DNA from: Pseudomonadota bacterium
Lineage (GTDB): Bacteria > Pseudomonadota > Alphaproteobacteria > Acetobacterales > Acetobacteraceae
Direction: 5' to 3'
Length of the DNA stretch: 64,000 nt
NCBI GenBank assembly: GCA_021809435.1
Contig: JAKBAD010000005.1
Coordinates: 1 to 64,000, forward strand
Positions 1-64,000 of this stretch are shown here, in pieces (the first letter of the stretch is position 1; each line of letters starts with the position of its first letter). The translations under genes and the position numbers were made by a program. The notes beneath the pieces were generated by a model. The model was not told where the DNA came from. It did no database searches and worked only from the letters and a program-made list of their open reading frames with translations.

Positions 1-362
1 CCATCAAGCTTAACCCAAATCATACCAACCCAGCTCACCTCATCAGTAAACCAGAAACCCTAAGCATAATGCCCAGAGCCGAAACGCCACCAGCGTATCC
101 CTTCCCAACCAATTCAATTGTCAAAGACCGACGCCTTAACTCGGAGGCCAAACAGAAGAGGCACCGTTTCCGGTACCTCTTTCGTAAGGCGCCACCGCGT
201 CAGAGCGTGGAGCGGCTTTTACGTCTAACCGGCCCAGACTGTCAACGCAGCTTCACAAAGTTTTTCACCCCCCCAAACCGCCGCTTTTTCTTGGGGCTGC
301 CTGGGGTTTTTGGGGAAAGCTGTGCGATTTTTGCATAAATTCATGAAAGGTATGCAAATTAG
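1..362. other. Intergenic stretch without a supported gene
   Basis: This stretch is less GC-rich than the rest of the left core. An 89-codon open frame (69-338, plus strand) is present, but its translation is basic and low in complexity, has no good ribosome binding site and resembles no family I know. No tRNA cloverleaf is visible. The window edge may cut off the upstream context. Confidence 0.5.
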
Positions 363-947
363 TCATGCCTCTACGCTATAGGCCGCCGTGGAAAAAACCC
401 TTGCAAATCCAGCACTTAATGTCGCGCTCGTGGCGGCAATGATGGCATTTTGGGTAAAATCAGGCCCGAGATCGGGGGCGCCGGTGGCATCGGCGATGAA
501 ATCGACGAAATAATCCTTGTCATGCGCGGCGCGCGCCGTGGTTTCGCAGCAGAAATTGGTCATATAGCCGCAAATCGCCACGCGATTTACCCCCAGCGAG
601 CGCAGAATGGTCTCGAGCTCGGTGCCTTCGAACGCCGAGTAGCGGTGCTTGGTGATGTGCAGCCCGCCGGCGCTGAGGGTGAGCCCCGGTACATACCCGG
701 CCTCGGCGCTGCCCTCGACAAACCCGACCGGCTCGGCCTGGCCGGTGAAATCGAACATCCGCCCGGCGTCGCGCCCATCGGCCCTGTGCACGTGGCGGAT
801 ATAGAGGACAGGGTTGCCCTTGGCCTCGAACGCGGCGATCAGCGCGTTGATGCGCCCGAGCGAGGCATCGAACGCCGGCACGCACAGCGGCGAAGCCGGA
901 TCGGCGTAGATGTTTTGCGCATCGATCACCAGCAGCGCGGTATTCAT
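363..947 (-). CDS. Isochorismatase-like cysteine hydrolase
   Basis: The 194-residue product has the length and motifs of the isochorismatase/nicotinamidase-like family, cytosolic enzymes that hydrolyse amides or enol ethers. The expected triad is visible: Asp9 in LLVIDAQ, Lys100 in HITKHRYSAF and the nucleophile Cys133 in GYMTNFCCETTAR. The substrate cannot be deduced, because family members act on isochorismate, nicotinamide, ureidoacrylate, N-carbamoylsarcosine and others. The ATG at 947 is preceded by GGGGAG, which is also part of the terminator hairpin following clpB, so this gene starts immediately after clpB's transcription end. It probably depends on read-through or on a promoter inside clpB. 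Confidence 0.85.
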   Translation of the reverse strand: MNTALLVIDAQNIYADPASPLCVPAFDASLGRINALIAAFEAKGNPVLYIRHVHRADGRDAGRMFDFTGQAEPVGFVEGSAEAGYVPGLTLSAGGLHITKHRYSAFEGTELETILRSLGVNRVAICGYMTNFCCETTARAAHDKDYFVDFIADATGAPDLGPDFTQNAIIAATSATLSAGFARVFSTAAYSVEA

Positions 948-979
948 AAAAAACTCCCCGGGTTGGTTGCCCGGGGAGT
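948..979 (-). terminator. Rho-independent terminator after clpB
   Basis: ACTCCCCGGG (953-962) and CCCGGGGAGT (970-979) form a perfect 10-bp stem with a 7-nt loop. On the minus strand it is followed by six T residues (948-953). It lies 8 bp beyond the clpB stop. Its distal arm carries the GGGGAG that would serve as ribosome binding site for the hydrolase gene starting at 947. Confidence 0.85.
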
Positions 980-986
980 GTAGCGC

Positions 987-3566
<2,580 letters not shown>

Positions 3567-3694
3567 ATTTGGCTCCTTTCGTCCCTCTCTGAGGCAACGG
3601 TGCGAAGGCGCACCCCTGGAATAGGCGGTGCAATCTCTGCACACCCATAATGCGCAGAGCCATGATCTCCCTCAAGAGAAAAATGTCAGGTCTG

Positions 3695-5002
3695 TCAGGC
3701 GCGCAAGGGTCGGCGGGGCGGATGGCGGCGCAGAATGAACAGCAGCAGCAAAATGCCCGGCAGGGCGGCCAGCGCGGCCAGGCAATAAAAGGCAAAAAAC
3801 CCCGTATGGGCGGCAATTTCGCCCGAAGCCCCGGCCACCGTGTGTAGCGCCAGCGGCGCCAGCGAGGAAAACAGCGCATATTGGGTGGCGGTGTGCTCGG
3901 GCGCGCACAGGCCGGAGAGGTAGGAGAGAAAGGCCGTATCGGAGAAGGCGTCGGTGAACGCCTCGACGCCGGCGATGATGAGCAAGATGTGCGGCGCATG
4001 GGGGTAGAGCGCCAGCACCGGATAAAGGCAGAGCGCGCCAAGTTGGAGGAGCGCGGTGAACAGCAAGGCCCGGCCCACCCCTAAGCGCAAAACCAGCAAG
4101 CCCCCCAGCCCCGTGCCCGCGATGCCCAGAACCAGCGAGAGCGGCCCGTTGGCGATGGCGATGGCCGCGCGGTTGAAGCCAAGCCCGGTGTAGAACGGCG
4201 CCAGCATGGGCGCGCCCAGGGCCCCGCCAAGCCGGAACAGCACGATGAAGGCCAAAATGAGCAGCGCGCCCCGCCGCCGCAAAAACTCGGTCAGCGGCTC
4301 GGCCACCGCCTGTGCGAAGCGCGCGGAGAGCGTGCTGGGGTGAGCTTCGCGCGCCACCTCCGGCTCGGCCACCAGCAGCGCGGCCACCAGGCCGGGCAGC
4401 ATGAGCGGGGCCATCAGCCCCATGGCCAGCGGCCAGCCGGTTTTGATGCTGAGCGCGATGACCCCGGCATTGGACACCAGATACGCCACCCGCCAGCCCC
4501 ATACCTCGCAGGCCAGCGCCGCGCCCTGGATTTCGGGGGCGAAGCTTTCGATGCGCCAGGCATCGATGACGATGTCCTGGCTGGCCGAGCAAAACGCCAC
4601 CAGCGCGCCGGCGGCCAAGGCCAGGGCCGGATGACGGGCGGGGTTCGAGAGGCTGAGCAGCAAAATGGCGCCGATGAGGGCCAGTTGGGTGCTCACCAGC
4701 CAGCCGCGCCGGCGGCCAAATAACAGCGGCCGGGCCTCATCGAACAGCGGCGCCCAGACGAATTTGAGCAGATAGGCGAGGCCGATATTGGCGGTCAGCC
4801 CGATGAGGGCGAGCGGCAAATGGCCCGCGCTCATCCAGTAGCGCAAGGTGGGGCCCGAGAGCGCCCAGGGCAGGCCGGAGGAAAACCCCAGCACCGCCAT
4901 GCCGCCCAGCCGCCGCAGCGGCAAGGCGCCGGGCTTAGCGGTTGTCGGGGTCGTTGATATTGTCGGCCTTGCTGAAGCTGCCGTTGATGATGCTGCCTTC
5001 AT
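3695..5002 (-). CDS. AmpG-like major facilitator permease
   Basis: The product (435 residues from this ATG) is an integral membrane protein with about 12 hydrophobic segments. GFSSGLPWALSGPTLRYWM near the first helix and SASQDIVIDAWRIE near residue 140 are typical of AmpG-type permeases, which import anhydro-muropeptides for cell-wall recycling in many Gram-negative bacteria. The substrate here is inferred from the family only. The start is uncertain. ATG 5002 gives a Ser/Thr/Ala-rich leader overlapping the upstream DUF3617 gene by 68 bp; a TTG at 4924 or an ATG at 4900 would place the start just before the first helix. No clear ribosome binding site favours any of them. The overlap suggests co-transcription with the DUF3617 gene. 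Confidence 0.8.
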   Translation of the reverse strand: MKAASSTAASARPTISTTPTTAKPGALPLRRLGGMAVLGFSSGLPWALSGPTLRYWMSAGHLPLALIGLTANIGLAYLLKFVWAPLFDEARPLLFGRRRGWLVSTQLALIGAILLLSLSNPARHPALALAAGALVAFCSASQDIVIDAWRIESFAPEIQGAALACEVWGWRVAYLVSNAGVIALSIKTGWPLAMGLMAPLMLPGLVAALLVAEPEVAREAHPSTLSARFAQAVAEPLTEFLRRRGALLILAFIVLFRLGGALGAPMLAPFYTGLGFNRAAIAIANGPLSLVLGIAGTGLGGLLVLRLGVGRALLFTALLQLGALCLYPVLALYPHAPHILLIIAGVEAFTDAFSDTAFLSYLSGLCAPEHTATQYALFSSLAPLALHTVAGASGEIAAHTGFFAFYCLAALAALPGILLLLFILRRHPPRRPLRA

Positions 5003-5438
5003 CGCCGGGTTGCATGCCGGGCAGGCACGCGCCCTGCCATTGCAGCTGACTGGTGATGGTCATTTGCCCCGCGCGCGTCTCATAGACGGCCTTGAGCGTG
5101 ACATCCTTGGCGTCCTGGTAGGTCAATGTCTCATTGAGCTGGTGCACGCCGCTGCTTTCCATGCATTGAGCGGTGATGTGATAGCTGCCGCCCGCCCCCG
5201 AAACCGCCAAACCCGTGCAGGCATCAGCTTCGGTGAGGAAGAATTTCTGATCGTTCTGGGCATCGACACAGGACACGCTGATGACGTTTTGGGCGTTGGG
5301 CAGGGGCTGGCCATCCGGCCCGAGCGCGGAGGTGATGCTCTGCCACAGCCCCGGAGCGCGGGCAGGCAGGTCCGCCGCGAAGGCGGGCGCACCGAGAAAG
5401 CTGAACAGCAGGAGAGCGGACGCGGAACGGTGATGCAT
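4935..5438 (-). CDS. DUF3617-family periplasmic protein
   Basis: The 167-residue product begins with a clear Sec signal peptide (hydrophobic SASALLLFSFLGAPAFAA, cleavage likely after AFA). The mature part resembles DUF3617 proteins: a PGLWQ motif soon after the signal peptide, several cysteines expected to pair in the periplasm, and the SYHITAQC and MTITSQLQW strands. The family has no established function. The 3' end overlaps the start of the AmpG-like permease gene, so the two are probably translated from one message. The gene diverges from the glycosyltransferase at 5542. Confidence 0.75.
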   Translation of the reverse strand: MHHRSASALLLFSFLGAPAFAADLPARAPGLWQSITSALGPDGQPLPNAQNVISVSCVDAQNDQKFFLTEADACTGLAVSGAGGSYHITAQCMESSGVHQLNETLTYQDAKDVTLKAVYETRAGQMTITSQLQWQGACLPGMQPGDEGSIINGSFSKADNINDPDNR

Positions 5439-5541
5439 GACCCGTGCTTAAGCAATGGCGCCGAGTCGCGGCAATCAGGCGCGGCCAAGAAAATGATCCC
5501 GGCGCTTGCCAAGGTCGCAAAAGCTCGGCTCTCATACACTC

Positions 5542-6975
5542 ATGACGTGTAATCGCCTCTGGCTCGATCTTAGCGACGTGACGCGGTTTTTTGCCGCCCA
5601 TGCGCGCCCGACCGGCATACAGCGCTTCAGCCTGGAAACCGCCAGGGCGCTGGCGGCGAGTGGCGGGCCGGTGCGGTTTTGCGCCACCAGCCCGCAAGGG
5701 TGGCGAGAGCTTGATTTCGCCGGCCTGAGCGCGGCGATCGCGGCGCTGAGCGCAGCCCCCCTGCCCACCCCCGCCGCGCGCACCACGCGCGCGCATACAG
5801 CCAGCCCCTGGCCGGCCCCGCTCATCGCCCTGGCGCGCCGGCTGCCCTGGGCGCCACGCCTGGCGCTGGGCCGGCTGGCCCGCGCGGGGCTGGAGACCGC
5901 CCACGCCGCCGGGGCGCTGGGGCGCGTGCTGATCCAGCCCCGGCACTGGCACGAAGCCGGGCTGGGCGGGCGGACATTCCATCTGGGCCCCGCGCGCTTC
6001 GCGCCCGGTGACTGGCTGGTGGGGCTTGGCGCCTCGTGGGAGAGTCCGCCCAGCCCGGACGAGCGGGCCCGGCTACGCGCGCTGGGCGTGCGGCTGGGCT
6101 TTGCGGTGCACGATCTCATTCCCCTGCTGCGCCCCGAATATTGCCTGCCCGCGCAGGGCCGCGCCCTGGCCGCCTGGCTCGATGGCGCGGCGCGGGAGGC
6201 GGATATGTTGTTCGCGGTCTCACGCCACACCGCCGCCGATGCGCGCGCCCGGCTGGGCGCCGCCGCCCCGCCCATGACCGTGCTACCCATGGGCGGCGGC
6301 CCGCTGGCCGCGCCGCCCGATGCCCGGCGCGTGCCCAAGGAGCCGTTCGTGCTGATGGTCGCCACCTTCGAGGCGCGCAAAAACCATGCGGGCGCGCTGC
6401 GGCTGTGGCGGCTGTTACTGAGCCAGGGCGGCGCGGTGCCCAAGCTGGTGCTGGCGGGCAGGCGCGGCTGGCTGGCCGATGACGTGCTGGCCCAAATCGC
6501 GGCGAGCGAGGGGCTGGGCGGACGGGTCGAGGTGATCGAGCAGCCGAGCGACGCCGAACTCCGCGCGCTTTATCAGGCCTGCCTGTTTTCGCTGTTTCCC
6601 TCGTTCTACGAGGGCTGGGGCCTGCCGGTGAGCGAGGCCTTGGCCCATGGCGTGCCGGTGCTGGCCTCTTCGGCCAGCGCCATACCCGAGGCGGGCGGTG
6701 CGTTCTGCGCCTATTTCGACCCCGATCATCTGGCCGAAGCCGCCCGCCTGGCGCGATTATGGCTGGACCAGCCCGATGAGCTGGCGGCGCTCAAGGCCCG
6801 CATCAGGGCACAGTACCGGCCGCTTTCCTGGCAGTTCACGGCGCGCGCGCTGGTCGCGGCGCTAAACGCTCCAGCGCCCGAGCCGGGCTTGGCGGGCGCG
6901 GCGGACCACGAAGCCCGCCCAGATCAGCTGCACCAGCAGCACCAGCCCGAGCAGGCCAGCCCCCCGCGACGCTGA
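5542..6975 (+). CDS. Family 1/4 glycosyltransferase
   Basis: This is a GT-B fold glycosyltransferase of about 477 residues. An N-terminal acceptor domain begins LWLDLSDVTRFF and RPTGIQRFSLE, a pattern seen in polysaccharide mannosyl- or rhamnosyltransferases. The C-terminal nucleotide-sugar domain has VATFEARKNHAGAL and the donor-binding FPSFYEGWGLPVSEALAHG, with the E-x7-E element of glycosyltransferase group 1. The ATG at 5542 is chosen because homology begins immediately after it. The last 38 codons run through the antisense strand of the next gene (convergent overlap 6862-6975) and give a Gln/Pro-rich tail that is probably not part of the fold. Neighbours ugd, the WecA-like transferase and two further polysaccharide genes point to exopolysaccharide or O-antigen assembly. 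Confidence 0.88.
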   Translation: MTCNRLWLDLSDVTRFFAAHARPTGIQRFSLETARALAASGGPVRFCATSPQGWRELDFAGLSAAIAALSAAPLPTPAARTTRAHTASPWPAPLIALARRLPWAPRLALGRLARAGLETAHAAGALGRVLIQPRHWHEAGLGGRTFHLGPARFAPGDWLVGLGASWESPPSPDERARLRALGVRLGFAVHDLIPLLRPEYCLPAQGRALAAWLDGAAREADMLFAVSRHTAADARARLGAAAPPMTVLPMGGGPLAAPPDARRVPKEPFVLMVATFEARKNHAGALRLWRLLLSQGGAVPKLVLAGRRGWLADDVLAQIAASEGLGGRVEVIEQPSDAELRALYQACLFSLFPSFYEGWGLPVSEALAHGVPVLASSASAIPEAGGAFCAYFDPDHLAEAARLARLWLDQPDELAALKARIRAQYRPLSWQFTARALVAALNAPAPEPGLAGAADHEARPDQLHQQHQPEQASPPRR

Positions 6976-7908
6976 GGCATAAGGGAGCGCCAGCGCGCAG
7001 GCGCCGCCCAGCCCCGCGAACCCCCAATGCAACAGCGCCACGGCGCGCGCATTCACCCCCGAGCGCGCCGCCACCTGGTAGAGATGGCCATTGTGCGCGC
7101 GCGCGATGTGCTCGCCCGCCAGCAGCCGGCGGATGAGGGTGAAGCCGACATCGAACAGCACACCCGAGAGCAGCAACGGCACCAGCAGCGCCGAAACCGG
7201 CGGCACCGCCGCGCGCGCCGCCACCACGCCCAGCAGCCCGAGCATAAATCCGCAAAACTGGCTGCCGACATCGCCCATGAAAATGCGCGCGCGGGGAAAA
7301 TTGAACGGCAAAAACCCCAGCACCGCGCCCGCCAGCAGCAGCCCGCCGCCGGTCAACGCCGCCTCGCCCGCCAGCGCGCCCGCCCCCGCCAGCGCCAAAG
7401 CGGCCATGAGCGTGACCCCGGCGGCCAGACCGTTCAGCCCGTCGATGAAATTCATGGCGTTGGTCAGGCCCAGCCAAAACACCATCGTGAGCGGCGCGCC
7501 CAGCCCGCCCAGCGCCAGCGGACCAATGAGCGGCAGGCTCAGCCGGTGCAGCCCAAACCCCGCCGCCAGCGCCACCAGCCCGGCGGCCAGCTGGGCCAGC
7601 AGCTTGGGCATGAACCCCAGGGTCAGCAGATCATCGAGCAAGGCCATCGCGGCCATGAGCAGAATGGCCGGCAGCGCGGCGCGCAACCCTGGCGCACCAT
7701 GCAGCTGCACACCCAGCACAAAGGCCGCGACAATGCCAACCCCGCCCGCCTTGGGCATGGGGGTGCGGTGGGCCTTGCGAGGGTCTGGCCGGTCCTGCAC
7801 CCCTATGACGATCATCAGCCGAACCGCCAGGGCCGAGACCAGTGCCAGCCCCGGCAGCAGGAGCAGGGCGCGGGGCAAAGCGTGAAGGGCGGCGGCGGAG
7901 GGGAGCAT
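6862..7908 (-). CDS. WecA/MraY-type undecaprenyl-phosphate sugar-1-phosphate transferase
   Basis: The 348-residue, strongly hydrophobic protein has about ten membrane segments and belongs to the glycosyltransferase 4 family, which moves a sugar-1-phosphate from a UDP-sugar onto undecaprenyl phosphate, the first step of O-antigen or other surface-glycan synthesis. Diagnostic motifs are PMPKAGGVGI near the N terminus, the Mg-binding MALLDDLLTLGF, NAMNFIDGLNGLAAGV and FPRARIFMGDVGSQF. It is more WecA-like than MraY-like because no cell-wall genes surround it. ATG 7908 is chosen because the sequence upstream lacks homology. The 3' end overlaps the convergent glycosyltransferase gene by 114 bp. 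The sugar transferred cannot be read from the sequence. Confidence 0.9.
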   Translation of the reverse strand: MLPSAAALHALPRALLLLPGLALVSALAVRLMIVIGVQDRPDPRKAHRTPMPKAGGVGIVAAFVLGVQLHGAPGLRAALPAILLMAAMALLDDLLTLGFMPKLLAQLAAGLVALAAGFGLHRLSLPLIGPLALGGLGAPLTMVFWLGLTNAMNFIDGLNGLAAGVTLMAALALAGAGALAGEAALTGGGLLLAGAVLGFLPFNFPRARIFMGDVGSQFCGFMLGLLGVVAARAAVPPVSALLVPLLLSGVLFDVGFTLIRRLLAGEHIARAHNGHLYQVAARSGVNARAVALLHWGFAGLGGACALALPYASASRGAGLLGLVLLVQLIWAGFVVRRARQARLGRWSV

Positions 7909-8017
7909 GGCGTTACCCTGGCGCATCGGGGTAAAATTTTGAAGATGCCCCCCGTTCGGGGCTTGCCGCCGCACCGCCGCCACGCCAGAACCAAGCCAGC
8001 TTACAGGAGAGCCTGAG

Positions 8018-9331
<1,314 letters not shown>

Positions 9332-9360
9332 GCGCCGTCAACCAGGACCAACCACCCGTG

Positions 9361-11061
9361 ATGCCACCAAGCCCTTCGCCCACGGATTACGCGAACCCCG
9401 AATTGCTTGAGAAAATCCCGCTCACGGCAAAAACCGTGCTCGATGTGGGGTGCCGCCGGGGCGCGCTGGGGGCGGCCTATCTGCGCCGCAATCCGCGCGC
9501 CACGGTGCTGGGCATTGAACTGAACCCCGAGGATGCCGAGGCCGCGCGCGCCCGGCTCTCGGAGGTGTTTTGCGGCGATGTCGAGCAGACCCCGATGCCC
9601 TTTGCCCCCGAGGGCGGCATTGACTGTATTATATACGGCGACGTCCTCGAACATCTGGTCGATCCGTGGGCGGTGCTGGCCGCGCACGCCAGGCATCTCA
9701 ATCCGGGCGGCACCGTGCTGGTGTGCATGCCCAATGCCGAGCATTGGTCGATGGTGGCGCGGCTGCTGACGGGGCGGTTCGATTACAGCGATGACGGGCT
9801 GATGGACCGCGGGCATTTGCGCTGGTTCACCCCGCGCATGATGGGCGAGGCGCTGACCAAGGCCGGGCTGGAGCTGGCCGATCTGGCGCCGCGCCCGGTG
9901 CCCAATGCCGACAAGGCGCAACAATTCGTCGAGGCGATCAGCCCGGCGCTGCATCATCTCGGCATTGACCCGCGCGACTATCTCGACCGCGCGGGGCCGC
10001 TGCAATTTATCTGGCGGGCGCGCAAGGCGGGGCCGGCGCGGCTCGAAATCGCCGCCACCATGCTCAACCCGCAGGGCGGCGTATCGGATGTGCGGGTGGT
10101 CGAGCCGCTGCGCGCGCTGCGCACCGACAGCGCGGTGTTTGGCGGCATCGGGCCGGAAGCCGACATCGCCCCCACCTTCCCCGGTGCGGCGCGCATCGCG
10201 GTGCTGCACCGGCCGCTGCTGCTGGGCGATTCCGGGCTCGCGCGGCTGCGCGCGCTGATCGACAAGGGGTATCTGGTGATCAGCGAATTTGACGACCATC
10301 CGAGCTTTCTCGAGCAGCGGGGCGTCGATGTCTCGGAGCTGATGACCTTCAAGGCCGTACATGCCATCCAGACCAGCACCCGCCCGCTGGCCGAGGCGCT
10401 GCTCGCGCACAACCCCGAGGTGGCGGTGTTCCCCAACGCCATTTTCGAGCTGCCCCAGCCCGCCAATTTCACCACCCCCGACCGCCTGACCCTGCTGTTC
10501 GCCGCCATCAACCGCCAGGATGACTGGGCGCCCTATATCGGGGTGATCAACGAGGTGGCGCGCGCGGTGGGCGGGCGGCTGCGCATCAATGTGCTCCATG
10601 ATCAGCCGTTCTTCGAGGCGCTGGATACGCCCCACAAGCAATTTCTGCCGCTCACCGATTACGCCACCTATCTGCGCGTGCTCCAGGATGCCGAGATCAG
10701 CTTCATGCCGCTCGAGGATAATCTGTTCAACCGCGCGAAATCGGACCTGAAATTCATCGAGGCGGGGGCGGCGCGGGTGTGCGCGCTGGCCAGCCCGACC
10801 GTCTATGACCAGTCGATCCGGGACGGCAAGACCGGCATGATGTTCCGCGATGCCACCGAGCTGCGGGCCAACCTGCTCAAAATGCTCGCCTACCCCGAGG
10901 TGACGCGCCAGCTGGCCGACAATGCCCGCGCCTATGTGGCCGAAAACCGCATGCTCGCCTACCAGACCGAGGCGCGGCTGACCTGGTACCGGTCGCTCTG
11001 GGCCCGGCGCGATGAGCTGACCGCCGCGCTCAAGGTCCGCGCGCCCGAACTGTTCGGCTGA
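9361..11061 (+). CDS. Methyltransferase-glycosyltransferase fusion protein
   Basis: The 566-residue product joins two enzymes. Residues 1-220 form a class I SAM-dependent methyltransferase: VLDVGCRRGALG is the SAM-binding glycine loop, LGIELNPEDAEAARA holds the acidic ribose-binding residue, and IIYGDVLEHLVDPWAVL is the post-motif common in small-molecule methyltransferases. Residues 250-560 resemble a GT-B glycosyltransferase, with VISEFDDHPSFLE, ISFMPLEDNLFNRAKSDLKFIEAGA and VYDQSIRDGKTGMMF in place of a classical donor site. Such fusions occur in polysaccharide loci, where the sugar chain may be modified as it is built. The ATG at 9361 directly precedes homology; GTG 9358 is a possible alternative. 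The acceptor is unknown. The gene starts 30 bp after ugd and is probably in its operon. Confidence 0.8.
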   Translation: MPPSPSPTDYANPELLEKIPLTAKTVLDVGCRRGALGAAYLRRNPRATVLGIELNPEDAEAARARLSEVFCGDVEQTPMPFAPEGGIDCIIYGDVLEHLVDPWAVLAAHARHLNPGGTVLVCMPNAEHWSMVARLLTGRFDYSDDGLMDRGHLRWFTPRMMGEALTKAGLELADLAPRPVPNADKAQQFVEAISPALHHLGIDPRDYLDRAGPLQFIWRARKAGPARLEIAATMLNPQGGVSDVRVVEPLRALRTDSAVFGGIGPEADIAPTFPGAARIAVLHRPLLLGDSGLARLRALIDKGYLVISEFDDHPSFLEQRGVDVSELMTFKAVHAIQTSTRPLAEALLAHNPEVAVFPNAIFELPQPANFTTPDRLTLLFAAINRQDDWAPYIGVINEVARAVGGRLRINVLHDQPFFEALDTPHKQFLPLTDYATYLRVLQDAEISFMPLEDNLFNRAKSDLKFIEAGAARVCALASPTVYDQSIRDGKTGMMFRDATELRANLLKMLAYPEVTRQLADNARAYVAENRMLAYQTEARLTWYRSLWARRDELTAALKVRAPELFG

Positions 11062-11116
11062 GCGCAACCATGCCGCGCCACACTGCCGCCGGTAAACACC
11101 GCGAGGTTCGCCGCCC

Positions 11117-12160
11117 ATGAAAAAACGTCTGCGCCGCCTCCTCTCCTGGCCCTACCGGACGCTGCGCGCCACGGTGCTGCTGGCGGTGGTCTGGCTGGGA
11201 TTTTTGCGCTCCCGGCGCCAGATCACCTTTTCCTGGCCCACCCCCGCCACGGCGCTTGGCCCCAAGCTGGTGCTGTTCATGCATTTCGACCGTCACGGCC
11301 GGGTGCGCGAGGCGCTGTTTGATTACATGCGCGACCTCGCGGGCACGGGGCGCGATATCGTGTTCGTCACCAATTCGGGGAAACTCGCCCCCGAGGCGCT
11401 GGAGCGGCTGCGGGAAATCTGCGCGGTGGTGCTGGTACGCAAGAATATCGGCTATGATTTCGGCGCCTGGCGCGACGCCCTCGAAGCGCTCGACCTGCCG
11501 CGCGCCGATACGCGCGAAATCATTTTGGCCAATGACAGCGTGTTCGGGCCGATCAAACCCCTGGTCGGGATTTTGGAGCGCTTCGATTATGAGCAGGCCG
11601 ATGTCTGGGGGCTGACGGATAGCTGGCAATCGCTTTATCATCTGCAATCGTTTTTTCTGGCCTTCGGCCCGCGGGCGCTGGGTTCAAGAGCCTGGCGGAA
11701 ATTCTGGGACGGGGTGCGGCCTGTGCCGTTGAAGGCTTATATCGTGCGTGAATATGAGGTTGGCATAACCCAGGCCATGCTCAAGGGCGGGCTGCGCTGC
11801 GCCGCGCTGTGGCCGTATCACCGGCTGCTGGAGATGATCACGCCTGACGAGCTGCAAACGCTGGCCGCGGCCGAGGATACCGATCTCGGCCGGGTGGACC
11901 CGACCCATGTGACCCGCAAAATCCACATGCTGCGCATCCGCGACGGGCTGGCCCAGCGCGTGCCCATGAACCCGACCGCCGAGCTCTGGCGCCAGCTTTT
12001 GCTCACCGGCTTTCCCTTCCTCAAGCGCGAGCTGCTGCGCGACAACCCAACCCGCGTGGAGGATTTATATGAGTGGCAGGAGGTGGTGCGCGGTGTGGGC
12101 GGCGATCCCGCGCCGATTTTGCGCGATTTGCAGCTCATGATGAAGGATGCCACCCCCTGA
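11117..12160 (+). CDS. RgpF-like rhamnan synthesis family protein
   Basis: The 347-residue product resembles the rhamnan synthesis protein F family, putative glycosyltransferases in cell-surface polysaccharide loci. Visible marks are the basic amphipathic N terminus with a hydrophobic segment, LFMHFDRHGRVREALFDYM, the diagnostic VRKNIGYDFGAWRDALE, ILANDSVFGPIKPL and the aromatic DSWQSLYHLQSFFLAF. It lies 56 bp behind the fusion glycosyltransferase and is likely the last polysaccharide gene of the plus-strand run that starts at ugd. The donor sugar cannot be read from the sequence. The stop (12158-12160) overlaps the proposed start of the following acyltransferase. Confidence 0.82.
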   Translation: MKKRLRRLLSWPYRTLRATVLLAVVWLGFLRSRRQITFSWPTPATALGPKLVLFMHFDRHGRVREALFDYMRDLAGTGRDIVFVTNSGKLAPEALERLREICAVVLVRKNIGYDFGAWRDALEALDLPRADTREIILANDSVFGPIKPLVGILERFDYEQADVWGLTDSWQSLYHLQSFFLAFGPRALGSRAWRKFWDGVRPVPLKAYIVREYEVGITQAMLKGGLRCAALWPYHRLLEMITPDELQTLAAAEDTDLGRVDPTHVTRKIHMLRIRDGLAQRVPMNPTAELWRQLLLTGFPFLKRELLRDNPTRVEDLYEWQEVVRGVGGDPAPILRDLQLMMKDATP

Positions 12161-12954
12161 TCCGTCTGGTCATCCGCCTCGCGCTTATCGTGGGGTTCTC
12201 GCTGTTCTGCCTGCCGATGCAGGCGCTGCTGCTACGCCTGAGCCGCCGCGCGCCGGTGCGGTTCGCGCAATTTTACTGGCAGGGTCTGGCGGTGATTTTG
12301 GGGCTCAAGATCCGCCGGCTCGGCGCGCCCGTCGCCGCCGCGCGCCCGGCCCTGTTCATCGCCAACCATTCCACCTGGCTCGACATCGTGGCGCTGGGCG
12401 CCGTGCTACCGGGCGCCTTCATCGCCAAAAGCGAGATCGATGGCTGGCCGCTGGTTGGGCTCATGGCCCGGCTCGGGCGCACCGAATTCGTCTCGCGCGG
12501 GCGCGCGACGCTGCATGAGGAACAAAAACGCCTGAGCGCGCGCATGGCGGCGGGCGATGATTTCATCCTCTTCCCCGAGGGCACGACCTCGGACGGCAAC
12601 CGCGTGCTGCCCTTCCACGCCTCCTTCCTCACCCTGGCTTTTGGCGAGGCCCAGCCCACCGTACAGCCGGTGGCGGTGGTTTATGATGAGCTCGACGGCC
12701 TGCCCGTGCGCCGGGGCGACCGGACGATGATCTCCTGGCACGGCGACATGCCGCTCGCCCCCCACGCGCTGGCGCTGCTCAAGCGCCACAGCCTGCGCGC
12801 GACACTGTGGCTGGGCGCGCCGATCGCGCCCGGCACCGTGCCCGACCGCAAGGCGCTGGGGCGGGTGCTCGAAGCCAGAATCGGCGGGGCGGCCGCCAGC
12901 CTGCGCCAGAGCCGGTTGCCCGATGACCCGTGCGGCGCGCCCGAATTTTCTTGA
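12157..12954 (+). CDS. 1-acyl-glycerophosphate / lyso-ornithine-lipid acyltransferase
   Basis: The product is a PlsC-family membrane acyltransferase. It has the catalytic HX4D box as NHSTWLDIVALGAVL and the glycerol-phosphate-binding FPEGTTSDGNR about 70 residues later, preceded by an N-terminal hydrophobic helix. In alphaproteobacteria such proteins make either phosphatidic acid or ornithine lipid (OlsA), and the sequence alone does not decide. No conventional start fits well. A GTG at 12073 overlaps the upstream gene by 88 bp, and a GTG at 12190 removes the first helix. I place the start at CTG 12157, which forms a CTGA overlap with the previous stop and has AAGGA about 9 bp upstream. Confidence 0.8.
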   Translation: MIRLVIRLALIVGFSLFCLPMQALLLRLSRRAPVRFAQFYWQGLAVILGLKIRRLGAPVAAARPALFIANHSTWLDIVALGAVLPGAFIAKSEIDGWPLVGLMARLGRTEFVSRGRATLHEEQKRLSARMAAGDDFILFPEGTTSDGNRVLPFHASFLTLAFGEAQPTVQPVAVVYDELDGLPVRRGDRTMISWHGDMPLAPHALALLKRHSLRATLWLGAPIAPGTVPDRKALGRVLEARIGGAAASLRQSRLPDDPCGAPEFS

Positions 12955-13074
12955 CACGGCACGGGCCAATCTGGCCCGATGGGCCTGTAAGCTGGGAGAT
13001 ACGCTCGATTTGCGCTTGACCTGCGGCCCTCACCTGCGTTTTTCCCTCCGGTTAAACCGGATGGATTTGAACGC

Positions 13075-14433
13075 ATGACCGCCCAGGCCAGAAATACCCG
13101 CAAGCTGCACATTCTCACGCATGGCTGCCAGATGAACGTGTATGACAGCGCGCGCATGGCCGATCTGCTGCGCCCCATCGGCTATGAAACCGTCGAGGCC
13201 CCGGAAGGCGCCGATATGGTCATTCTCAATACCTGCCATATCCGCGAACGCGCCGAGGAGAAGGTGTTTTCGCAGCTCGGCCGCTGGCGCAAGCTCAAGG
13301 AGGAGCAGGGCGGGCGGATGATGATCGCGGTCACCGGCTGCGTGGCCCAGGCGGAGGGCGAGGTGCTGGCCAAGCGGGCGCCGTTTGTCGATCTGGTGGT
13401 CGGGCCGCAGGCCTATCACAGGCTGCCCGAACTCATCGCCGCCGCCCACCGCAAGACCGGCACGGTGATCGACACGGATTTTCCCGCCGAGCAGAAATTC
13501 GACTTCCTGCCCGATGACGCCGCCCCCCAGGGCGTGGTCTCGTTCCTGTCCATTCAGGAAGGCTGCGATAAATTCTGCTCGTTTTGCGTGGTGCCCTATA
13601 CGCGCGGCGCCGAAAGCTCGCGCCCGGCCGCCTCGGTGGTGGCCGAGGCGCGGCGCATGGTGGCGGGTGGCGCGCGCGAAATCGCGCTGCTTGGCCAAAA
13701 TGTGAATGCCTATCATGGCGAGGGGCCGGACGGCAAAATCTGGGGTCTGGCCCGGCTGGTCGCGGAACTCTCGGACATCGCCGGGCTGGAGCGGATCCGC
13801 TACACCACCTCCCACCCCAACGACATGGAAGACGCGCTGATCGCCGCCCATGGCACCAACCCCAAGCTCATGCCCTTCCTGCACCTGCCCGTGCAGTCGG
13901 GGTCGGACAAGATTCTGCGCGCCATGAACCGCAAGCACGACGCGGCGAAATTCCACCGCATCGTCGAGCGGCTCAAGGCCGCGCGGCCCGACATCGCGCT
14001 GTCTTCCGATTTCATCGTCGGCCATCCGGGCGAGACCGATGAGGATTTTGCCGCCACCATGAAGCTGGTGAAGGAGACCGGCTTCGCGCTGGCTTATTCG
14101 TTCAAATATTCCCCCCGCCCCGGCACGCCCGCAGCCGGGCTGCCCCAGATCGAGGAAGCGGTGAAGGATGCCCGGCTCTATGAGCTGCAGGCCGAGCTGC
14201 GCCGCCAGCAATATGCCTTCAATGACAGCAAGCTCGGCCAGACCCTGCCGGTGCTGTTCACCGGCCCGGGGCGGCACGCCAACCAGCAGGCCGCGCGCTC
14301 GGGCTATATGCAGCCGGTGGTGGTTGAGCATTCAACAGACCTGACCGGGCAGATTTGCGAGGTCGAAATTATTCAAAGCAACCCCAACTCTTTACTCGGA
14401 CGCCTGGTTGATAAGGAGAAACGCGCAGCTTGA
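13075..14433 (+). CDS. miaB: tRNA-2-methylthio-N6-dimethylallyladenosine synthase MiaB
   Basis: The 452-residue radical-SAM methylthiotransferase adds a methylthio group to i6A37 of tRNAs reading UNN codons. The UPF0004 domain has three cysteines for one Fe-S cluster (GCQMN, NTCHIRERAEEK, TGCVAQAEG). The radical-SAM core has CDKFCSFCVVPYTRG holding the CxxxCxxC triad, followed by LLGQNVNAY and LHLPVQSGSDKIL, and a C-terminal TRAM domain. The length is typical. It starts at ATG 13075, and a 15-bp palindrome TCCGGTTAAACCGGA lies 14 bp upstream (13047-13061). It leads an operon with phoH, ybeY and corC, the order usual in proteobacteria. Confidence 0.97.
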   Translation: MTAQARNTRKLHILTHGCQMNVYDSARMADLLRPIGYETVEAPEGADMVILNTCHIRERAEEKVFSQLGRWRKLKEEQGGRMMIAVTGCVAQAEGEVLAKRAPFVDLVVGPQAYHRLPELIAAAHRKTGTVIDTDFPAEQKFDFLPDDAAPQGVVSFLSIQEGCDKFCSFCVVPYTRGAESSRPAASVVAEARRMVAGGAREIALLGQNVNAYHGEGPDGKIWGLARLVAELSDIAGLERIRYTTSHPNDMEDALIAAHGTNPKLMPFLHLPVQSGSDKILRAMNRKHDAAKFHRIVERLKAARPDIALSSDFIVGHPGETDEDFAATMKLVKETGFALAYSFKYSPRPGTPAAGLPQIEEAVKDARLYELQAELRRQQYAFNDSKLGQTLPVLFTGPGRHANQQAARSGYMQPVVVEHSTDLTGQICEVEIIQSNPNSLLGRLVDKEKRAA

Positions 14434-15455
14434 GCCAGATCACCGCCCCCCGCCACCCCCTCACCGCTCCCCCTCAGCGTTCGCTGACCATGAGTTTCGC
14501 CAGCAACGCCCTCATGCCGCTTCTGGTCGGCGACCATGACCGGCACCTCGCCCGGATCGAGCAGCGCCTCTCGGTGCGGCTGGCCTGCAAGGGCAACCGG
14601 ATCTCGATCACCGGCGCCGATGACAGCGTGAACGTGGCCGAGGCGGCGCTCGCCGCGCTTTACCGCCAGCTTGAGCGGGGTGAGATGATCGATGGGCCAA
14701 AAGTGGATGCGGTGCTGCGGCTGATGGATACCGGCGCCGAGCCGAGATTGCCGCTCTCCGACCTGCCCGCCATCCGCACCCGCAAGGGCGCGGTGGGGCC
14801 GCGCAGCCAGGGTCAGGCTGGGTATATGGATTGTCTGGCCCGCCATGAGATGGTGTTCGCCCTTGGCCCCGCCGGCACGGGCAAAACCTATCTGGCGGTG
14901 GCGCAGGCGGTGGCCATGCTCACCGAGGGCAAGGTCGAGCGCATCGTGCTCTCGCGCCCGGCGGTGGAGGCCGGCGAACGGCTGGGCTTTCTGCCCGGCG
15001 ACATGAAAGAGAAAGTGGACCCCTATCTCCGCCCGCTTTACGACGCGCTGAACGACCTGCTGCCCGGCGACACGCTGGCCAGGCGCATGGCGTCGGGTGA
15101 AATCGAAATCGCCCCGCTCGCCTTCATGCGCGGGCGCACGCTCTCGCATGCCTTCGTCATCCTCGATGAGGCCCAGAACACCACCCCCATGCAGATGAAA
15201 ATGTTCCTCACCCGCATGGGCGAAGGCACGCGCATGGTCATCACCGGCGACCTCACCCAGATCGACCTGCCACCCAACACACGATCCGGGCTCGCCGACG
15301 CGCTGGAAACGCTCGAAGGCATCCAGGGCATCGGGGTTATGCGCTTCTCGAACGCGGATGTGGTGAGACATCCGCTGGTGGGCAGGATTGTCGACGCCTA
15401 TGATCGACGCTATGCCGCCGTCACTGAACATGCGCGCGAGCAGAAACTCGCCTGA
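14430..15455 (+). CDS. ybeZ: PhoH-family ATPase (YbeZ)
   Basis: The 341-residue product is a PhoH-like P-loop ATPase, the usual partner of the RNase YbeY in ribosomal RNA maturation and stress response. An N-terminal region of about 115 residues precedes the ATPase, with GPAGTGKTYLAVAQAV as Walker A and FVILDEAQNTTPMQMKMFL as Walker B, then RMVITGDLTQIDLP. The start is TTG 14430, overlapping the miaB stop (TTGA), with AAGGAG about 10 bp upstream; an internal ATG at 14490 is a possible alternative. Translational coupling to miaB and the closely spaced ybeY downstream place it in a single operon. Confidence 0.93.
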   Translation: MSQITAPRHPLTAPPQRSLTMSFASNALMPLLVGDHDRHLARIEQRLSVRLACKGNRISITGADDSVNVAEAALAALYRQLERGEMIDGPKVDAVLRLMDTGAEPRLPLSDLPAIRTRKGAVGPRSQGQAGYMDCLARHEMVFALGPAGTGKTYLAVAQAVAMLTEGKVERIVLSRPAVEAGERLGFLPGDMKEKVDPYLRPLYDALNDLLPGDTLARRMASGEIEIAPLAFMRGRTLSHAFVILDEAQNTTPMQMKMFLTRMGEGTRMVITGDLTQIDLPPNTRSGLADALETLEGIQGIGVMRFSNADVVRHPLVGRIVDAYDRRYAAVTEHAREQKLA

Positions 15456-15462
15456 AGGACCA

Positions 15463-15900
15463 ATGGAACCCGGAAGTAGCAGCCCCTTCGGGGGCGTCGA
15501 GATCGTCATCACCGAGCGCCTGTGGCGCCGCTTCGTGCCCGATGCGGTGCGGCGCGTGGAACGTGCCCTGGCCGCCGCCGAGTGCGCCGCCAGCGTGGCC
15601 CTCACCGATGACCGTACCATCAAGCGGCTGAACCACCGCGACCGCGGCAAGAACAAGCCCACCAACGTGCTCACCTATGAGCGTCCGCCGGAAATTCTGC
15701 TGGCTTTTGGCGTGGTGGCGCGTGAGGCGCGCAAGGAGCGCCGCAGCATCGCCAACCATCTCACCCATCTGATCGTGCATGGGGCGCTACATTTGCACGG
15801 GTTCGATCACCATCATCCCGGCCAGGCCCGCGAGATGGAGGGCGAGGAAGCCAGAATTCTGGCCCGGCTGGGCGTGCCCAACCCCTGGAAAAACCGATGA
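15463..15900 (+). CDS. ybeY: Endoribonuclease YbeY
   Basis: The 145-residue product is the single-strand endoribonuclease YbeY, which acts in 16S rRNA 3'-end processing and 70S quality control. The zinc site HGALHLHGFDHHHPGQA carries the family's HGxLHLxGYDH pattern, and NVLTYERP corresponds to the conserved NVLSFP segment. ATG 15463 is preceded by AAGGA and follows the phoH stop by 7 bp; longer in-frame starts would overlap phoH with no homology. The stop overlaps the start of corC (ATGA). Confidence 0.94.
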   Translation: MEPGSSSPFGGVEIVITERLWRRFVPDAVRRVERALAAAECAASVALTDDRTIKRLNHRDRGKNKPTNVLTYERPPEILLAFGVVAREARKERRSIANHLTHLIVHGALHLHGFDHHHPGQAREMEGEEARILARLGVPNPWKNR

Positions 15901-16778
15901 ACCGGCGGATCGGCCGATTATGGGGGCGGCTGACCGGCGGCGAACAGGCCGCGATGCGCGATTCCATCGCCGAGCTGGTGCAGGAGGCCAACGCCGCCGG
16001 CGACCATGCCGAGCCCGGCGAGGCGCCAGGGCTGAACCCGCAGGAGCGCGCGCTGATCGCCAATGTGCTGCGGCTGCGCGGCTCGACGGCCGATGACGTG
16101 ATGGTGCCACGGCCCGATATCATCGCCATGAAAATGGATGTGACGCTCGACCAGGCGGTGGCGCTGCTGCGCCGCGAGGGTCATTCGCGCCTGCCCGTGT
16201 ACCGCGAGGCGCTCGACGATATTGTCGGCATGGTGCATCTCAAGGATGTGTTCGCCTATACCGGCCCGGCGGCGGAGTTCTCGGTCGAGAAGATCCTGCG
16301 TAAGCCGCTGATGGTGGCGCCGCAGATCTCGGTGCTCGATTTGCTGCTGCAAATGCGCCAGACCCACACCCACCTGGCGCTGGTGGTGGATGAATATGGC
16401 GGCATTGACGGGCTGGTGACCATCGAGGATCTGGTCGAGACCATTGTCGGCGACATCTCGGATGAGCATGACGAGATCGAGGGCCCGATGCTGACCGAGC
16501 GGCCCGACGGCACGCTCGACCTCAATGCCCGCCTCACCGTCGAGGAGTTCGAGGAAAAGCTGGGCCCGGTGCTGAGCGAGGATGAGCGCGACGCCGATAT
16601 TGAAACCGTGGGCGGGCTGGTGTTCAACCTCGCCGGCCGGGTGCCCGCCAAGGGCGAGGTGATCGCGCATGGCTCGGGCATAGAGTTTCTGGTGCTCGAT
16701 GCCGATGCAAGGCGCATCCGCCGGTTGCGCGTGCGCCGGCTGGCCACGGCCGAAGGCGCCGACACCCCAGCCGCCTGA
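15897..16778 (+). CDS. ybeX: CorC/YbeX-type CBS-domain protein
   Basis: The 293-residue soluble protein has the CorC_HlyC layout: a short N-terminal region, two CBS motifs (RGSTADDVMVPRPDIIAM through SRLPVYREALDDIVGMVHLKD, and HLALVVDEYGGIDGLVTIED), and a C-terminal transporter-associated domain (about 210-280). The DUF21 membrane domain of larger homologues is absent, as usual for YbeX. The family is linked to Mg/Co resistance and, through its neighbours, to ribosome metabolism; the exact role is unsettled. The ATG overlaps the ybeY stop, so it is the last coupled gene of the miaB operon, and a strong terminator follows 70 bp downstream. Confidence 0.92.
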   Translation: MNRRIGRLWGRLTGGEQAAMRDSIAELVQEANAAGDHAEPGEAPGLNPQERALIANVLRLRGSTADDVMVPRPDIIAMKMDVTLDQAVALLRREGHSRLPVYREALDDIVGMVHLKDVFAYTGPAAEFSVEKILRKPLMVAPQISVLDLLLQMRQTHTHLALVVDEYGGIDGLVTIEDLVETIVGDISDEHDEIEGPMLTERPDGTLDLNARLTVEEFEEKLGPVLSEDERDADIETVGGLVFNLAGRVPAKGEVIAHGSGIEFLVLDADARRIRRLRVRRLATAEGADTPAA

Positions 16779-16850
16779 CCCGCCAGCGCCCGCGGTTTTG
16801 GCCGCGTTGGGCGGTGTCTCCGCGCAGGCCGTCGCCTTTCCCGGCACAAA

Positions 16851-16883
16851 AAACGCCGCCTTGGTTGCCCAAGGCGGCGTTTT
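16851..16883. terminator. Bidirectional rho-independent terminator
   Basis: AAACGCCGCCTTGG (16851-16864) pairs perfectly with CCAAGGCGGCGTTT (16869-16882) across a 4-nt loop. T residues follow on the plus strand and an A run precedes it, so it can end the miaB operon rightward and the convergent ompA gene leftward. Confidence 0.9.
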
Positions 16884-16902
16884 CATTTGGTGGCTGAGCC
16901 GA

Positions 16903-17973
16903 TTAGTTCAGCACGATCTCGACGCGGCGGTTCTGCGGCTCGCGCACGTTCGGGCCGGTCGGCACCAGCAGGTGCGTCTCGCCATAAGCGTGGATCTCGA
17001 TCTCGGAAGCCGGCACGCCATCGGCGACCAGCTTGCCGGCCACAGCCTTGGCGCGGCGCTCGGAGAGGCCCTGGTTATAAACGGCGGTGCCCGAGGTGTC
17101 GGTGTAGCCCGAGACATTCAGGGTGGTGACGTTCTGGGTCTTCGAGTCAGCGGCGGCCTCGGCGATGATCTGCGTCGCCTTCGGCGTCAGCACGGCCTTG
17201 TCCCAGTCAAAGAAGACCAGATAGGTCTTGGCCGGGGCGGGCGCGGGCGCGGCCACGGGCATCGGCGCGGGGGCCGGGGCGGGCACGGCGGCCGGCGCGT
17301 TGAACAGCTGGTAGCGCACCCCAACCAGGAAGCTGTGGCTGGAGATCTGGCCCAGCTTCTCAACCCCGCCGGGGAAGCCAACGACAGGATAGTTGCGGCT
17401 CTGCACCAGCTGGGTGAAGCGATATTCACCGGTGAGCGAGAGGCCCGGCACGGCGGCCAGCGGGTAGGACAGGCCGGCGATCAGGTCATAGGCGAACGAA
17501 CCGCGCGTGCCGCCAAACACCGTGCCGACGGGGTTGCCGTCATTCACATGGCGCGAGAGTTGCACCCACTGATAGCCAACGCCACCGCCCAGATAGGGGT
17601 AAACCGGCAGGCCGGCATTGAAATCGTAATACACATTGACCATCGGGCCATAGGTGTTCATCGCGCCATAGGCGCGGGTGCGGGCGCCGAAATTATAGTG
17701 CGAGGAATGCACCGTGTTGCGGTCGTAAACGCCGCCCAGCTCAACGCGCAGGCCGTTGCCAAACCCATAACCAACCGCCATGGCGCCGGCATAGGAGGGG
17801 CGGGTGTTGAGCTTGCCCGACAAGCCGCCGAAGGCGTGATCGAGGAAGTTCGAGGGTTGCTGGAAGGAAGTGCCGGCACCGAGGCTGACATAGGGGCCGG
17901 TGACGGGCTGAGCATGGGCGACGATGGGCAGGGCCATGCAGGTCGCGGCGGCGAGGGCAAAACGGAGTTTCAT
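16903..17973 (-). CDS. OmpA-family outer membrane protein
   Basis: The 356-residue precursor starts with a signal peptide (LRFALAAATCMALPIVAHAQ). Residues 25-220 have the alternating aromatic/polar pattern of an 8-stranded outer-membrane barrel, beginning GPYVSLGAGTSF. An Ala/Pro hinge (APAPAPMPVAAPAPAPAK) leads to a C-terminal OmpA peptidoglycan-binding domain with LNVSGYTDTSGTAVYNQGLS, ERRAKAVAGKL and NRRVEIVL. The domain retains the Asp and Arg that contact diaminopimelate. It anchors the outer membrane to the wall. ATG 17973 is placed at the signal peptide. It is a single gene, and the terminator at 16851 ends its transcript. Confidence 0.92.
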   Translation of the reverse strand: MKLRFALAAATCMALPIVAHAQPVTGPYVSLGAGTSFQQPSNFLDHAFGGLSGKLNTRPSYAGAMAVGYGFGNGLRVELGGVYDRNTVHSSHYNFGARTRAYGAMNTYGPMVNVYYDFNAGLPVYPYLGGGVGYQWVQLSRHVNDGNPVGTVFGGTRGSFAYDLIAGLSYPLAAVPGLSLTGEYRFTQLVQSRNYPVVGFPGGVEKLGQISSHSFLVGVRYQLFNAPAAVPAPAPAPMPVAAPAPAPAKTYLVFFDWDKAVLTPKATQIIAEAAADSKTQNVTTLNVSGYTDTSGTAVYNQGLSERRAKAVAGKLVADGVPASEIEIHAYGETHLLVPTGPNVREPQNRRVEIVLN

Positions 17974-18134
17974 TGTTTCGCTATCCTTAAATGCGGAAAT
18001 AAGCTGGCGCCGTACTACAGCAATTCTGCCTGGTTGAAACTGACGATTATGTAAAATCCCATAAACATCAACGGTTGTGGCATTTAGATCACACAGCACA
18101 GCCGCGTCCCGACGATCCCAGACCGCAAAAACAG

Positions 18135-18193
18135 TTCTCTAAGAGAAAATTTTATTCTCTTTGGTTGACATTCATAACCCTCGCCAGTTAATC
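18135..18193 (+). promoter_or_regulatory. Candidate promoter and operator of the nitrogen cluster
   Basis: TTGACA (18165-18170) and TTAATC (18188-18193) are separated by 17 bp and fit a sigma-70 promoter about 30 bp before the first ATG (18225). Just upstream are three 6-bp half-sites, TTCTCT (18135), AGAGAA (18142) and TTCTCT (18155). The first pair forms a 13-bp palindrome. This could be a regulator site, but the regulator is unknown. Confidence 0.5.
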
Positions 18194-18224
18194 TTTTTTC
18201 GTGATACGAAAGGAGATCGCGGCC

Positions 18225-19103
18225 ATGTGTGGCATTGCCGGGCTGTTCTTGAAGACCAGGGCGTTGGAGCCGCATTTAGGGGCGTTGACCTCGGTGATGC
18301 TCTCCGAACTCACCGCGCGCGGGCCGGATTCGGCGGGGTTCGCGGTCTATGGCGCGGCCATGCCGGGGCATGTGAAATACACGCTGCGCGCCGAAGGGGG
18401 CGCCGAGACGCTGGCGCTGTTTCCCAAGCTCGGGCTCTCGGCCATTGAGCGCGACGATCATCTGGTGGTCTCGGTGCCGCTGGCCCATGAGGCGGCCTTC
18501 GCCGCCGCGCTGGCCGGGCACCCTGAAATCGCGGTGGTCTCGAAGGGCGAGCGGATCGAGCTGTTCAAGGGCGTGGGCCTGCCCGATGACGTGGCCGCCC
18601 GCTTTGGCCTGGCCACAATGAGCGGCACCCATGCCATCGCCCATACCCGCATGGCCACCGAAAGCGCGGTCACCACCGCCGGCGCCCACCCGTTCTCAAC
18701 CGGGCTCGACCAATGCCTGGTGCATAACGGCTCGCTCTCCAACCATAACGACCTCCGCCGCAAGCTGGTCCGCGAGGGGCTAAGCTTCGAAACCCAGAAC
18801 GACACCGAGGTGGCAGCCGGGTTTCTCACCCACCAGCTGCAAACCGGTGCCCGGCTCGATGAGGCGCTGAGAGCCGCGCTCGGCACGCTGGATGGGTTTT
18901 ACACTTTCGTGGTGGGCACCGAGAGCGGCTTTGGCGTGCTGCGCGACCCCATTGCCTGCAAGCCCGCCGTGATGGCCGAAACCGATGATTACGTGGCGTT
19001 TGGCTCCGAATATCGCGCGCTGGCGGCGCTGCCCGGCATCGAGGGCGCGCATCTCTTCGAGCCCGAACCCGCCAAGGTTTATTTCTGGGAGCGCGCGGCA
19101 TGA
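18225..19103 (+). CDS. mgsA: Class II glutamine amidotransferase subunit (MgsA/GlxB-like)
   Basis: The 292-residue product begins MCGIAGLFLK. Cys2 becomes the N-terminal nucleophile after Met removal, the hallmark of Ntn-type glutaminases, and HTRMATESAVTTAGAHPF and LVHNGSLSNHNDLRR are the usual glutamine-binding loops. Alone it is the glutaminase third of a split glutamate-synthase-like enzyme: MgsA of N-methylglutamate synthase in methylotrophs, or GlxB in rhizobia. ATG 18225 is required by Cys2 and has AAGGAGA at 9 bp. The stop overlaps the next gene (ATGA). The full set glutaminase, GXGXG protein, FMN synthase domain and type III glutamine synthetase follows in order. Confidence 0.88.
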   Translation: MCGIAGLFLKTRALEPHLGALTSVMLSELTARGPDSAGFAVYGAAMPGHVKYTLRAEGGAETLALFPKLGLSAIERDDHLVVSVPLAHEAAFAAALAGHPEIAVVSKGERIELFKGVGLPDDVAARFGLATMSGTHAIAHTRMATESAVTTAGAHPFSTGLDQCLVHNGSLSNHNDLRRKLVREGLSFETQNDTEVAAGFLTHQLQTGARLDEALRAALGTLDGFYTFVVGTESGFGVLRDPIACKPAVMAETDDYVAFGSEYRALAALPGIEGAHLFEPEPAKVYFWERAA

Positions 19104-19816
19104 GCCTTGCATTGCAAACCGCCATGGAAGACGCCGTGATTTACGACCTCGCCACGCACAGCCCGCGCGACCTCAACGCCGCGCTGCAAACCCTGCCCGC
19201 CGGCACCAGCCAGACCAGCTGGGTGGTGCGCAACCCCCGGGGCGCGCATGCCCTCGCCGTGGGCATCACGGCCCCGGTCACGGTCAGGCTTGACGGCCAT
19301 GTGGGCTATTATGCAGCTGGCATGAATGATGGCGCGACCATCATCATCGCGGGCAATGCCGGCACGGGCGTGGCCGAGAACATGATGGCCGGCCTGGTGC
19401 GGGTGCAGGGCGATGCCTCGCAATCGGCGGGCGCCACGGCCCATGGCGGGCTTTTGGTCATCGAGGGCAATGCCGCGGCGCGCTGCGGAATCTCGATGAA
19501 GGGGGGCGATATCGTGGTCAAGGGGTCGGTCGGGCACATGTCGGCCTTCATGGCGCAAAGCGGCAATCTGGTGGTGTGCGGCGATGCCGGCGAGGCGCTG
19601 GGGGATTCGCTCTACGAGGCCAATTTATTCGTGAAGGGCGCGGTGAAATCGCTCGGCGCCGATTGCGAGGTGAAGGAAATGACCAAGGACAAGCTGGCCA
19701 TCCTCACCGCGCTGCTGCGTGAGGCCGGGAGCGAGGAGGAGCCGGCGGGCTTCACCCTCTATGGCTCGGCGCGCAGGCTTTATCATTTCCACGTCGACAA
19801 TGCCGGGGCGTACTGA
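19100..19816 (+). CDS. mgsB: GXGXG-domain subunit (MgsB/GlxC-like)
   Basis: The 238-residue product is a stand-alone beta-helix of the type forming the C-terminal domain of glutamate synthase large subunits and the FwdC subunit of formylmethanofuran dehydrogenase. Repeating Gly motifs such as GATIIIAGNAGTGVAENM, GGLLVIEGNAAARCGISMKG and SGNLVVCGDAGEALGDSLYE mark the helix turns. In split enzymes this subunit is structural, joining the glutaminase and synthase parts. The start overlaps the preceding stop and the next gene begins 2 bp after its own stop, which fits equal production of complex subunits. Confidence 0.87.
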   Translation: MSLALQTAMEDAVIYDLATHSPRDLNAALQTLPAGTSQTSWVVRNPRGAHALAVGITAPVTVRLDGHVGYYAAGMNDGATIIIAGNAGTGVAENMMAGLVRVQGDASQSAGATAHGGLLVIEGNAAARCGISMKGGDIVVKGSVGHMSAFMAQSGNLVVCGDAGEALGDSLYEANLFVKGAVKSLGADCEVKEMTKDKLAILTALLREAGSEEEPAGFTLYGSARRLYHFHVDNAGAY

Positions 19817-19817
19817 C

Positions 19818-21146
19818 ATGACCGAGGCTCACATCCCCCAGACCAAACCCCGCTATTCAGCGACTTTCGACCCCTACACGGTTTCCGAGATCCAGCGCGC
19901 CGCCGCCACCGGTATTTATGACATCAGGGGCGGCGGCTCGAAGCGGCGGCTGCCGCATTTCGATGATTTGCTGTTTCTCGGCGCCTCGATCTCGCGCTAC
20001 CCGCTCGAGGGCTACCGCGAGAGATGCGGCACCGATGTGGTGCTGGGCACGCGCTTCGCCAAAAACCCCATTCACCTCAAAATCCCGGTCACCATCGCGG
20101 GCATGAGCTTTGGCTCGCTCTCGGCCAACGCCAAGGAGGCGCTGGGGCGCGGCGCCACGGCCGCCGGCACCTCGACCACCACGGGCGATGGCGGCATGAC
20201 GCCCGAGGAGCGCGGCCATTCGCAGACACTGGTCTATCAATATCTGCCCTCGCGCTATGGCATGAATCTGGCCGATCTGCGCAAGGCCGACGCCATCGAG
20301 GTGGTGATCGGCCAGGGCGCCAAGCCGGGCGGCGGCGGCATGTTACTGGGCCAGAAAATCTCCGCCCGCGTGGCCAGAATGCGCGATTTGCCCGAGGGCA
20401 TCGACCAGCGCTCGGCCTGCCGCCACCCGGACTGGACGGGGCCCGATGATCTCGAGATCAAGATCCAGGAGCTTAGAGAGCTGACCAACTGGGAAAAGCC
20501 GATTTATGTGAAGGTCGGCGCCAGCCGCCCTTATTACGACATCGCGCTGGCCGTGAAGGCGGGCGCCGATGTGGTGGTGCTCGATGGCATGCAGGGCGGC
20601 ACGGCGGCGACCCAGGAGGTGTTCATCGAGCATGTCGGCATCCCCCTCCTCTCGGCCATCCGCCCGGCGGTGCAGGCGCTGCGGGATTTGGGCATGCACC
20701 GCAAGGTGCAGCTCATCGTCTCGGGCGGCATCCGCACGGGGGCCGATGTGGCCAAGGCCCTGGCGCTGGGGGCCGATGCCGTGGCGATCGGCACCGCCGC
20801 GCTGATCGCGCTGGGCGACAATGCGCCCGCGCTGGAGGCCGAGTACAATAAGCTCGGCACCACGGCGGGCGCTTATGATGACTGGCACGAAGGGCGCGAC
20901 CCGGCGGGCATCACCACCCAGGATGACGCGCTCGCCGCCCGGCTCGACCCTCTGAAGGCCGGGCGCCGGCTGGCCAATTATCTGAGCGTACTCACCCTTG
21001 AGGCCCAAACCCTCGCCCGCGCCTGCGGCAAGAGCCACCTGCATAATCTCGAACCCGAGGACCTCGTGGCGCTCAGCGTGGAGGCGGCGGCCATGGCGCA
21101 GGTGCCGCTGGCGGGCACGGGCTGGATTCCGGGCAAATCTTTCTGA
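19818..21146 (+). CDS. mgsC: FMN-dependent glutamate-synthase-like subunit (MgsC/GlxD-like)
   Basis: The 442-residue product is the TIM-barrel synthase domain of a split glutamate synthase. Recognisable parts are PVTIAGMSFGSLSANAKEAL, STTTGDGGMTPEERGHS, IGQGAKPGGGGMLLGQKIS, KVGASRPYYDIALAVKAGAD and GGIRTGADVAKALALGADAV, which hold the FMN and 2-oxoglutarate sites. In N-methylglutamate synthase this subunit forms N-methylglutamate from methylamine-derived nitrogen; a closely related rhizobial GlxD has no firm role. ATG 19818 lies 2 bp after mgsB; an upstream in-frame extension overlaps mgsB without homology. Cysteines near residue 400 (LARACGKSH) may take part in an Fe-S site. Confidence 0.87.
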   Translation: MTEAHIPQTKPRYSATFDPYTVSEIQRAAATGIYDIRGGGSKRRLPHFDDLLFLGASISRYPLEGYRERCGTDVVLGTRFAKNPIHLKIPVTIAGMSFGSLSANAKEALGRGATAAGTSTTTGDGGMTPEERGHSQTLVYQYLPSRYGMNLADLRKADAIEVVIGQGAKPGGGGMLLGQKISARVARMRDLPEGIDQRSACRHPDWTGPDDLEIKIQELRELTNWEKPIYVKVGASRPYYDIALAVKAGADVVVLDGMQGGTAATQEVFIEHVGIPLLSAIRPAVQALRDLGMHRKVQLIVSGGIRTGADVAKALALGADAVAIGTAALIALGDNAPALEAEYNKLGTTAGAYDDWHEGRDPAGITTQDDALAARLDPLKAGRRLANYLSVLTLEAQTLARACGKSHLHNLEPEDLVALSVEAAAMAQVPLAGTGWIPGKSF

Positions 21147-21161
21147 ACACGGGGAACTTGA

Positions 21162-22463
21162 ATGGCGATTGATCTGGCCGAAACGGCGAAAGAGCTCGGG
21201 CTCAAATATTTCCTCATCACCTATCTCGACCTGTTTGGCGTGCAGCGCGCCAAGCTGGTGCCGGCGGCGGCGATTGCGGGCATGCAAAAAAACGGCGCCG
21301 GCTTCGCGGGCTTCGCCACATGGCTCGACCTCTCCCCCGCCGACCCCGACATGTTCGCCATCCCCGACCCGGCAACCCTCACCCCCCTGCCCTGGAAGCC
21401 CGAAGTGGGCTGGCTGGCCTCCGATATTTGGATGGCGGGCAAGCCGGTCGGTCACGGGCCGCGGGTGATTTTGAAAACCCTGATCGCCCGGGCCGCCGCG
21501 CTGGGGCTGCAAATGAAATCGGGCGTGGAATGCGAGTTCTTTCTCACCACCCCCGACGGCATGGCGATTTCCGATCCTCACGACAACGCCGCCAAGCCTT
21601 GTTATGATTCCAACGCCCTGATGCGCCGCTACGAGGTGATTACCGAGCTGTGCGACGCCATGCTCAGCCTGGGCTGGGGGGCGTATCAGAACGACCACGA
21701 GGACGCCAACGGCCAGTTCGAGATGAACTGGAATTATGACGATGCGCTGGTCACCGCCGACCGGCATGTGTTTTTCAAATTCATGGCCAAATCCATCGCC
21801 GAGGCGCATGGCTTGCGCGCCACCTTCATGCCCAAGCCGTTTCTGGGCCTCACCGGCTCGGGGTGCCATGCGCATATCTCGCTCTGGCGGGGGAATGAGA
21901 ATTTGTTCGCCGATGAGGCGGGGCCGCTTGGTGTCTCGAAGCTCGGCTATCATTTCATCGGCGGCACCATCGCCCATGCCGACGCGCTGGCCGCGGTGCT
22001 GAACCCGACGGTGAATTCCTACAAGCGCATCAACGCCCCGCGCACCCTCTCGGGCGCCACCTGGGCACCCAACACCGTGACCTATTCGGGCAATAACCGC
22101 ACCCACATGATCCGCATCCCCGAACCCGGCCGGTTCGAGATGCGCCTGGCCGATGGCGCGGTGAACCCTTATTTGCTCCAGGCCGCCCTGCTGGCCGCGG
22201 GGCTGGATGGCATCGGCAAACAGACCGACCCCGGGCCACGCCTCGATATCAACATGTACACCGACGGCCATACCGTAAAGGACGCCAAGCGCCTGCCGCT
22301 CAACCTGCTTGACGCCCTGCGCGCCTTCGAGGGTTCAAGCCTGGTGAAGGAAAGCCTGGGCGCCGAGTTCGCGGCGGCCTATGCCAAGCTCAAATATGGC
22401 GAATGGCATGAATATGCCGCCCATCTCTCGGCATGGGAGCGCCAGGCCACCCTGGATTGCTGA
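21162..22463 (+). CDS. gmaS: Type III glutamine synthetase-like enzyme (GmaS/GlnT)
   Basis: The 433-residue product belongs to the GlnT/GmaS branch of glutamine synthetases. GmaS makes gamma-glutamylmethylamide from glutamate, methylamine and ATP; GlnT of rhizobia has weak glutamine synthetase activity. Conserved parts are SGVECEFFLTTPDG (metal-binding Glu), DHEDANGQFEMNW, FMPKPFLGLTGSGCHAHISLW (ATP site and catalytic His) and NRTHMIRIPEPGRFEMRLAD. It follows mgsC by 15 bp. The mgdABCD dehydrogenase genes of the complete methylamine pathway are not in this window, so methylamine use as a nitrogen source is possible but not shown. Confidence 0.88.
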   Translation: MAIDLAETAKELGLKYFLITYLDLFGVQRAKLVPAAAIAGMQKNGAGFAGFATWLDLSPADPDMFAIPDPATLTPLPWKPEVGWLASDIWMAGKPVGHGPRVILKTLIARAAALGLQMKSGVECEFFLTTPDGMAISDPHDNAAKPCYDSNALMRRYEVITELCDAMLSLGWGAYQNDHEDANGQFEMNWNYDDALVTADRHVFFKFMAKSIAEAHGLRATFMPKPFLGLTGSGCHAHISLWRGNENLFADEAGPLGVSKLGYHFIGGTIAHADALAAVLNPTVNSYKRINAPRTLSGATWAPNTVTYSGNNRTHMIRIPEPGRFEMRLADGAVNPYLLQAALLAAGLDGIGKQTDPGPRLDINMYTDGHTVKDAKRLPLNLLDALRAFEGSSLVKESLGAEFAAAYAKLKYGEWHEYAAHLSAWERQATLDC

Positions 22464-22572
22464 CCCAACAGACTGAAATTCATGGCGGGTTTTGCGCCGC
22501 CCGGCGCGCATTTCATGTACGCAACCCTGCCATATTGCGGCTTCGTGATGGTAAACCGGCCAATAAGGGTGA

Positions 22573-24089
<1,517 letters not shown>

Positions 24090-24129
24090 ACAATTGGGGG
24101 GCACATTTCATCGAGCGCGGTCAAGGATT

Positions 24130-24157
24130 CCGCCCCTTTTTTGGAAAAAAGGGGCGG
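24130..24157. terminator. Inverted repeat between convergent genes
   Basis: CCGCCCCTTTTTT (24130-24142) and AAAAAAGGGGCGG (24145-24157) form a perfect 13-bp inverted repeat with a 2-nt centre, between DUF1489 (plus) and proB (minus). Runs of A/T within the arms fit a bidirectional terminator. Confidence 0.6.
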
Positions 24158-24207
24158 CCCAAAAAAACGTTTGATATGGTTTCACGGGGGTAGAGGCTGG
24201 AGGGGGG

Positions 24208-26393
<2,186 letters not shown>

Positions 26394-26663
26394 TTATTCG
26401 GCGGCCAGAGCCACCGGCACCACCGACACATGCACGCGGTCGTCGGCCTTGCGCTCGAACTTCACCACGCCTTCGGTCAGCGCGAAAATGGTATGGTCAC
26501 GGCCTACACCAACATTGAGGCCCGGCTTCACCTTGGTGCCGCGCTGGCGGATGATGATGTTGCCCGCGATCACGGCCTGGCCGCCCGACTTCTTGACGCC
26601 AAGGCGCCGGCCTTCGGTATCGCGACCGTTGCGGGATGAACCGCCTGCTTTCTTATGTGCCAT
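26394..26663 (-). CDS. rpmA: 50S ribosomal protein L27
   Basis: The 89-residue product is bL27, whose N terminus reaches the peptidyl-transferase centre. [24 protein letters not shown] is the family signature region (only part is shown as a continuous motif: [15 protein letters not shown]), followed by [13 protein letters not shown]. The N terminus starts directly with the mature sequence, without the cleavable extension seen in Firmicutes. It lies 15 bp after rplU in the standard rplU-rpmA pair, and the two are surely co-transcribed. Confidence 0.97.
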
Positions 26664-26678
26664 TTACCTGCTCCTGCC

Positions 26679-26993
26679 TTACGCCGCGGTGATGGAAGCG
26701 ATGCGCAACACGGTGACGTGCTGGCGGTGGCCGTTCTTGCGGCGGCTGTTCTGCCGGCGGCGCTTCTTGAAGATGATGACCTTGTCCAGGCGATCCTGGG
26801 CAATGACGGTGGCGGTGACGGAAGCGCCGGCCACGGTGGGAGCACCGAGCTTGAGAGCGCCCTCGCCGCCAACGGCGAGAACATCGGTGAAGGTGACCGT
26901 GCTGCCGGCTTCCGCCTCGAGCTTCTCAACTTTCAGCACCGCGTCTTGCGTGACGCGGTATTGCTTGCCGCCGGTGCGGATGACTGCGAACAT
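26679..26993 (-). CDS. rplU: 50S ribosomal protein L21
   Basis: The 104-residue product is bL21. It begins [16 protein letters not shown], the family start, and contains [18 protein letters not shown] and the basic [16 protein letters not shown] region that binds 23S rRNA. ATG 26993 is chosen by this homology; an in-frame extension upstream has none. It leads the rplU-rpmA operon and diverges from tRNA-Ser. The roughly 175 bp between them must hold both promoters, which I could not place with confidence. Confidence 0.96.
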
Positions 26994-27167
26994 GGGTACT
27001 ATCCTGGTCTCGACAAAATGAAGCCGCGGCCAAGTCACCCCAGCCGCGTGAGTGGCGCGTTATAACGAGGCGGGGGCTCGTGTCAATGGCGATTCGTACA
27101 CGCCCGCCCCGGAGGGCTGTTGCATATCATAAAAGCACCCCCTATAAGCCGCCCCGCAGACCCCTGA

Positions 27168-27259
<92 letters not shown>

Positions 27260-27406
27260 ACCCCCTGCACCCCCGTGCACACCCCCGCAAAAAACCCTTT
27301 GTTTTTCTAGGCTTAGGCCTGTTCGGCGCGCTTGACTTTGCGCCCCCGTGCACCCACATCGCGCTCATGTTTGTGGGATGGGTTGTGGTATGAAAATGAG
27401 GCCCGC

Positions 27407-28639
27407 ATGGCGCGGATAATGGAAAAGCTCTCTCCCGTGGCGGTCCGCAATGCCAACAAGCCCGGCATGTACGGCGATGGCGGCGGGCTGTGGTTACATG
27501 TCGGCCCGAACGCCATTGGGCCGGACGGCAAGCCGACCAAGACCGGAAAATCCTGGGTGTTCCGGTATATGATAGACGGTCGGGCACGGGAAATGGGTCT
27601 CGGCCCCCTGCACACAATCAGCCTCGCGCAGGCACGCGACCTAGCCCGCAGCGCCCGTCAGCAGGTGCTGCAAGGCGACGACCCGCTTGAGGCCAAACAT
27701 ACCGATCGTCAGGCCCGCAGGCGGGAAGCGGCGAAGGCGATCACCTTCCGGGCGTGTGCCGAGCGATATATTGCCGCCAACCGTCCGGCCTGGGCCAACG
27801 AAAAGCATGCGTCCCAATGGGAGAACACTCTCTCTACTTATGTCTTCCCGGTTATAGGGGCGCTTTCGGTGGGCGAGATCGACACGGGCCATATCACCAA
27901 GATCCTGCAGCCGATCTGGACGGTGAAGTCGGAAACGGCATCGCGGGTTCGAGGGCGCATCGAGGTCGTGCTCAACTATGCGGCCGTTCATGGCTGGCGG
28001 ACGGGTGAAAACCCTGCGCGGTGGCGGGGACATCTCGAGAACGTGCTGCCCAAGAAATCCAAAGTCGCCAAAGTCGAGCATCACGCCGCCCTACCCTGGC
28101 AGGAGATTGGCCCGTTCATGACGCGCCTGAACATGGAAAAAGGCGCGTCGGCGCTGGCGCTCCGCTTTGCCATCCTCACCGCCGCCCGGACCGGCGAGGT
28201 AATCGGCGCCAAGTGGGAGGAGATTGATCGCGTCAATAAAATCTGGACCGTGCCGGGTGAGCGCATGAAAGCGGGGCGCGAACATCGCGTGCCGCTGACA
28301 GAGGCCGCGCTGGCGGTCTTGGACGTCGCCGAGGGGCTGCGGCTGGACGAGGCCGATTACGTCTTTCCCGGCGCCAAGAAGGACGCTCCCCTTTCCAATA
28401 TGGCCATGCTCACATTGCTACGCCGGATGAAGCGCGACGATCTAACCGCGCACGGCTTCCGTTCCACCTTCCGCGACTGGGCCGCTGAGACGGGCCAACC
28501 CGCCGACATCGCCGAAGCGGCGTTGGCGCATGTCGTCGGCAACAAGACGGTGGCCGCGTATCAGCGTGGCGATCTGCTGAACCGCCGCCGCAAGCTTATG
28601 CAGGACTGGGCAACGTTTTGCGCTGGTAAAAAAGAGTGA
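27407..28639 (+). CDS. int: P4-type tyrosine integrase
   Basis: The 410-residue site-specific recombinase would catalyse integration into and excision from tRNA-Ser. The N-terminal DUF4102-type arm-binding domain includes MYGDGGGLWLHVGPNA and KSWVFRYMIDGRAREMGLG. A SAM-like core-binding domain follows (about 100-190). The C-terminal catalytic domain holds the first Arg in TAARTGEVIGAKWEEI, HGFRSTFRDWAAETG with His and second Arg, and the nucleophile Tyr in VAAYQRGDLLNRR. ATG 27407 is chosen because homology starts soon after; a longer frame reaches 27332. It lies just inside attL and is transcribed away from the tRNA. It appears intact. Confidence 0.94.
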   Translation: MARIMEKLSPVAVRNANKPGMYGDGGGLWLHVGPNAIGPDGKPTKTGKSWVFRYMIDGRAREMGLGPLHTISLAQARDLARSARQQVLQGDDPLEAKHTDRQARRREAAKAITFRACAERYIAANRPAWANEKHASQWENTLSTYVFPVIGALSVGEIDTGHITKILQPIWTVKSETASRVRGRIEVVLNYAAVHGWRTGENPARWRGHLENVLPKKSKVAKVEHHAALPWQEIGPFMTRLNMEKGASALALRFAILTAARTGEVIGAKWEEIDRVNKIWTVPGERMKAGREHRVPLTEAALAVLDVAEGLRLDEADYVFPGAKKDAPLSNMAMLTLLRRMKRDDLTAHGFRSTFRDWAAETGQPADIAEAALAHVVGNKTVAAYQRGDLLNRRRKLMQDWATFCAGKKE

Positions 28640-28727
28640 GCACTGCTGTGCAAAAGGGGTTGAATCGTACGGTATGAACGGGATATAGCTAGTCTCACTG
28701 ATGACTATCGACCATGGAGGGTATTTG

Positions 28728-28880
28728 ATGTCAGGCAGCGTTATACGAACGCCAGTTTTTGGCGACGCTTCCTTTAAATTTGTTTCTGCTTTGATCAACT
28801 TTGGTGAGATGTCGGTTGGCGCCGACACCTTCCGAGAACTGCAGGCATGTCGGGAGGCTCATCATGAAGTCTCCTTCTAA
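28728..28880 (+). CDS. Small hypothetical protein upstream of the AlpA-like gene
   Basis: A 50-codon frame starts at ATG 28728 with a strong GGAGGG site about 6 bp upstream. Its end overlaps the first codons of the AlpA-like gene by 17 bp in another frame. The translation (MSGSVIRTPVFGDASFKF...) resembles nothing I know. The good ribosome binding site and the overlap suggest that it is translated and coupled to the downstream gene. Confidence 0.45.
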   Translation: MSGSVIRTPVFGDASFKFVSALINFGEMSVGADTFRELQACREAHHEVSF

Positions 28881-29109
28881 TGCCGCCGTCGTGGATACGC
28901 TGCCGATATTCGGTACTATCGAAAAATGGTGTTCCCTCACAGGAATGGGGCGGCGCGCGACCTACGATGCACTCGGCCATGGCCACCTGATAGCGGTAAA
29001 AGTGGGCACACGCACGCTCATTAACATCGCCAAGGGACTGGTATGGCTTGAGGCTCAACCTACGGCACAAATCCGCCCGCAAAGGCGCCGAGAACCAGCA
29101 AACAGTTAA
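28864..29109 (+). CDS. AlpA-like helix-turn-helix regulator/excisionase
   Basis: The 81-residue product resembles short AlpA/excisionase-type proteins encoded next to P4-family integrases: a MerR-like winged HTH core, with IEKWCSLTGMGRRATYDAL as the recognition helix-turn-helix and GHLIAVKVGTRTLINI as the wing. Such proteins activate the integrase promoter or direct excision. Position (225 bp after int, same strand) and size support this over a chromosomal regulator. ATG 28864 is preceded by GGGAGG. Which promoter it acts on is not visible. Confidence 0.72.
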   Translation: MKSPSNAAVVDTLPIFGTIEKWCSLTGMGRRATYDALGHGHLIAVKVGTRTLINIAKGLVWLEAQPTAQIRPQRRREPANS

Positions 29110-29287
29110 ACGAAACTTCCAACTTTAGGTTTGGGCGGCTACGAATGCCGGGCACCTGACAGTCAATATCTGACCAGTCTGTTGCTCGTGACTGTAGGGT
29201 AACATGCTCTTTTCGGAGTCGTCCTCACCATCCGCTTTTTAGGAAAATTTTCTGAGCACGTGCTAGGCCTGACCCAAACCGAGCCCG

Positions 29288-29301
29288 TGCAATTAATTGC
29301 A
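29288..29301. repeat. Boundary palindrome copy 1
   Basis: TGCAATTAATTGCA is a perfect 14-bp palindrome between the AlpA-like gene and the replication module. It is one of five similar sites in the island (29288, 32246, 34779, 41511, 60140). Confidence 0.7.
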
Positions 29302-29359
29302 ATCAGTCTGCGGTTACAGAGTTTTTAAAGAGCTTCAAGTTAGCCAAGGAGGGCTATTC

Positions 29360-29641
29360 ATGGATAATAAGAGATTTAAGGCAGGTTCTGCCGCAGATCC
29401 CAGGAAATTCATCACAGGGTCTGAGGACCAAATGAATTATCCGGCGATCGGGCACAAGATCGACATTATCGTCGTGGCTAAACCTATACTTGACTGTTCC
29501 GCCGGGAATTTTGCCGCAACGGCTTTTAATATCTGCATCGTTTGTAAGGATTTTGGGGATGACGTTTCCGAAGCCGAGAAACGCAGCGGGGTATTATTTC
29601 CACAGGTGACTGTGGAGGCGTTATGCCAATCACAACAATAG
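29360..29641 (+). CDS. Hypothetical protein preceding the replication gene
   Basis: The 93-residue product starts at ATG 29360 with an excellent AAGGAGGG site. No family is recognised. The middle is a hydrophobic beta-rich stretch (IGHKIDIIVVAKPIL, FNICIVCKDFGDDV). Its stop overlaps the first 19 bases of the replication gene, so the two are translationally coupled, and a role in replication or copy control is possible by position only. Confidence 0.6.
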   Translation: MDNKRFKAGSAADPRKFITGSEDQMNYPAIGHKIDIIVVAKPILDCSAGNFAATAFNICIVCKDFGDDVSEAEKRSGVLFPQVTVEALCQSQQ

Positions 29642-30936
29642 AGGCCCAAAAAGTGGGCCTGGCCTTATCGCAGGCCAAAGTGTTGTCGTTCGTATCCCAT
29701 CTCCTGCCTAAATCCAAAGTGACGCAGAACGGTCTGCCTCAGGTGGTGATTACCCGTGAGGTGATTATGGAGAAATGCGAATTGACGCGCGAACAGGTGC
29801 GCCGTGCGGTAGAACGGCTCGTGGAATACGAACTGCTGACCATCGAGGTTCATCTCTGGGGGCGGACGCGCAAAAGCTTTATGCGCCCAACCCTGGATAC
29901 ACTGGTCGGATGGGAGCGCCCTGCTCCGAAACCCCTTAATGAGCGCCGCGTTCGTGGTGCCAAAAAGGACCTGCAAAGTGGCCTGCAAAGTGGCCTCAAG
30001 GCCACTTACTGTAATGGGCCTCAAGGCCACTTACTGAAAACGGCCTCGAGGCCACTTTCATATAATGAAGAAGAACTGGACGTTACGAACTCAGGGGGAG
30101 AAGAAACCGCTCGTGCAAGCACTCACGGGCAAGCCCTCCCAGAAAATGTCTTTCAGTTTGTTCTGAAGGAAAATTTGAAAGCAAACACCATGGCCAGAAC
30201 CACACCCAAAACCATGCACTCGTTTACTCAGGCCTTTCAGGCCCAAGCAGATGAGAAGAAGGCACAAGCCTTCTCCCAGGACAATCTCAACGGCGTGCAA
30301 TCACTTGCAAGTTTGAAGGCGCTTTGGCTCAAAGCGATGTCGGAGATCAATGGCTTTGCAGCCCCCCTGACCAAGAAGGATGAAGGCTGCTTGAAGCGTC
30401 TGCTCACCGCCTGCCCCCCGAACCGCTCAGCCGCCGTGATCCTTTGCGCGGTCGAGAATTGGTTGGACTTCGTGAGCTACGCCACCTCGGAGCATGGGGC
30501 GTTCAAACTCTCGAGGCATCCCGACCTTGGCACGCTCACCCGGCTGGTGACCCCCGCCGTGATGTTCTGGAAAAGACAACAGGAGCAGGAAGCCCACCAG
30601 AGCCTCGTACAGGCCCCTAAGGCAGCTTCCGCCCCTACCACCCCCGAGACGGCTCCCGGCCCCTCCCTGAGCGAAATTTTCGGGGTTCCCGTGCCTCCTG
30701 GACACACCTGCACCATCTTGGATGATGAGATTTACATGTGCAAAGATGGGTACCGGGTGACCCCCGATGTCCAGCGTTATGGCAGCTACGCCATTCTCGA
30801 CGGTTTGGAGCACGCTCAGAACTGGTGGAATGAGAGACACCCCGGTGAGGCGTACCCCGACCCTGTGCCCTATTTCCGGGCCGGTCTGGCGGACACGCTG
30901 GTGGCCCTGCTCTCGAAGAAGGAGGCCCTGGGTTGA
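29623..30936 (+). CDS. Putative replication initiator with internal origin
   Basis: The 437-residue protein has an N-terminal winged-helix domain (about residues 15-95; VITREVIMEKCELTREQVRRAVERL and EYELLTIEVHLWG). A variable linker spanning about residues 115-150 is encoded by iteron-like DNA repeats, and the remainder is an unrecognised C-terminal region with a Pro/Ala-rich segment (about 325-350). This layout, a DNA-binding N terminus followed by an origin inside the gene, matches replication initiators such as lambda O in principle; I see no direct sequence match to O. The repeats have a 25-bp period, so they are read in three different frames, which argues for a DNA-level role. An alternative is a wHTH regulator binding its own gene. 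Confidence 0.65.
   Translation: MPITTIEAQKVGLALSQAKVLSFVSHLLPKSKVTQNGLPQVVITREVIMEKCELTREQVRRAVERLVEYELLTIEVHLWGRTRKSFMRPTLDTLVGWERPAPKPLNERRVRGAKKDLQSGLQSGLKATYCNGPQGHLLKTASRPLSYNEEELDVTNSGGEETARASTHGQALPENVFQFVLKENLKANTMARTTPKTMHSFTQAFQAQADEKKAQAFSQDNLNGVQSLASLKALWLKAMSEINGFAAPLTKKDEGCLKRLLTACPPNRSAAVILCAVENWLDFVSYATSEHGAFKLSRHPDLGTLTRLVTPAVMFWKRQQEQEAHQSLVQAPKAASAPTTPETAPGPSLSEIFGVPVPPGHTCTILDDEIYMCKDGYRVTPDVQRYGSYAILDGLEHAQNWWNERHPGEAYPDPVPYFRAGLADTLVALLSKKEALG
29970..30066 (+). repeat. Iteron-like repeats inside the putative rep gene
   Basis: Two tandem copies of CCTGCAAAGTGG (29970-29993) run into three tandem 25-bp units (29992-30016, 30017-30041, 30042-30066). The first two units share GGCCTCAAGGCCACTTACTG; the third has GGCCTCGAGGCCACTT. 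The first contains the 18-bp palindrome AGTGGCCTCAAGGCCACT. An A+T-richer stretch follows (TCATATAATGAAGAAGAA). This resembles a replication origin with initiator-binding iterons. Confidence 0.8.
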
Positions 30937-31158
30937 CCTCCAAACAAATCCCCTGGCCCGCTGATCCGAAGGAAAGTCCGGTCTTGGATGCCAAGCGCCG
31001 CGCCATTACCCAAGGTGCAACGGCATGGTCACGGCGCAGTGGTCGTACCATAAACTACCGCCACAACTAGATGTAAGCACTAAACTCACAAAACCTCATC
31101 TTTGAAGTGTGCCCCTCGTCATAGAGAATCGGCTTCTTCCTTGCGCTAGGAGATTCGC

Positions 31159-32208
31159 TTGCCTGACCTGACATCTCGCTTCCTTGGCTGCCTGCTTGGC
31201 GGTGCGATCGGTGACGCTCTCGGTGCGCCGGTGGAATTTGACACTTGGCCCGAAATCCAGGCTGAGTACGGCCCAGACGGTATTCAGGACTACGCACCGG
31301 GAGATTACGGCCTGGGCGCGGTCACGGACGACACGCAGATGACCATGTTCACCGCCGAAGGGCTCATCCGCGCCTGGGTCCGCATGAGCGCCAAGGGCAT
31401 TTGCGGCGTCAACGGCGTCATCCATCATGCCTATCTGCGTTGGCTGACGACCCAAAGCGAACGCGCCCCAACGAAGATTGGCACCGACGGCTGGTTGTTC
31501 AAATGCCGCGAGCTGCACGCCCGGCGGGCTCCGGGCAACACCTGCCTGGGAGCTTTACGGGCGGCCACCAACGGATTTTCGTCAGAGAAGGCGCGTAACA
31601 ACAGCAAGGGCTGCGGCGGTATCATGCGGGTGGCGCCAGTGGGCCTGTTTGTTCTGGAGGATCAGATTTTTGGGCGTGCCTGCGATGCGGCGGCGCTCAC
31701 GCATGGTCACCCTTCGGGCTATATTTCGGCGGGTTATTTTGCGGTGGTCATCGGTGCGCTGTGCCGTGGAGAGTCCCTGCATGACGCCATGGCGCGGGCT
31801 GATCGGCGGATTGCCGATATTTCGGAGGCAGACGAGGTACGCCAAGCTGTCGATGCTGCGCGGGCGCTGGCTGCTCACGGTGTGCCGTCGCCTCGAGAGC
31901 TGGAAAGTCTGGGCGGCGCCTGGGTTGGCGAAGAAGCTTTGGCGATATCGCTTTGCTGCGCGCTAGTAGCCCACGATTTCGCCCAGGGCATACGCCTGGC
32001 CGTGAATCATGGTGGAGACAGCGACAGTACAGGCGCCATCACGGGCAATCTGCTGGGGACAATGTGGGGCGTTGAGGCCATCCCTGCGCATTTCCTCGAC
32101 CGGCTCGAACTTCGCCGGGAGATCGAGCGGCTGGCCCTGGATATGGTGAGCATCACCGAAGGGCGGACGAATTACGAAGATATCTTTGATGATTATCCGG
32201 GCTGGTGA
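31159..32208 (+). CDS. ADP-ribosylglycohydrolase (DraG family)
   Basis: The 349-residue protein is a DraG/ARH-fold hydrolase, enzymes that remove ADP-ribose from modified proteins or nucleic acids using two Mg2+ ions. FLGCLLGGAIGDALGAPVEF is the N-terminal signature, TDDTQMTMFTAEGL (from residue 56) carries the metal-binding Thr-Asp-Asp, and NHGGDSDSTGAITGNLLG near the C terminus carries the second metal cluster. All are intact. It starts at TTG 31159 with AGGAGA upstream. No ADP-ribosyltransferase gene is nearby, so it could reverse phage- or toxin-made ADP-ribosylation from elsewhere; this is inference from its place among defence genes. Confidence 0.88.
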   Translation: MPDLTSRFLGCLLGGAIGDALGAPVEFDTWPEIQAEYGPDGIQDYAPGDYGLGAVTDDTQMTMFTAEGLIRAWVRMSAKGICGVNGVIHHAYLRWLTTQSERAPTKIGTDGWLFKCRELHARRAPGNTCLGALRAATNGFSSEKARNNSKGCGGIMRVAPVGLFVLEDQIFGRACDAAALTHGHPSGYISAGYFAVVIGALCRGESLHDAMARADRRIADISEADEVRQAVDAARALAAHGVPSPRELESLGGAWVGEEALAISLCCALVAHDFAQGIRLAVNHGGDSDSTGAITGNLLGTMWGVEAIPAHFLDRLELRREIERLALDMVSITEGRTNYEDIFDDYPGW

Positions 32209-32245
32209 TCTTCAGGAACAAGCCCCTCAGTCAGAGCGATCGCCG

Positions 32246-32259
32246 TGCAATTAATTTCA
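32246..32259. repeat. Boundary palindrome copy 2
   Basis: TGCAATTAATTTCA has one change from the perfect palindrome. It lies between the convergent ADP-ribosylglycohydrolase and hipA genes, inside the loop of a possible AGCCCC...GGGGCT hairpin (32222-32269). Confidence 0.6.
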
Positions 32260-32267
32260 TTTTGGGG

Positions 32268-33497
32268 CTAATTTTGCCAAAGGGCCAGCCTTCCGAGGTG
32301 GGCGTCGATTGCCCGGGACACAGTGGGAGCAACGGGCAAATCTGCCTTGGCGATGCGCCATTCTTCGTGGAACCGGGAAATAATTTCCGTTGCCGCGTCC
32401 AGCATCAGCTTCTCCGGCAGCCGGGCCTTGGCGGTCAGATAGCGCAGCTCGTCGAATGACAGCTCGCTCATCCGCTTGGTGCGGGCATATTTGAGGGCGG
32501 CGAATTCGTCCTGGATATAGGGGATGGTGGAGACAAAATCATAGGCCGGAGCGAGGGCTGCATTCCGGCGGTCGGGGTAAATCAAAGACCAGTTCTTCAG
32601 ATGCATGTCGGCATTACCGATCAATGTATTGAAGACCAGGCGCCTGATGAACTCGGCCGCTGCGTCATGCCCAGCCTCAATACCGATTACCGTAGCGATA
32701 TTGCGCGCGCTGGCACTCTCATATTTTTCTTCGGGCCAAACGCCGAATATCTGCGCGAAATCCTCGATATGAACAGGCCCAGCCTCGGTCCGGTCAAACC
32801 GCCGAACGGCCAGGGCCGGGCCTTGGAGGTGATCCAACCCTTTGGGCAATCCCTCGATGGCATCCAGCCCCACCAGCTGTACCTCAGGCACATCCATGCC
32901 AAGGCGGCGGGCCAAGGTCATCATGGCGAATTCATTTTCGGGCAGGCCGGGAAAGCGGTCAGAGGGAAGCTTGAGGATCCATGAGCCGCCAACCCCCTCG
33001 GCCGGAATGGTCAGGCCGCCATGCTTGCCGGTGTTTTTCAGCGCGGAAAATTTCAGCTGAACCCCCGCCAGAGAAAATCTCAGGATCGCGTCGGCGGGCC
33101 TATCCGTCTGCTCTGCCCTGGACTTACCCCCTCGCGGGGGCAGCGGCTCACCGTCAGCGGGGTGAATGGTGATGGCGCCCGGCAGGTCCTGTCCCAGAAC
33201 CCAGAGCAGGAAGAATTCCCGCCGCTCATTCACCCCGGCCTGTTTGGCGAGATAGGTGCGAAGCGGTCCTTCGGGCAGCAGATTGGCGAAAAACGGCGGT
33301 ACGCGGAGATTGGTGGGCGCGATATCAGTTATCAGCCCGCCGAGCCAGTCCTTGAATGACAGGCTGAGCGTCGGGCGATCCGGGTTGTCGATATAGGGCT
33401 TGCTGAAGGTAAACAGGGTGCGGCTACCCTCGATGAGGGTCAGCGTGCCGATAGACTCACCATGCAGCCGCACGTCGAGGACGGAGATGTCAGCCAT
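32268..33497 (-). CDS. hipA: HipA-type serine/threonine kinase toxin
   Basis: The 409-residue protein is a HipA kinase. E. coli HipA phosphorylates glutamyl-tRNA synthetase and causes dormancy, but targets vary across the family. The N-terminal couple_hipA domain (1-100) includes LSLSFKDWLGG and PPFFANLLPEGPLRTYL. The C-terminal kinase domain has the catalytic loop GNADMHLKNWSLIY, with the Asp and Asn expected, and the metal-binding APAYDFVST. It ends in a helical bundle. ATG 33497 overlaps the end of hipB by 8 bp, the usual antitoxin-toxin coupling. The protein appears complete and active-site-competent. Confidence 0.92.
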   Translation of the reverse strand: MADISVLDVRLHGESIGTLTLIEGSRTLFTFSKPYIDNPDRPTLSLSFKDWLGGLITDIAPTNLRVPPFFANLLPEGPLRTYLAKQAGVNERREFFLLWVLGQDLPGAITIHPADGEPLPPRGGKSRAEQTDRPADAILRFSLAGVQLKFSALKNTGKHGGLTIPAEGVGGSWILKLPSDRFPGLPENEFAMMTLARRLGMDVPEVQLVGLDAIEGLPKGLDHLQGPALAVRRFDRTEAGPVHIEDFAQIFGVWPEEKYESASARNIATVIGIEAGHDAAAEFIRRLVFNTLIGNADMHLKNWSLIYPDRRNAALAPAYDFVSTIPYIQDEFAALKYARTKRMSELSFDELRYLTAKARLPEKLMLDAATEIISRFHEEWRIAKADLPVAPTVSRAIDAHLGRLALWQN

Positions 33498-33792
33498 TCT
33501 CGTCCTCATCCAACAAATAGGCCGGGCGGTTGGCTTGCGGGCCGGCAGAGGGCTTGGCTGTGAGGGCTTCAACAACAGGCAGCAGCTTGCGGGGGATCAG
33601 CACGACTTCGAGGTCCAACGCCCGGGCAAGCTCGATCAGGCTGGACACGCGCATATCGGTACTGCCGCCCTCGATCTTGGATATATGGCTCTGGGGAATA
33701 CCAGTCTGCGCGCTCAACTGCCGCTGGCTGATGCCGGCAGCCTCCCGGGCGGTGCGGAGAGTTTGCAGTATCTCTTCGGTTGCATAGGCCAT
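33490..33792 (-). CDS. hipB: HipB-type antitoxin (Xre HTH)
   Basis: The 100-residue protein has an Xre-type helix-turn-helix: LRTAREAAGISQRQLSAQTG and IPQSHISKIEGGSTDMRVSS, then LIELARALDLEVVLIPRK. It would bind HipA and repress the operon through an operator before the gene. The start ATG 33792 follows from homology; upstream codons do not match. A C-terminal Pro-rich tail (about 75-100) is like the flexible antitoxin tail of HipB proteins. The upstream region (33793-33860) contains TATATCAAAATA and ATAGCATATCA elements, but no clean operator dyad was assigned. Confidence 0.9.
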   Translation of the reverse strand: MAYATEEILQTLRTAREAAGISQRQLSAQTGIPQSHISKIEGGSTDMRVSSLIELARALDLEVVLIPRKLLPVVEALTAKPSAGPQANRPAYLLDEDENG

Positions 33793-34017
33793 GATATGCC
33801 TCTGTATATCAAAATACGGCGTAGATGCGCGATAGCATATCACGCGCCGCACGGCCAGCAGGATTTAAGCCCCTGAGTTTATCGCGGCTTATCCCACGAT
33901 AAAGACAACAAGCCATTGAAATCAATTATTTTATTTTGAGTTCACCGACCGAATTTTCCTTGCCTCCGGCGGCTGGCGAGTTACCGTCGCGATTCAACCT
34001 TCTCAAGGAGACTGATC

Positions 34018-34272
34018 TTGGCCTTATGCATTGTGTTTAATGATGGTGACCGCCTGCTCGTGGATGAGGCGCTCTATGTTTTCCACACCACCCCTCCCCG
34101 CCTCACCAGTTCCAGCGCCGCCCCTGTGATGTTGGGCGATGACCCGGTGCCATTGCAGGGCGACGTCACCGTATGGCTTACCCAGGCTCCCGCCACGCAC
34201 CGTCCGGCACTGCGCATCACCGCGCCCGCGCAGGTTCTCATCCAGCGTATCCGGGCGGAGGCGAGCCAATGA
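34018..34272 (+). CDS. Small hypothetical protein, possibly CsrA-like
   Basis: The 84-residue product starts at TTG 34018 with AAGGAG about 10 bp upstream. The end RPALRITAPAQVLIQRIRAE recalls the CsrA pattern (R-I-x-A-P-x-x-V-x-x-x-R) and resembles the end of the gene at 60244 (LARLDITAPRSVMILTGKNY). The N-terminal DGDRLLVDEALYVFH also has the beta-strand spacing. The likeness is weak and partial. The stop overlaps the next gene (ATGA). It is a coupled pair of unknown role between hipBA and the restriction-modification genes. Confidence 0.6.
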   Translation: MALCIVFNDGDRLLVDEALYVFHTTPPRLTSSSAAPVMLGDDPVPLQGDVTVWLTQAPATHRPALRITAPAQVLIQRIRAEASQ

Positions 34273-34757
34273 TTTTCCCGGCCGGACGCCAGTATGTCTT
34301 TGAATTGACCATAGAAATTAATCAGGACCTGTATTTCGTGGCCGGGGAGCTGGGCACCTACCTCGTCGATGGGCTGATGGAGCTCGACCGGCTCAATCTG
34401 CTGTTTCCCGGCCTGAAAACCCCAGGCTCGCGCGAGCGGCTGCTGGGGATTGCCTGCCATCAGATCGGATACGCCACCAGCCCCAAACCCGTGCCCGGCG
34501 GCAAGCCTGAGATAACCGAGCACGCAGGCACCGAGGCCCAGCAGGCGCTATTGGCCGATCTCGAAACCCTCACCCTGCAGGTCAGTGACGTGCTGCGGGA
34601 CCTGCGGCTGTTACGGGCAAAAGCCGAGGCTGCCCGCGAGATTTTGGGCGCCCATTTGGTCTGGACCAGAACGGATACGCAGAACGCCGAGGCCCTGGTC
34701 GCGGCACTGGGTGAAATGGCCGAACTGCATAGCCGCCATATCGAGCCGCTTTTGTAA
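34269..34757 (+). CDS. Hypothetical protein coupled to the 34018 gene
   Basis: The 162-residue product is not recognised. Its first half (FELTIEINQDLYFVAGELGTYLVDGLMELDRL) mixes strands and helices; the second half (about 95-160) is a long charged helix pattern that could form a coiled coil. No signal peptide or membrane segment is visible. ATG 34269 overlaps the preceding stop. It ends 22 bp before boundary palindrome 3 and a terminator, so the two genes make a closed two-gene cassette. Confidence 0.65.
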   Translation: MIFPAGRQYVFELTIEINQDLYFVAGELGTYLVDGLMELDRLNLLFPGLKTPGSRERLLGIACHQIGYATSPKPVPGGKPEITEHAGTEAQQALLADLETLTLQVSDVLRDLRLLRAKAEAAREILGAHLVWTRTDTQNAEALVAALGEMAELHSRHIEPLL

Positions 34758-34778
34758 ACCGGGCTGCATACCGTATTG

Positions 34779-34798
34779 GCGTGCAATTAATTGCACGC
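34779..34798. repeat. Boundary palindrome copy 3
   Basis: GCGTGCAATTAATTGCACGC is a perfect 20-bp palindrome, the longest of the five copies. It lies between the two-gene cassette and the restriction-modification module and is directly followed by a terminator hairpin. Confidence 0.75.
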
Positions 34799-34799
34799 G

Positions 34800-34834
34800 G
34801 GGAGGCTCTTAAACGGGCCTCCCTTTGCATTTTT
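34800..34834 (+). terminator. Terminator before the hsd operon
   Basis: GGGAGGC (34800-34806) pairs with GCCTCCC (34817-34823) over a 10-nt loop, followed by TTTGCATTTTT. It would end transcription of the 34018-34757 pair. Confidence 0.7.
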
Positions 34835-34924
34835 AGCCCCAATTATCGCCCCTTTTTTGGAACCGAAAATCCCACCAGTTCCAGCGCATACCCCATCCCT
34901 CAATCGCAGGTATTTTTTCAACGG

Positions 34925-34953
34925 TTGACATCCCAATCGGACCGGGAAACTGT
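34925..34953 (+). promoter_or_regulatory. Candidate hsdM promoter
   Basis: TTGACA at 34925-34930 lies 58 bp before the hsdM ATG. A 17-bp spacer leads to AACTGT, a poor -10 element; TATCAA at 34956 is an alternative with a long spacer. The same TTGACA with a nearly identical spacer recurs at 41768 before a decayed hsdM start. Confidence 0.4.
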
Positions 34954-34988
34954 CCTATCAACCACCTCGACTTCCAAAGGCAGCCCTG

Positions 34989-36830
34989 ATGAGCCAATCC
35001 GCGTCGTCCCTCTCCTCTCTCATCTGGTCTGTGGCCGACCTGCTGCGGGGCGATTACAAGCCCTCCGAATACGGCAAGGTCATCCTGCCCTTCACGGTGC
35101 TGCGCCGCCTGGATTGCGTGCTCGCCCCGACAAAATCCGCCGTTTTGGCCGAAGTTGAGGCCAAGCAGAAGGCCGGGCTCAACCCCGAGCCCTTCCTGCT
35201 CAAAATCGCCAAGCTCAATTTCGTCAATATTTCGGCGCTCGACATGGCCAAGCTGGTCGGCGACCAGGACAACATCGCCACCAACCTCACCGCCTATATC
35301 CAAGGCTTCACCGCCCCGGTGCGCGATATCTTCGAGCGCTTCCGCTTCACCGAGCAGCTCGACCGCCTGCGCAAGGCGGGTCTCCTCTACCAGGTGACCG
35401 AGAAATTCGCCGGCTTCGACCTCTCCCCCGCCTTTGTCACCAACCACGACATGGGCCTCGCCTTCGAGGAGCTGATCCGCAAATTCGCCGAGGCCTCCAA
35501 CGAGACGGCTGGTGAGCATTTCACCCCCCGCGACGCCATCAAACTCATGGTGAACCTTCTGTTTGTTGAGGATGACGACATCCTCACCCCCGGCACGCCT
35601 GCCGTCCGCACCATCTACGACCCCACGGCCGGCACGGGTGGCATGCTCTCGGTCGCGGCGGAGCATCTGCTCGAGCATAACCCCGATGCCAAGCTCACCA
35701 TGTTCGGCCAGGAGCTGAACGACGAATCCTACGCCATTTGTAAGGCGGACATGCTCATCAAAGGCCAGGATATCCGCAACATTGCGCCCGGCAACACGCT
35801 CTCGGGCGATGAACATGCCGGGCGCAAGTTCGACTATATGCTCTCCAACCCGCCCTTTGGCGTGGAGTGGAAGAAGGTGGAGAAGGAAATCCGCCGCGAG
35901 CATGAGGAAAAGGGCTTTGCCGGGCGCTTTGGTCCTGGCCTGCCGCGCATTTCTGATGGCTCGATGCTTTTTCTCCTCCACCTCGTCTCCAAAATGCGCC
36001 CGGCGCAGGAGGGTGGCAGCCGGTTTGGCATTGTGCTCAACGGCTCGCCCTTGTTCACAGGCGGCGCCGGCTCGGGCGAGTCTGAGATCCGGCGCTATAT
36101 GCTGGAGAGCGATCTGGTCGAGGCCATCATCGCCCTGCCGACCGACATGTTCTTTAACACCGGCATCGCCACCTATGTGTGGATCGTCTCCAACCGCAAG
36201 CCGGCCGCGCGCAAGGGGTTTGTGCAGCTCATCGATGGCTCCGGGTTTTGGCGCAAGATGCGCAAGAGCCTGGGCTCCAAGCGCCGCGAGATGGGCGATG
36301 ACGACATCGCCACCATCACCCGCCTGTTCGCCGATTTTGCCGAGGCGCGGCTTGCCACCATCACCACGGCCGATGGCGCTTCGCGTACCGAGATCATCCG
36401 TGCCGATGAGGCCGAGCCCGCCGCGCCCGAGGGCGGCAAGGTAAAACTCGCCCCGCTCTCGCGCATTTTTGCGAATGAGGCGTTTGGCTACCGCACCATC
36501 ACGGTGGAGCGGCCTTTGCTGGATGATAAAGGCAAGCCCGTGCTGGGCGTGAAGGGCAAGCAAAAGGGCCTGCCCCAGCCCAACCCTGAGCTGCGTGATA
36601 CCGAAAATGTGCCGCTGGCCGAGGACGTGGAGAGCTACTTCGCCCGCGAGGTGCTGCCCCACGCGGCTGATGCCTGGATTGACGAGGCAAAGACCAAGAT
36701 TGGCTACGAAATCCCCTTCAACCGGCATTTTTATGTGTTTGCGCCGCCGCGTAGCCTGGAGGAGATCGACGCGGATTTGGCCCAGGTGGTCGGGCGCATC
36801 CAGACCATGCTGGGCGAGGTGATGGCATGA
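34989..36830 (+). CDS. hsdM: Type I restriction-modification methyltransferase subunit HsdM
   Basis: The 613-residue N6-adenine methyltransferase forms M2S1 with HsdS to modify DNA and is needed for R2M2S1 restriction. The N-terminal helical domain (1-150) is followed by [18 protein letters not shown], the SAM loop [19 protein letters not shown] and the catalytic motif [12 protein letters not shown], then [20 protein letters not shown]. All expected motifs are intact. The start ATG 34989 sits about 60 bp after a candidate promoter. The last codons overlap a small coupled frame (ATGA), followed by hsdS. Codon use and G+C content are near those of the chromosome. Confidence 0.96.
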
Positions 36831-37036
36831 GCGGCAAAATTCTGCCCCACAGCCGCACGGCAACTTGTAAGTATCACTTACGAGTTCAGCCCAGGGGTGG
36901 GCTGACCGCAGCCGCAACTGTCAAAGATTATTTGACAGTTCACCCGGGTGGGGTGTGCCATCTGGCCAAGCTCGGCGCGGAGCTTTCTGCTGTTATGGGG
37001 CGGGTTTCGGCCATGCCCGGGGAGCTGGCGGCATGA
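36827..37036 (+). CDS. Small ORF coupled between hsdM and hsdS, hairpin-rich
   Basis: A 69-codon frame starts within the hsdM stop (ATGA) and its own stop overlaps the hsdS start (ATGA), so ribosomes could pass through all three. The translation has two related 18-residue units, [14 protein letters not shown] and [13 protein letters not shown], encoded by DNA made of back-to-back inverted repeats. The xVKDxLTV pattern faintly recalls RhuM-type proteins often found inside type I loci, so it might be a decayed piece of one, but that is a weak comparison. It may instead be a structured linker controlling the HsdM:HsdS ratio. Confidence 0.5.
36862..36955 (+). repeat. Two-unit tandem double-hairpin repeat between hsdM and hsdS
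   Basis: Four inverted repeats lie in a row. IR1 is AACTTGTAAGT/ACTTACGAGTT (36862-36886, one mismatch). IR2 is CAGCCCA/TGGGCTG (36887-36904). IR3 is AACTGTCAAA/TTTGACAGTT (36916-36940). IR4 is CACCC/GGGTG (36941-36955, containing palindrome CACCCGGGTG). IR1 and IR3 begin exactly 54 bp (18 codons) apart, and each A+T-rich hairpin is followed at once by a G+C-rich one. Confidence 0.85.
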
Positions 37037-38379
37037 GCACGCGGCGGTATCCGGCTTATAAAGACAGCGGGGTGGAGTGGCTGGGCGAGGTGCCTGTTGG
37101 TTGGGGCGTCGAGCCTCTTTGGGCAAATTCATCATGCAATGACGAGGTTTTACCCGAGACCACTCCGCCGAATTACGAGTTCGAGTATGTGGAGATTTCT
37201 GACGTTAGTCAGGTTGAAGGTGTTGGGACTGGTGTCACGGTAAGCTTCGCAGATGCGCCCTCCCGTGCCAGACGAATTGCGCGTGGTTCGGATGTCCTTG
37301 TTTCGACGGTGAGGACTTATCTCCGGGCAATCGCGGCGGTGCCTTCAGAGAGAGATAGTGTTGTAGCATCAACTGGCTTTGCCGTTTTCCGCTCAAGAAG
37401 CCTTTCCCCAACCTTTTTGGTCTACCTGTTTCACGCCGAATATCTTGTCGCGGAGATCATCTCGCGTTCTACAGGGGTAAGCTATCCGGCGATTAATGCC
37501 AGCACTATTCAAAAGCTGAAGATTCCGGTTCCGTCTATAGCCGAACAGAACGCCATTGCCACCTTCCTTGACCGCGAGACCGCGAAGATCGACGCACTGA
37601 TTGCTGAGCAGGAGCGCCTGATTGCCCTCCTGCAGGAAAAGCGGCAGGCAGTGATCTCCCAGGCCGTCACCAAGGGCCTCGATCCAACCGTCCCGATGAA
37701 GGATTCAGGCGTGGAGTGGCTGGGGATGGTGCCGGAGCATTGGGACACTTATGGATTTCTTCGCGGTTTCAACGTTGTGTACCGTTATCCTACCTATTTT
37801 GATATTTCATATGAACAAAGTGGAATACCGGAGATTCGTGGAGAGGCAATCGGACTCGATGGTCAAATAGTAGAGCTAGACGACATGCGGTTCATTTCTC
37901 CGAAAACAAACAGCAAGTTTCCTATGACGCAATTGGCGTTGAATGACTTGGTGATGTCCGTAAGAGGCACTTTAGGAAAAATCGGTTTGGTCGACGAAAA
38001 ATTTGTCGGTGCTAATATTACGGCAAATTTGTTGCGGCTTTCCCCAGATCCGTCCCTTGTAAGGGCGGAATTTCTTGTTTGGCTTATGCGGGCGGAGTTG
38101 TTCACAATTCAATTAGATCTTGTTTCCTCGCAGACTACTATCAAGACCGTTACCGTACCCCAGCTTGGCCAGATAAAAATTCCAGTCCCCTCGCTTCAAG
38201 AGCAAAAAGACATAACGACATTTCTTAAACATGAATGCCAAAAAATGGAGGGGCTAAAGGAAGAGGCTAATAAGGCCATCACCCTCCTCCGAGAACGCCG
38301 CGCCGCGCTCATCTCCGCCGCCGTTACGGGCAAAATAGACGTCCGCGCGGCGGGCGCAGCCGCCCAGGAGGCCGCATGA
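37033..38379 (+). CDS. hsdS: Type I restriction-modification specificity subunit HsdS
   Basis: The 448-residue subunit has two target recognition domains (about 15-190 and 235-410), each ending in a conserved helix: EQNAIATFLDRETAKIDALI then LLQEKRQAVISQAVTKGLD, and EQKDITTFLKHECQKMEGL then LLRERRAALISAAVTGKIDV. The repeated KDSGVEWLGEVPVGW and KDSGVEWLGMVPEHW mark the start of each half. Both recognition domains are richer in A+T than the conserved helices, as expected for exchangeable domains. ATG 37033 overlaps the preceding small frame. The recognised sequence cannot be predicted by eye. The stop overlaps the hsdR start. Confidence 0.94.
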   Translation: MSTRRYPAYKDSGVEWLGEVPVGWGVEPLWANSSCNDEVLPETTPPNYEFEYVEISDVSQVEGVGTGVTVSFADAPSRARRIARGSDVLVSTVRTYLRAIAAVPSERDSVVASTGFAVFRSRSLSPTFLVYLFHAEYLVAEIISRSTGVSYPAINASTIQKLKIPVPSIAEQNAIATFLDRETAKIDALIAEQERLIALLQEKRQAVISQAVTKGLDPTVPMKDSGVEWLGMVPEHWDTYGFLRGFNVVYRYPTYFDISYEQSGIPEIRGEAIGLDGQIVELDDMRFISPKTNSKFPMTQLALNDLVMSVRGTLGKIGLVDEKFVGANITANLLRLSPDPSLVRAEFLVWLMRAELFTIQLDLVSSQTTIKTVTVPQLGQIKIPVPSLQEQKDITTFLKHECQKMEGLKEEANKAITLLRERRAALISAAVTGKIDVRAAGAAAQEAA

Positions 38380-41300
38380 GCCTGCACAAGGAACAAAAAT
38401 TCGAGGATGGCATTTGCGACCATCTGGCCGCCCAGGGCTGGCTGTATGAAGAGGGCGCGGCCAGCCGGTATGACCGGGCGAAGGCGCTGTTCACCGAGGA
38501 TTTTTGCGCCTGGGTGCAGGCCAGCCAGCCCGATGCCTGGGCCGCGCTGGGGGCGATGCATGGGGACAAGGCGGGGGCGATCATCGCCGAGCGGCTGCGC
38601 AGCGCGCTAGATAAGCAAGGCACGCTGCTGTTGCTGCGCCAAGGGCTGGATATTGTCGGGCTAAAACAGGCGCTCAGCCTGTGCCAGTTCCGCCCAGCAC
38701 TGGGCATGAACGAGGCGCTGCAAGCCCGCTACGCCGCCAACTGCTTACGCGTGGTGCGGCAAGTGCGGTTTTCCACGCAGAATGAGCAGAGCATCGACCT
38801 GGTGCTGTTTCTCAACGGCATTCCCGTCGCCACGGCCGAGCTGAAGTCAGACTACACGCAATCTGTGCAGGACGCGGTGGACCAGTACCGGTTTGACCGT
38901 AACCCCAAGCCAGCCGGGCGCAATGTGCCAGAGCCGCTGCTCGCCTTCCCCGGCGGGGCGCTGGTGCATTTTGCCGTGAGCAATAGCGAGGTGCAGATGA
39001 CCACGCGTCTGGCCGGGGCTGAGACGGTGTTTCTGCCCTTCAACAAGGGCAATGCGGGCGGGGCGGGTAATCCGCCCAACCCCAATGGCGCGCCGACGGC
39101 TTACCTATGGGAAGAGGTGTGGCAGCGCGAGAGCTGGCTGGAAATTCTGGGCCGCTACATTGTGCCCGTGCGCAATACCAAGAACCAGCTCGGCGGCTGG
39201 ATTTTCCCGCGCTTTCATCAGCTCGATGCCACGCGCCGGCTGGTGAAGGCGGTGCTGCAGGATGGCCCGGGCGGGCGCTATCTGATCGAGCATTCGGCAG
39301 GCTCAGGCAAAACCAACTCCATCGCCTGGACGGCGCATTTTCTGGCTGATCTGCACAATGCGGCCAATGAAAAACTGTTTGATACGGTGATTGTGGTCTC
39401 GGACCGCACGGTGCTGGACAAGCAGCTGCGCGCCGCCGTGGAGGCGTTTGAGCGCACAAAAGGCGTGGTGGCGACGATTACCGGCGAGGGGGCGAGCAAG
39501 AGCCAGGAGCTGGGCAATGCGCTGAAGGCGGGCAAGAAGATCGTGGTCTGCACGATCCAGACTTTCCCGTTCGCCATAAAGGAGGCGCAGGAGCTGGCGG
39601 CGAAGGCCAAGCGGCGCTTTGTGGTCATCGCCGATGAGGCGCATTCCTCGCAGACCGGGCGCACGGCCTCGGACCTCAAACAAGTGCTGACCCCGCAGGA
39701 AGCGGCGGATTTGGAGGATGGCGGGGAATATAGCATCGAGGATTTGCTGGCCGCGCGCATGGCGGCCCGCGCCCAGGCGGCGGATGGCATTACCTATGTC
39801 GCCTTCACCGCCACGCCCAAGGCGAAGACGCTGGAGATGTTCGGCACCCGCCCAAACCCGGACCTGCCCGCGGGGCCAGAGAATTTGCCAAGCGCGTTCC
39901 ACCTTTACTCGATGCGCCAGGCGATCGAGGAAGGGTTCATCCTGGATGTGCTGCGAAACTACACCTCGTACAAGATGGCCTTCCGGCTGACGCATAATGG
40001 CCGCGAGGTGAGCGAGGCGGAGGTTGAGGCTGATGCGGCACGCAAGGGTATTATGGGCTGGGTACGGCTGCATCCGGCCAATATCGCGGCGCGGGTGCAG
40101 ATTGTGGTCGAGCATTTCCGCCAGAATGTCGCCCATCTGCTGAACGGCCGGGCGAAAGCCATGGTGGTGACGGCGAGCCGCAAGGAAGCCGTGCGCTGGA
40201 AAGTGGCGATGGAGAGCTACATCAAGCAGCGCGGCTACCCGATTGGGCTGCTGGTCGCCTTCTCGGGCGAGGTGAACGACCCTGAGACCGGGCCGGAGGC
40301 GTTCAGCGAGACCAACATGAACCCCGGCCTGCGCGGGCGGGATTTGCGCGATGCCTTCGCCACTTCGGAATATTCCATCCTGCTGGTGGCCAATAAATTC
40401 CAGACGGGATTTGATCAGCCCTTGCTGTGCGGCATGTATGTGGACCGCAAGCTAGGCGGGCTGCAGGCGGTGCAGACGCTTTCCCGCCTTAACCGCACTT
40501 TGCCCGATGGCACGAAAGACACGACCTATGTGGTCGATTTTGTGAATGAGCCGGCGGAGATATTAAAGGCGTTCCAGCAATATTACACCACGGCCGAGCT
40601 GGCGGATGTGAGCGACCCAAACATCGTGCTGGATTTGCGCAACAAGCTCGATTCCGCCGGGATGTATGATTGGTTCGAGGTTGAGCGCGTGGCCGCCGTG
40701 ACCGTGAACCCCAAGGCAACGCAAGGGCAGTTGGACGCTGCCATCGGCCCGGTAAGCAACCGGCTGCTGACACGCTACAAGGCCGCCGCAAAGGCCGCGC
40801 GGGAGGCTATACCGGGTTCAGCAGACGCCCAGGACCGGAAAGATGAGGCCGATGCGCTCATCCTGTTCAAACGCGACCTGGGTAATTTCAACCGGGCCTA
40901 TGAGTTTCTCGGCCAGATGTTTGATTACGGGAACACGGATTACGAGAAGCTCTACGTGTTCGCCAAACTGCTGGTGCCGCTGCTGGATTATGGGCGGGAA
41001 CGGGAGGGCATCGACCTCTCAGCCCTACGCCTGACCCATCACAAGATGCGCGATCTCGGCCAGCAACGGCTGAACCTCGATGGTGAAGCTGGTGCGCCGC
41101 TGGCACCCATGACAGATGCTGGCTCGGGCCAGGTGCAAGACAAGCACAAAATCCGCCTGCGCGAGCTCATCGCGGCGCTGAATGATTTGTTCGAGGGAGA
41201 TATTACCGAGGGCGACGCCATCAGCTACGTGGATGGAGTTATCAAGGCGAAAATGCTGGAGTCTGAGGCGTTGCAAGCCCAGGCAAAGGCCAACACCAAG

Positions 41301-41495
41301 GAGCAATTCGCCAACTCCCCGAACCTGCATGACGAACTGCTCGGGGCGATCATGGAAGCCATGGCGGCGCACTCCGAAATGAGCAAGCAGGCGCTGAATT
41401 CCGACGATATTCGCACCCGGATGCTGGCAACCCTGATTGGACCTGGGCAGCTATGGGAGGCATTGAGAAATGGCCCGCAGACGCTTTCCCCATGA
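38376..41495 (+). CDS. hsdR: Type I restriction enzyme R subunit HsdR
   Basis: The 1039-residue subunit carries the nuclease and DNA translocase of the restriction complex. The N-terminal PD-(D/E)xK nuclease is seen as SIDLVLFLNGIPVATAELKS. The SF2 motor has Walker A EHSAGSGKTNSIAW, motif II VVIADEAHSSQTG, motif III TYVAFTATPKAKTLEMFG and a helicase C-terminal half with VANKFQTGFDQPLLCGMYVD and LQAVQTLSRLNR. A helical C-terminal domain binds HsdM. All parts are intact and the length is normal. The start overlaps hsdS (ATGA), completing an M-S-R operon. It ends 16 bp before boundary palindrome 4. Confidence 0.95.
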   Translation: MSLHKEQKFEDGICDHLAAQGWLYEEGAASRYDRAKALFTEDFCAWVQASQPDAWAALGAMHGDKAGAIIAERLRSALDKQGTLLLLRQGLDIVGLKQALSLCQFRPALGMNEALQARYAANCLRVVRQVRFSTQNEQSIDLVLFLNGIPVATAELKSDYTQSVQDAVDQYRFDRNPKPAGRNVPEPLLAFPGGALVHFAVSNSEVQMTTRLAGAETVFLPFNKGNAGGAGNPPNPNGAPTAYLWEEVWQRESWLEILGRYIVPVRNTKNQLGGWIFPRFHQLDATRRLVKAVLQDGPGGRYLIEHSAGSGKTNSIAWTAHFLADLHNAANEKLFDTVIVVSDRTVLDKQLRAAVEAFERTKGVVATITGEGASKSQELGNALKAGKKIVVCTIQTFPFAIKEAQELAAKAKRRFVVIADEAHSSQTGRTASDLKQVLTPQEAADLEDGGEYSIEDLLAARMAARAQAADGITYVAFTATPKAKTLEMFGTRPNPDLPAGPENLPSAFHLYSMRQAIEEGFILDVLRNYTSYKMAFRLTHNGREVSEAEVEADAARKGIMGWVRLHPANIAARVQIVVEHFRQNVAHLLNGRAKAMVVTASRKEAVRWKVAMESYIKQRGYPIGLLVAFSGEVNDPETGPEAFSETNMNPGLRGRDLRDAFATSEYSILLVANKFQTGFDQPLLCGMYVDRKLGGLQAVQTLSRLNRTLPDGTKDTTYVVDFVNEPAEILKAFQQYYTTAELADVSDPNIVLDLRNKLDSAGMYDWFEVERVAAVTVNPKATQGQLDAAIGPVSNRLLTRYKAAAKAAREAIPGSADAQDRKDEADALILFKRDLGNFNRAYEFLGQMFDYGNTDYEKLYVFAKLLVPLLDYGREREGIDLSALRLTHHKMRDLGQQRLNLDGEAGAPLAPMTDAGSGQVQDKHKIRLRELIAALNDLFEGDITEGDAISYVDGVIKAKMLESEALQAQAKANTKEQFANSPNLHDELLGAIMEAMAAHSEMSKQALNSDDIRTRMLATLIGPGQLWEALRNGPQTLSP

Positions 41496-41510
41496 GTGCG
41501 GAACGCAGCT

Positions 41511-41526
41511 TTGCAATTGATTGCAA
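41511..41526. repeat. Boundary palindrome copy 4
   Basis: TTGCAATTGATTGCAA is a 16-bp near-palindrome, 16 bp after the hsdR stop, between the restriction-modification and Druantia modules. Confidence 0.6.
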
Positions 41527-41764
41527 GCCTCCCGAGCGAGTTTAGCTTCTTTGGGCTAGCGTCGGCTTGGCCGGATGATCAACTAGCCGCCAAATAGGGA
41601 TATTGTCGCAGCGAATTTCAGAGCCACATCGGTCCCTCGTGGACACAAACTATCGCCGGCCCACTACACAAATGTAGTCAAGCCTCTAACAGACTCCTGG
41701 GGGCCGACACAATCATCAGAGACCAGGCCTCACAACCGAATTCGTCCCTTGGCGGCATTCATTC

Positions 41765-41911
41765 TGGTTGACATTTCAACCGCACCGGGAAATAAATTAC
41801 TTATCAGAAATTAAGTATTTCGAATTGCAAAGGGCTGCTCTTGTGAGCACAACCAAGTCGCCTCTCTCCTCCTCCGGCTGGCCGGTGGCCGGGAATCTTC
41901 CGGGCAGATGC
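41765..41911 (+). pseudogene. Decayed 5' end of a second hsdM
   Basis: GGTTGACATTTCAACCGCACCGGGAAA-like sequence from 41766 (TTGACA at 41768-41773) repeats the hsdM upstream region at 34923 with few changes. Farther on, GTG 41843 opens a frame reading VSTTKSPLSSSGWPVAGNL, which aligns without gaps to the HsdM start [19 protein letters not shown] (about 10 of 19 positions identical counting the initiator). The likeness ends soon after, and druH begins at 41959. It is a relic of another type I locus or a partial duplication; its promoter may now serve druH. Confidence 0.65.
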
Positions 41912-41958
41912 AAACGGTACTATGCCAGCCTATTCATTTACGCGGCGCAGCGCGGATA

Positions 41959-44900
41959 ATGCTTTCTCCTCCTTTCCTTTCCGCTCGTATTGAGCAGCTT
42001 GAAAACAGCTTCGCTAAAGCAAAAGGAAACTACGCACAGTTAAAGCTGATAGCGAATGAGCTTGAACATCAAAACACACCGAATGCGAGGCGTTTGCATA
42101 TCAAGGTAGTGGCGGAAATGTTGCGTATAAAACGCGAGGCTACGGATTCCGCGTTGCCTGTGCGTCCTTCGCTCCCGTCCCTACTTCGCGCGCTACTTGA
42201 TCGGTTCAAGCTTGATGTACCTGACGGTCGGCCCCTGCATAGATACCGATTGGGTACAGAGGATTACGATCAACTGACGGTATTGTTGCGCCAGCGTGCT
42301 TCACGGCTCCAGAGCTGGAATGAGAGTGATGCGGCTTTGCTGGTGCTTTGGGCTTCGGCTTGGTTCCGCCGTGAATACGGCGGTGGTATCCGTAAATATC
42401 GTGAACTCGGTGCGGCCATCGGCGCAACGCTCGAGGAACGCGAGTGGCCCCATCTGATTGAGTATGGTCTGAAGTGGTGGAAGCGGCCGGTAGTCAAGCG
42501 TACCAGCGGGCGGCATTGGCTGCTGACGATCGCTGTGGAGGGTGGTTTCCCTGTCCGTGTGTTGCAGGCAGGTGCAGGATGGCTACCAAGGTATCTCAAA
42601 GGGGTAGTAGGTCGACTGCTTGGGATCTCTGACGATCCTTCGCCTGACGACGCTTTCGCTATGGCGGATGCCGCGAAGGAGGATCTGCGCGACACCTACC
42701 GCCAGGAGGCCTTCATTGCACTGGCGGCTGATTTGGCGCTGGCGATTGTGAAATTACGGCGCATCGCCGAGGCAGCCGCACCGAACCTCGTGCCATCGGC
42801 CGTCCTCGACCAGATCCGCCCTGGCTGGCGTGATGAGTTGCCGATCGCGGCTGATACGGATGCAGCGCGCGCGCTGGTGGATGGGATGCTTGCTGCCAAG
42901 AAGATTGCGCGCGGTCTGAGCGGCGGCATGGGCTGCGTACGTGTGTTGCGACGAGGTTTCAAAGAGTGGAGCGCGGGGCTGAGGCTGTCGCTTGTAGGCG
43001 AATTCAAGTCGAATGCCCTTGCGGGGGTGGCTGAGCGAGGGACGCGACTGGGCGTCCATCCTTACGGTGTTTTGGCGCGAGCTCTGGGTGAGGAGTTAGC
43101 CTTTCTCGATCCACCGGGCGAGGATGGCGATAGTTGGCGGGTGCGTCCCCTTACTCGCAGGACCGAATTAGATGATGTTCCGTTGGAAGCACGCATCGAG
43201 GTGCTAATCCAATCACCTAATGGTGCTGCGCGCACGATGCAATGGCCCGGAGGCGGTTCCGAACGTAGCGACGTCCTCACATTCGAGATCGATGCTGAAG
43301 ATACAAATGGACCAAAAACTTTGGTGCTTGCCGCGCAGGGATCGGCTAGTCTGCGTGCCGAACGAGTCGTTGTTGCCGCGCCGGCCGATTGGTCCGTTCG
43401 CTGGGAAGACGAAGCCGTTGAGGGGGCGCCGACGAGCATTGGCGCGACGAGAGACGGGCGCGGGTTGTGGCTCACCGATAAATCTCTGTTGGTGGAGAGC
43501 ACGGACGGCGACCAGCTCTATTGCATCCAAACAGGTGTCGACGAGGAACTGCGTGATCGAATAGGGCTCGACGGCCAGTCGCCGCGAGGCTTCGACAGCG
43601 CGGACGATGTCTTCCTGTTCGCCGGCCCGCCGACGGTCACTTGCTATCGCGGGCGGACTTCGACGAAACCGGCGGACAACGAACTGCTCTGGCGTCGGGC
43701 GCGAGGCGATTCGTGGCAAGAACTGGCGCGTTCCCGGCTCCCTGTCGGGGCAATCGACATCATGTGGCGCGACGTGCGAACGAGATTTGTTCGTGATCGC
43801 GTGCGTGCGGCCATTGTGCCGCAATCCGCGCGTGTCGTGCGCGAGCGTGATGGTGAAGGTTGGCGCTATAGCTTTCAGGGATTCGGCGAACTGGCGATCT
43901 CGCCGGAGCCTGCCACTGGATTAAATGTCGAGCAGCGCCCAGGCGACGTCTTCGCGCTCTCGTTCCGCAGCAATCCGGTACGCCGCGTCACCTTCGTGCT
44001 TCGGATACCGAACAGCACGTGCACGATCCGCATCACCCTGCCTTTCCCCTTGCGCGATGGAATTGCACATTGGAATGGCAAGATCGTGCCGCCGGGATCA
44101 GAGATAACGCCGGCGGAACTGGCCGAGCTTGTCGCCTTCGGTGAGGGCAAACTCACGCTGTGCTGCGAACTCAAGAACACCGAGAGAGGCTATCCCGCAC
44201 ACTATACGCTTGGTGAACGCGAACTGGGTTTACGACCGCTGTCGGATCGGGTTCGTAGCGACCTTGCTTCTGCCGGGATCGACGCCTGGGTCGCGCTCAG
44301 TATCGGTGATGGCGCTCCGCCTTGGCGCATCAAGCTGTTTGATCTCGAAGTTCGTTACGATAACGGCGCGGCGTCGGTCGTGAAACCTGGGTTAGAAGAG
44401 GAGCCGCTGATCCTGGCGGGACGATCGGTTGCGATGCCCTGCGAAGAACGCCGTTTGGCCGCCATCGATCTTGAAGATGCGTTGAACCGGCGCTCAATAC
44501 CGCTTCCCGAGAACATGACTGGCGCTTGGTGGGTGTATTTGCGTAGCGACCGCGCTGTGCGATCGAGGCCGTCGATTGTTCCTTGCGTCGGTGAGACAGT
44601 AGCCGTCGGCGATGGCTTGGCCGCAACGGTCGTGATCGCCGCTCCATCGGCTCGACAGGCCGCGATCGTTGAGCGCCTGAACGCGATTGCCGCTGACACA
44701 GATGGTGCAGCGGAAGATGTTGGATGGTTGAACAAGCTGATCGGTTCGTTGGACGGCTTGCCAGCATCCACATTTGACGTTCTGGCGAAGCTCTCCGACG
44801 CGCCGGTTGTTCTTGCGCGTCTGCTGCTGTCCGCCGGTGACGCTGCCCAAGGAGGCATTTGGCGGCTCGAAGCGGAGTTGCCCTTTCTATGGGCGGCACT

Positions 44901-45420
44901 GCCGCTGACGGCATGGAGCGCAGCCGCCAATGCGCTTGGACGTAGCGTAATGAGTCCACTCCTGGCAGCAGGCTGGGAGTTGGCTCGGGCGGCCCCGATG
45001 GGGAAGCAGGTCATCGATAGCGCCGCCACTCGCACCGGCAATCTCGATCCCGTGATTGGCGCCGCGCTCGCGGCGGCTGACCTCCTCCCAAAACCTTCGT
45101 TGATCCCCTCCATCCGCGATGCCGCCCAAGGCTATGTGCGCCGCACGTTCGATCGCGGTGACATGGCGATCGGGCTGCCAAAGCAGACGAGCGTGTTCCG
45201 CACGCCGGAACTCGATCCGCATCTTCCCGGCTGGTTCAAGACCACGTTCGATTTAATGCACCTGGAAGCGCTGGACGCTCCCATCGTCGCCGCTGTCGCA
45301 GCGAAAACGAACACTAAGTTAACGCGCGCGCAGCTTCGGCGCTGCAAGGAGGCGATGGTGGCCGATCCGATCTATTTCGCGGAGGGTATCACGGCGGCGT
45401 TGCTGGGCGAAGAGCAATAG
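41959..45420 (+). CDS. druH: DruH-like protein of a type III Druantia system
   Basis: The product is a very large protein (1153 residues from ATG 41959; 1170 from ATG 41908) with no motif I can assign. The N-terminal 70 residues are helical (LSARIEQLENSFAKAKGNYAQL). A region near 100-200 has aromatic-rich segments (WPHLIEYGLKWWKRPVV), and the middle is beta-rich. It is identified as DruH because it directly precedes a 2015-residue DruE-type helicase, the exact two-gene make-up and size of Druantia type III, which blocks phage by an unknown mechanism. The start is uncertain, as neither ATG has a strong ribosome binding site. Its promoter may derive from the hsdM relic upstream. Confidence 0.72.
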   Translation: MLSPPFLSARIEQLENSFAKAKGNYAQLKLIANELEHQNTPNARRLHIKVVAEMLRIKREATDSALPVRPSLPSLLRALLDRFKLDVPDGRPLHRYRLGTEDYDQLTVLLRQRASRLQSWNESDAALLVLWASAWFRREYGGGIRKYRELGAAIGATLEEREWPHLIEYGLKWWKRPVVKRTSGRHWLLTIAVEGGFPVRVLQAGAGWLPRYLKGVVGRLLGISDDPSPDDAFAMADAAKEDLRDTYRQEAFIALAADLALAIVKLRRIAEAAAPNLVPSAVLDQIRPGWRDELPIAADTDAARALVDGMLAAKKIARGLSGGMGCVRVLRRGFKEWSAGLRLSLVGEFKSNALAGVAERGTRLGVHPYGVLARALGEELAFLDPPGEDGDSWRVRPLTRRTELDDVPLEARIEVLIQSPNGAARTMQWPGGGSERSDVLTFEIDAEDTNGPKTLVLAAQGSASLRAERVVVAAPADWSVRWEDEAVEGAPTSIGATRDGRGLWLTDKSLLVESTDGDQLYCIQTGVDEELRDRIGLDGQSPRGFDSADDVFLFAGPPTVTCYRGRTSTKPADNELLWRRARGDSWQELARSRLPVGAIDIMWRDVRTRFVRDRVRAAIVPQSARVVRERDGEGWRYSFQGFGELAISPEPATGLNVEQRPGDVFALSFRSNPVRRVTFVLRIPNSTCTIRITLPFPLRDGIAHWNGKIVPPGSEITPAELAELVAFGEGKLTLCCELKNTERGYPAHYTLGERELGLRPLSDRVRSDLASAGIDAWVALSIGDGAPPWRIKLFDLEVRYDNGAASVVKPGLEEEPLILAGRSVAMPCEERRLAAIDLEDALNRRSIPLPENMTGAWWVYLRSDRAVRSRPSIVPCVGETVAVGDGLAATVVIAAPSARQAAIVERLNAIAADTDGAAEDVGWLNKLIGSLDGLPASTFDVLAKLSDAPVVLARLLLSAGDAAQGGIWRLEAELPFLWAALPLTAWSAAANALGRSVMSPLLAAGWELARAAPMGKQVIDSAATRTGNLDPVIGAALAAADLLPKPSLIPSIRDAAQGYVRRTFDRGDMAIGLPKQTSVFRTPELDPHLPGWFKTTFDLMHLEALDAPIVAAVAAKTNTKLTRAQLRRCKEAMVADPIYFAEGITAALLGEEQ

Positions 45421-45431
45421 GGGGAACAGGC

Positions 45432-48400
45432 TTGCGCACGTTGACACCTTTTCAGGCGGTGGAAGAAATCCGTCAACGGTCGGTCGAGGCGATCCTTGGC
45501 CTGAGTGGCCTCAACCATCCCGCGCTTGCCGCTGAGATTCGCCGGAAATTCGGTGGTCGGGACATCGCTTCCGGAGCCTTGCTCCAGGAGCCGATCCTCG
45601 AAGCCGCATTTCCTTTCGTCGAGGCCGAACCGACGCTGGCTTCGCTTTCTGGCACCTTGTTGCACCCCAAGATCGTCGATGCGCTCGATCAACCGGGCGA
45701 TCCTCGAATTGGAAAGGACTGGCATCCTTATAAGCACCAGCTTGAGGCTTGGCAGCATCTGACCGCTCCCACTCCTCAATCGATCCTCGTCACCAGCGGC
45801 ACCGGCTCGGGCAAGACCGAATGTTTCATGGCCCCTTTGCTTGACGCTCTAGCGAGAGAGGCGGAGGCTCAGCGCGAACCGCTCAGTGGCGTGCGCGCAA
45901 TCGCGCTCTATCCGCTCAATGCGCTGATCGCCAGCCAGCAGGATCGCCTTGGCAAATGGACCAAGCCGTTCGGGGGCAAGATACGCTACGCCCTCTATAA
46001 CGGCGAAATGCCCGAAGACGACAAGGATGCGCGCGAGCGCACCGTCCCGGAGCAAGTCCTGTGCCGCCGCACCCTACGGAGCAATCCACCGCCCATCCTC
46101 GTCACCAATGTGACGATGCTCGAATATCTAACAGTGCGCCGGAAGGATCGGCCGATTCTGAACACCTCGCGAGGGAATCTACGCTGGATCATCCTCGACG
46201 AGGCGCACAGCTACACCGGTTCCAATGCGGCGGAGATTGCATTGCTCCTGCGGCGGGTGTTGTTGGCCTTCGATGTAACACCGGATCAGGTCCGGTTCGT
46301 CGCAACGTCGGCGACAATCGGTGAAGGCGCCGATGTCACGGAGGAACTGCGGCGCTTTCTATGCGATGTGTCGGGTGCGCCGGAGGACCGCGTGCATGTC
46401 GTGGTCGGCCATCGTCGCACACCGAACCTGCCGCCACCCGATCTGGAAAAGAGTCTAGGCGACATCGACGTTTCCGAACTCGACGCCGGCGCGGCCTTCG
46501 ATCGGCTTGCGTGCAATCCGGTGGTGCAGAACCAGGTGGCCGAACTCACGCGCGGCGCGCGTGCATGGTCCAAAGTCGCCAGAGAACTAAGCGAAACGGG
46601 TAGGGAACCTGAGGCACTTGCCCTGGCGCTGGCTCGTGCCGAAAAGGGCGGCGAGCGGCTGCTACCTTTGCGCGTCCATGCGTTTCATCGGGCGATTCCG
46701 GGACTGTGGACCTGCCTCGATCCCGACTGTGCCGATCGGGTCGATGGCTGGCCTTTTGGTGGCCTATTGCCGGAAGCGCTCGGCAAATGCCCGGCTTGCG
46801 GCGGCAGGGTGCTGCCAGTGGTGTCCTGCCGAAGTTGCGGTGAACCTTTCCTTGATGCCGTTGAAGAGAGCCGAATTCTGCGCTCGCGTGATGAAGACGA
46901 GCGCGAAGACGACTATGCACGGGATTCAGAAGAGGAAAGCGCTGCATCGTCGGACGATGAGGCTGCGCGATCGACCGCGCCGGGCATCGAACGCCTTATT
47001 GCTGTGCGGCCCCTGCCCCATGCTCGCCCGCTACACGTCGATCCGCACAGCGGCGCCATCGGCGATCAGCGGCACGATGGCTTTGTTGCTCTGTCGTGCC
47101 ATGACCGCGAGGAGCCTGAATTCTGTCCCGCCTGCCAGACGGCCGCCACGGAAAAGCAACCGCGCATTTTGTGGCCTTTTCGATTCGGCGCGCCCGCCAT
47201 CCTGAGCAATGCGAGCCCGGTGCTGCTCGAAAGCACTGAACCCTCGACGCCCGATCCGGAAGCCGCGCATTCTTCCCCCGCCGAAGGGCGGCAACTGCTG
47301 TCCTTCACCGACAGCCGGCAGGGAACGGCACGTTTCTCCGCGAAACTGCAAAACGCTTCCGAGCGAAATCACGTGCGCGCGCTGATCTATTTTGCGGCGC
47401 AGGATTCGCTGAGAGCGTCCCCCGAGGAAGAGCAAAAAGCCAAGGAAATCGAGAAAGCAGTTGCGGATTTGCGATCTAAAGGCGTGAACGAGGCGACAAT
47501 CGCATTGCTTGTCGGCGACTCGTCAGGTGGGCCGAAGAGCAAGGGACTTCCTTGGGAGACTGTGCGGAGCCGGCTGATCGAGCGCGATGAAGTCAGCTAC
47601 TGGATGCGTCGGGTCTGGACGAAACGCGATCCGGAGCGTTTTGGCGATCCGGTGAAGGGACCGGAGCGTTTTGCCGAATTGATGCTGCTGCGGGAACTTG
47701 CCCGCCGTACCCGACGCGCTAATTCGCTTGAGACCATGGGGCTGGCGAGCCTGCGCTTTCAGGCTATTGAGAAACTTCCCGAGGCGAGAACACCGGACGC
47801 GCTGCGCGCCAAGGGAAAAACCATCCAGGACTGGCGCGATTTCCTATATCTGAGCCTCACCAATGCCGTGCGGGACTACTTCGCGATCCGGATCGACGGA
47901 CGTGATGCACATTGGTTACAGCCGGGCATACCACCGAAGCGATTGATCGGCCCCAATGACACCATCACCGCAAGAACGGAACTTCGGTGGCCGCAGGTGC
48001 GACCAGACTACGTTGCACAGCGCGGCACACTTCCCCGCCTGCTGGAGATTGCGCTCGGACTGAACCCAGAAGAGCGTGGTGATCGCGACATCATCAACGA
48101 GCTTCTCGAAAAGGCATGGTTCGATCTGAGGCCGCTGCTCATCACCGCAGGGGGCGGTGATGATCTGCGGCTGGACCTCGGCAACGCGCTAATCGCACCG
48201 GTGGAAAAGGCATGGCGCTGCCCAGTCACGCGACGTGTGCTCGACACGGCTTTCTGTGGCTATACGCCTTACGGTCTGCGAACCGGATCGACACGCGGAA
48301 CGGGGGCCCGCGCGGAGCCTATCGAGATGCCGCTACATCCAACCCCTTTCTTGACCGAGCCAGGTGACGAGACGCGAGTAAGAAAGTGGCTGGCGGACGA

Positions 48401-51400
48401 TGCGTGTGTAGGACAGTTGCGGGCGGCGGGATTATGGACCAACCTTCACGATCGGATTGCGCTTGGATCGCCCTATGCGCGATCGGCAGAGCATTCGGCC
48501 CAACAGCCCTCGCGGCGGCTGCGCAATTACGAGGCCGAGTTCCGTCGTGGCGAGATCAACATCCTGAACTGCTCGACGACTATGGAGATGGGCGTCGATA
48601 TCGGCAGCGTCTCGACGGTGATGATGACCAATGTGCCGCCGTCAATCGCCAACTACCGGCAGCGCGTTGGTCGCGCTGGACGTCGGCGTCAGGCCACAGC
48701 GCTGGCCTTCACCTATTGCAAGGACACGCCGATCGAATGGGAAGCTTTCCGCACACCGGTTCGCTTCCTCAGCCGTGCCGTCGCCGCGCCGCGCGTTTCG
48801 CTGGACTCGGGTCCACTCGTTCAACGGCATGTCAACGCCTTGCTGCTGGCGGCGTTCGTCCGGGAGCAGAATGGCGACACGACCACGACCAAGGCGGGCG
48901 CATTTTACGGGTTCCCGGCGGACCTGCGGACGGAGCGTCTGCCCGATCCGCCATCGGCGGGATTCCGCGCCTGGCTCGCCAAGCCGAGCACACACGAAGC
49001 GATGGCCAAAGCAACCAGAGAGCTGGTGCGCGGCTCGGTGCTCGAGAATGACACAGGCTTGTTCGAAGGCGTTGCAGCCGCTGTCGAAACGGCCGAAGCC
49101 GAGTTCCGTGCCGAGTGGGATGGCCTGCAATCGCAGGCGGCCGGGCTGGATCGCGATGCAGCGAAGAAAGCGATCGGGTTTCAGCTCCAGCGGCTGTGCG
49201 GCGAGTTCCTGCTGTCCGACCTGTCTAATCGCGGCGTGCTTCCGGGGCATGGTTTCCCCACCGCCGTCGTCCAGTTCATACACAAGGATGAGCCGGATAG
49301 CGATGAGGGCAACACCGAGGAAGGCAGTCCGTTCCGGCGTCGTTTCTTCGCCAGCCGGAACCTGGATCAGGCGATGCGGGACTATGCGCCCGGCGCCGAC
49401 GTGGTGATCGACGGGCTGGTGTACCGATCGGCGGGGGTTACGCTCAACTGGAAGCGGCCTGCGGGGGACTCGGACTCCCGTGACATCCAAAGCCTGGGTT
49501 TTGTCTGGCATTGCCAAGCGTGTGGCGCTGCCGGCACGCTTCATGGTCGGGTCGAGGAATGCCCGGAATGCGGTGCAACCGGTGAAACGCTTCGACAACA
49601 CGAATATTTACGGCCAGCCGGCTTCGCAGCGGAACGGGAGCCGGCACACGCCGAAGCGGATATCGTCTCCTATGTGCCGCCTGAACCTCCCATTGTCGCC
49701 GCGAGAGGGGCAAGCTGGCATCCGTTGCGGGTTCCTGAACTCGGGCGATCCCGCACGAGCGCGAACGGTTTGGTGTTTTACGCCAGCGCGGGCAGCGAAC
49801 AGGGCGCCGGCTATACGATATGCCTTCACTGCGGACGCGCGCAGGCGGAAGGTGTGCCGGGAAGCCTGTCCTTCGCCGAGCACAGGCCGCTCCGCTACAC
49901 GAAAGCTGACGATGACGGGAAATGCCCCGGCGCGACGAAGCCGTTCGCGATCAAACAGAACCTCCTGCTCGGGCACGAGGTCCGCACCGATGTGTTCGAG
50001 TTGCAGCTCAACGGACTCGATCAGCCGGGCGCCGCATGGGCATTCGGATCGGCACTGCGCACGGCGCTCACGCGCGAACTGGGCGTCGAACTGAACGAGG
50101 TCGGGCTTTGGGTTGAGCCTCGGCAGACCGCGATCGGCGGCCGAAGCCACACCCTGTTCCTGTTCGATCGCGCGGCAGGCGGCGCCAGGTTTTCCGCAAG
50201 AGCAAAGGATTTGTTCGCGAAGCTGTTGAATCCTGTCCGCGACTTGCTCGATTGCAAGGTGGATGGTTGCGTCAAGGGCTGTTCTGCTTGCGTCCTGACG
50301 CCCGATCTGCACGACCAGCAGCGGATTATCGACCGGCAGGCCGCGCTTTCCTTTGTCGATAGTCGCTTGCATCTGCTGGCCGCACCGGATTCCGCCGATC
50401 TGTTCGTCCCTGGCGCCAGTTTTAGCGACGATCTCGCGGACGAGTTGGCGGCGGGGAGCGGAGCCGTAATAGTCTGGAGCGAGTCCTTCGATCTGGCCGA
50501 GTTGCTCGATGGCAACTTCCTCCGCCTGGCGGCATTTCTCCAGCGTGCCGGGCGCCTGCTCACCCTCGTTCTGACGCAGGCGGCCTTGTCCGCAATGGAC
50601 GATGCGACGCGGCTGGGGTTGCGGGATCTGGCGATCCGCTATGACATTACCTTGCGCCAAGGGGCTGCGCCGCGCTTTCAGAATGGCGCTGTCGCCGTCA
50701 CCGCTATTGCGAATGGTCGGGCTGGAGAGATTTGGGCGACCCGTGACGGCAAGGCCGGTATTCTAGGTTCCGGGTGGGGCGTCGCCGCTGAGTTGCCGAT
50801 CCTGCGCGCGCCTTGGGACGCCGAGGTCGAGAGTGATGCGTTGCCTGCCGACGTCCTGGAAGCACGCGCCGACGCCGCGTTTGTGAGCTTCACGAAGGCT
50901 TGTGACGGCTCGCTTTCGAGTTTCGGCGCGCATTTGCTCGAACTGGTGAAACCCCTTCTCCAGCGCGTGGGTGGTTGGCGACCAGGTCGCCTCGTTAGGG
51001 TTGAATATTTCGATCGCTATCTGAAATCTCCACTCAATCTCCGTCTGGCCTGCGAGTGCATTGCGGCACTTTCCGAGGCCCTGGGGAGTGCGGAGCAAAC
51101 GCAAATGTTGCTGGTGAGTGAGCCCTGGCGCTCTGATCCCCGCTATGATGACAAGCGACCTTGGCAAATTAACCACGATTGGCGCTTTGACGATGACCGC
51201 GCTGAAGTGGCCGAGGCCGTCGCTGCCAAACTCGGCTTGGAGGGGGTATTGACCCTCAAAAGAGATCGACATGCGCGGGAGATGGTTTTGCGCTTCGATG
51301 ATTCAACGTCGATAACTCTGGTTTTCGATCAGGGGTTTGGCTGTTGGTCAGTTCCCAAAGGCAGTCCCCTTCACTTCGACTTCGACGCAGATCCACAGTA

Positions 51401-51479
51401 CCAAGCCACGAGGCTGCTGGCTTTAAGCGCGACAATTCAAGGGCCCGCCGATCCATCATATATTGTTGCTTATAGATAA
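45432..51479 (+). CDS. druE: DruE-like DEAD/DEAH helicase with DUF1998
   Basis: The 2015-residue SF2 helicase has VTSGTGSGKTECFMAPLLD as Walker A (near residue 118), IILDEAHSYTGSNAAEIALL as motif II, VRFVATSATIG as motif III and NYRQRVGRAGRR as motif VI near 1080. Zinc-ribbon cysteines occur near 450-475 (CPACGGRVLPVVSCRSCGEP) and again near 1355-1380. A DUF1998 region (about 1515-1640) includes GAAWAFGSALRTALTRELGV and the Cys-rich CKVDGCVKGCSACVL. The C-terminal 350 residues are unassigned. Size, domain order and the DruH partner identify the common core protein of Druantia. It starts at TTG 45432, 11 bp after druH, and converges on zorD. Confidence 0.85.
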   Translation: MRTLTPFQAVEEIRQRSVEAILGLSGLNHPALAAEIRRKFGGRDIASGALLQEPILEAAFPFVEAEPTLASLSGTLLHPKIVDALDQPGDPRIGKDWHPYKHQLEAWQHLTAPTPQSILVTSGTGSGKTECFMAPLLDALAREAEAQREPLSGVRAIALYPLNALIASQQDRLGKWTKPFGGKIRYALYNGEMPEDDKDARERTVPEQVLCRRTLRSNPPPILVTNVTMLEYLTVRRKDRPILNTSRGNLRWIILDEAHSYTGSNAAEIALLLRRVLLAFDVTPDQVRFVATSATIGEGADVTEELRRFLCDVSGAPEDRVHVVVGHRRTPNLPPPDLEKSLGDIDVSELDAGAAFDRLACNPVVQNQVAELTRGARAWSKVARELSETGREPEALALALARAEKGGERLLPLRVHAFHRAIPGLWTCLDPDCADRVDGWPFGGLLPEALGKCPACGGRVLPVVSCRSCGEPFLDAVEESRILRSRDEDEREDDYARDSEEESAASSDDEAARSTAPGIERLIAVRPLPHARPLHVDPHSGAIGDQRHDGFVALSCHDREEPEFCPACQTAATEKQPRILWPFRFGAPAILSNASPVLLESTEPSTPDPEAAHSSPAEGRQLLSFTDSRQGTARFSAKLQNASERNHVRALIYFAAQDSLRASPEEEQKAKEIEKAVADLRSKGVNEATIALLVGDSSGGPKSKGLPWETVRSRLIERDEVSYWMRRVWTKRDPERFGDPVKGPERFAELMLLRELARRTRRANSLETMGLASLRFQAIEKLPEARTPDALRAKGKTIQDWRDFLYLSLTNAVRDYFAIRIDGRDAHWLQPGIPPKRLIGPNDTITARTELRWPQVRPDYVAQRGTLPRLLEIALGLNPEERGDRDIINELLEKAWFDLRPLLITAGGGDDLRLDLGNALIAPVEKAWRCPVTRRVLDTAFCGYTPYGLRTGSTRGTGARAEPIEMPLHPTPFLTEPGDETRVRKWLADDACVGQLRAAGLWTNLHDRIALGSPYARSAEHSAQQPSRRLRNYEAEFRRGEINILNCSTTMEMGVDIGSVSTVMMTNVPPSIANYRQRVGRAGRRRQATALAFTYCKDTPIEWEAFRTPVRFLSRAVAAPRVSLDSGPLVQRHVNALLLAAFVREQNGDTTTTKAGAFYGFPADLRTERLPDPPSAGFRAWLAKPSTHEAMAKATRELVRGSVLENDTGLFEGVAAAVETAEAEFRAEWDGLQSQAAGLDRDAAKKAIGFQLQRLCGEFLLSDLSNRGVLPGHGFPTAVVQFIHKDEPDSDEGNTEEGSPFRRRFFASRNLDQAMRDYAPGADVVIDGLVYRSAGVTLNWKRPAGDSDSRDIQSLGFVWHCQACGAAGTLHGRVEECPECGATGETLRQHEYLRPAGFAAEREPAHAEADIVSYVPPEPPIVAARGASWHPLRVPELGRSRTSANGLVFYASAGSEQGAGYTICLHCGRAQAEGVPGSLSFAEHRPLRYTKADDDGKCPGATKPFAIKQNLLLGHEVRTDVFELQLNGLDQPGAAWAFGSALRTALTRELGVELNEVGLWVEPRQTAIGGRSHTLFLFDRAAGGARFSARAKDLFAKLLNPVRDLLDCKVDGCVKGCSACVLTPDLHDQQRIIDRQAALSFVDSRLHLLAAPDSADLFVPGASFSDDLADELAAGSGAVIVWSESFDLAELLDGNFLRLAAFLQRAGRLLTLVLTQAALSAMDDATRLGLRDLAIRYDITLRQGAAPRFQNGAVAVTAIANGRAGEIWATRDGKAGILGSGWGVAAELPILRAPWDAEVESDALPADVLEARADAAFVSFTKACDGSLSSFGAHLLELVKPLLQRVGGWRPGRLVRVEYFDRYLKSPLNLRLACECIAALSEALGSAEQTQMLLVSEPWRSDPRYDDKRPWQINHDWRFDDDRAEVAEAVAAKLGLEGVLTLKRDRHAREMVLRFDDSTSITLVFDQGFGCWSVPKGSPLHFDFDADPQYQATRLLALSATIQGPADPSYIVAYR

Positions 51480-51596
51480 ACGGTTAGTGTCTAATCACGA
51501 CACCCATCTCCTGATTGGCGGTGCTGCCCGTGGCGGAGCCCTGGGCTGGACGCTGCCTGTCAGTGACCCTTCTACCTTAAAGAATGATTTCCGAGC

Positions 51597-54500
51597 CTAA
51601 TTTATTCTCGGAATAAATTGATGGTTAATAAGAAGATCCTTCGTCGTAATTTCATGTTTCTCTAATGAATCTGACAACCAGTTCCGTTCGATGAGTTCCA
51701 CGCAATTAAGCAGTGCTTGCTCCTTGGCTGTAGAATTGAACGCCTGATTTGTAGCAGCTAGCTTCCGATAGGTCTTAAACCCTGGAAAGCTGCGCTTAGC
51801 CTTGTTTTCACCAGCAGAGACATCCTTTATCGCCTCCCAACCCAATTTCTTATCGCTAAAGCTACTTGCTTTGCACTGAATGAATAGGCACTCGTCCATA
51901 TTCTTGAATGCGACAAGGTCGATGCCACCGTCTCCTGGGCCTCCGACACGACGTACCTCGTAGCCTAATTTTTCCCATATGACCTGAACCAGTGCCTCAA
52001 AATGATCACCTGTTATACCGCTCAGCGCCTCGCCAGTTATACGATGAAAGAAAATCGCGTTACTTTCCTTGGGAGCCGCTCTATCGCTAAAAATCTCCCA
52101 TTTGTTGATATCGCCTGCGCCATTTAGCATATCGGTAGCCAGTTCACGCTTCTTCCCGAGCAGCTTATCAAGCTGGACCTCGAATGTGTCGAAGTCATCC
52201 GCCCTGACCGTCGGGCAGTAAACAGAAACGTCTCTCGTCTGACCAATGCGGTAGGCGCGATCAGTCGCTTGGTCCTCTTTGGCAGGGTTCCATGTTCTAC
52301 TATAATGGATCACGTGATTCGCCGCCTGGATATTAACTCCAAATCCAACGGCTACTGGAGATAAGATGATAACCCCAAACCCAACTTGCTGTTGAAAACG
52401 AGTAATCCGTTTCTGACGGCTATCATTGCCTTTTGATGTGGCGGATGTATCGCCATTGATAATCGATGGAGATATTCCAAATTTGATCTGTATGAAGTGA
52501 TGGAGCATCCTCTGGACTTCCTTGAACTCACAGAACAAGATTACCTTTTCCCCCCGAGTTTTTATGTCTTCAAGTCGGTCAATCAACCAATGAAGTTTCG
52601 GCGATTCATTACTGTATCGACGCAAATTATCCGGGACAAAACTATTTTCGATGAAGCGGCGGGGATCTATACAGATCATACGAAGCTTGTGGAGGACCTC
52701 CAGATACGCTAGACTGTTTACCTTGCTTTCCGCACCATCCTTCATTGGAAGAACAGACAAAGCTTGGATATAAAAATTCCTCTGGTATTTTGAGAGATTT
52801 ATCAGTGATGGCACGGAGATTTTCTTAGGAAGATCTTTGGCGACCTCCTGCTTTGTGCGTCGGAGGATATATGGCTTGATCCTGCTTCTGAGTTCCTCGG
52901 TCTTGGATTTTTCTTGATCTGATTGCGCCTCAATCGGCTTGCGGTATGTTGCGCTGAATTCATTCAGCGCCCCAAGAAATCCTGGCTGTACAAAATCAAA
53001 TAGACACCATAGATCAACGAGAGAATTTTCAACTGGCGTTCCCGTACAGGCAATTTTGAATCTTGCGTTCTGTTTTTTAGCCGCTCGCGTCATAGCGCTG
53101 CTTGGCGTTTTAATCTTTTGCGCTTCGTCACAGATCATCATCGACCACTTCTGGGCCGCAAACGAAAACTCCAGATCTCGCAGAGTTTCATAGGTCGTTA
53201 AAACTAGATTGGCTTCGCCGATCCATCCGGGTTCAAGAAATTTTACGATTCCAGAACTTCTCAACTGTTCGTCAATTGATTCCCGCGGCGCCATGTGCGC
53301 CTTCAAAGCGCTGCCATAGGCTACCAGAACGCGAAACGTTCCTGGTTTAAAGAATTTTTTTACTTCTTCTTGCCAATTCTCTAGTAGTGAAACCGGTGCC
53401 ACAACAAGAATGGGCTTTATATTTTCATCCGCCTCAAGGACAGACGCAATCGTGGTAAGTAGTTGGAGCGTCTTCCCAAGCCCCATATCATCCGCAAAAA
53501 CACAGCCACGGCACACCGCAGGAGACTGCTTGAAGAGGCTTTGTAGCCAAGCAACGCCAACGCGCTGATGGTCCTTTAGCTTTGTTGCATCACTCAAGCT
53601 CGATGGCAATATCGGCTCTCCTGAACCAAGCGTAAGTTCGGCAGGTTCAATATAATCCGCATTGCCGATATTATCGGTCATGATAAGGCGTTCGGGCTTT
53701 CTTGTCTTGGCTGAAAGCGTATTATGCTCGACCATACCAACTAGGTTTCCGGGCGGTTCACTGAGGCCTTTTTCAAGATTTTTAAAAAAAATTTCAAAAT
53801 CTCGGGTAATATTTTCTGCATCTTTGACGGGGATTGGATGCTGGATATCCTCAATCTGAAATTCATCAAAGCCACCAGCGTGTGCTTCCGCCATCCCCTG
53901 GTTGACTCTACTCAGAAACTCTTGGTCGATCGGATAAGCAAGAGGAGCGTCGTTGTTCTCAGACGGCACTGTTACGATGGGAAGAATATTTTCAGGAAAC
54001 CAACCGATTTTCTTATCGAGCTTGGCGATATAGGTTGAAAAGATTGGCTTTTCTTCGCCGATCCCTACGATACGCTGAGAATATCTGCTCAGATCGTAAA
54101 CGTCCGCGTATTCAATCAAAATCCGAGGCCGCATCTTATCTATGACAGCACCAGACATACGCTGAAGCTCAGCGTCTGTTTCCGATCTAACCTCGATTTC
54201 ATAGTCCTTCCAAGGAATCAGCTTCCGACCTTTTTTAATACTGTTTTGGGCTAGGCGAATAAAGTCCTCGGCCTCTTGAGTATCTACAAAAATAACAGTT
54301 TCAGAATTCATCCCATTCTGAGAAGCTGTTAGAATATCCAAGCCGATATCTACCACATTTCCAGCTGCATCTTTCTTGATATGAGCTGTGAATGATGAGA
54401 ACTGGATTAGTGCTTCTTCGCGAGACTTAGTGAATTGCTCGATGTCGATGGCACTTGCCGCGACCTCACCTAATGCGGCTACGGGATTTATAAGAAGGGC

Positions 54501-55370
54501 TTCCGCTCGCTCCCCCGCAATGAGCCGTCCCGGCATTTTCTTGATCTCACCGAGGAAAGCCCTCGCATTGTCCGAGACCATAACATGGGTGATGCCGTTG
54601 GGAGAATTTATTTGATAATAGGGTTGTACGTTCCGAATCTTGTCGAATGTCTCCAACCAAGCCTCGGGTGCATCCGAAAAGCCGGGGATAAGCTCGATCA
54701 CTCGTTCTCCTGCGCCTTCTGCCTTACGGAAGGCCAGATCAATCTTCTCCGGCGTGAGGACAATACTTTGCTGAAGAAACTGATCCATCCTGGCGCCGGC
54801 AGTTTTTGCCTTCTTGCGCAGACGCCCCCAGGCGCGGCGCTGACTTGCCTCGTTGCGCTCGGTCTCCGGCCTTTGTGCGAATGCCTCGACCTCCTCGCAG
54901 AGTTCCCAAATGAGTTTTGGAGCAAACGTCTCCTTGCCTGCGTACGACAGGATGCCACCGGTGCGCATGACTGATTTGACGGGCAAACCTGCTCCATCAT
55001 GCCAATTTGATATGAAAATAGAGAAATTATGATCTATAAGCGTATTATAGCTTCTAATCTCGGGGACTAAATCAGATGCCGGAAAAATACTCAGGATTTC
55101 CCGACAGGGCCCATAGTCTTCTGATTCAAGAAGCGAATAGAGATCCCCCCATCTAAAGAGATATCCGGCTTCGTCCTGTTCCAACAGCCCTTCATCGTCA
55201 ACCTGGGCGATCAAGCCATCGAGATCCGGCCTGTCTATCTTGGCGGCACGTTTCGCATAATGGCTATCAACTGGCATTACCGTTGAAAGCCGCAGCCCAT
55301 CAGCCGTGAACCAACGATAATAAATACTGGCCTTGGATTGCTGCCTGCGCAGCTTAAGCCACTCGATCAT
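51597..55370 (-). CDS. zorD: ZorD: SNF2-family helicase with Mrr-like nuclease
   Basis: The 1257-residue effector of Zorya type I has a long N-terminal region (1-600) of unclear fold. The SNF2 motor is visible as CVFADDMGLGKTLQLLTTIA (Walker A), MMICDEAQKIKTPSSAMTRA (motif II) and GFGVNIQAANHVIHYSRTWN, AYRIGQTRDVSVY (motifs V-VI). A C-terminal Mrr-like PD-(D/E)xK nuclease has GGPGDGGIDLVAFK (Asp near 1151) and FIQCKASS (about 1164-1171). ZorD is thought to degrade phage DNA once the ZorAB motor signals. It appears somewhat longer than E. coli ZorD, mostly in the N-terminal half. Its ATG overlaps the zorC stop (ATGA). Confidence 0.9.
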   Translation of the reverse strand: MIEWLKLRRQQSKASIYYRWFTADGLRLSTVMPVDSHYAKRAAKIDRPDLDGLIAQVDDEGLLEQDEAGYLFRWGDLYSLLESEDYGPCREILSIFPASDLVPEIRSYNTLIDHNFSIFISNWHDGAGLPVKSVMRTGGILSYAGKETFAPKLIWELCEEVEAFAQRPETERNEASQRRAWGRLRKKAKTAGARMDQFLQQSIVLTPEKIDLAFRKAEGAGERVIELIPGFSDAPEAWLETFDKIRNVQPYYQINSPNGITHVMVSDNARAFLGEIKKMPGRLIAGERAEALLINPVAALGEVAASAIDIEQFTKSREEALIQFSSFTAHIKKDAAGNVVDIGLDILTASQNGMNSETVIFVDTQEAEDFIRLAQNSIKKGRKLIPWKDYEIEVRSETDAELQRMSGAVIDKMRPRILIEYADVYDLSRYSQRIVGIGEEKPIFSTYIAKLDKKIGWFPENILPIVTVPSENNDAPLAYPIDQEFLSRVNQGMAEAHAGGFDEFQIEDIQHPIPVKDAENITRDFEIFFKNLEKGLSEPPGNLVGMVEHNTLSAKTRKPERLIMTDNIGNADYIEPAELTLGSGEPILPSSLSDATKLKDHQRVGVAWLQSLFKQSPAVCRGCVFADDMGLGKTLQLLTTIASVLEADENIKPILVVAPVSLLENWQEEVKKFFKPGTFRVLVAYGSALKAHMAPRESIDEQLRSSGIVKFLEPGWIGEANLVLTTYETLRDLEFSFAAQKWSMMICDEAQKIKTPSSAMTRAAKKQNARFKIACTGTPVENSLVDLWCLFDFVQPGFLGALNEFSATYRKPIEAQSDQEKSKTEELRSRIKPYILRRTKQEVAKDLPKKISVPSLINLSKYQRNFYIQALSVLPMKDGAESKVNSLAYLEVLHKLRMICIDPRRFIENSFVPDNLRRYSNESPKLHWLIDRLEDIKTRGEKVILFCEFKEVQRMLHHFIQIKFGISPSIINGDTSATSKGNDSRQKRITRFQQQVGFGVIILSPVAVGFGVNIQAANHVIHYSRTWNPAKEDQATDRAYRIGQTRDVSVYCPTVRADDFDTFEVQLDKLLGKKRELATDMLNGAGDINKWEIFSDRAAPKESNAIFFHRITGEALSGITGDHFEALVQVIWEKLGYEVRRVGGPGDGGIDLVAFKNMDECLFIQCKASSFSDKKLGWEAIKDVSAGENKAKRSFPGFKTYRKLAATNQAFNSTAKEQALLNCVELIERNWLSDSLEKHEITTKDLLINHQFIPRIN

Positions 55371-57004
55371 TTTCTATCATCCAAATACCAACTTAATTTT
55401 TTTTCGGCATACCGGCAGCCAAAATCCATTAGCTTCTCATTAACGGCTGAGGATGAATCGTCGATTTTTATCCAAAGACGACCGCCGAGATATCTCAAAT
55501 CTTCCACCTTGAGCGATCTTTGCTTACAATAATCGATTAAAGCGTTAACCCTATCCTGATGATTATTACTCAATAACGACTTTCGCCCGCTATTTGAGTA
55601 TGAGGGAGAGACACCTGTAAGGGACGGGACGTAAGAATCCTCTCTAATACTGAGTTGTGTGTATAGCTTAGTGCTATATTGTATCTCCCAATCTGCGCCA
55701 GCGACCGTACGGTGGTGTAATCTCAAAAGATGCTTGTCGCTCCGCAAATCTGCTCTATTGACAGAAACATCAGGCCGCAATTCAAAGGGAAGTTTGTCCC
55801 ACTCGAAGATATAAGTCGCGTTGCCATGTTGCCCCAACTCAATAATCGCATAACGACCAAACCGCATGATAAAAGCATTATCTGCACTCTGACCGTGAGA
55901 AAGCCGAAAGAGACGCTCTCCCATTTTCGCTCTAAGCTTTACAAAATCCTCACGCGGGTCAGAGAGCGCGTTCCGGCCAAGAACAAAATACATATCGCTG
56001 ATTTGCTTTACATATTTTGACCAGAAATTAAATCGCCGTCGATTGTTGTTTCCGTCCTGAGACAGGAGATCAAAAAATGCTTGGATGATTTCAAGCTTAA
56101 GCCAATCGGAGACCATACTTCTGGTTTGTTCGTCGACCTTCCGCCATCGGAAAATATTGGATGACAAAAATGGATTTCCCCATTCTTGGATTACAATATC
56201 CCTAAGAACAGGATAAACTGGGTGGTCCTTACAACTTCTGTACCTGGTCAATAGGATCGCCAACCCTTCGGTCAAGGCAGTTCGATGCTCGGTGAGCAAT
56301 TCTAGCATCATACCGATTAAAGATTTGAATCTTTCGTCGGAATAACTCGCTGTAACCTTAACCTGACCAATGATCGTATCCATTACGAGCCATGAATTAG
56401 GCTGTATGCTTAATCCATTCACCAGTACGTCAAAATGATCGCGACCATTTTCAAGGATTTTCCGACCGTAATATACTCCGGGATTCTCCTCAAAGACTTC
56501 TAAATTTTTCAGAAGCAGAGCGGCCCACTCGGGTTTCCGATCCAAATCTTTTAAAAAATCTGAGTTGCACTTCAGATAGTCCTTCAGCTTCGACCAGCAA
56601 GCAAGGCCGGGATCATCTCGATTGTAATTAAAGTAGGCCGTCATTAGGGCGAAATAACACCGCCGATACTGAGTCGCCTTGGTCTTCAAACCATCTACGG
56701 CCTCAATCAGCATCCAGAAGCTATCCGGATGCTCCAAGATTGATCCATCGCGAAATAAAGTACTTGTGATGCCGGCGCAAAGCAGCTTGGTCTGCCGTGC
56801 ATTTTTAATCATCCCACTGACACGATAAGCGATGATAGCCTCTTCTATCGCTGTTTGAGCTGGTGCTTCACGTTCCATCCCATCGAATATTGACCAAATT
56901 TCAGCCAGTATTTTTTTTGTTGGTAGAACAGAAACTTGAAATGCGTTAAGGACGAGCCTATTCACCTCCTCCAGTTTATTCCTGGTATTTTCCAGATGAT
57001 CCAT
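55367..57004 (-). CDS. zorC: ZorC-like protein of Zorya type I
   Basis: The 545-residue, mostly helical protein lacks motifs I can name. The N-terminal 350 residues look like a helical-repeat domain, and the C terminus (about 380-545) is richer in strands (YAIIELGQHGNATYIFEWDKL, EDLRYLGGRLWIKIDDSS). Its place between the ZorAB motor genes and zorD, and a size near the 560 residues of E. coli ZorC, identify it. ZorC and ZorD, rather than ZorE, define type I. DNA binding at the ZorAB tail has been proposed for ZorC. The gene is distinctly A+T-richer than the chromosome. It begins 3 bp after zorB. Confidence 0.85.
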   Translation of the reverse strand: MDHLENTRNKLEEVNRLVLNAFQVSVLPTKKILAEIWSIFDGMEREAPAQTAIEEAIIAYRVSGMIKNARQTKLLCAGITSTLFRDGSILEHPDSFWMLIEAVDGLKTKATQYRRCYFALMTAYFNYNRDDPGLACWSKLKDYLKCNSDFLKDLDRKPEWAALLLKNLEVFEENPGVYYGRKILENGRDHFDVLVNGLSIQPNSWLVMDTIIGQVKVTASYSDERFKSLIGMMLELLTEHRTALTEGLAILLTRYRSCKDHPVYPVLRDIVIQEWGNPFLSSNIFRWRKVDEQTRSMVSDWLKLEIIQAFFDLLSQDGNNNRRRFNFWSKYVKQISDMYFVLGRNALSDPREDFVKLRAKMGERLFRLSHGQSADNAFIMRFGRYAIIELGQHGNATYIFEWDKLPFELRPDVSVNRADLRSDKHLLRLHHRTVAGADWEIQYSTKLYTQLSIREDSYVPSLTGVSPSYSNSGRKSLLSNNHQDRVNALIDYCKQRSLKVEDLRYLGGRLWIKIDDSSSAVNEKLMDFGCRYAEKKLSWYLDDRK

Positions 57005-57007
57005 ATA

Positions 57008-57742
57008 TCAATTACCCAAGGCACAAGTACCGAAATTGTCACCTATACTGGTCGGCGCTGTCGCCCGGCTCTCACCGAGCCCCAGAAATTCAAGCCGCAG
57101 TTCGACTCGCCGGCTCTGATCATATGAATTGGTCGAGGCGTTATAGATTGCGGAATTAAATGAGTATCCGCCGACGAGAAACAAGTCCCGGATTTGTTCT
57201 AAACTCGCCGTGCTCATCGCCGTCTCATCGGGCAACGGTCTTGCAAAAAGCGCGCACAGGACACTCTGGCTGCGCTGCAGGCTGAGGTTCAGATTATAGA
57301 GATAATCACCTTCCGGACTGGCGAATCCCTCTACTACGATCTGCTTGATCCATTTTGCTCCAAGCGGATCATTGGCGATGGTCAAGATCTTGGGAACAAA
57401 AGCCCTAAGCAGCTTTTGCTGATCCGGCGTCAGCGTATAGCTTCCCATATCGAACTGCGCCTGGTTTCCAAAGTCTATGGTGTCTTTGTCGCGATCAACG
57501 GTAACGCCGGGATACTCCTTCGCAGCCTGCTGTACCTCATCGAGGATTTTCTCGATATCCTGCTGACGCTGTTGCTTCAGAAGCTCCTGCTGGCTGACTG
57601 TCTTGGTCACGGCTAGCAATGCAACCGACATAACGACCAGAAACAGAACCATCAACGCCGTCATGAGATCCGCGAAGGAGATCCAGAATGGCTTCTCGGC
57701 CTCATCAGTTGCTCGTTTATTGATGATAATCGGTGTCAGCAT
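57008..57742 (-). CDS. zorB: ZorB: MotB-like stator protein with OmpA domain
   Basis: The 244-residue inner-membrane protein has one transmembrane helix (about 20-45, WISFADLMTALMVLFLVVMS) containing Asp25, equivalent to the proton-carrying Asp of MotB and ZorB. A periplasmic coiled linker rich in Gln and Lys (QQELLKQQRQQDIEKIL) leads to a C-terminal OmpA/MotB peptidoglycan-binding domain with IVVEGFASPEGDYLYNLNLS, LQRSQSVLCALF and RRVELRLEFLG. It forms the ZorA5B2 proton-driven motor. ATG overlaps the zorA stop (ATGA). All functional residues expected are present. Confidence 0.92.
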   Translation of the reverse strand: MLTPIIINKRATDEAEKPFWISFADLMTALMVLFLVVMSVALLAVTKTVSQQELLKQQRQQDIEKILDEVQQAAKEYPGVTVDRDKDTIDFGNQAQFDMGSYTLTPDQQKLLRAFVPKILTIANDPLGAKWIKQIVVEGFASPEGDYLYNLNLSLQRSQSVLCALFARPLPDETAMSTASLEQIRDLFLVGGYSFNSAIYNASTNSYDQSRRVELRLEFLGLGESRATAPTSIGDNFGTCALGN

Positions 57743-59709
57743 CAGGCGGGCTGCTTCTCAAGAGTATCGTGAAGATCTTCTACCAGGACCCTTAAATCTT
57801 GGATGGCACCCCCTAAGAGCCCTGTTGCTTTCGATAGATCTTCAACAACTCCACTATATCCATTCTGAACAATGGTTTTCATGCCATCAATAAACTCTGC
57901 ATGCGCTCGCGTGACGATTGGCGGCAGACCGTCTATATAGCTGGAGCTCTTCTCCTGGACGTCAGCCAATCGATTGGCAGCATCATTGATGCGGCTCAAC
58001 ACATCAGCCGTAATGCTCGCTTCACTCTTGGCATTCTCAGTGATCTTCTTGAGTTCCTCGATCATGATCGAGATGGAGTCCCTGGTCGCGGCGTAATTGG
58101 TTACGACCTCTTTAAAGGTCATCACCATAAGCGATAACGCGTCCGAAGCGGTCGTCAACTTGTTCGAGACATCAGCAGACTTGTTGAGCGCTTCCGTGAC
58201 CCTGCCACCAGCATCTTTAAACTCCGTCGAGGCATGGTACATAATATCCGCGCCGCTGTTCATCTTGGCGACGGTGGTGTCCGTCACATCGCGCATTGCC
58301 TCGACCGTTGCTCGAGTCTCCGCGGTGATGGCCCTGACCTCAGAGACGAGCGCCTCGTTTAGACTTCCAAGTTGCTCCTCTCGAGCGGCGTGTGATGCCA
58401 ACGCTTGTTCGCCCTGGGATTTGAGCGCCTCGATCTGCGCTCCAACCGCCCCACCAATTTCGGCGAGCCTCTTCTGAAACTCTTGGCTGGTTTCTGATTG
58501 TGAATCCTTGACCATGGCTCGGAGTTGTTCGACAAAATTCGCCATCTGGTCGTTCATAGAATTCTGGCGCAATTCCATTGCGGCTATGGCTGATTCGAGC
58601 TTCTCTCCCATAGATTCCGACGTACGCAAGCCGGCGGCTTCTAGATTTTCTGACATTACATTGAACTTGCTGACGGCGGCTTCCAAAGCGAGGATCGTCT
58701 TCTGCTGCATCTCATTGATCCCGGAGATCTGCCCGCCGAATAAGCTCTCAATCTTAGCAGAAAAGCCCGTGAGAACTTCATTGATCATACTTCCGACATG
58801 ATCAGAATTGCTTTGTGACGTGGCCTGGAACGAGTTGGCAATCCGCTCCAGAGGCGCCTTCATTCCCTCATTCAAGCTGTGCGCGAATTGCTGGCCAAGA
58901 TCCCTGGTGGCTTGCATTTGCCGGTCTGTCAGCTCGGTGAGGATATGCTTCAGATCGGTGACGAGAGCGTCCTTGAGTGTCCCGGTCTGTGCGGCTGAGC
59001 TTTCAGAGGCCGCGACCAGCCGGGAAAGATACTCCTCGCCAACGCCTGACTGAAAGGTTTTGTCGAGAATGACGACAATCTCTTCGACGCGTTTATACAG
59101 GCGGGAAATCAGGAGTTTCTCAAAAAATGTAACTGACATTGCCAATACAATGGCCATCGCAGATACAGTAAACGCCGACGAAACCCCATGCATCAGATCT
59201 TGGAGGCTCATCCGCACTGTGGAGGCATCGTCCGAAATCTTAAAGAGGCTCAATCCCTGAACAAGACCGGAAAATGTCCCGATAATACCGATCCCGGTAA
59301 ATAGGCCGGGGAAGTGTTTGAAGAACTCTACCGAGTTAGGGGAGTCTACAATGGCTTCCGGTGTAAAAATAACAGATGCCGGGATCGTTGCACGGAAAAC
59401 GGCAGGCTGCCGCGTGTGGGTCTCGGCATCAACCTCCACCACCTGATGCAGCGTATCCCGATACTCCTTCCAGAGATGACTGAGGGCCTTTTGGCCACTA
59501 AATGCCTGGTCTAGCTCGTCTATCCCTCCGACCGCAGCTTTTTTGATCTTAGACGCATCGCGACTGAGCTGGTGCCATCGCCATCCGCCGCGCAAAAGAA
59601 AAAAAACAGAGAGTGTAAAGAGAAAGATGAGGACCGAAATGACAGCCTTAAGGAAGACGGAAGCCTCCCAACTTTGCAGGAAAAGCGCTACAACTCCGGC
59701 AAAATTCAT
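57742..59709 (-). CDS. zorA: ZorA: MotA-like motor protein with long tail
   Basis: The 655-residue protein resembles MotA/ExbB/TolQ in its first 230 residues: a membrane helix near 20-40 and the paired helices FPGLFTGIGIIGTFSGLVQG and SSAFTVSAMAIVLAMSVTFF that form the proton channel around ZorB. Residues 240-655 are a long, almost Pro-free helical tail with heptad patterns and many Gln and Glu, matching the intracellular tail of ZorA that signals phage entry. The length is close to E. coli ZorA. It heads a four-gene coupled operon zorABCD on the minus strand. No flagellar or tol-pal genes lie nearby, which argues against a MotA or TolQ role. Confidence 0.92.
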   Translation of the reverse strand: MNFAGVVALFLQSWEASVFLKAVISVLIFLFTLSVFFLLRGGWRWHQLSRDASKIKKAAVGGIDELDQAFSGQKALSHLWKEYRDTLHQVVEVDAETHTRQPAVFRATIPASVIFTPEAIVDSPNSVEFFKHFPGLFTGIGIIGTFSGLVQGLSLFKISDDASTVRMSLQDLMHGVSSAFTVSAMAIVLAMSVTFFEKLLISRLYKRVEEIVVILDKTFQSGVGEEYLSRLVAASESSAAQTGTLKDALVTDLKHILTELTDRQMQATRDLGQQFAHSLNEGMKAPLERIANSFQATSQSNSDHVGSMINEVLTGFSAKIESLFGGQISGINEMQQKTILALEAAVSKFNVMSENLEAAGLRTSESMGEKLESAIAAMELRQNSMNDQMANFVEQLRAMVKDSQSETSQEFQKRLAEIGGAVGAQIEALKSQGEQALASHAAREEQLGSLNEALVSEVRAITAETRATVEAMRDVTDTTVAKMNSGADIMYHASTEFKDAGGRVTEALNKSADVSNKLTTASDALSLMVMTFKEVVTNYAATRDSISIMIEELKKITENAKSEASITADVLSRINDAANRLADVQEKSSSYIDGLPPIVTRAHAEFIDGMKTIVQNGYSGVVEDLSKATGLLGGAIQDLRVLVEDLHDTLEKQPA

Positions 59710-60243
59710 GTGTAAATTACCTTTGTTTTACAGAAGCCTAATAGTCAGCCACTGCACCCTAAATCAAGGATAGATGCAATAATAATTGAGGGCAACTGAG
59801 CCAATGCCCGGCTGGCGCAACAGGCTGACGGGAGTGGATTCGGCCGGGCAGACCACAAGGCTAGTGGTCAACCCGCCAGCAGCATTTGCCGAGGCACTTG
59901 AGTAATACGAGCATCCGTAGCGCGAATACCCGCGCAAAGTGCAGCCCCCCTCGATCTCCATGACCGATATGCGGCATCTACCCGATGGCCACCGCCTGAT
60001 GCACGCAACGCTAGGCTTTCCACAGGCGAGTTGTGTTACATTATCTAGGTTGAATCCATGAATTCAACCCTGCTACGCAAACTACGCCCCTATCCAGGGG
60101 TTCCCAGAGATCGGTGAAAAGCGAATTCATACTTTTACGTGCAATTAATTACAAATCGCGGCTCACAGGGCTGTTGGTGCCGGCATCGACAGCCGCCCGG
60201 CGAGGCGGTAGGCAGAGCCGTAGCGGCGACAGAGGAGATGGAC
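59710..60243. other. Intergenic region upstream of zorA, with boundary palindrome copy 5
   Basis: This 534-bp divergent region must hold the zorA promoter on the minus strand. A palindrome copy, TGCAATTAATTACA, lies at 60140-60153 (one change from perfect). GTGGATTCGGCC-type G+C-rich segments alternate with A+T-rich ones. A 65-codon frame on the minus strand (59764-59961) has no ribosome binding site and no homology, so it is not called. Confidence 0.5.
60140..60153. repeat. Boundary palindrome copy 5
   Basis: TGCAATTAATTACA has one change from the perfect 14-bp palindrome. It lies between the Zorya module and the small gene next to attR. Confidence 0.6.
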
Positions 60244-60534
60244 ATGGGGCTAAGCCTGGCTTTCCGCCCTGAAGAGGACTTTTATATAGGTGATGAGCGC
60301 TTCACGGTGGTGGAGGTCACGAGCCCGATCTCTTTTACCATCCGGCGGGAGCGGGATGGCTGTGACTTTCCCCTGGCTGACGACGGACGCCGGGTGGAGA
60401 TCGCCCCAAACGTCGTGGTTCGTGTGGGCACGCGCGGGCAAGGTAATCTGGCGCGGCTCGATATTACAGCCCCCCGTTCCGTGATGATCCTGACGGGCAA
60501 GAATTATCGGGCCAACCGGGGCTCCCCTGAGTAG
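60244..60534 (+). CDS. Small protein, possibly CsrA-like
   Basis: The 96-residue product starts at ATG 60244 with AGAGGAG about 8 bp upstream. FYIGDERFTVVEVTSPISFTI and RLDITAPRSVMILTGKNYR recall the strand order and the G-D and A-P-x-x-V elements of the RNA-binding regulator CsrA, but it is longer and lacks the exact core. It shows partial likeness to the product of 34018-34272. It is the last gene of the island, 230 bp from attR. A CsrA-like post-transcriptional role is a guess. Confidence 0.55.
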   Translation: MGLSLAFRPEEDFYIGDERFTVVEVTSPISFTIRRERDGCDFPLADDGRRVEIAPNVVVRVGTRGQGNLARLDITAPRSVMILTGKNYRANRGSPE

Positions 60535-60765
60535 CGGTTGTCCTGGCTGCGCTTGGCTGTGGCGATGGCAGATTGGACTGATTCACGGTATGTTTACCCC
60601 TCGACCGTGAGCTTATTTCCGCACCAGAGATGGGCCTCATAATCTTTGCTAAAGCCCAATTTTATCAAGCATTAGCACCTGGTGATTATGGGGCAATTTG
60701 TGGGTCAGAATTTGACCTCTATTTAAAATATTGATTTTAAATACAAAAACATCAATTAAGGCGGA
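60535..60765. other. A+T-rich gap before attR
   Basis: No gene is seen. The last 100 bp are strongly A+T-rich (ATTTAAAATATTGATTTTAA), which is typical of the arm region next to a recombination core where integrase or host factors bind. Confidence 0.45.
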
Positions 60766-60779
60766 CACCCTCTCCGCCA
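60766..60779 (+). other. attR: attR core of the genomic island
   Basis: CACCCTCTCCGCCA repeats exactly the last 14 bases of tRNA-Ser (27244-27257). The bases on each side differ between the two copies, so the shared core is 14 bp. recQ ends 7 bp further right. Confidence 0.88.
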
Positions 60780-60785
60780 CCCCTC

Positions 60786-62618
60786 TCACCCAGCCCCAAT
60801 AATCTCCAATATCGCTCGGCCGTAGCGCTCGAGCTTCGAGGCTCCGAGCCCCGGAATTTGCGCCAGTGCCGCCAGATTTGCCGGGCGGGCGGCGGCCAGG
60901 GCGGCCAGGGTGGCGTCGTGGAAAATCACATAGGCCGGCACGTTTTGTTCCTTGGCCAGGCGGGTGCGCTCGGCGCGCAGGGCCTCGAACAAAGGCTGGT
61001 CTTGGGGGGCCACCTCCAGGCGGGTATTTTTCTTCTTCAGCAGCCCGCGGGCGCTGGTGGCGGCGGGTTCCTGGCGCAGCCGCACGGTTTCCTTGCCGCG
61101 CAAAATCGCCTCGCCCGGTCCCGCCAGCCGCAACGCGCCAAAATTCTCATGGTCCACCTCCACCGCGCCCAGCACGATGAGCTGGCGGAACACCGACCCC
61201 CAGCCCTTACGGTCGAGCTCAGTGCCCACGCCAAAAGTCGGCAGCTGGTCATGCTCGAACCGCTCGATCTTTTCGGTCTTGACGCCCAGCAGCAGATCGG
61301 TGAGGTGCCCCACCCCAAAGCGCTGGCGTGTGCGCCACACCGCCGAGAGGGCTTTTTGCGCGGCCACCGTGCCGTCCCAGGTGGCGGCGGGGGTCAGGCA
61401 ATTATCGCAATTGCCGCACGGCTCGGGCAAGGTCTCGCCAAAATGCGCCAAAATCGCCTGGCGTCGGCAGGTAATGGTCTCGCACACCCCCAGCAGCGCA
61501 TCGAGCTTGGCGCGCTCCACCTGCTTCACCTCCGCCGGGGCGTTGCTTTGCTCGATCATGCCGCGCCGCATCACCAGATCCTGCATGCCATAGAGAAGCA
61601 GCGTCTCGGCGGGCAGCCCGTCGCGCCCGGCGCGGCCGGTTTCCTGGTAAAACGCCTCCAGGCTGGCCGGCAAATCCAAATGCGCGACAAACCGCACATC
61701 AGGCTTATCAATCCCCATGCCGAACGCCACCGTGGCGACCAGCACCAGCCCTTCCTCGGTGGTCAAAAACTCATCCTGGTTGGCGGCGCGCACCTCAGGC
61801 GGCAGCCGGGCATGATAGGGCAGCGCCCTGATGCCATGGGCGTTCAGCGCCGCCGCCGTCTGCTCCACCGTGTTACGGCTCAGGCAATACACAATGCCGC
61901 TCTCGCCCTCATGGGCGCGCAAGAAGGTGAGCAGCTGGCGCAGCGGGGCTTCCTTGCGCAGCACGGCGTAGCGTATATTGGGGCGGTCGAAGCTCGAGAG
62001 AAACAGCCGCGCGCCCTCGAGCGCGAGGCGCCGGCCAATATCCTCGCGCGTCTGCGGATCGGCGGTGGCGGTGAGCGCCAGGCGCGGCACGCCCGGAAAC
62101 CACGCCGCGAGCTTGGCCAGCTCCAGATATTCCGGCCGGAAATCATGCCCCCACTGGCTGACGCAATGCGCCTCATCGATGGCGAACAGCGCAATCTCCA
62201 CCCCGTCCAGCATCTCGAGAAAATCGGGCATCAACAGCCGCTCGGGCGCGGCATAGAGCAGCTTCAGCCGCCCGGCGCGCAAATCGGCCCGCACCTCGGC
62301 GCGCTCGGCGCCGCTCAGGCTGGAATTGAGCGCCGCCGCCGCCACGCCCAGCTGGCGCAAGCCCGCCACCTGGTCGCGCATCAGCGCGATCAGCGGCGAC
62401 ACCACCACCCCCACGCCCCGCCGGCACAGCGCCGGCAACTGGTAGCATAATGATTTGCCACCCCCCGTCGGCATCAGCACAATCGCGTCCTGGCCCTGGG
62501 TGACATGGGCAATCACCGCCGCCTGTTGGCCGCGAAAATCCTGCAGGCCAAACACCCGGCGCAGAATTTCACCAGGGTCGGCAAGGGGGCCGGGCACGGC
62601 GGCGGGTGAATGATCCAT
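60786..62618 (-). CDS. recQ: ATP-dependent DNA helicase RecQ
   Basis: The 610-residue 3'-5' helicase works in recombination and replication-fork repair. The SF2 core has [55 protein letters not shown] and [12 protein letters not shown]. The zinc-binding part of the RQC domain has [12 protein letters not shown] and PCGNCDNCL, and a C-terminal HRDC domain (about 520-605) follows. It is full length and intact. Its stop lies 7 bp from the island end, so integration left the gene whole. Confidence 0.97.
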
Positions 62619-62717
62619 GGCCTCAGCCTATAAATGCTCATCCGCCGCGCGCAACCGCCCCAGCGGTTTGACCCGCCCGGCCTTTGCCTCTACGCCAAGG
62701 GCGGAGAGACCGCACCC

Positions 62718-63230
62718 ATGACCCCTGCCCGCCTCATCGAAGCTGTTTTATATGCCGGCCGCTGGCTGATCGTGCCGGTTTATGTCGCCATGCTCGGGCT
62801 GCTGGGCACGTTGGTGTGGTTCTTCCTGGTCGAGCTCTGGCACTCCCTGCCCGATATTCCGGGCATGACCGAAAACGGCCTGATCATGCTGGCCCTCACC
62901 CTCATCGACCTCTCCCTCACCGCCAATCTGGTCATGCTGGTCATTTTGGCCGGCTATGAAAACTTCGTCCGCCGCGGTGATTTCGGCGATGACAGCCGCC
63001 CCGGATGGCTGGGCAAGGTGGATTTCGCCGGGCTCAAGCTCAAGCTGCTCGGCGCCATCACAGTCATCGCCGCCGTCGATCTGCTGCGTTCCTTCCTCGA
63101 CATCGCCAACCAGACCGACCGCGACCTGCTCTGGCAGGTGGTGATCGTGGCGGTGTTCGGGCTCCTCGCCCTGCTCTTCGCGCTCACCGACTGGATCGCC
63201 GACCTCGCCCACCCGCCCGCGCGGGAGTAG
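62718..63230 (+). CDS. YqhA/UPF0114-family membrane protein
   Basis: The 170-residue inner-membrane protein has four hydrophobic segments and matches UPF0114 (YqhA): IEAVLYAGRWLIVPVYVAML at the N terminus, LTLIDLSLTANLVMLVILAGYENFV and LKLLGAITVIAAVDLLRSFL. The function is unknown. ATG 62718 is chosen by homology, since the upstream frame adds 28 residues without any. It diverges from recQ, and no partner gene is close. Confidence 0.88.
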   Translation: MTPARLIEAVLYAGRWLIVPVYVAMLGLLGTLVWFFLVELWHSLPDIPGMTENGLIMLALTLIDLSLTANLVMLVILAGYENFVRRGDFGDDSRPGWLGKVDFAGLKLKLLGAITVIAAVDLLRSFLDIANQTDRDLLWQVVIVAVFGLLALLFALTDWIADLAHPPARE

Positions 63231-63263
63231 CCTCCGCGGGGCGCGACCGGCGTCTGAACCGCC

Positions 63264-63713
63264 CTACCCCGGCAAATGGCAACCGGGTAGAATCTGGCCC
63301 GCGAAAGCTCGCCAGTTTTGGGTCTCGCCCAGCAGCGGCGTCAGCACATAGCCGCGCAAAGCCAGCCGCCCGGCATCGCGCCACAGTTTGGCGCGATAGC
63401 GCGTGCCCGTGCGCGGATCGAGCACCTCACCCTGCCAACTGCCATCAGATGTTGGGGTAACGGTAATGATCGTCTCCCCGCATTGCGCCCGGCCCCGCCA
63501 ATCCAGCGGCTCAGGGTCGTTCGGGTGGTCGAACACCATGCCGACGATCCGTCCGCATTCCGCCGCCCCGCAGGGCGCGAGCGCGATGACGGCCTGATGA
63601 TCGGCGGTGAGCCACTGCCCGCTCACGGGCTGGGGGGCGCTGGCAGCGCCAGCGGCGGCACCCACCAGGATGCCGCCGCCCAAAAGCGCCGCCGCGAGAA
63701 CACGGCGAAACAA
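63264..63713 (-). CDS. DUF2147-family periplasmic protein
   Basis: The product (149 residues from TTG 63713) has a signal peptide (FRRVLAAALLGGGILVGAAA, cleavage likely near AASA). It then shows the DUF2147 pattern: SGQWLTADHQAVIALAPCG, GRIVGMV, WQGEVLDPRTGTRYRAKLW and LRGYVLTPLLGETQNWR. The family is a lipocalin-like periplasmic fold of unknown function. TTG 63713 has GGGAG about 8 bp upstream and starts right at the signal peptide; an earlier ATG at 63773 would add 20 residues ahead of it. Confidence 0.82.
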   Translation of the reverse strand: MFRRVLAAALLGGGILVGAAAGAASAPQPVSGQWLTADHQAVIALAPCGAAECGRIVGMVFDHPNDPEPLDWRGRAQCGETIITVTPTSDGSWQGEVLDPRTGTRYRAKLWRDAGRLALRGYVLTPLLGETQNWRAFAGQILPGCHLPG

Positions 63714-63855
63714 TAAAATCTCCCAGACGGCGCCGATTTTTGCTTTGGCAAATCCGTCACGCGTGACTAGCAAATGCGCCGCCGCGCGGGCCAGCCAAAA
63801 ATGCCCTTCGCCTCACGTTTTCGCAGGGCTGTTGCCAAAATGCTGCAGGCCGGGC

Positions 63856-64000
63856 TCAGCCGAGCGCCAGGGCATAGAGCATATAGCCATCGGCGGTTGC
63901 GCCCATGGCGCTCACGCCCGCCTGGCGTGTCAGGTAAGCCTGCGCCGCCGGCGCGCTTTCAAACATCACCGTCACCGGCGCGGGTGGGGTGGCGAAGGAC
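63856..64000 (-). CDS. 3' end of an unidentified gene (partial)
   Basis: Reading leftwards from the window edge, an open frame of about 48 codons ends at TGA (63856-63858). It reads FATPPAPVTVMFESAPAAQA then YLTRQAGVSAMGATADGYML and ends LYALALG. Composition and codon use look coding. The family is not recognisable from this fragment. Confidence 0.5.
   Translation of the reverse strand, partial: SFATPPAPVTVMFESAPAAQAYLTRQAGVSAMGATADGYMLYALALG

Follow-up and report, generated by a model that had tools for sequence, protein, structure and literature searches.

A putative replication initiator gene with a candidate origin inside its own coding sequence on a tRNA-Ser-associated defence island

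The iterons of ori-lambda are inverted repeats that lie in gene O after the part encoding the N-terminal domain and are read in more than one frame, with the least stable tract located downstream of them (lambda record and sequence analysis; PMC5043065). In the lambda record four iterons occupy positions 349-433 of gene O and fall in frames 0, 2, 2 and 1; thus, the reading of one repeat in several frames is already known from lambda. The RepC initiator of repABC plasmids is also encoded by a gene that contains its origin; repC is reported to have no iterons, and in an R. etli plasmid with the origin in repC, silent mutations in the A+T-rich part of this gene abolished replication (PMC3155836). 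Phage DLP5, which carries a relative of the gene described below, replicates as a phagemid in its prophage state (PMC5834331, in passages that do not name the gene responsible). Among integrated elements, SGI1 and the V. cholerae PLE have replication functions of their own and are reported to replicate after excision.

The locus analyzed here lies in a window of 64 kb, the term being used for the whole stretch of DNA under study. At 29623-30936 on the plus strand it contains a gene of 437 aa with an ATG start. As judged from sequence comparison, we estimate a probability of about 0.8 that an integrative island has its replication initiator encoded by this gene, with the origin located in the coding sequence. 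The candidate origin is a repeat array at 29970-30066, 350-440 bp inside the gene. It starts with two tandem 12-bp direct repeats with AAGTGGCC half-sites (29970-29993, plus strand), identified by sequence self-comparison as tandem copies of CCTGCAAAGTGG at 29970-29981 and 29982-29993 (an exact 15-nt match with spacing 12). Three 25-bp units follow on the plus strand at 29992-30016, 30017-30041 and 30042-30066, with spacings of 25 and 25 bp and identities to the first unit of 100, 88 and 68%. Their first bases fall on codon positions 0, 1 and 2, and translation of the repeated DNA accordingly yields GLKATYCNG, GPQGHLLKT and TASRPLSYN. A previous sequence-only reading of this DNA had described these repeats and their three frames, and both its coordinates and its sequence proved correct.

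A feature not present in that reading is that the 25-bp units are near-palindromic, with 20-bp dyads at 29988-30007 (9/10 pairs), 30013-30032 (7/10) and 30038-30057 (8/10). None of 100 permutations contained three dyads as regular as these. A search of the host genome for the 20-bp dyad with at most two mismatches returned these three places only; elsewhere the pattern was found in one viral contig and as single sites in two genomes of the genus. The AAGTGGCC motif has five copies in 29976-30057 (two in one orientation and three in the other) and one further copy in the window. The window total of six is unremarkable by itself, being reached in 4 of 100 shuffles, and it is the clustering that is striking: synonymous recoding of the gene (n=2000) produced at most two copies, as compared to the five observed. 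Moreover, the best 40-bp self-match of the gene (36/40 at lag 25) was reached by none of 1000 synonymous permutations. Repetition arising by chance from the coding sequence is ruled out by these synonymous controls, that is, recodings and codon permutations. Matches to DnaA boxes were scattered only.

The units are adjoining head-to-tail copies whose identity declines along the array, as might result if a short functionless stretch had been duplicated neutrally in tandem. We regard this as very unlikely, since the copies agree in the 16-bp core and have diverged in the 9-bp spacer (15/16 and 2/9 invariant columns, respectively; Fisher p 5e-4, with the core border chosen post hoc), since each 25-bp copy shifts the reading frame, and since four homologous phage genes, considered below, carry repeats of unrelated sequence with similar spacing in the same place.

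The array occupies positions 348-444 of its gene, as compared to 349-433 for the lambda iterons, and the palindromic dyads of its units argue for an origin of the lambda type. The iteron ends for the comparison of dyads and frames were placed by eye. The two origins differ in iteron sequence and in composition, the array studied here combining three dyads with two direct half-sites. They also differ in the A+T tract, which here is weaker and lies 75 bp away. In particular, duplex stability within the gene is lowest in the 40 bp at 30141-30180 (plus strand), which lie 75 bp past the third unit and form a weak candidate opening site: given the encoded residues, 83 of 1000 synonymous permutations are equally unstable. 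The A+T-richer stretch described downstream of the repeats in the sequence-only reading is a mild and unremarkable one.

The array is flanked by the coding regions of a winged-helix-like N-terminus and of a conserved C-terminal part. The former covers about residues 1-90 (29623-29892, plus strand), and its assignment comes from a low-confidence model and weak profile matches. The element order of the model is H17-27 E39-41 H45-51 H56-68 E73-78 E81-85, the mean pLDDT of the structure models being 38.8 and 48.7, and most of the weak matches are to replication initiators (RP-C, Phage_rep_O and O-like PHROGs). We therefore call this domain winged-helix with caution: the element order and the initiator profiles agree with the winged-helix domain proposed earlier, but the low confidence of the model qualifies it, and the suggested comparison of a predicted structure with initiator folds yielded the winged-helix-like order but no PDB fold match at E <= 0.001. 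Sequence search of PDB gave a single match at E 0.3 for the profile and none for the single protein. The C-terminal part, about residues 219-344 (30277-30654, plus strand), is common to the phage relatives.

The matches of the protein to O-like PHROGs have E-values of 0.0037 (phrog_391) and 0.0098 (phrog_678), as compared to 2.7e-39 and 1.7e-35 for lambda O itself, and its direct comparison with lambda O is not significant (hhalign E 0.12; 0.2 for an unrelated control). No helicase gene or P-like helicase-loader gene was recognized beside the initiator gene, in which the locus again differs from lambda; the adjacent gene encodes an ADP-ribosylglycohydrolase, not a P-type loader. As the similarity to O is below significance and an adjoining loader is lacking, we describe the protein as one that probably works like lambda O, and not as a proven member of its family. 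Membership in the RepC/repABC group was rejected: the N-terminal RP-C match has E 0.0097 and 16.2 bits, below the cut-off of 24.4, and the genes upstream of the initiator gene are the integrase gene, an excisionase-like gene and an unassigned 93-aa ORF, with no repA or repB, unlike the organization of repABC plasmids.

Relatives of the protein were traced by protein similarity alone, none of them being picked for repeats. Close-match protein searches of genome contigs and of viral contigs (with the whole protein, the N-terminal part and a C-terminal part) gave little or no result, as did tblastn of plasmids and phages. The search of 61 near genomes returned the own genome only, and two marginal matches in 385 genomes of the class were judged spurious. 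The order-level sample of 395 genomes yielded, besides the own genome, G780 (E 8.7e-9), G643 (E 4e-7), which aligns with the window protein in the N- and C-terminal parts, and G567, which was left out because of stops inside the match. Searching these 395 genomes with profile A1 contributed one further match, G725 (E 4.6e-4), dropped due to an internal stop. The G780 protein as a query identified gp51 of Rhodobacter phage RcZahn (E 4e-6), and RcZahn as a query in turn retrieved seven records including itself: Summit, DLP5 (twice, NC_042082 being excluded as a second record of this phage), DLP3, RHph_Y1_11 and RHph_TM16. No match came from the viral set with the G780 or the RcZahn protein as query, from plasmids with G780 or from phages with the G643 protein.

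These remote phage relatives belong to phages of about 100 kb; those of RcZahn, Summit, DLP5 and DLP3 are annotated as HTH, 'putative membrane' or hypothetical proteins. In all six phages read, the relative is followed by helicase and primase genes, the helicase being annotated as 'DnaB-like' in five of them and as 'helicase' in DLP3. Downstream of the G643 gene, the second gene is DnaB-like (phrog_19, 8e-32) and is followed by a primase gene (phrog_47, 1e-31); the two scanned neighbours of the G780 gene had no PHROG match. The PHROG scan of the phage relatives covered Summit, RcZahn, RHph_Y1_11 and RHph_TM16, with DLP5 and DLP3 outside it. The Summit relative matched a replication-initiation PHROG (phrog_428, 9e-14), and those of RcZahn and the two Rhizobium phages matched DnaD-like and O-like PHROGs (7.5e-7 to 1.6e-4). 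By this PHROG match the Summit gene L064:3471-4391, annotated as 'putative membrane protein', is a probable replication initiator.

Repeats resembling the window array in layout were found in several of these genes. RcZahn gp51 contains three 18-nt repeats 23 bp apart in frames 1, 0 and 2, the outer two being identical and the middle one having 78% identity, and the Delepquintavirus genes (Summit, DLP5 and DLP3, close relatives counted as one lineage) contain two clear and two degenerate units with spacings of 23, 23 and 25. In these four genes the 23-bp repeats change frame and sit where the array of the window gene does, and the N- and C-terminal parts show remote homology; they differ in that the window protein has an additional C-terminal stretch and in that their carriers are phages, lytic or temperate, that encode a DnaB-like helicase and a primase themselves. 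In the G780 gene, two long repeats stand in frame at a distance of 54 bp. The observed self-match was reached in none of 1000 synonymous permutations for RcZahn, Summit and DLP5, as for the window gene, in 3 for DLP3 and in 4 for G780; the corresponding numbers are 57 for G643, 412 for RHph_Y1_11, 537 for RHph_TM16 and 40 for lambda O. No repeat array is present in two of the eight relatives (RHph_Y1_11 and RHph_TM16), and none is significant in G643. Ranking of off-frame self-matches in 255 ORF pieces from the window and 20 loci placed the window gene first (36/40), followed by RcZahn (32), Summit (30), DLP5 (29) and DLP3 (27), the next score being 26.

The synonymous controls and the homologous phage genes of the same layout together bear out the earlier suggestion that selection acts here on DNA rather than on protein, and the comparison supports conservation of the repeats as DNA, not as protein. 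The same phage genes, situated near DnaB-like helicase and primase genes, and the lambda control lend comparative support to the other earlier proposal, a lambda-O-like initiator with an in-gene origin. In all ten genes compared the least stable 40 bp are in the linker. The linkers of RHph_Y1_11 and RHph_TM16 (L065/L066, about 359-404) contain a very A+T-rich tract, with none of 1000 permutations being as low; it has no detectable repeat array and is reminiscent of the repC origin. With respect to the literature, no paper among the matches listed dealt, by its title or the opening of its abstract, with iterons inside a gene of these phages or islands. The DLP3 paper (PMC7326821) uses neither 'iteron' nor 'origin of replication' in its main text, and 'origin' is absent from that of the DLP5 paper (PMC5834331).

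The dyad regularity is significant in the window gene only, being reached in 18 to 96 of 100 permutations for the relatives. This bears on a function at the RNA level, with the repeats forming mRNA hairpins (attenuation, stability) or representing inserted palindromic repeats of the REP/RPE type, for which the near-perfect 20-bp inverted repeat of the first unit would be suited. Still, it is the direct repetition and not the dyad regularity that is significant in the relatives, and the element is not dispersed, being present, at up to two mismatches, only here in the genome; we consider such a function the least probable of the explanations weighed.

A second sample consisted of 338 ORF pieces around related integrases and att sites, its loci being partly shared with the first one. 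The highest score in it, 29, belongs to L093:2699-3880; it is closely followed by 28, 27 and 27, and hence this rank is not decisive alone. The DLP3 score of 27 equals the chance maxima of this set. L093:2699-3880 is a replication initiator gene according to PHROG (phrog_270, 5e-23; O-like phrog_391, 6e-15) and lies, in a Burkholderiales element, downstream of an integrase gene whose product is 45% identical to that of the window. Its five in-gene units, spaced by 27, 23, 22 and 23, use two frames, and its self-match was reached by 1 of 1000 permutations. No homology between its protein and the window protein was detectable; therefore, the layout recurs in different initiators.

The start of the window gene contains an inverted repeat, AGGCCCAAAAAGTGGGCCT, at 29642-29660, which loosely resembles the iteron core and might be an operator; the same site was also scored as terminator-like on the minus strand. 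Since dyads are typical of operators as well, the in-gene repeats could likewise bind the protein and yet serve as an operator or in copy-number control (autoregulation, handcuffing), the origin being elsewhere in the island, and this loosely similar site at the gene start fits such a role. We consider it improbable, albeit the least improbable of the alternatives, given that the array lies deep inside the gene at the position of the lambda origin iterons, that its layout recurs in relatives, and that the genome has no second array of the motif.

The gene is carried by an integrative genomic island, as indicated by an integrase gene next to a tRNA gene and by flanking direct repeats, which are the likely island borders. 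The integration site is tRNA-Ser(CGA) (27168-27257, plus strand). The left att candidate is formed by 14 bp of the tRNA 3' end (27244-27257, plus strand), and the right one is an identical 14-bp stretch immediately before recQ (60766-60779, plus strand), so that the likely tRNA-Ser island spans about 33.5 kb. The 14-bp match is weak alone and becomes firmer due to its position and to a 21-bp copy of the right-hand stretch in the closest relative, G020, between an integrase gene and recQ. The left-hand DNA matched 11 of the 12 fetched stretches of the genus, the same tRNA-Ser being present in 10 of the 12, and 18 of the 38 genus genomes encode a related integrase (E <= 1e-30). No exact empty site for the island was found, and the junction pattern of an excised circle was seen in none of the 38 genomes, assemblies rarely being expected to contain such a junction.

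The tyrosine integrase gene (27332-28639, plus strand; likely start ATG at 27407) is followed by the excisionase-like gene (28864-29109, plus strand), which has weak matches and no Pfam match. Past the initiator gene are those of the ADP-ribosylglycohydrolase (31159-32208, plus strand) and a HipBA-like pair (32268-33852, minus strand). Three anti-phage systems stand consecutively at 34989-59709: type I restriction-modification (M, S and R; 34989-41495, plus strand), Druantia type III (DruH3, DruE3; 41908-51479, plus strand) and Zorya type I (ZorA1, ZorB1, ZorC1, ZorD1; 51597-59709, minus strand). The G+C content of the Zorya part (51001-60000), about 44-54%, is clearly below that of the rest of the island, which suggests separate acquisition. 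In the G021 island, two different genes come after a similar excisionase-like gene; by eye, we take them to resemble a primase-polymerase and a helicase. In G018, short repeats of the GAGCAGTC type spaced by about 23 bp (L028:5961-6105), noticed by eye and as the second-best self-match of the 338-piece set, occur right after the excisionase-like gene at the contig end, which truncates the following gene.

The preferred reading, an initiator with the origin in its own gene, would work as follows. The island would excise, whereupon the initiator would act, its N-terminal winged-helix domain presumably binding the three palindromic 25-bp units as dimers with the assistance of the direct half-sites upstream. 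The array would occupy DNA that codes for a loosely constrained linker, and the protein-DNA complex would open the DNA downstream of the units. The C-terminal part may help to recruit the DnaB helicase, probably that of the host: since no helicase was recognized beside the window gene, host DnaB would serve. The excised island would then replicate autonomously, which makes it a possible self-copying element after it has left the chromosome. In having its own replication functions as an integrated element it would resemble SGI1 and PLE in general description; it differs from them in that its scanned cargo is anti-phage defence, and the same carrier sets the locus apart from lambda. More tentatively, and with less than even odds, excision would turn the defence island (type I restriction-modification, Druantia III, Zorya I, HipBA) into a circle that multiplies from the in-gene origin and raises the copy number or spread of its immunity genes; its initiator would then be one of a broader set of divergent initiators, from phages and islands alike, that have iterons overprinted on their own linker in different frames.

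The in-gene origin is classical in lambda, and its layout is encountered here in initiators that lack significant similarity to lambda O, carried by a defence island and by large phages whose annotations label the product as an HTH, membrane or hypothetical protein. If this is true, a simple rule emerges: repeats that are off-frame, recur every 22-27 bp and occupy the linker behind a winged-helix domain would locate initiators and origins missed by profile libraries, and the independent replication of defence islands would become testable.
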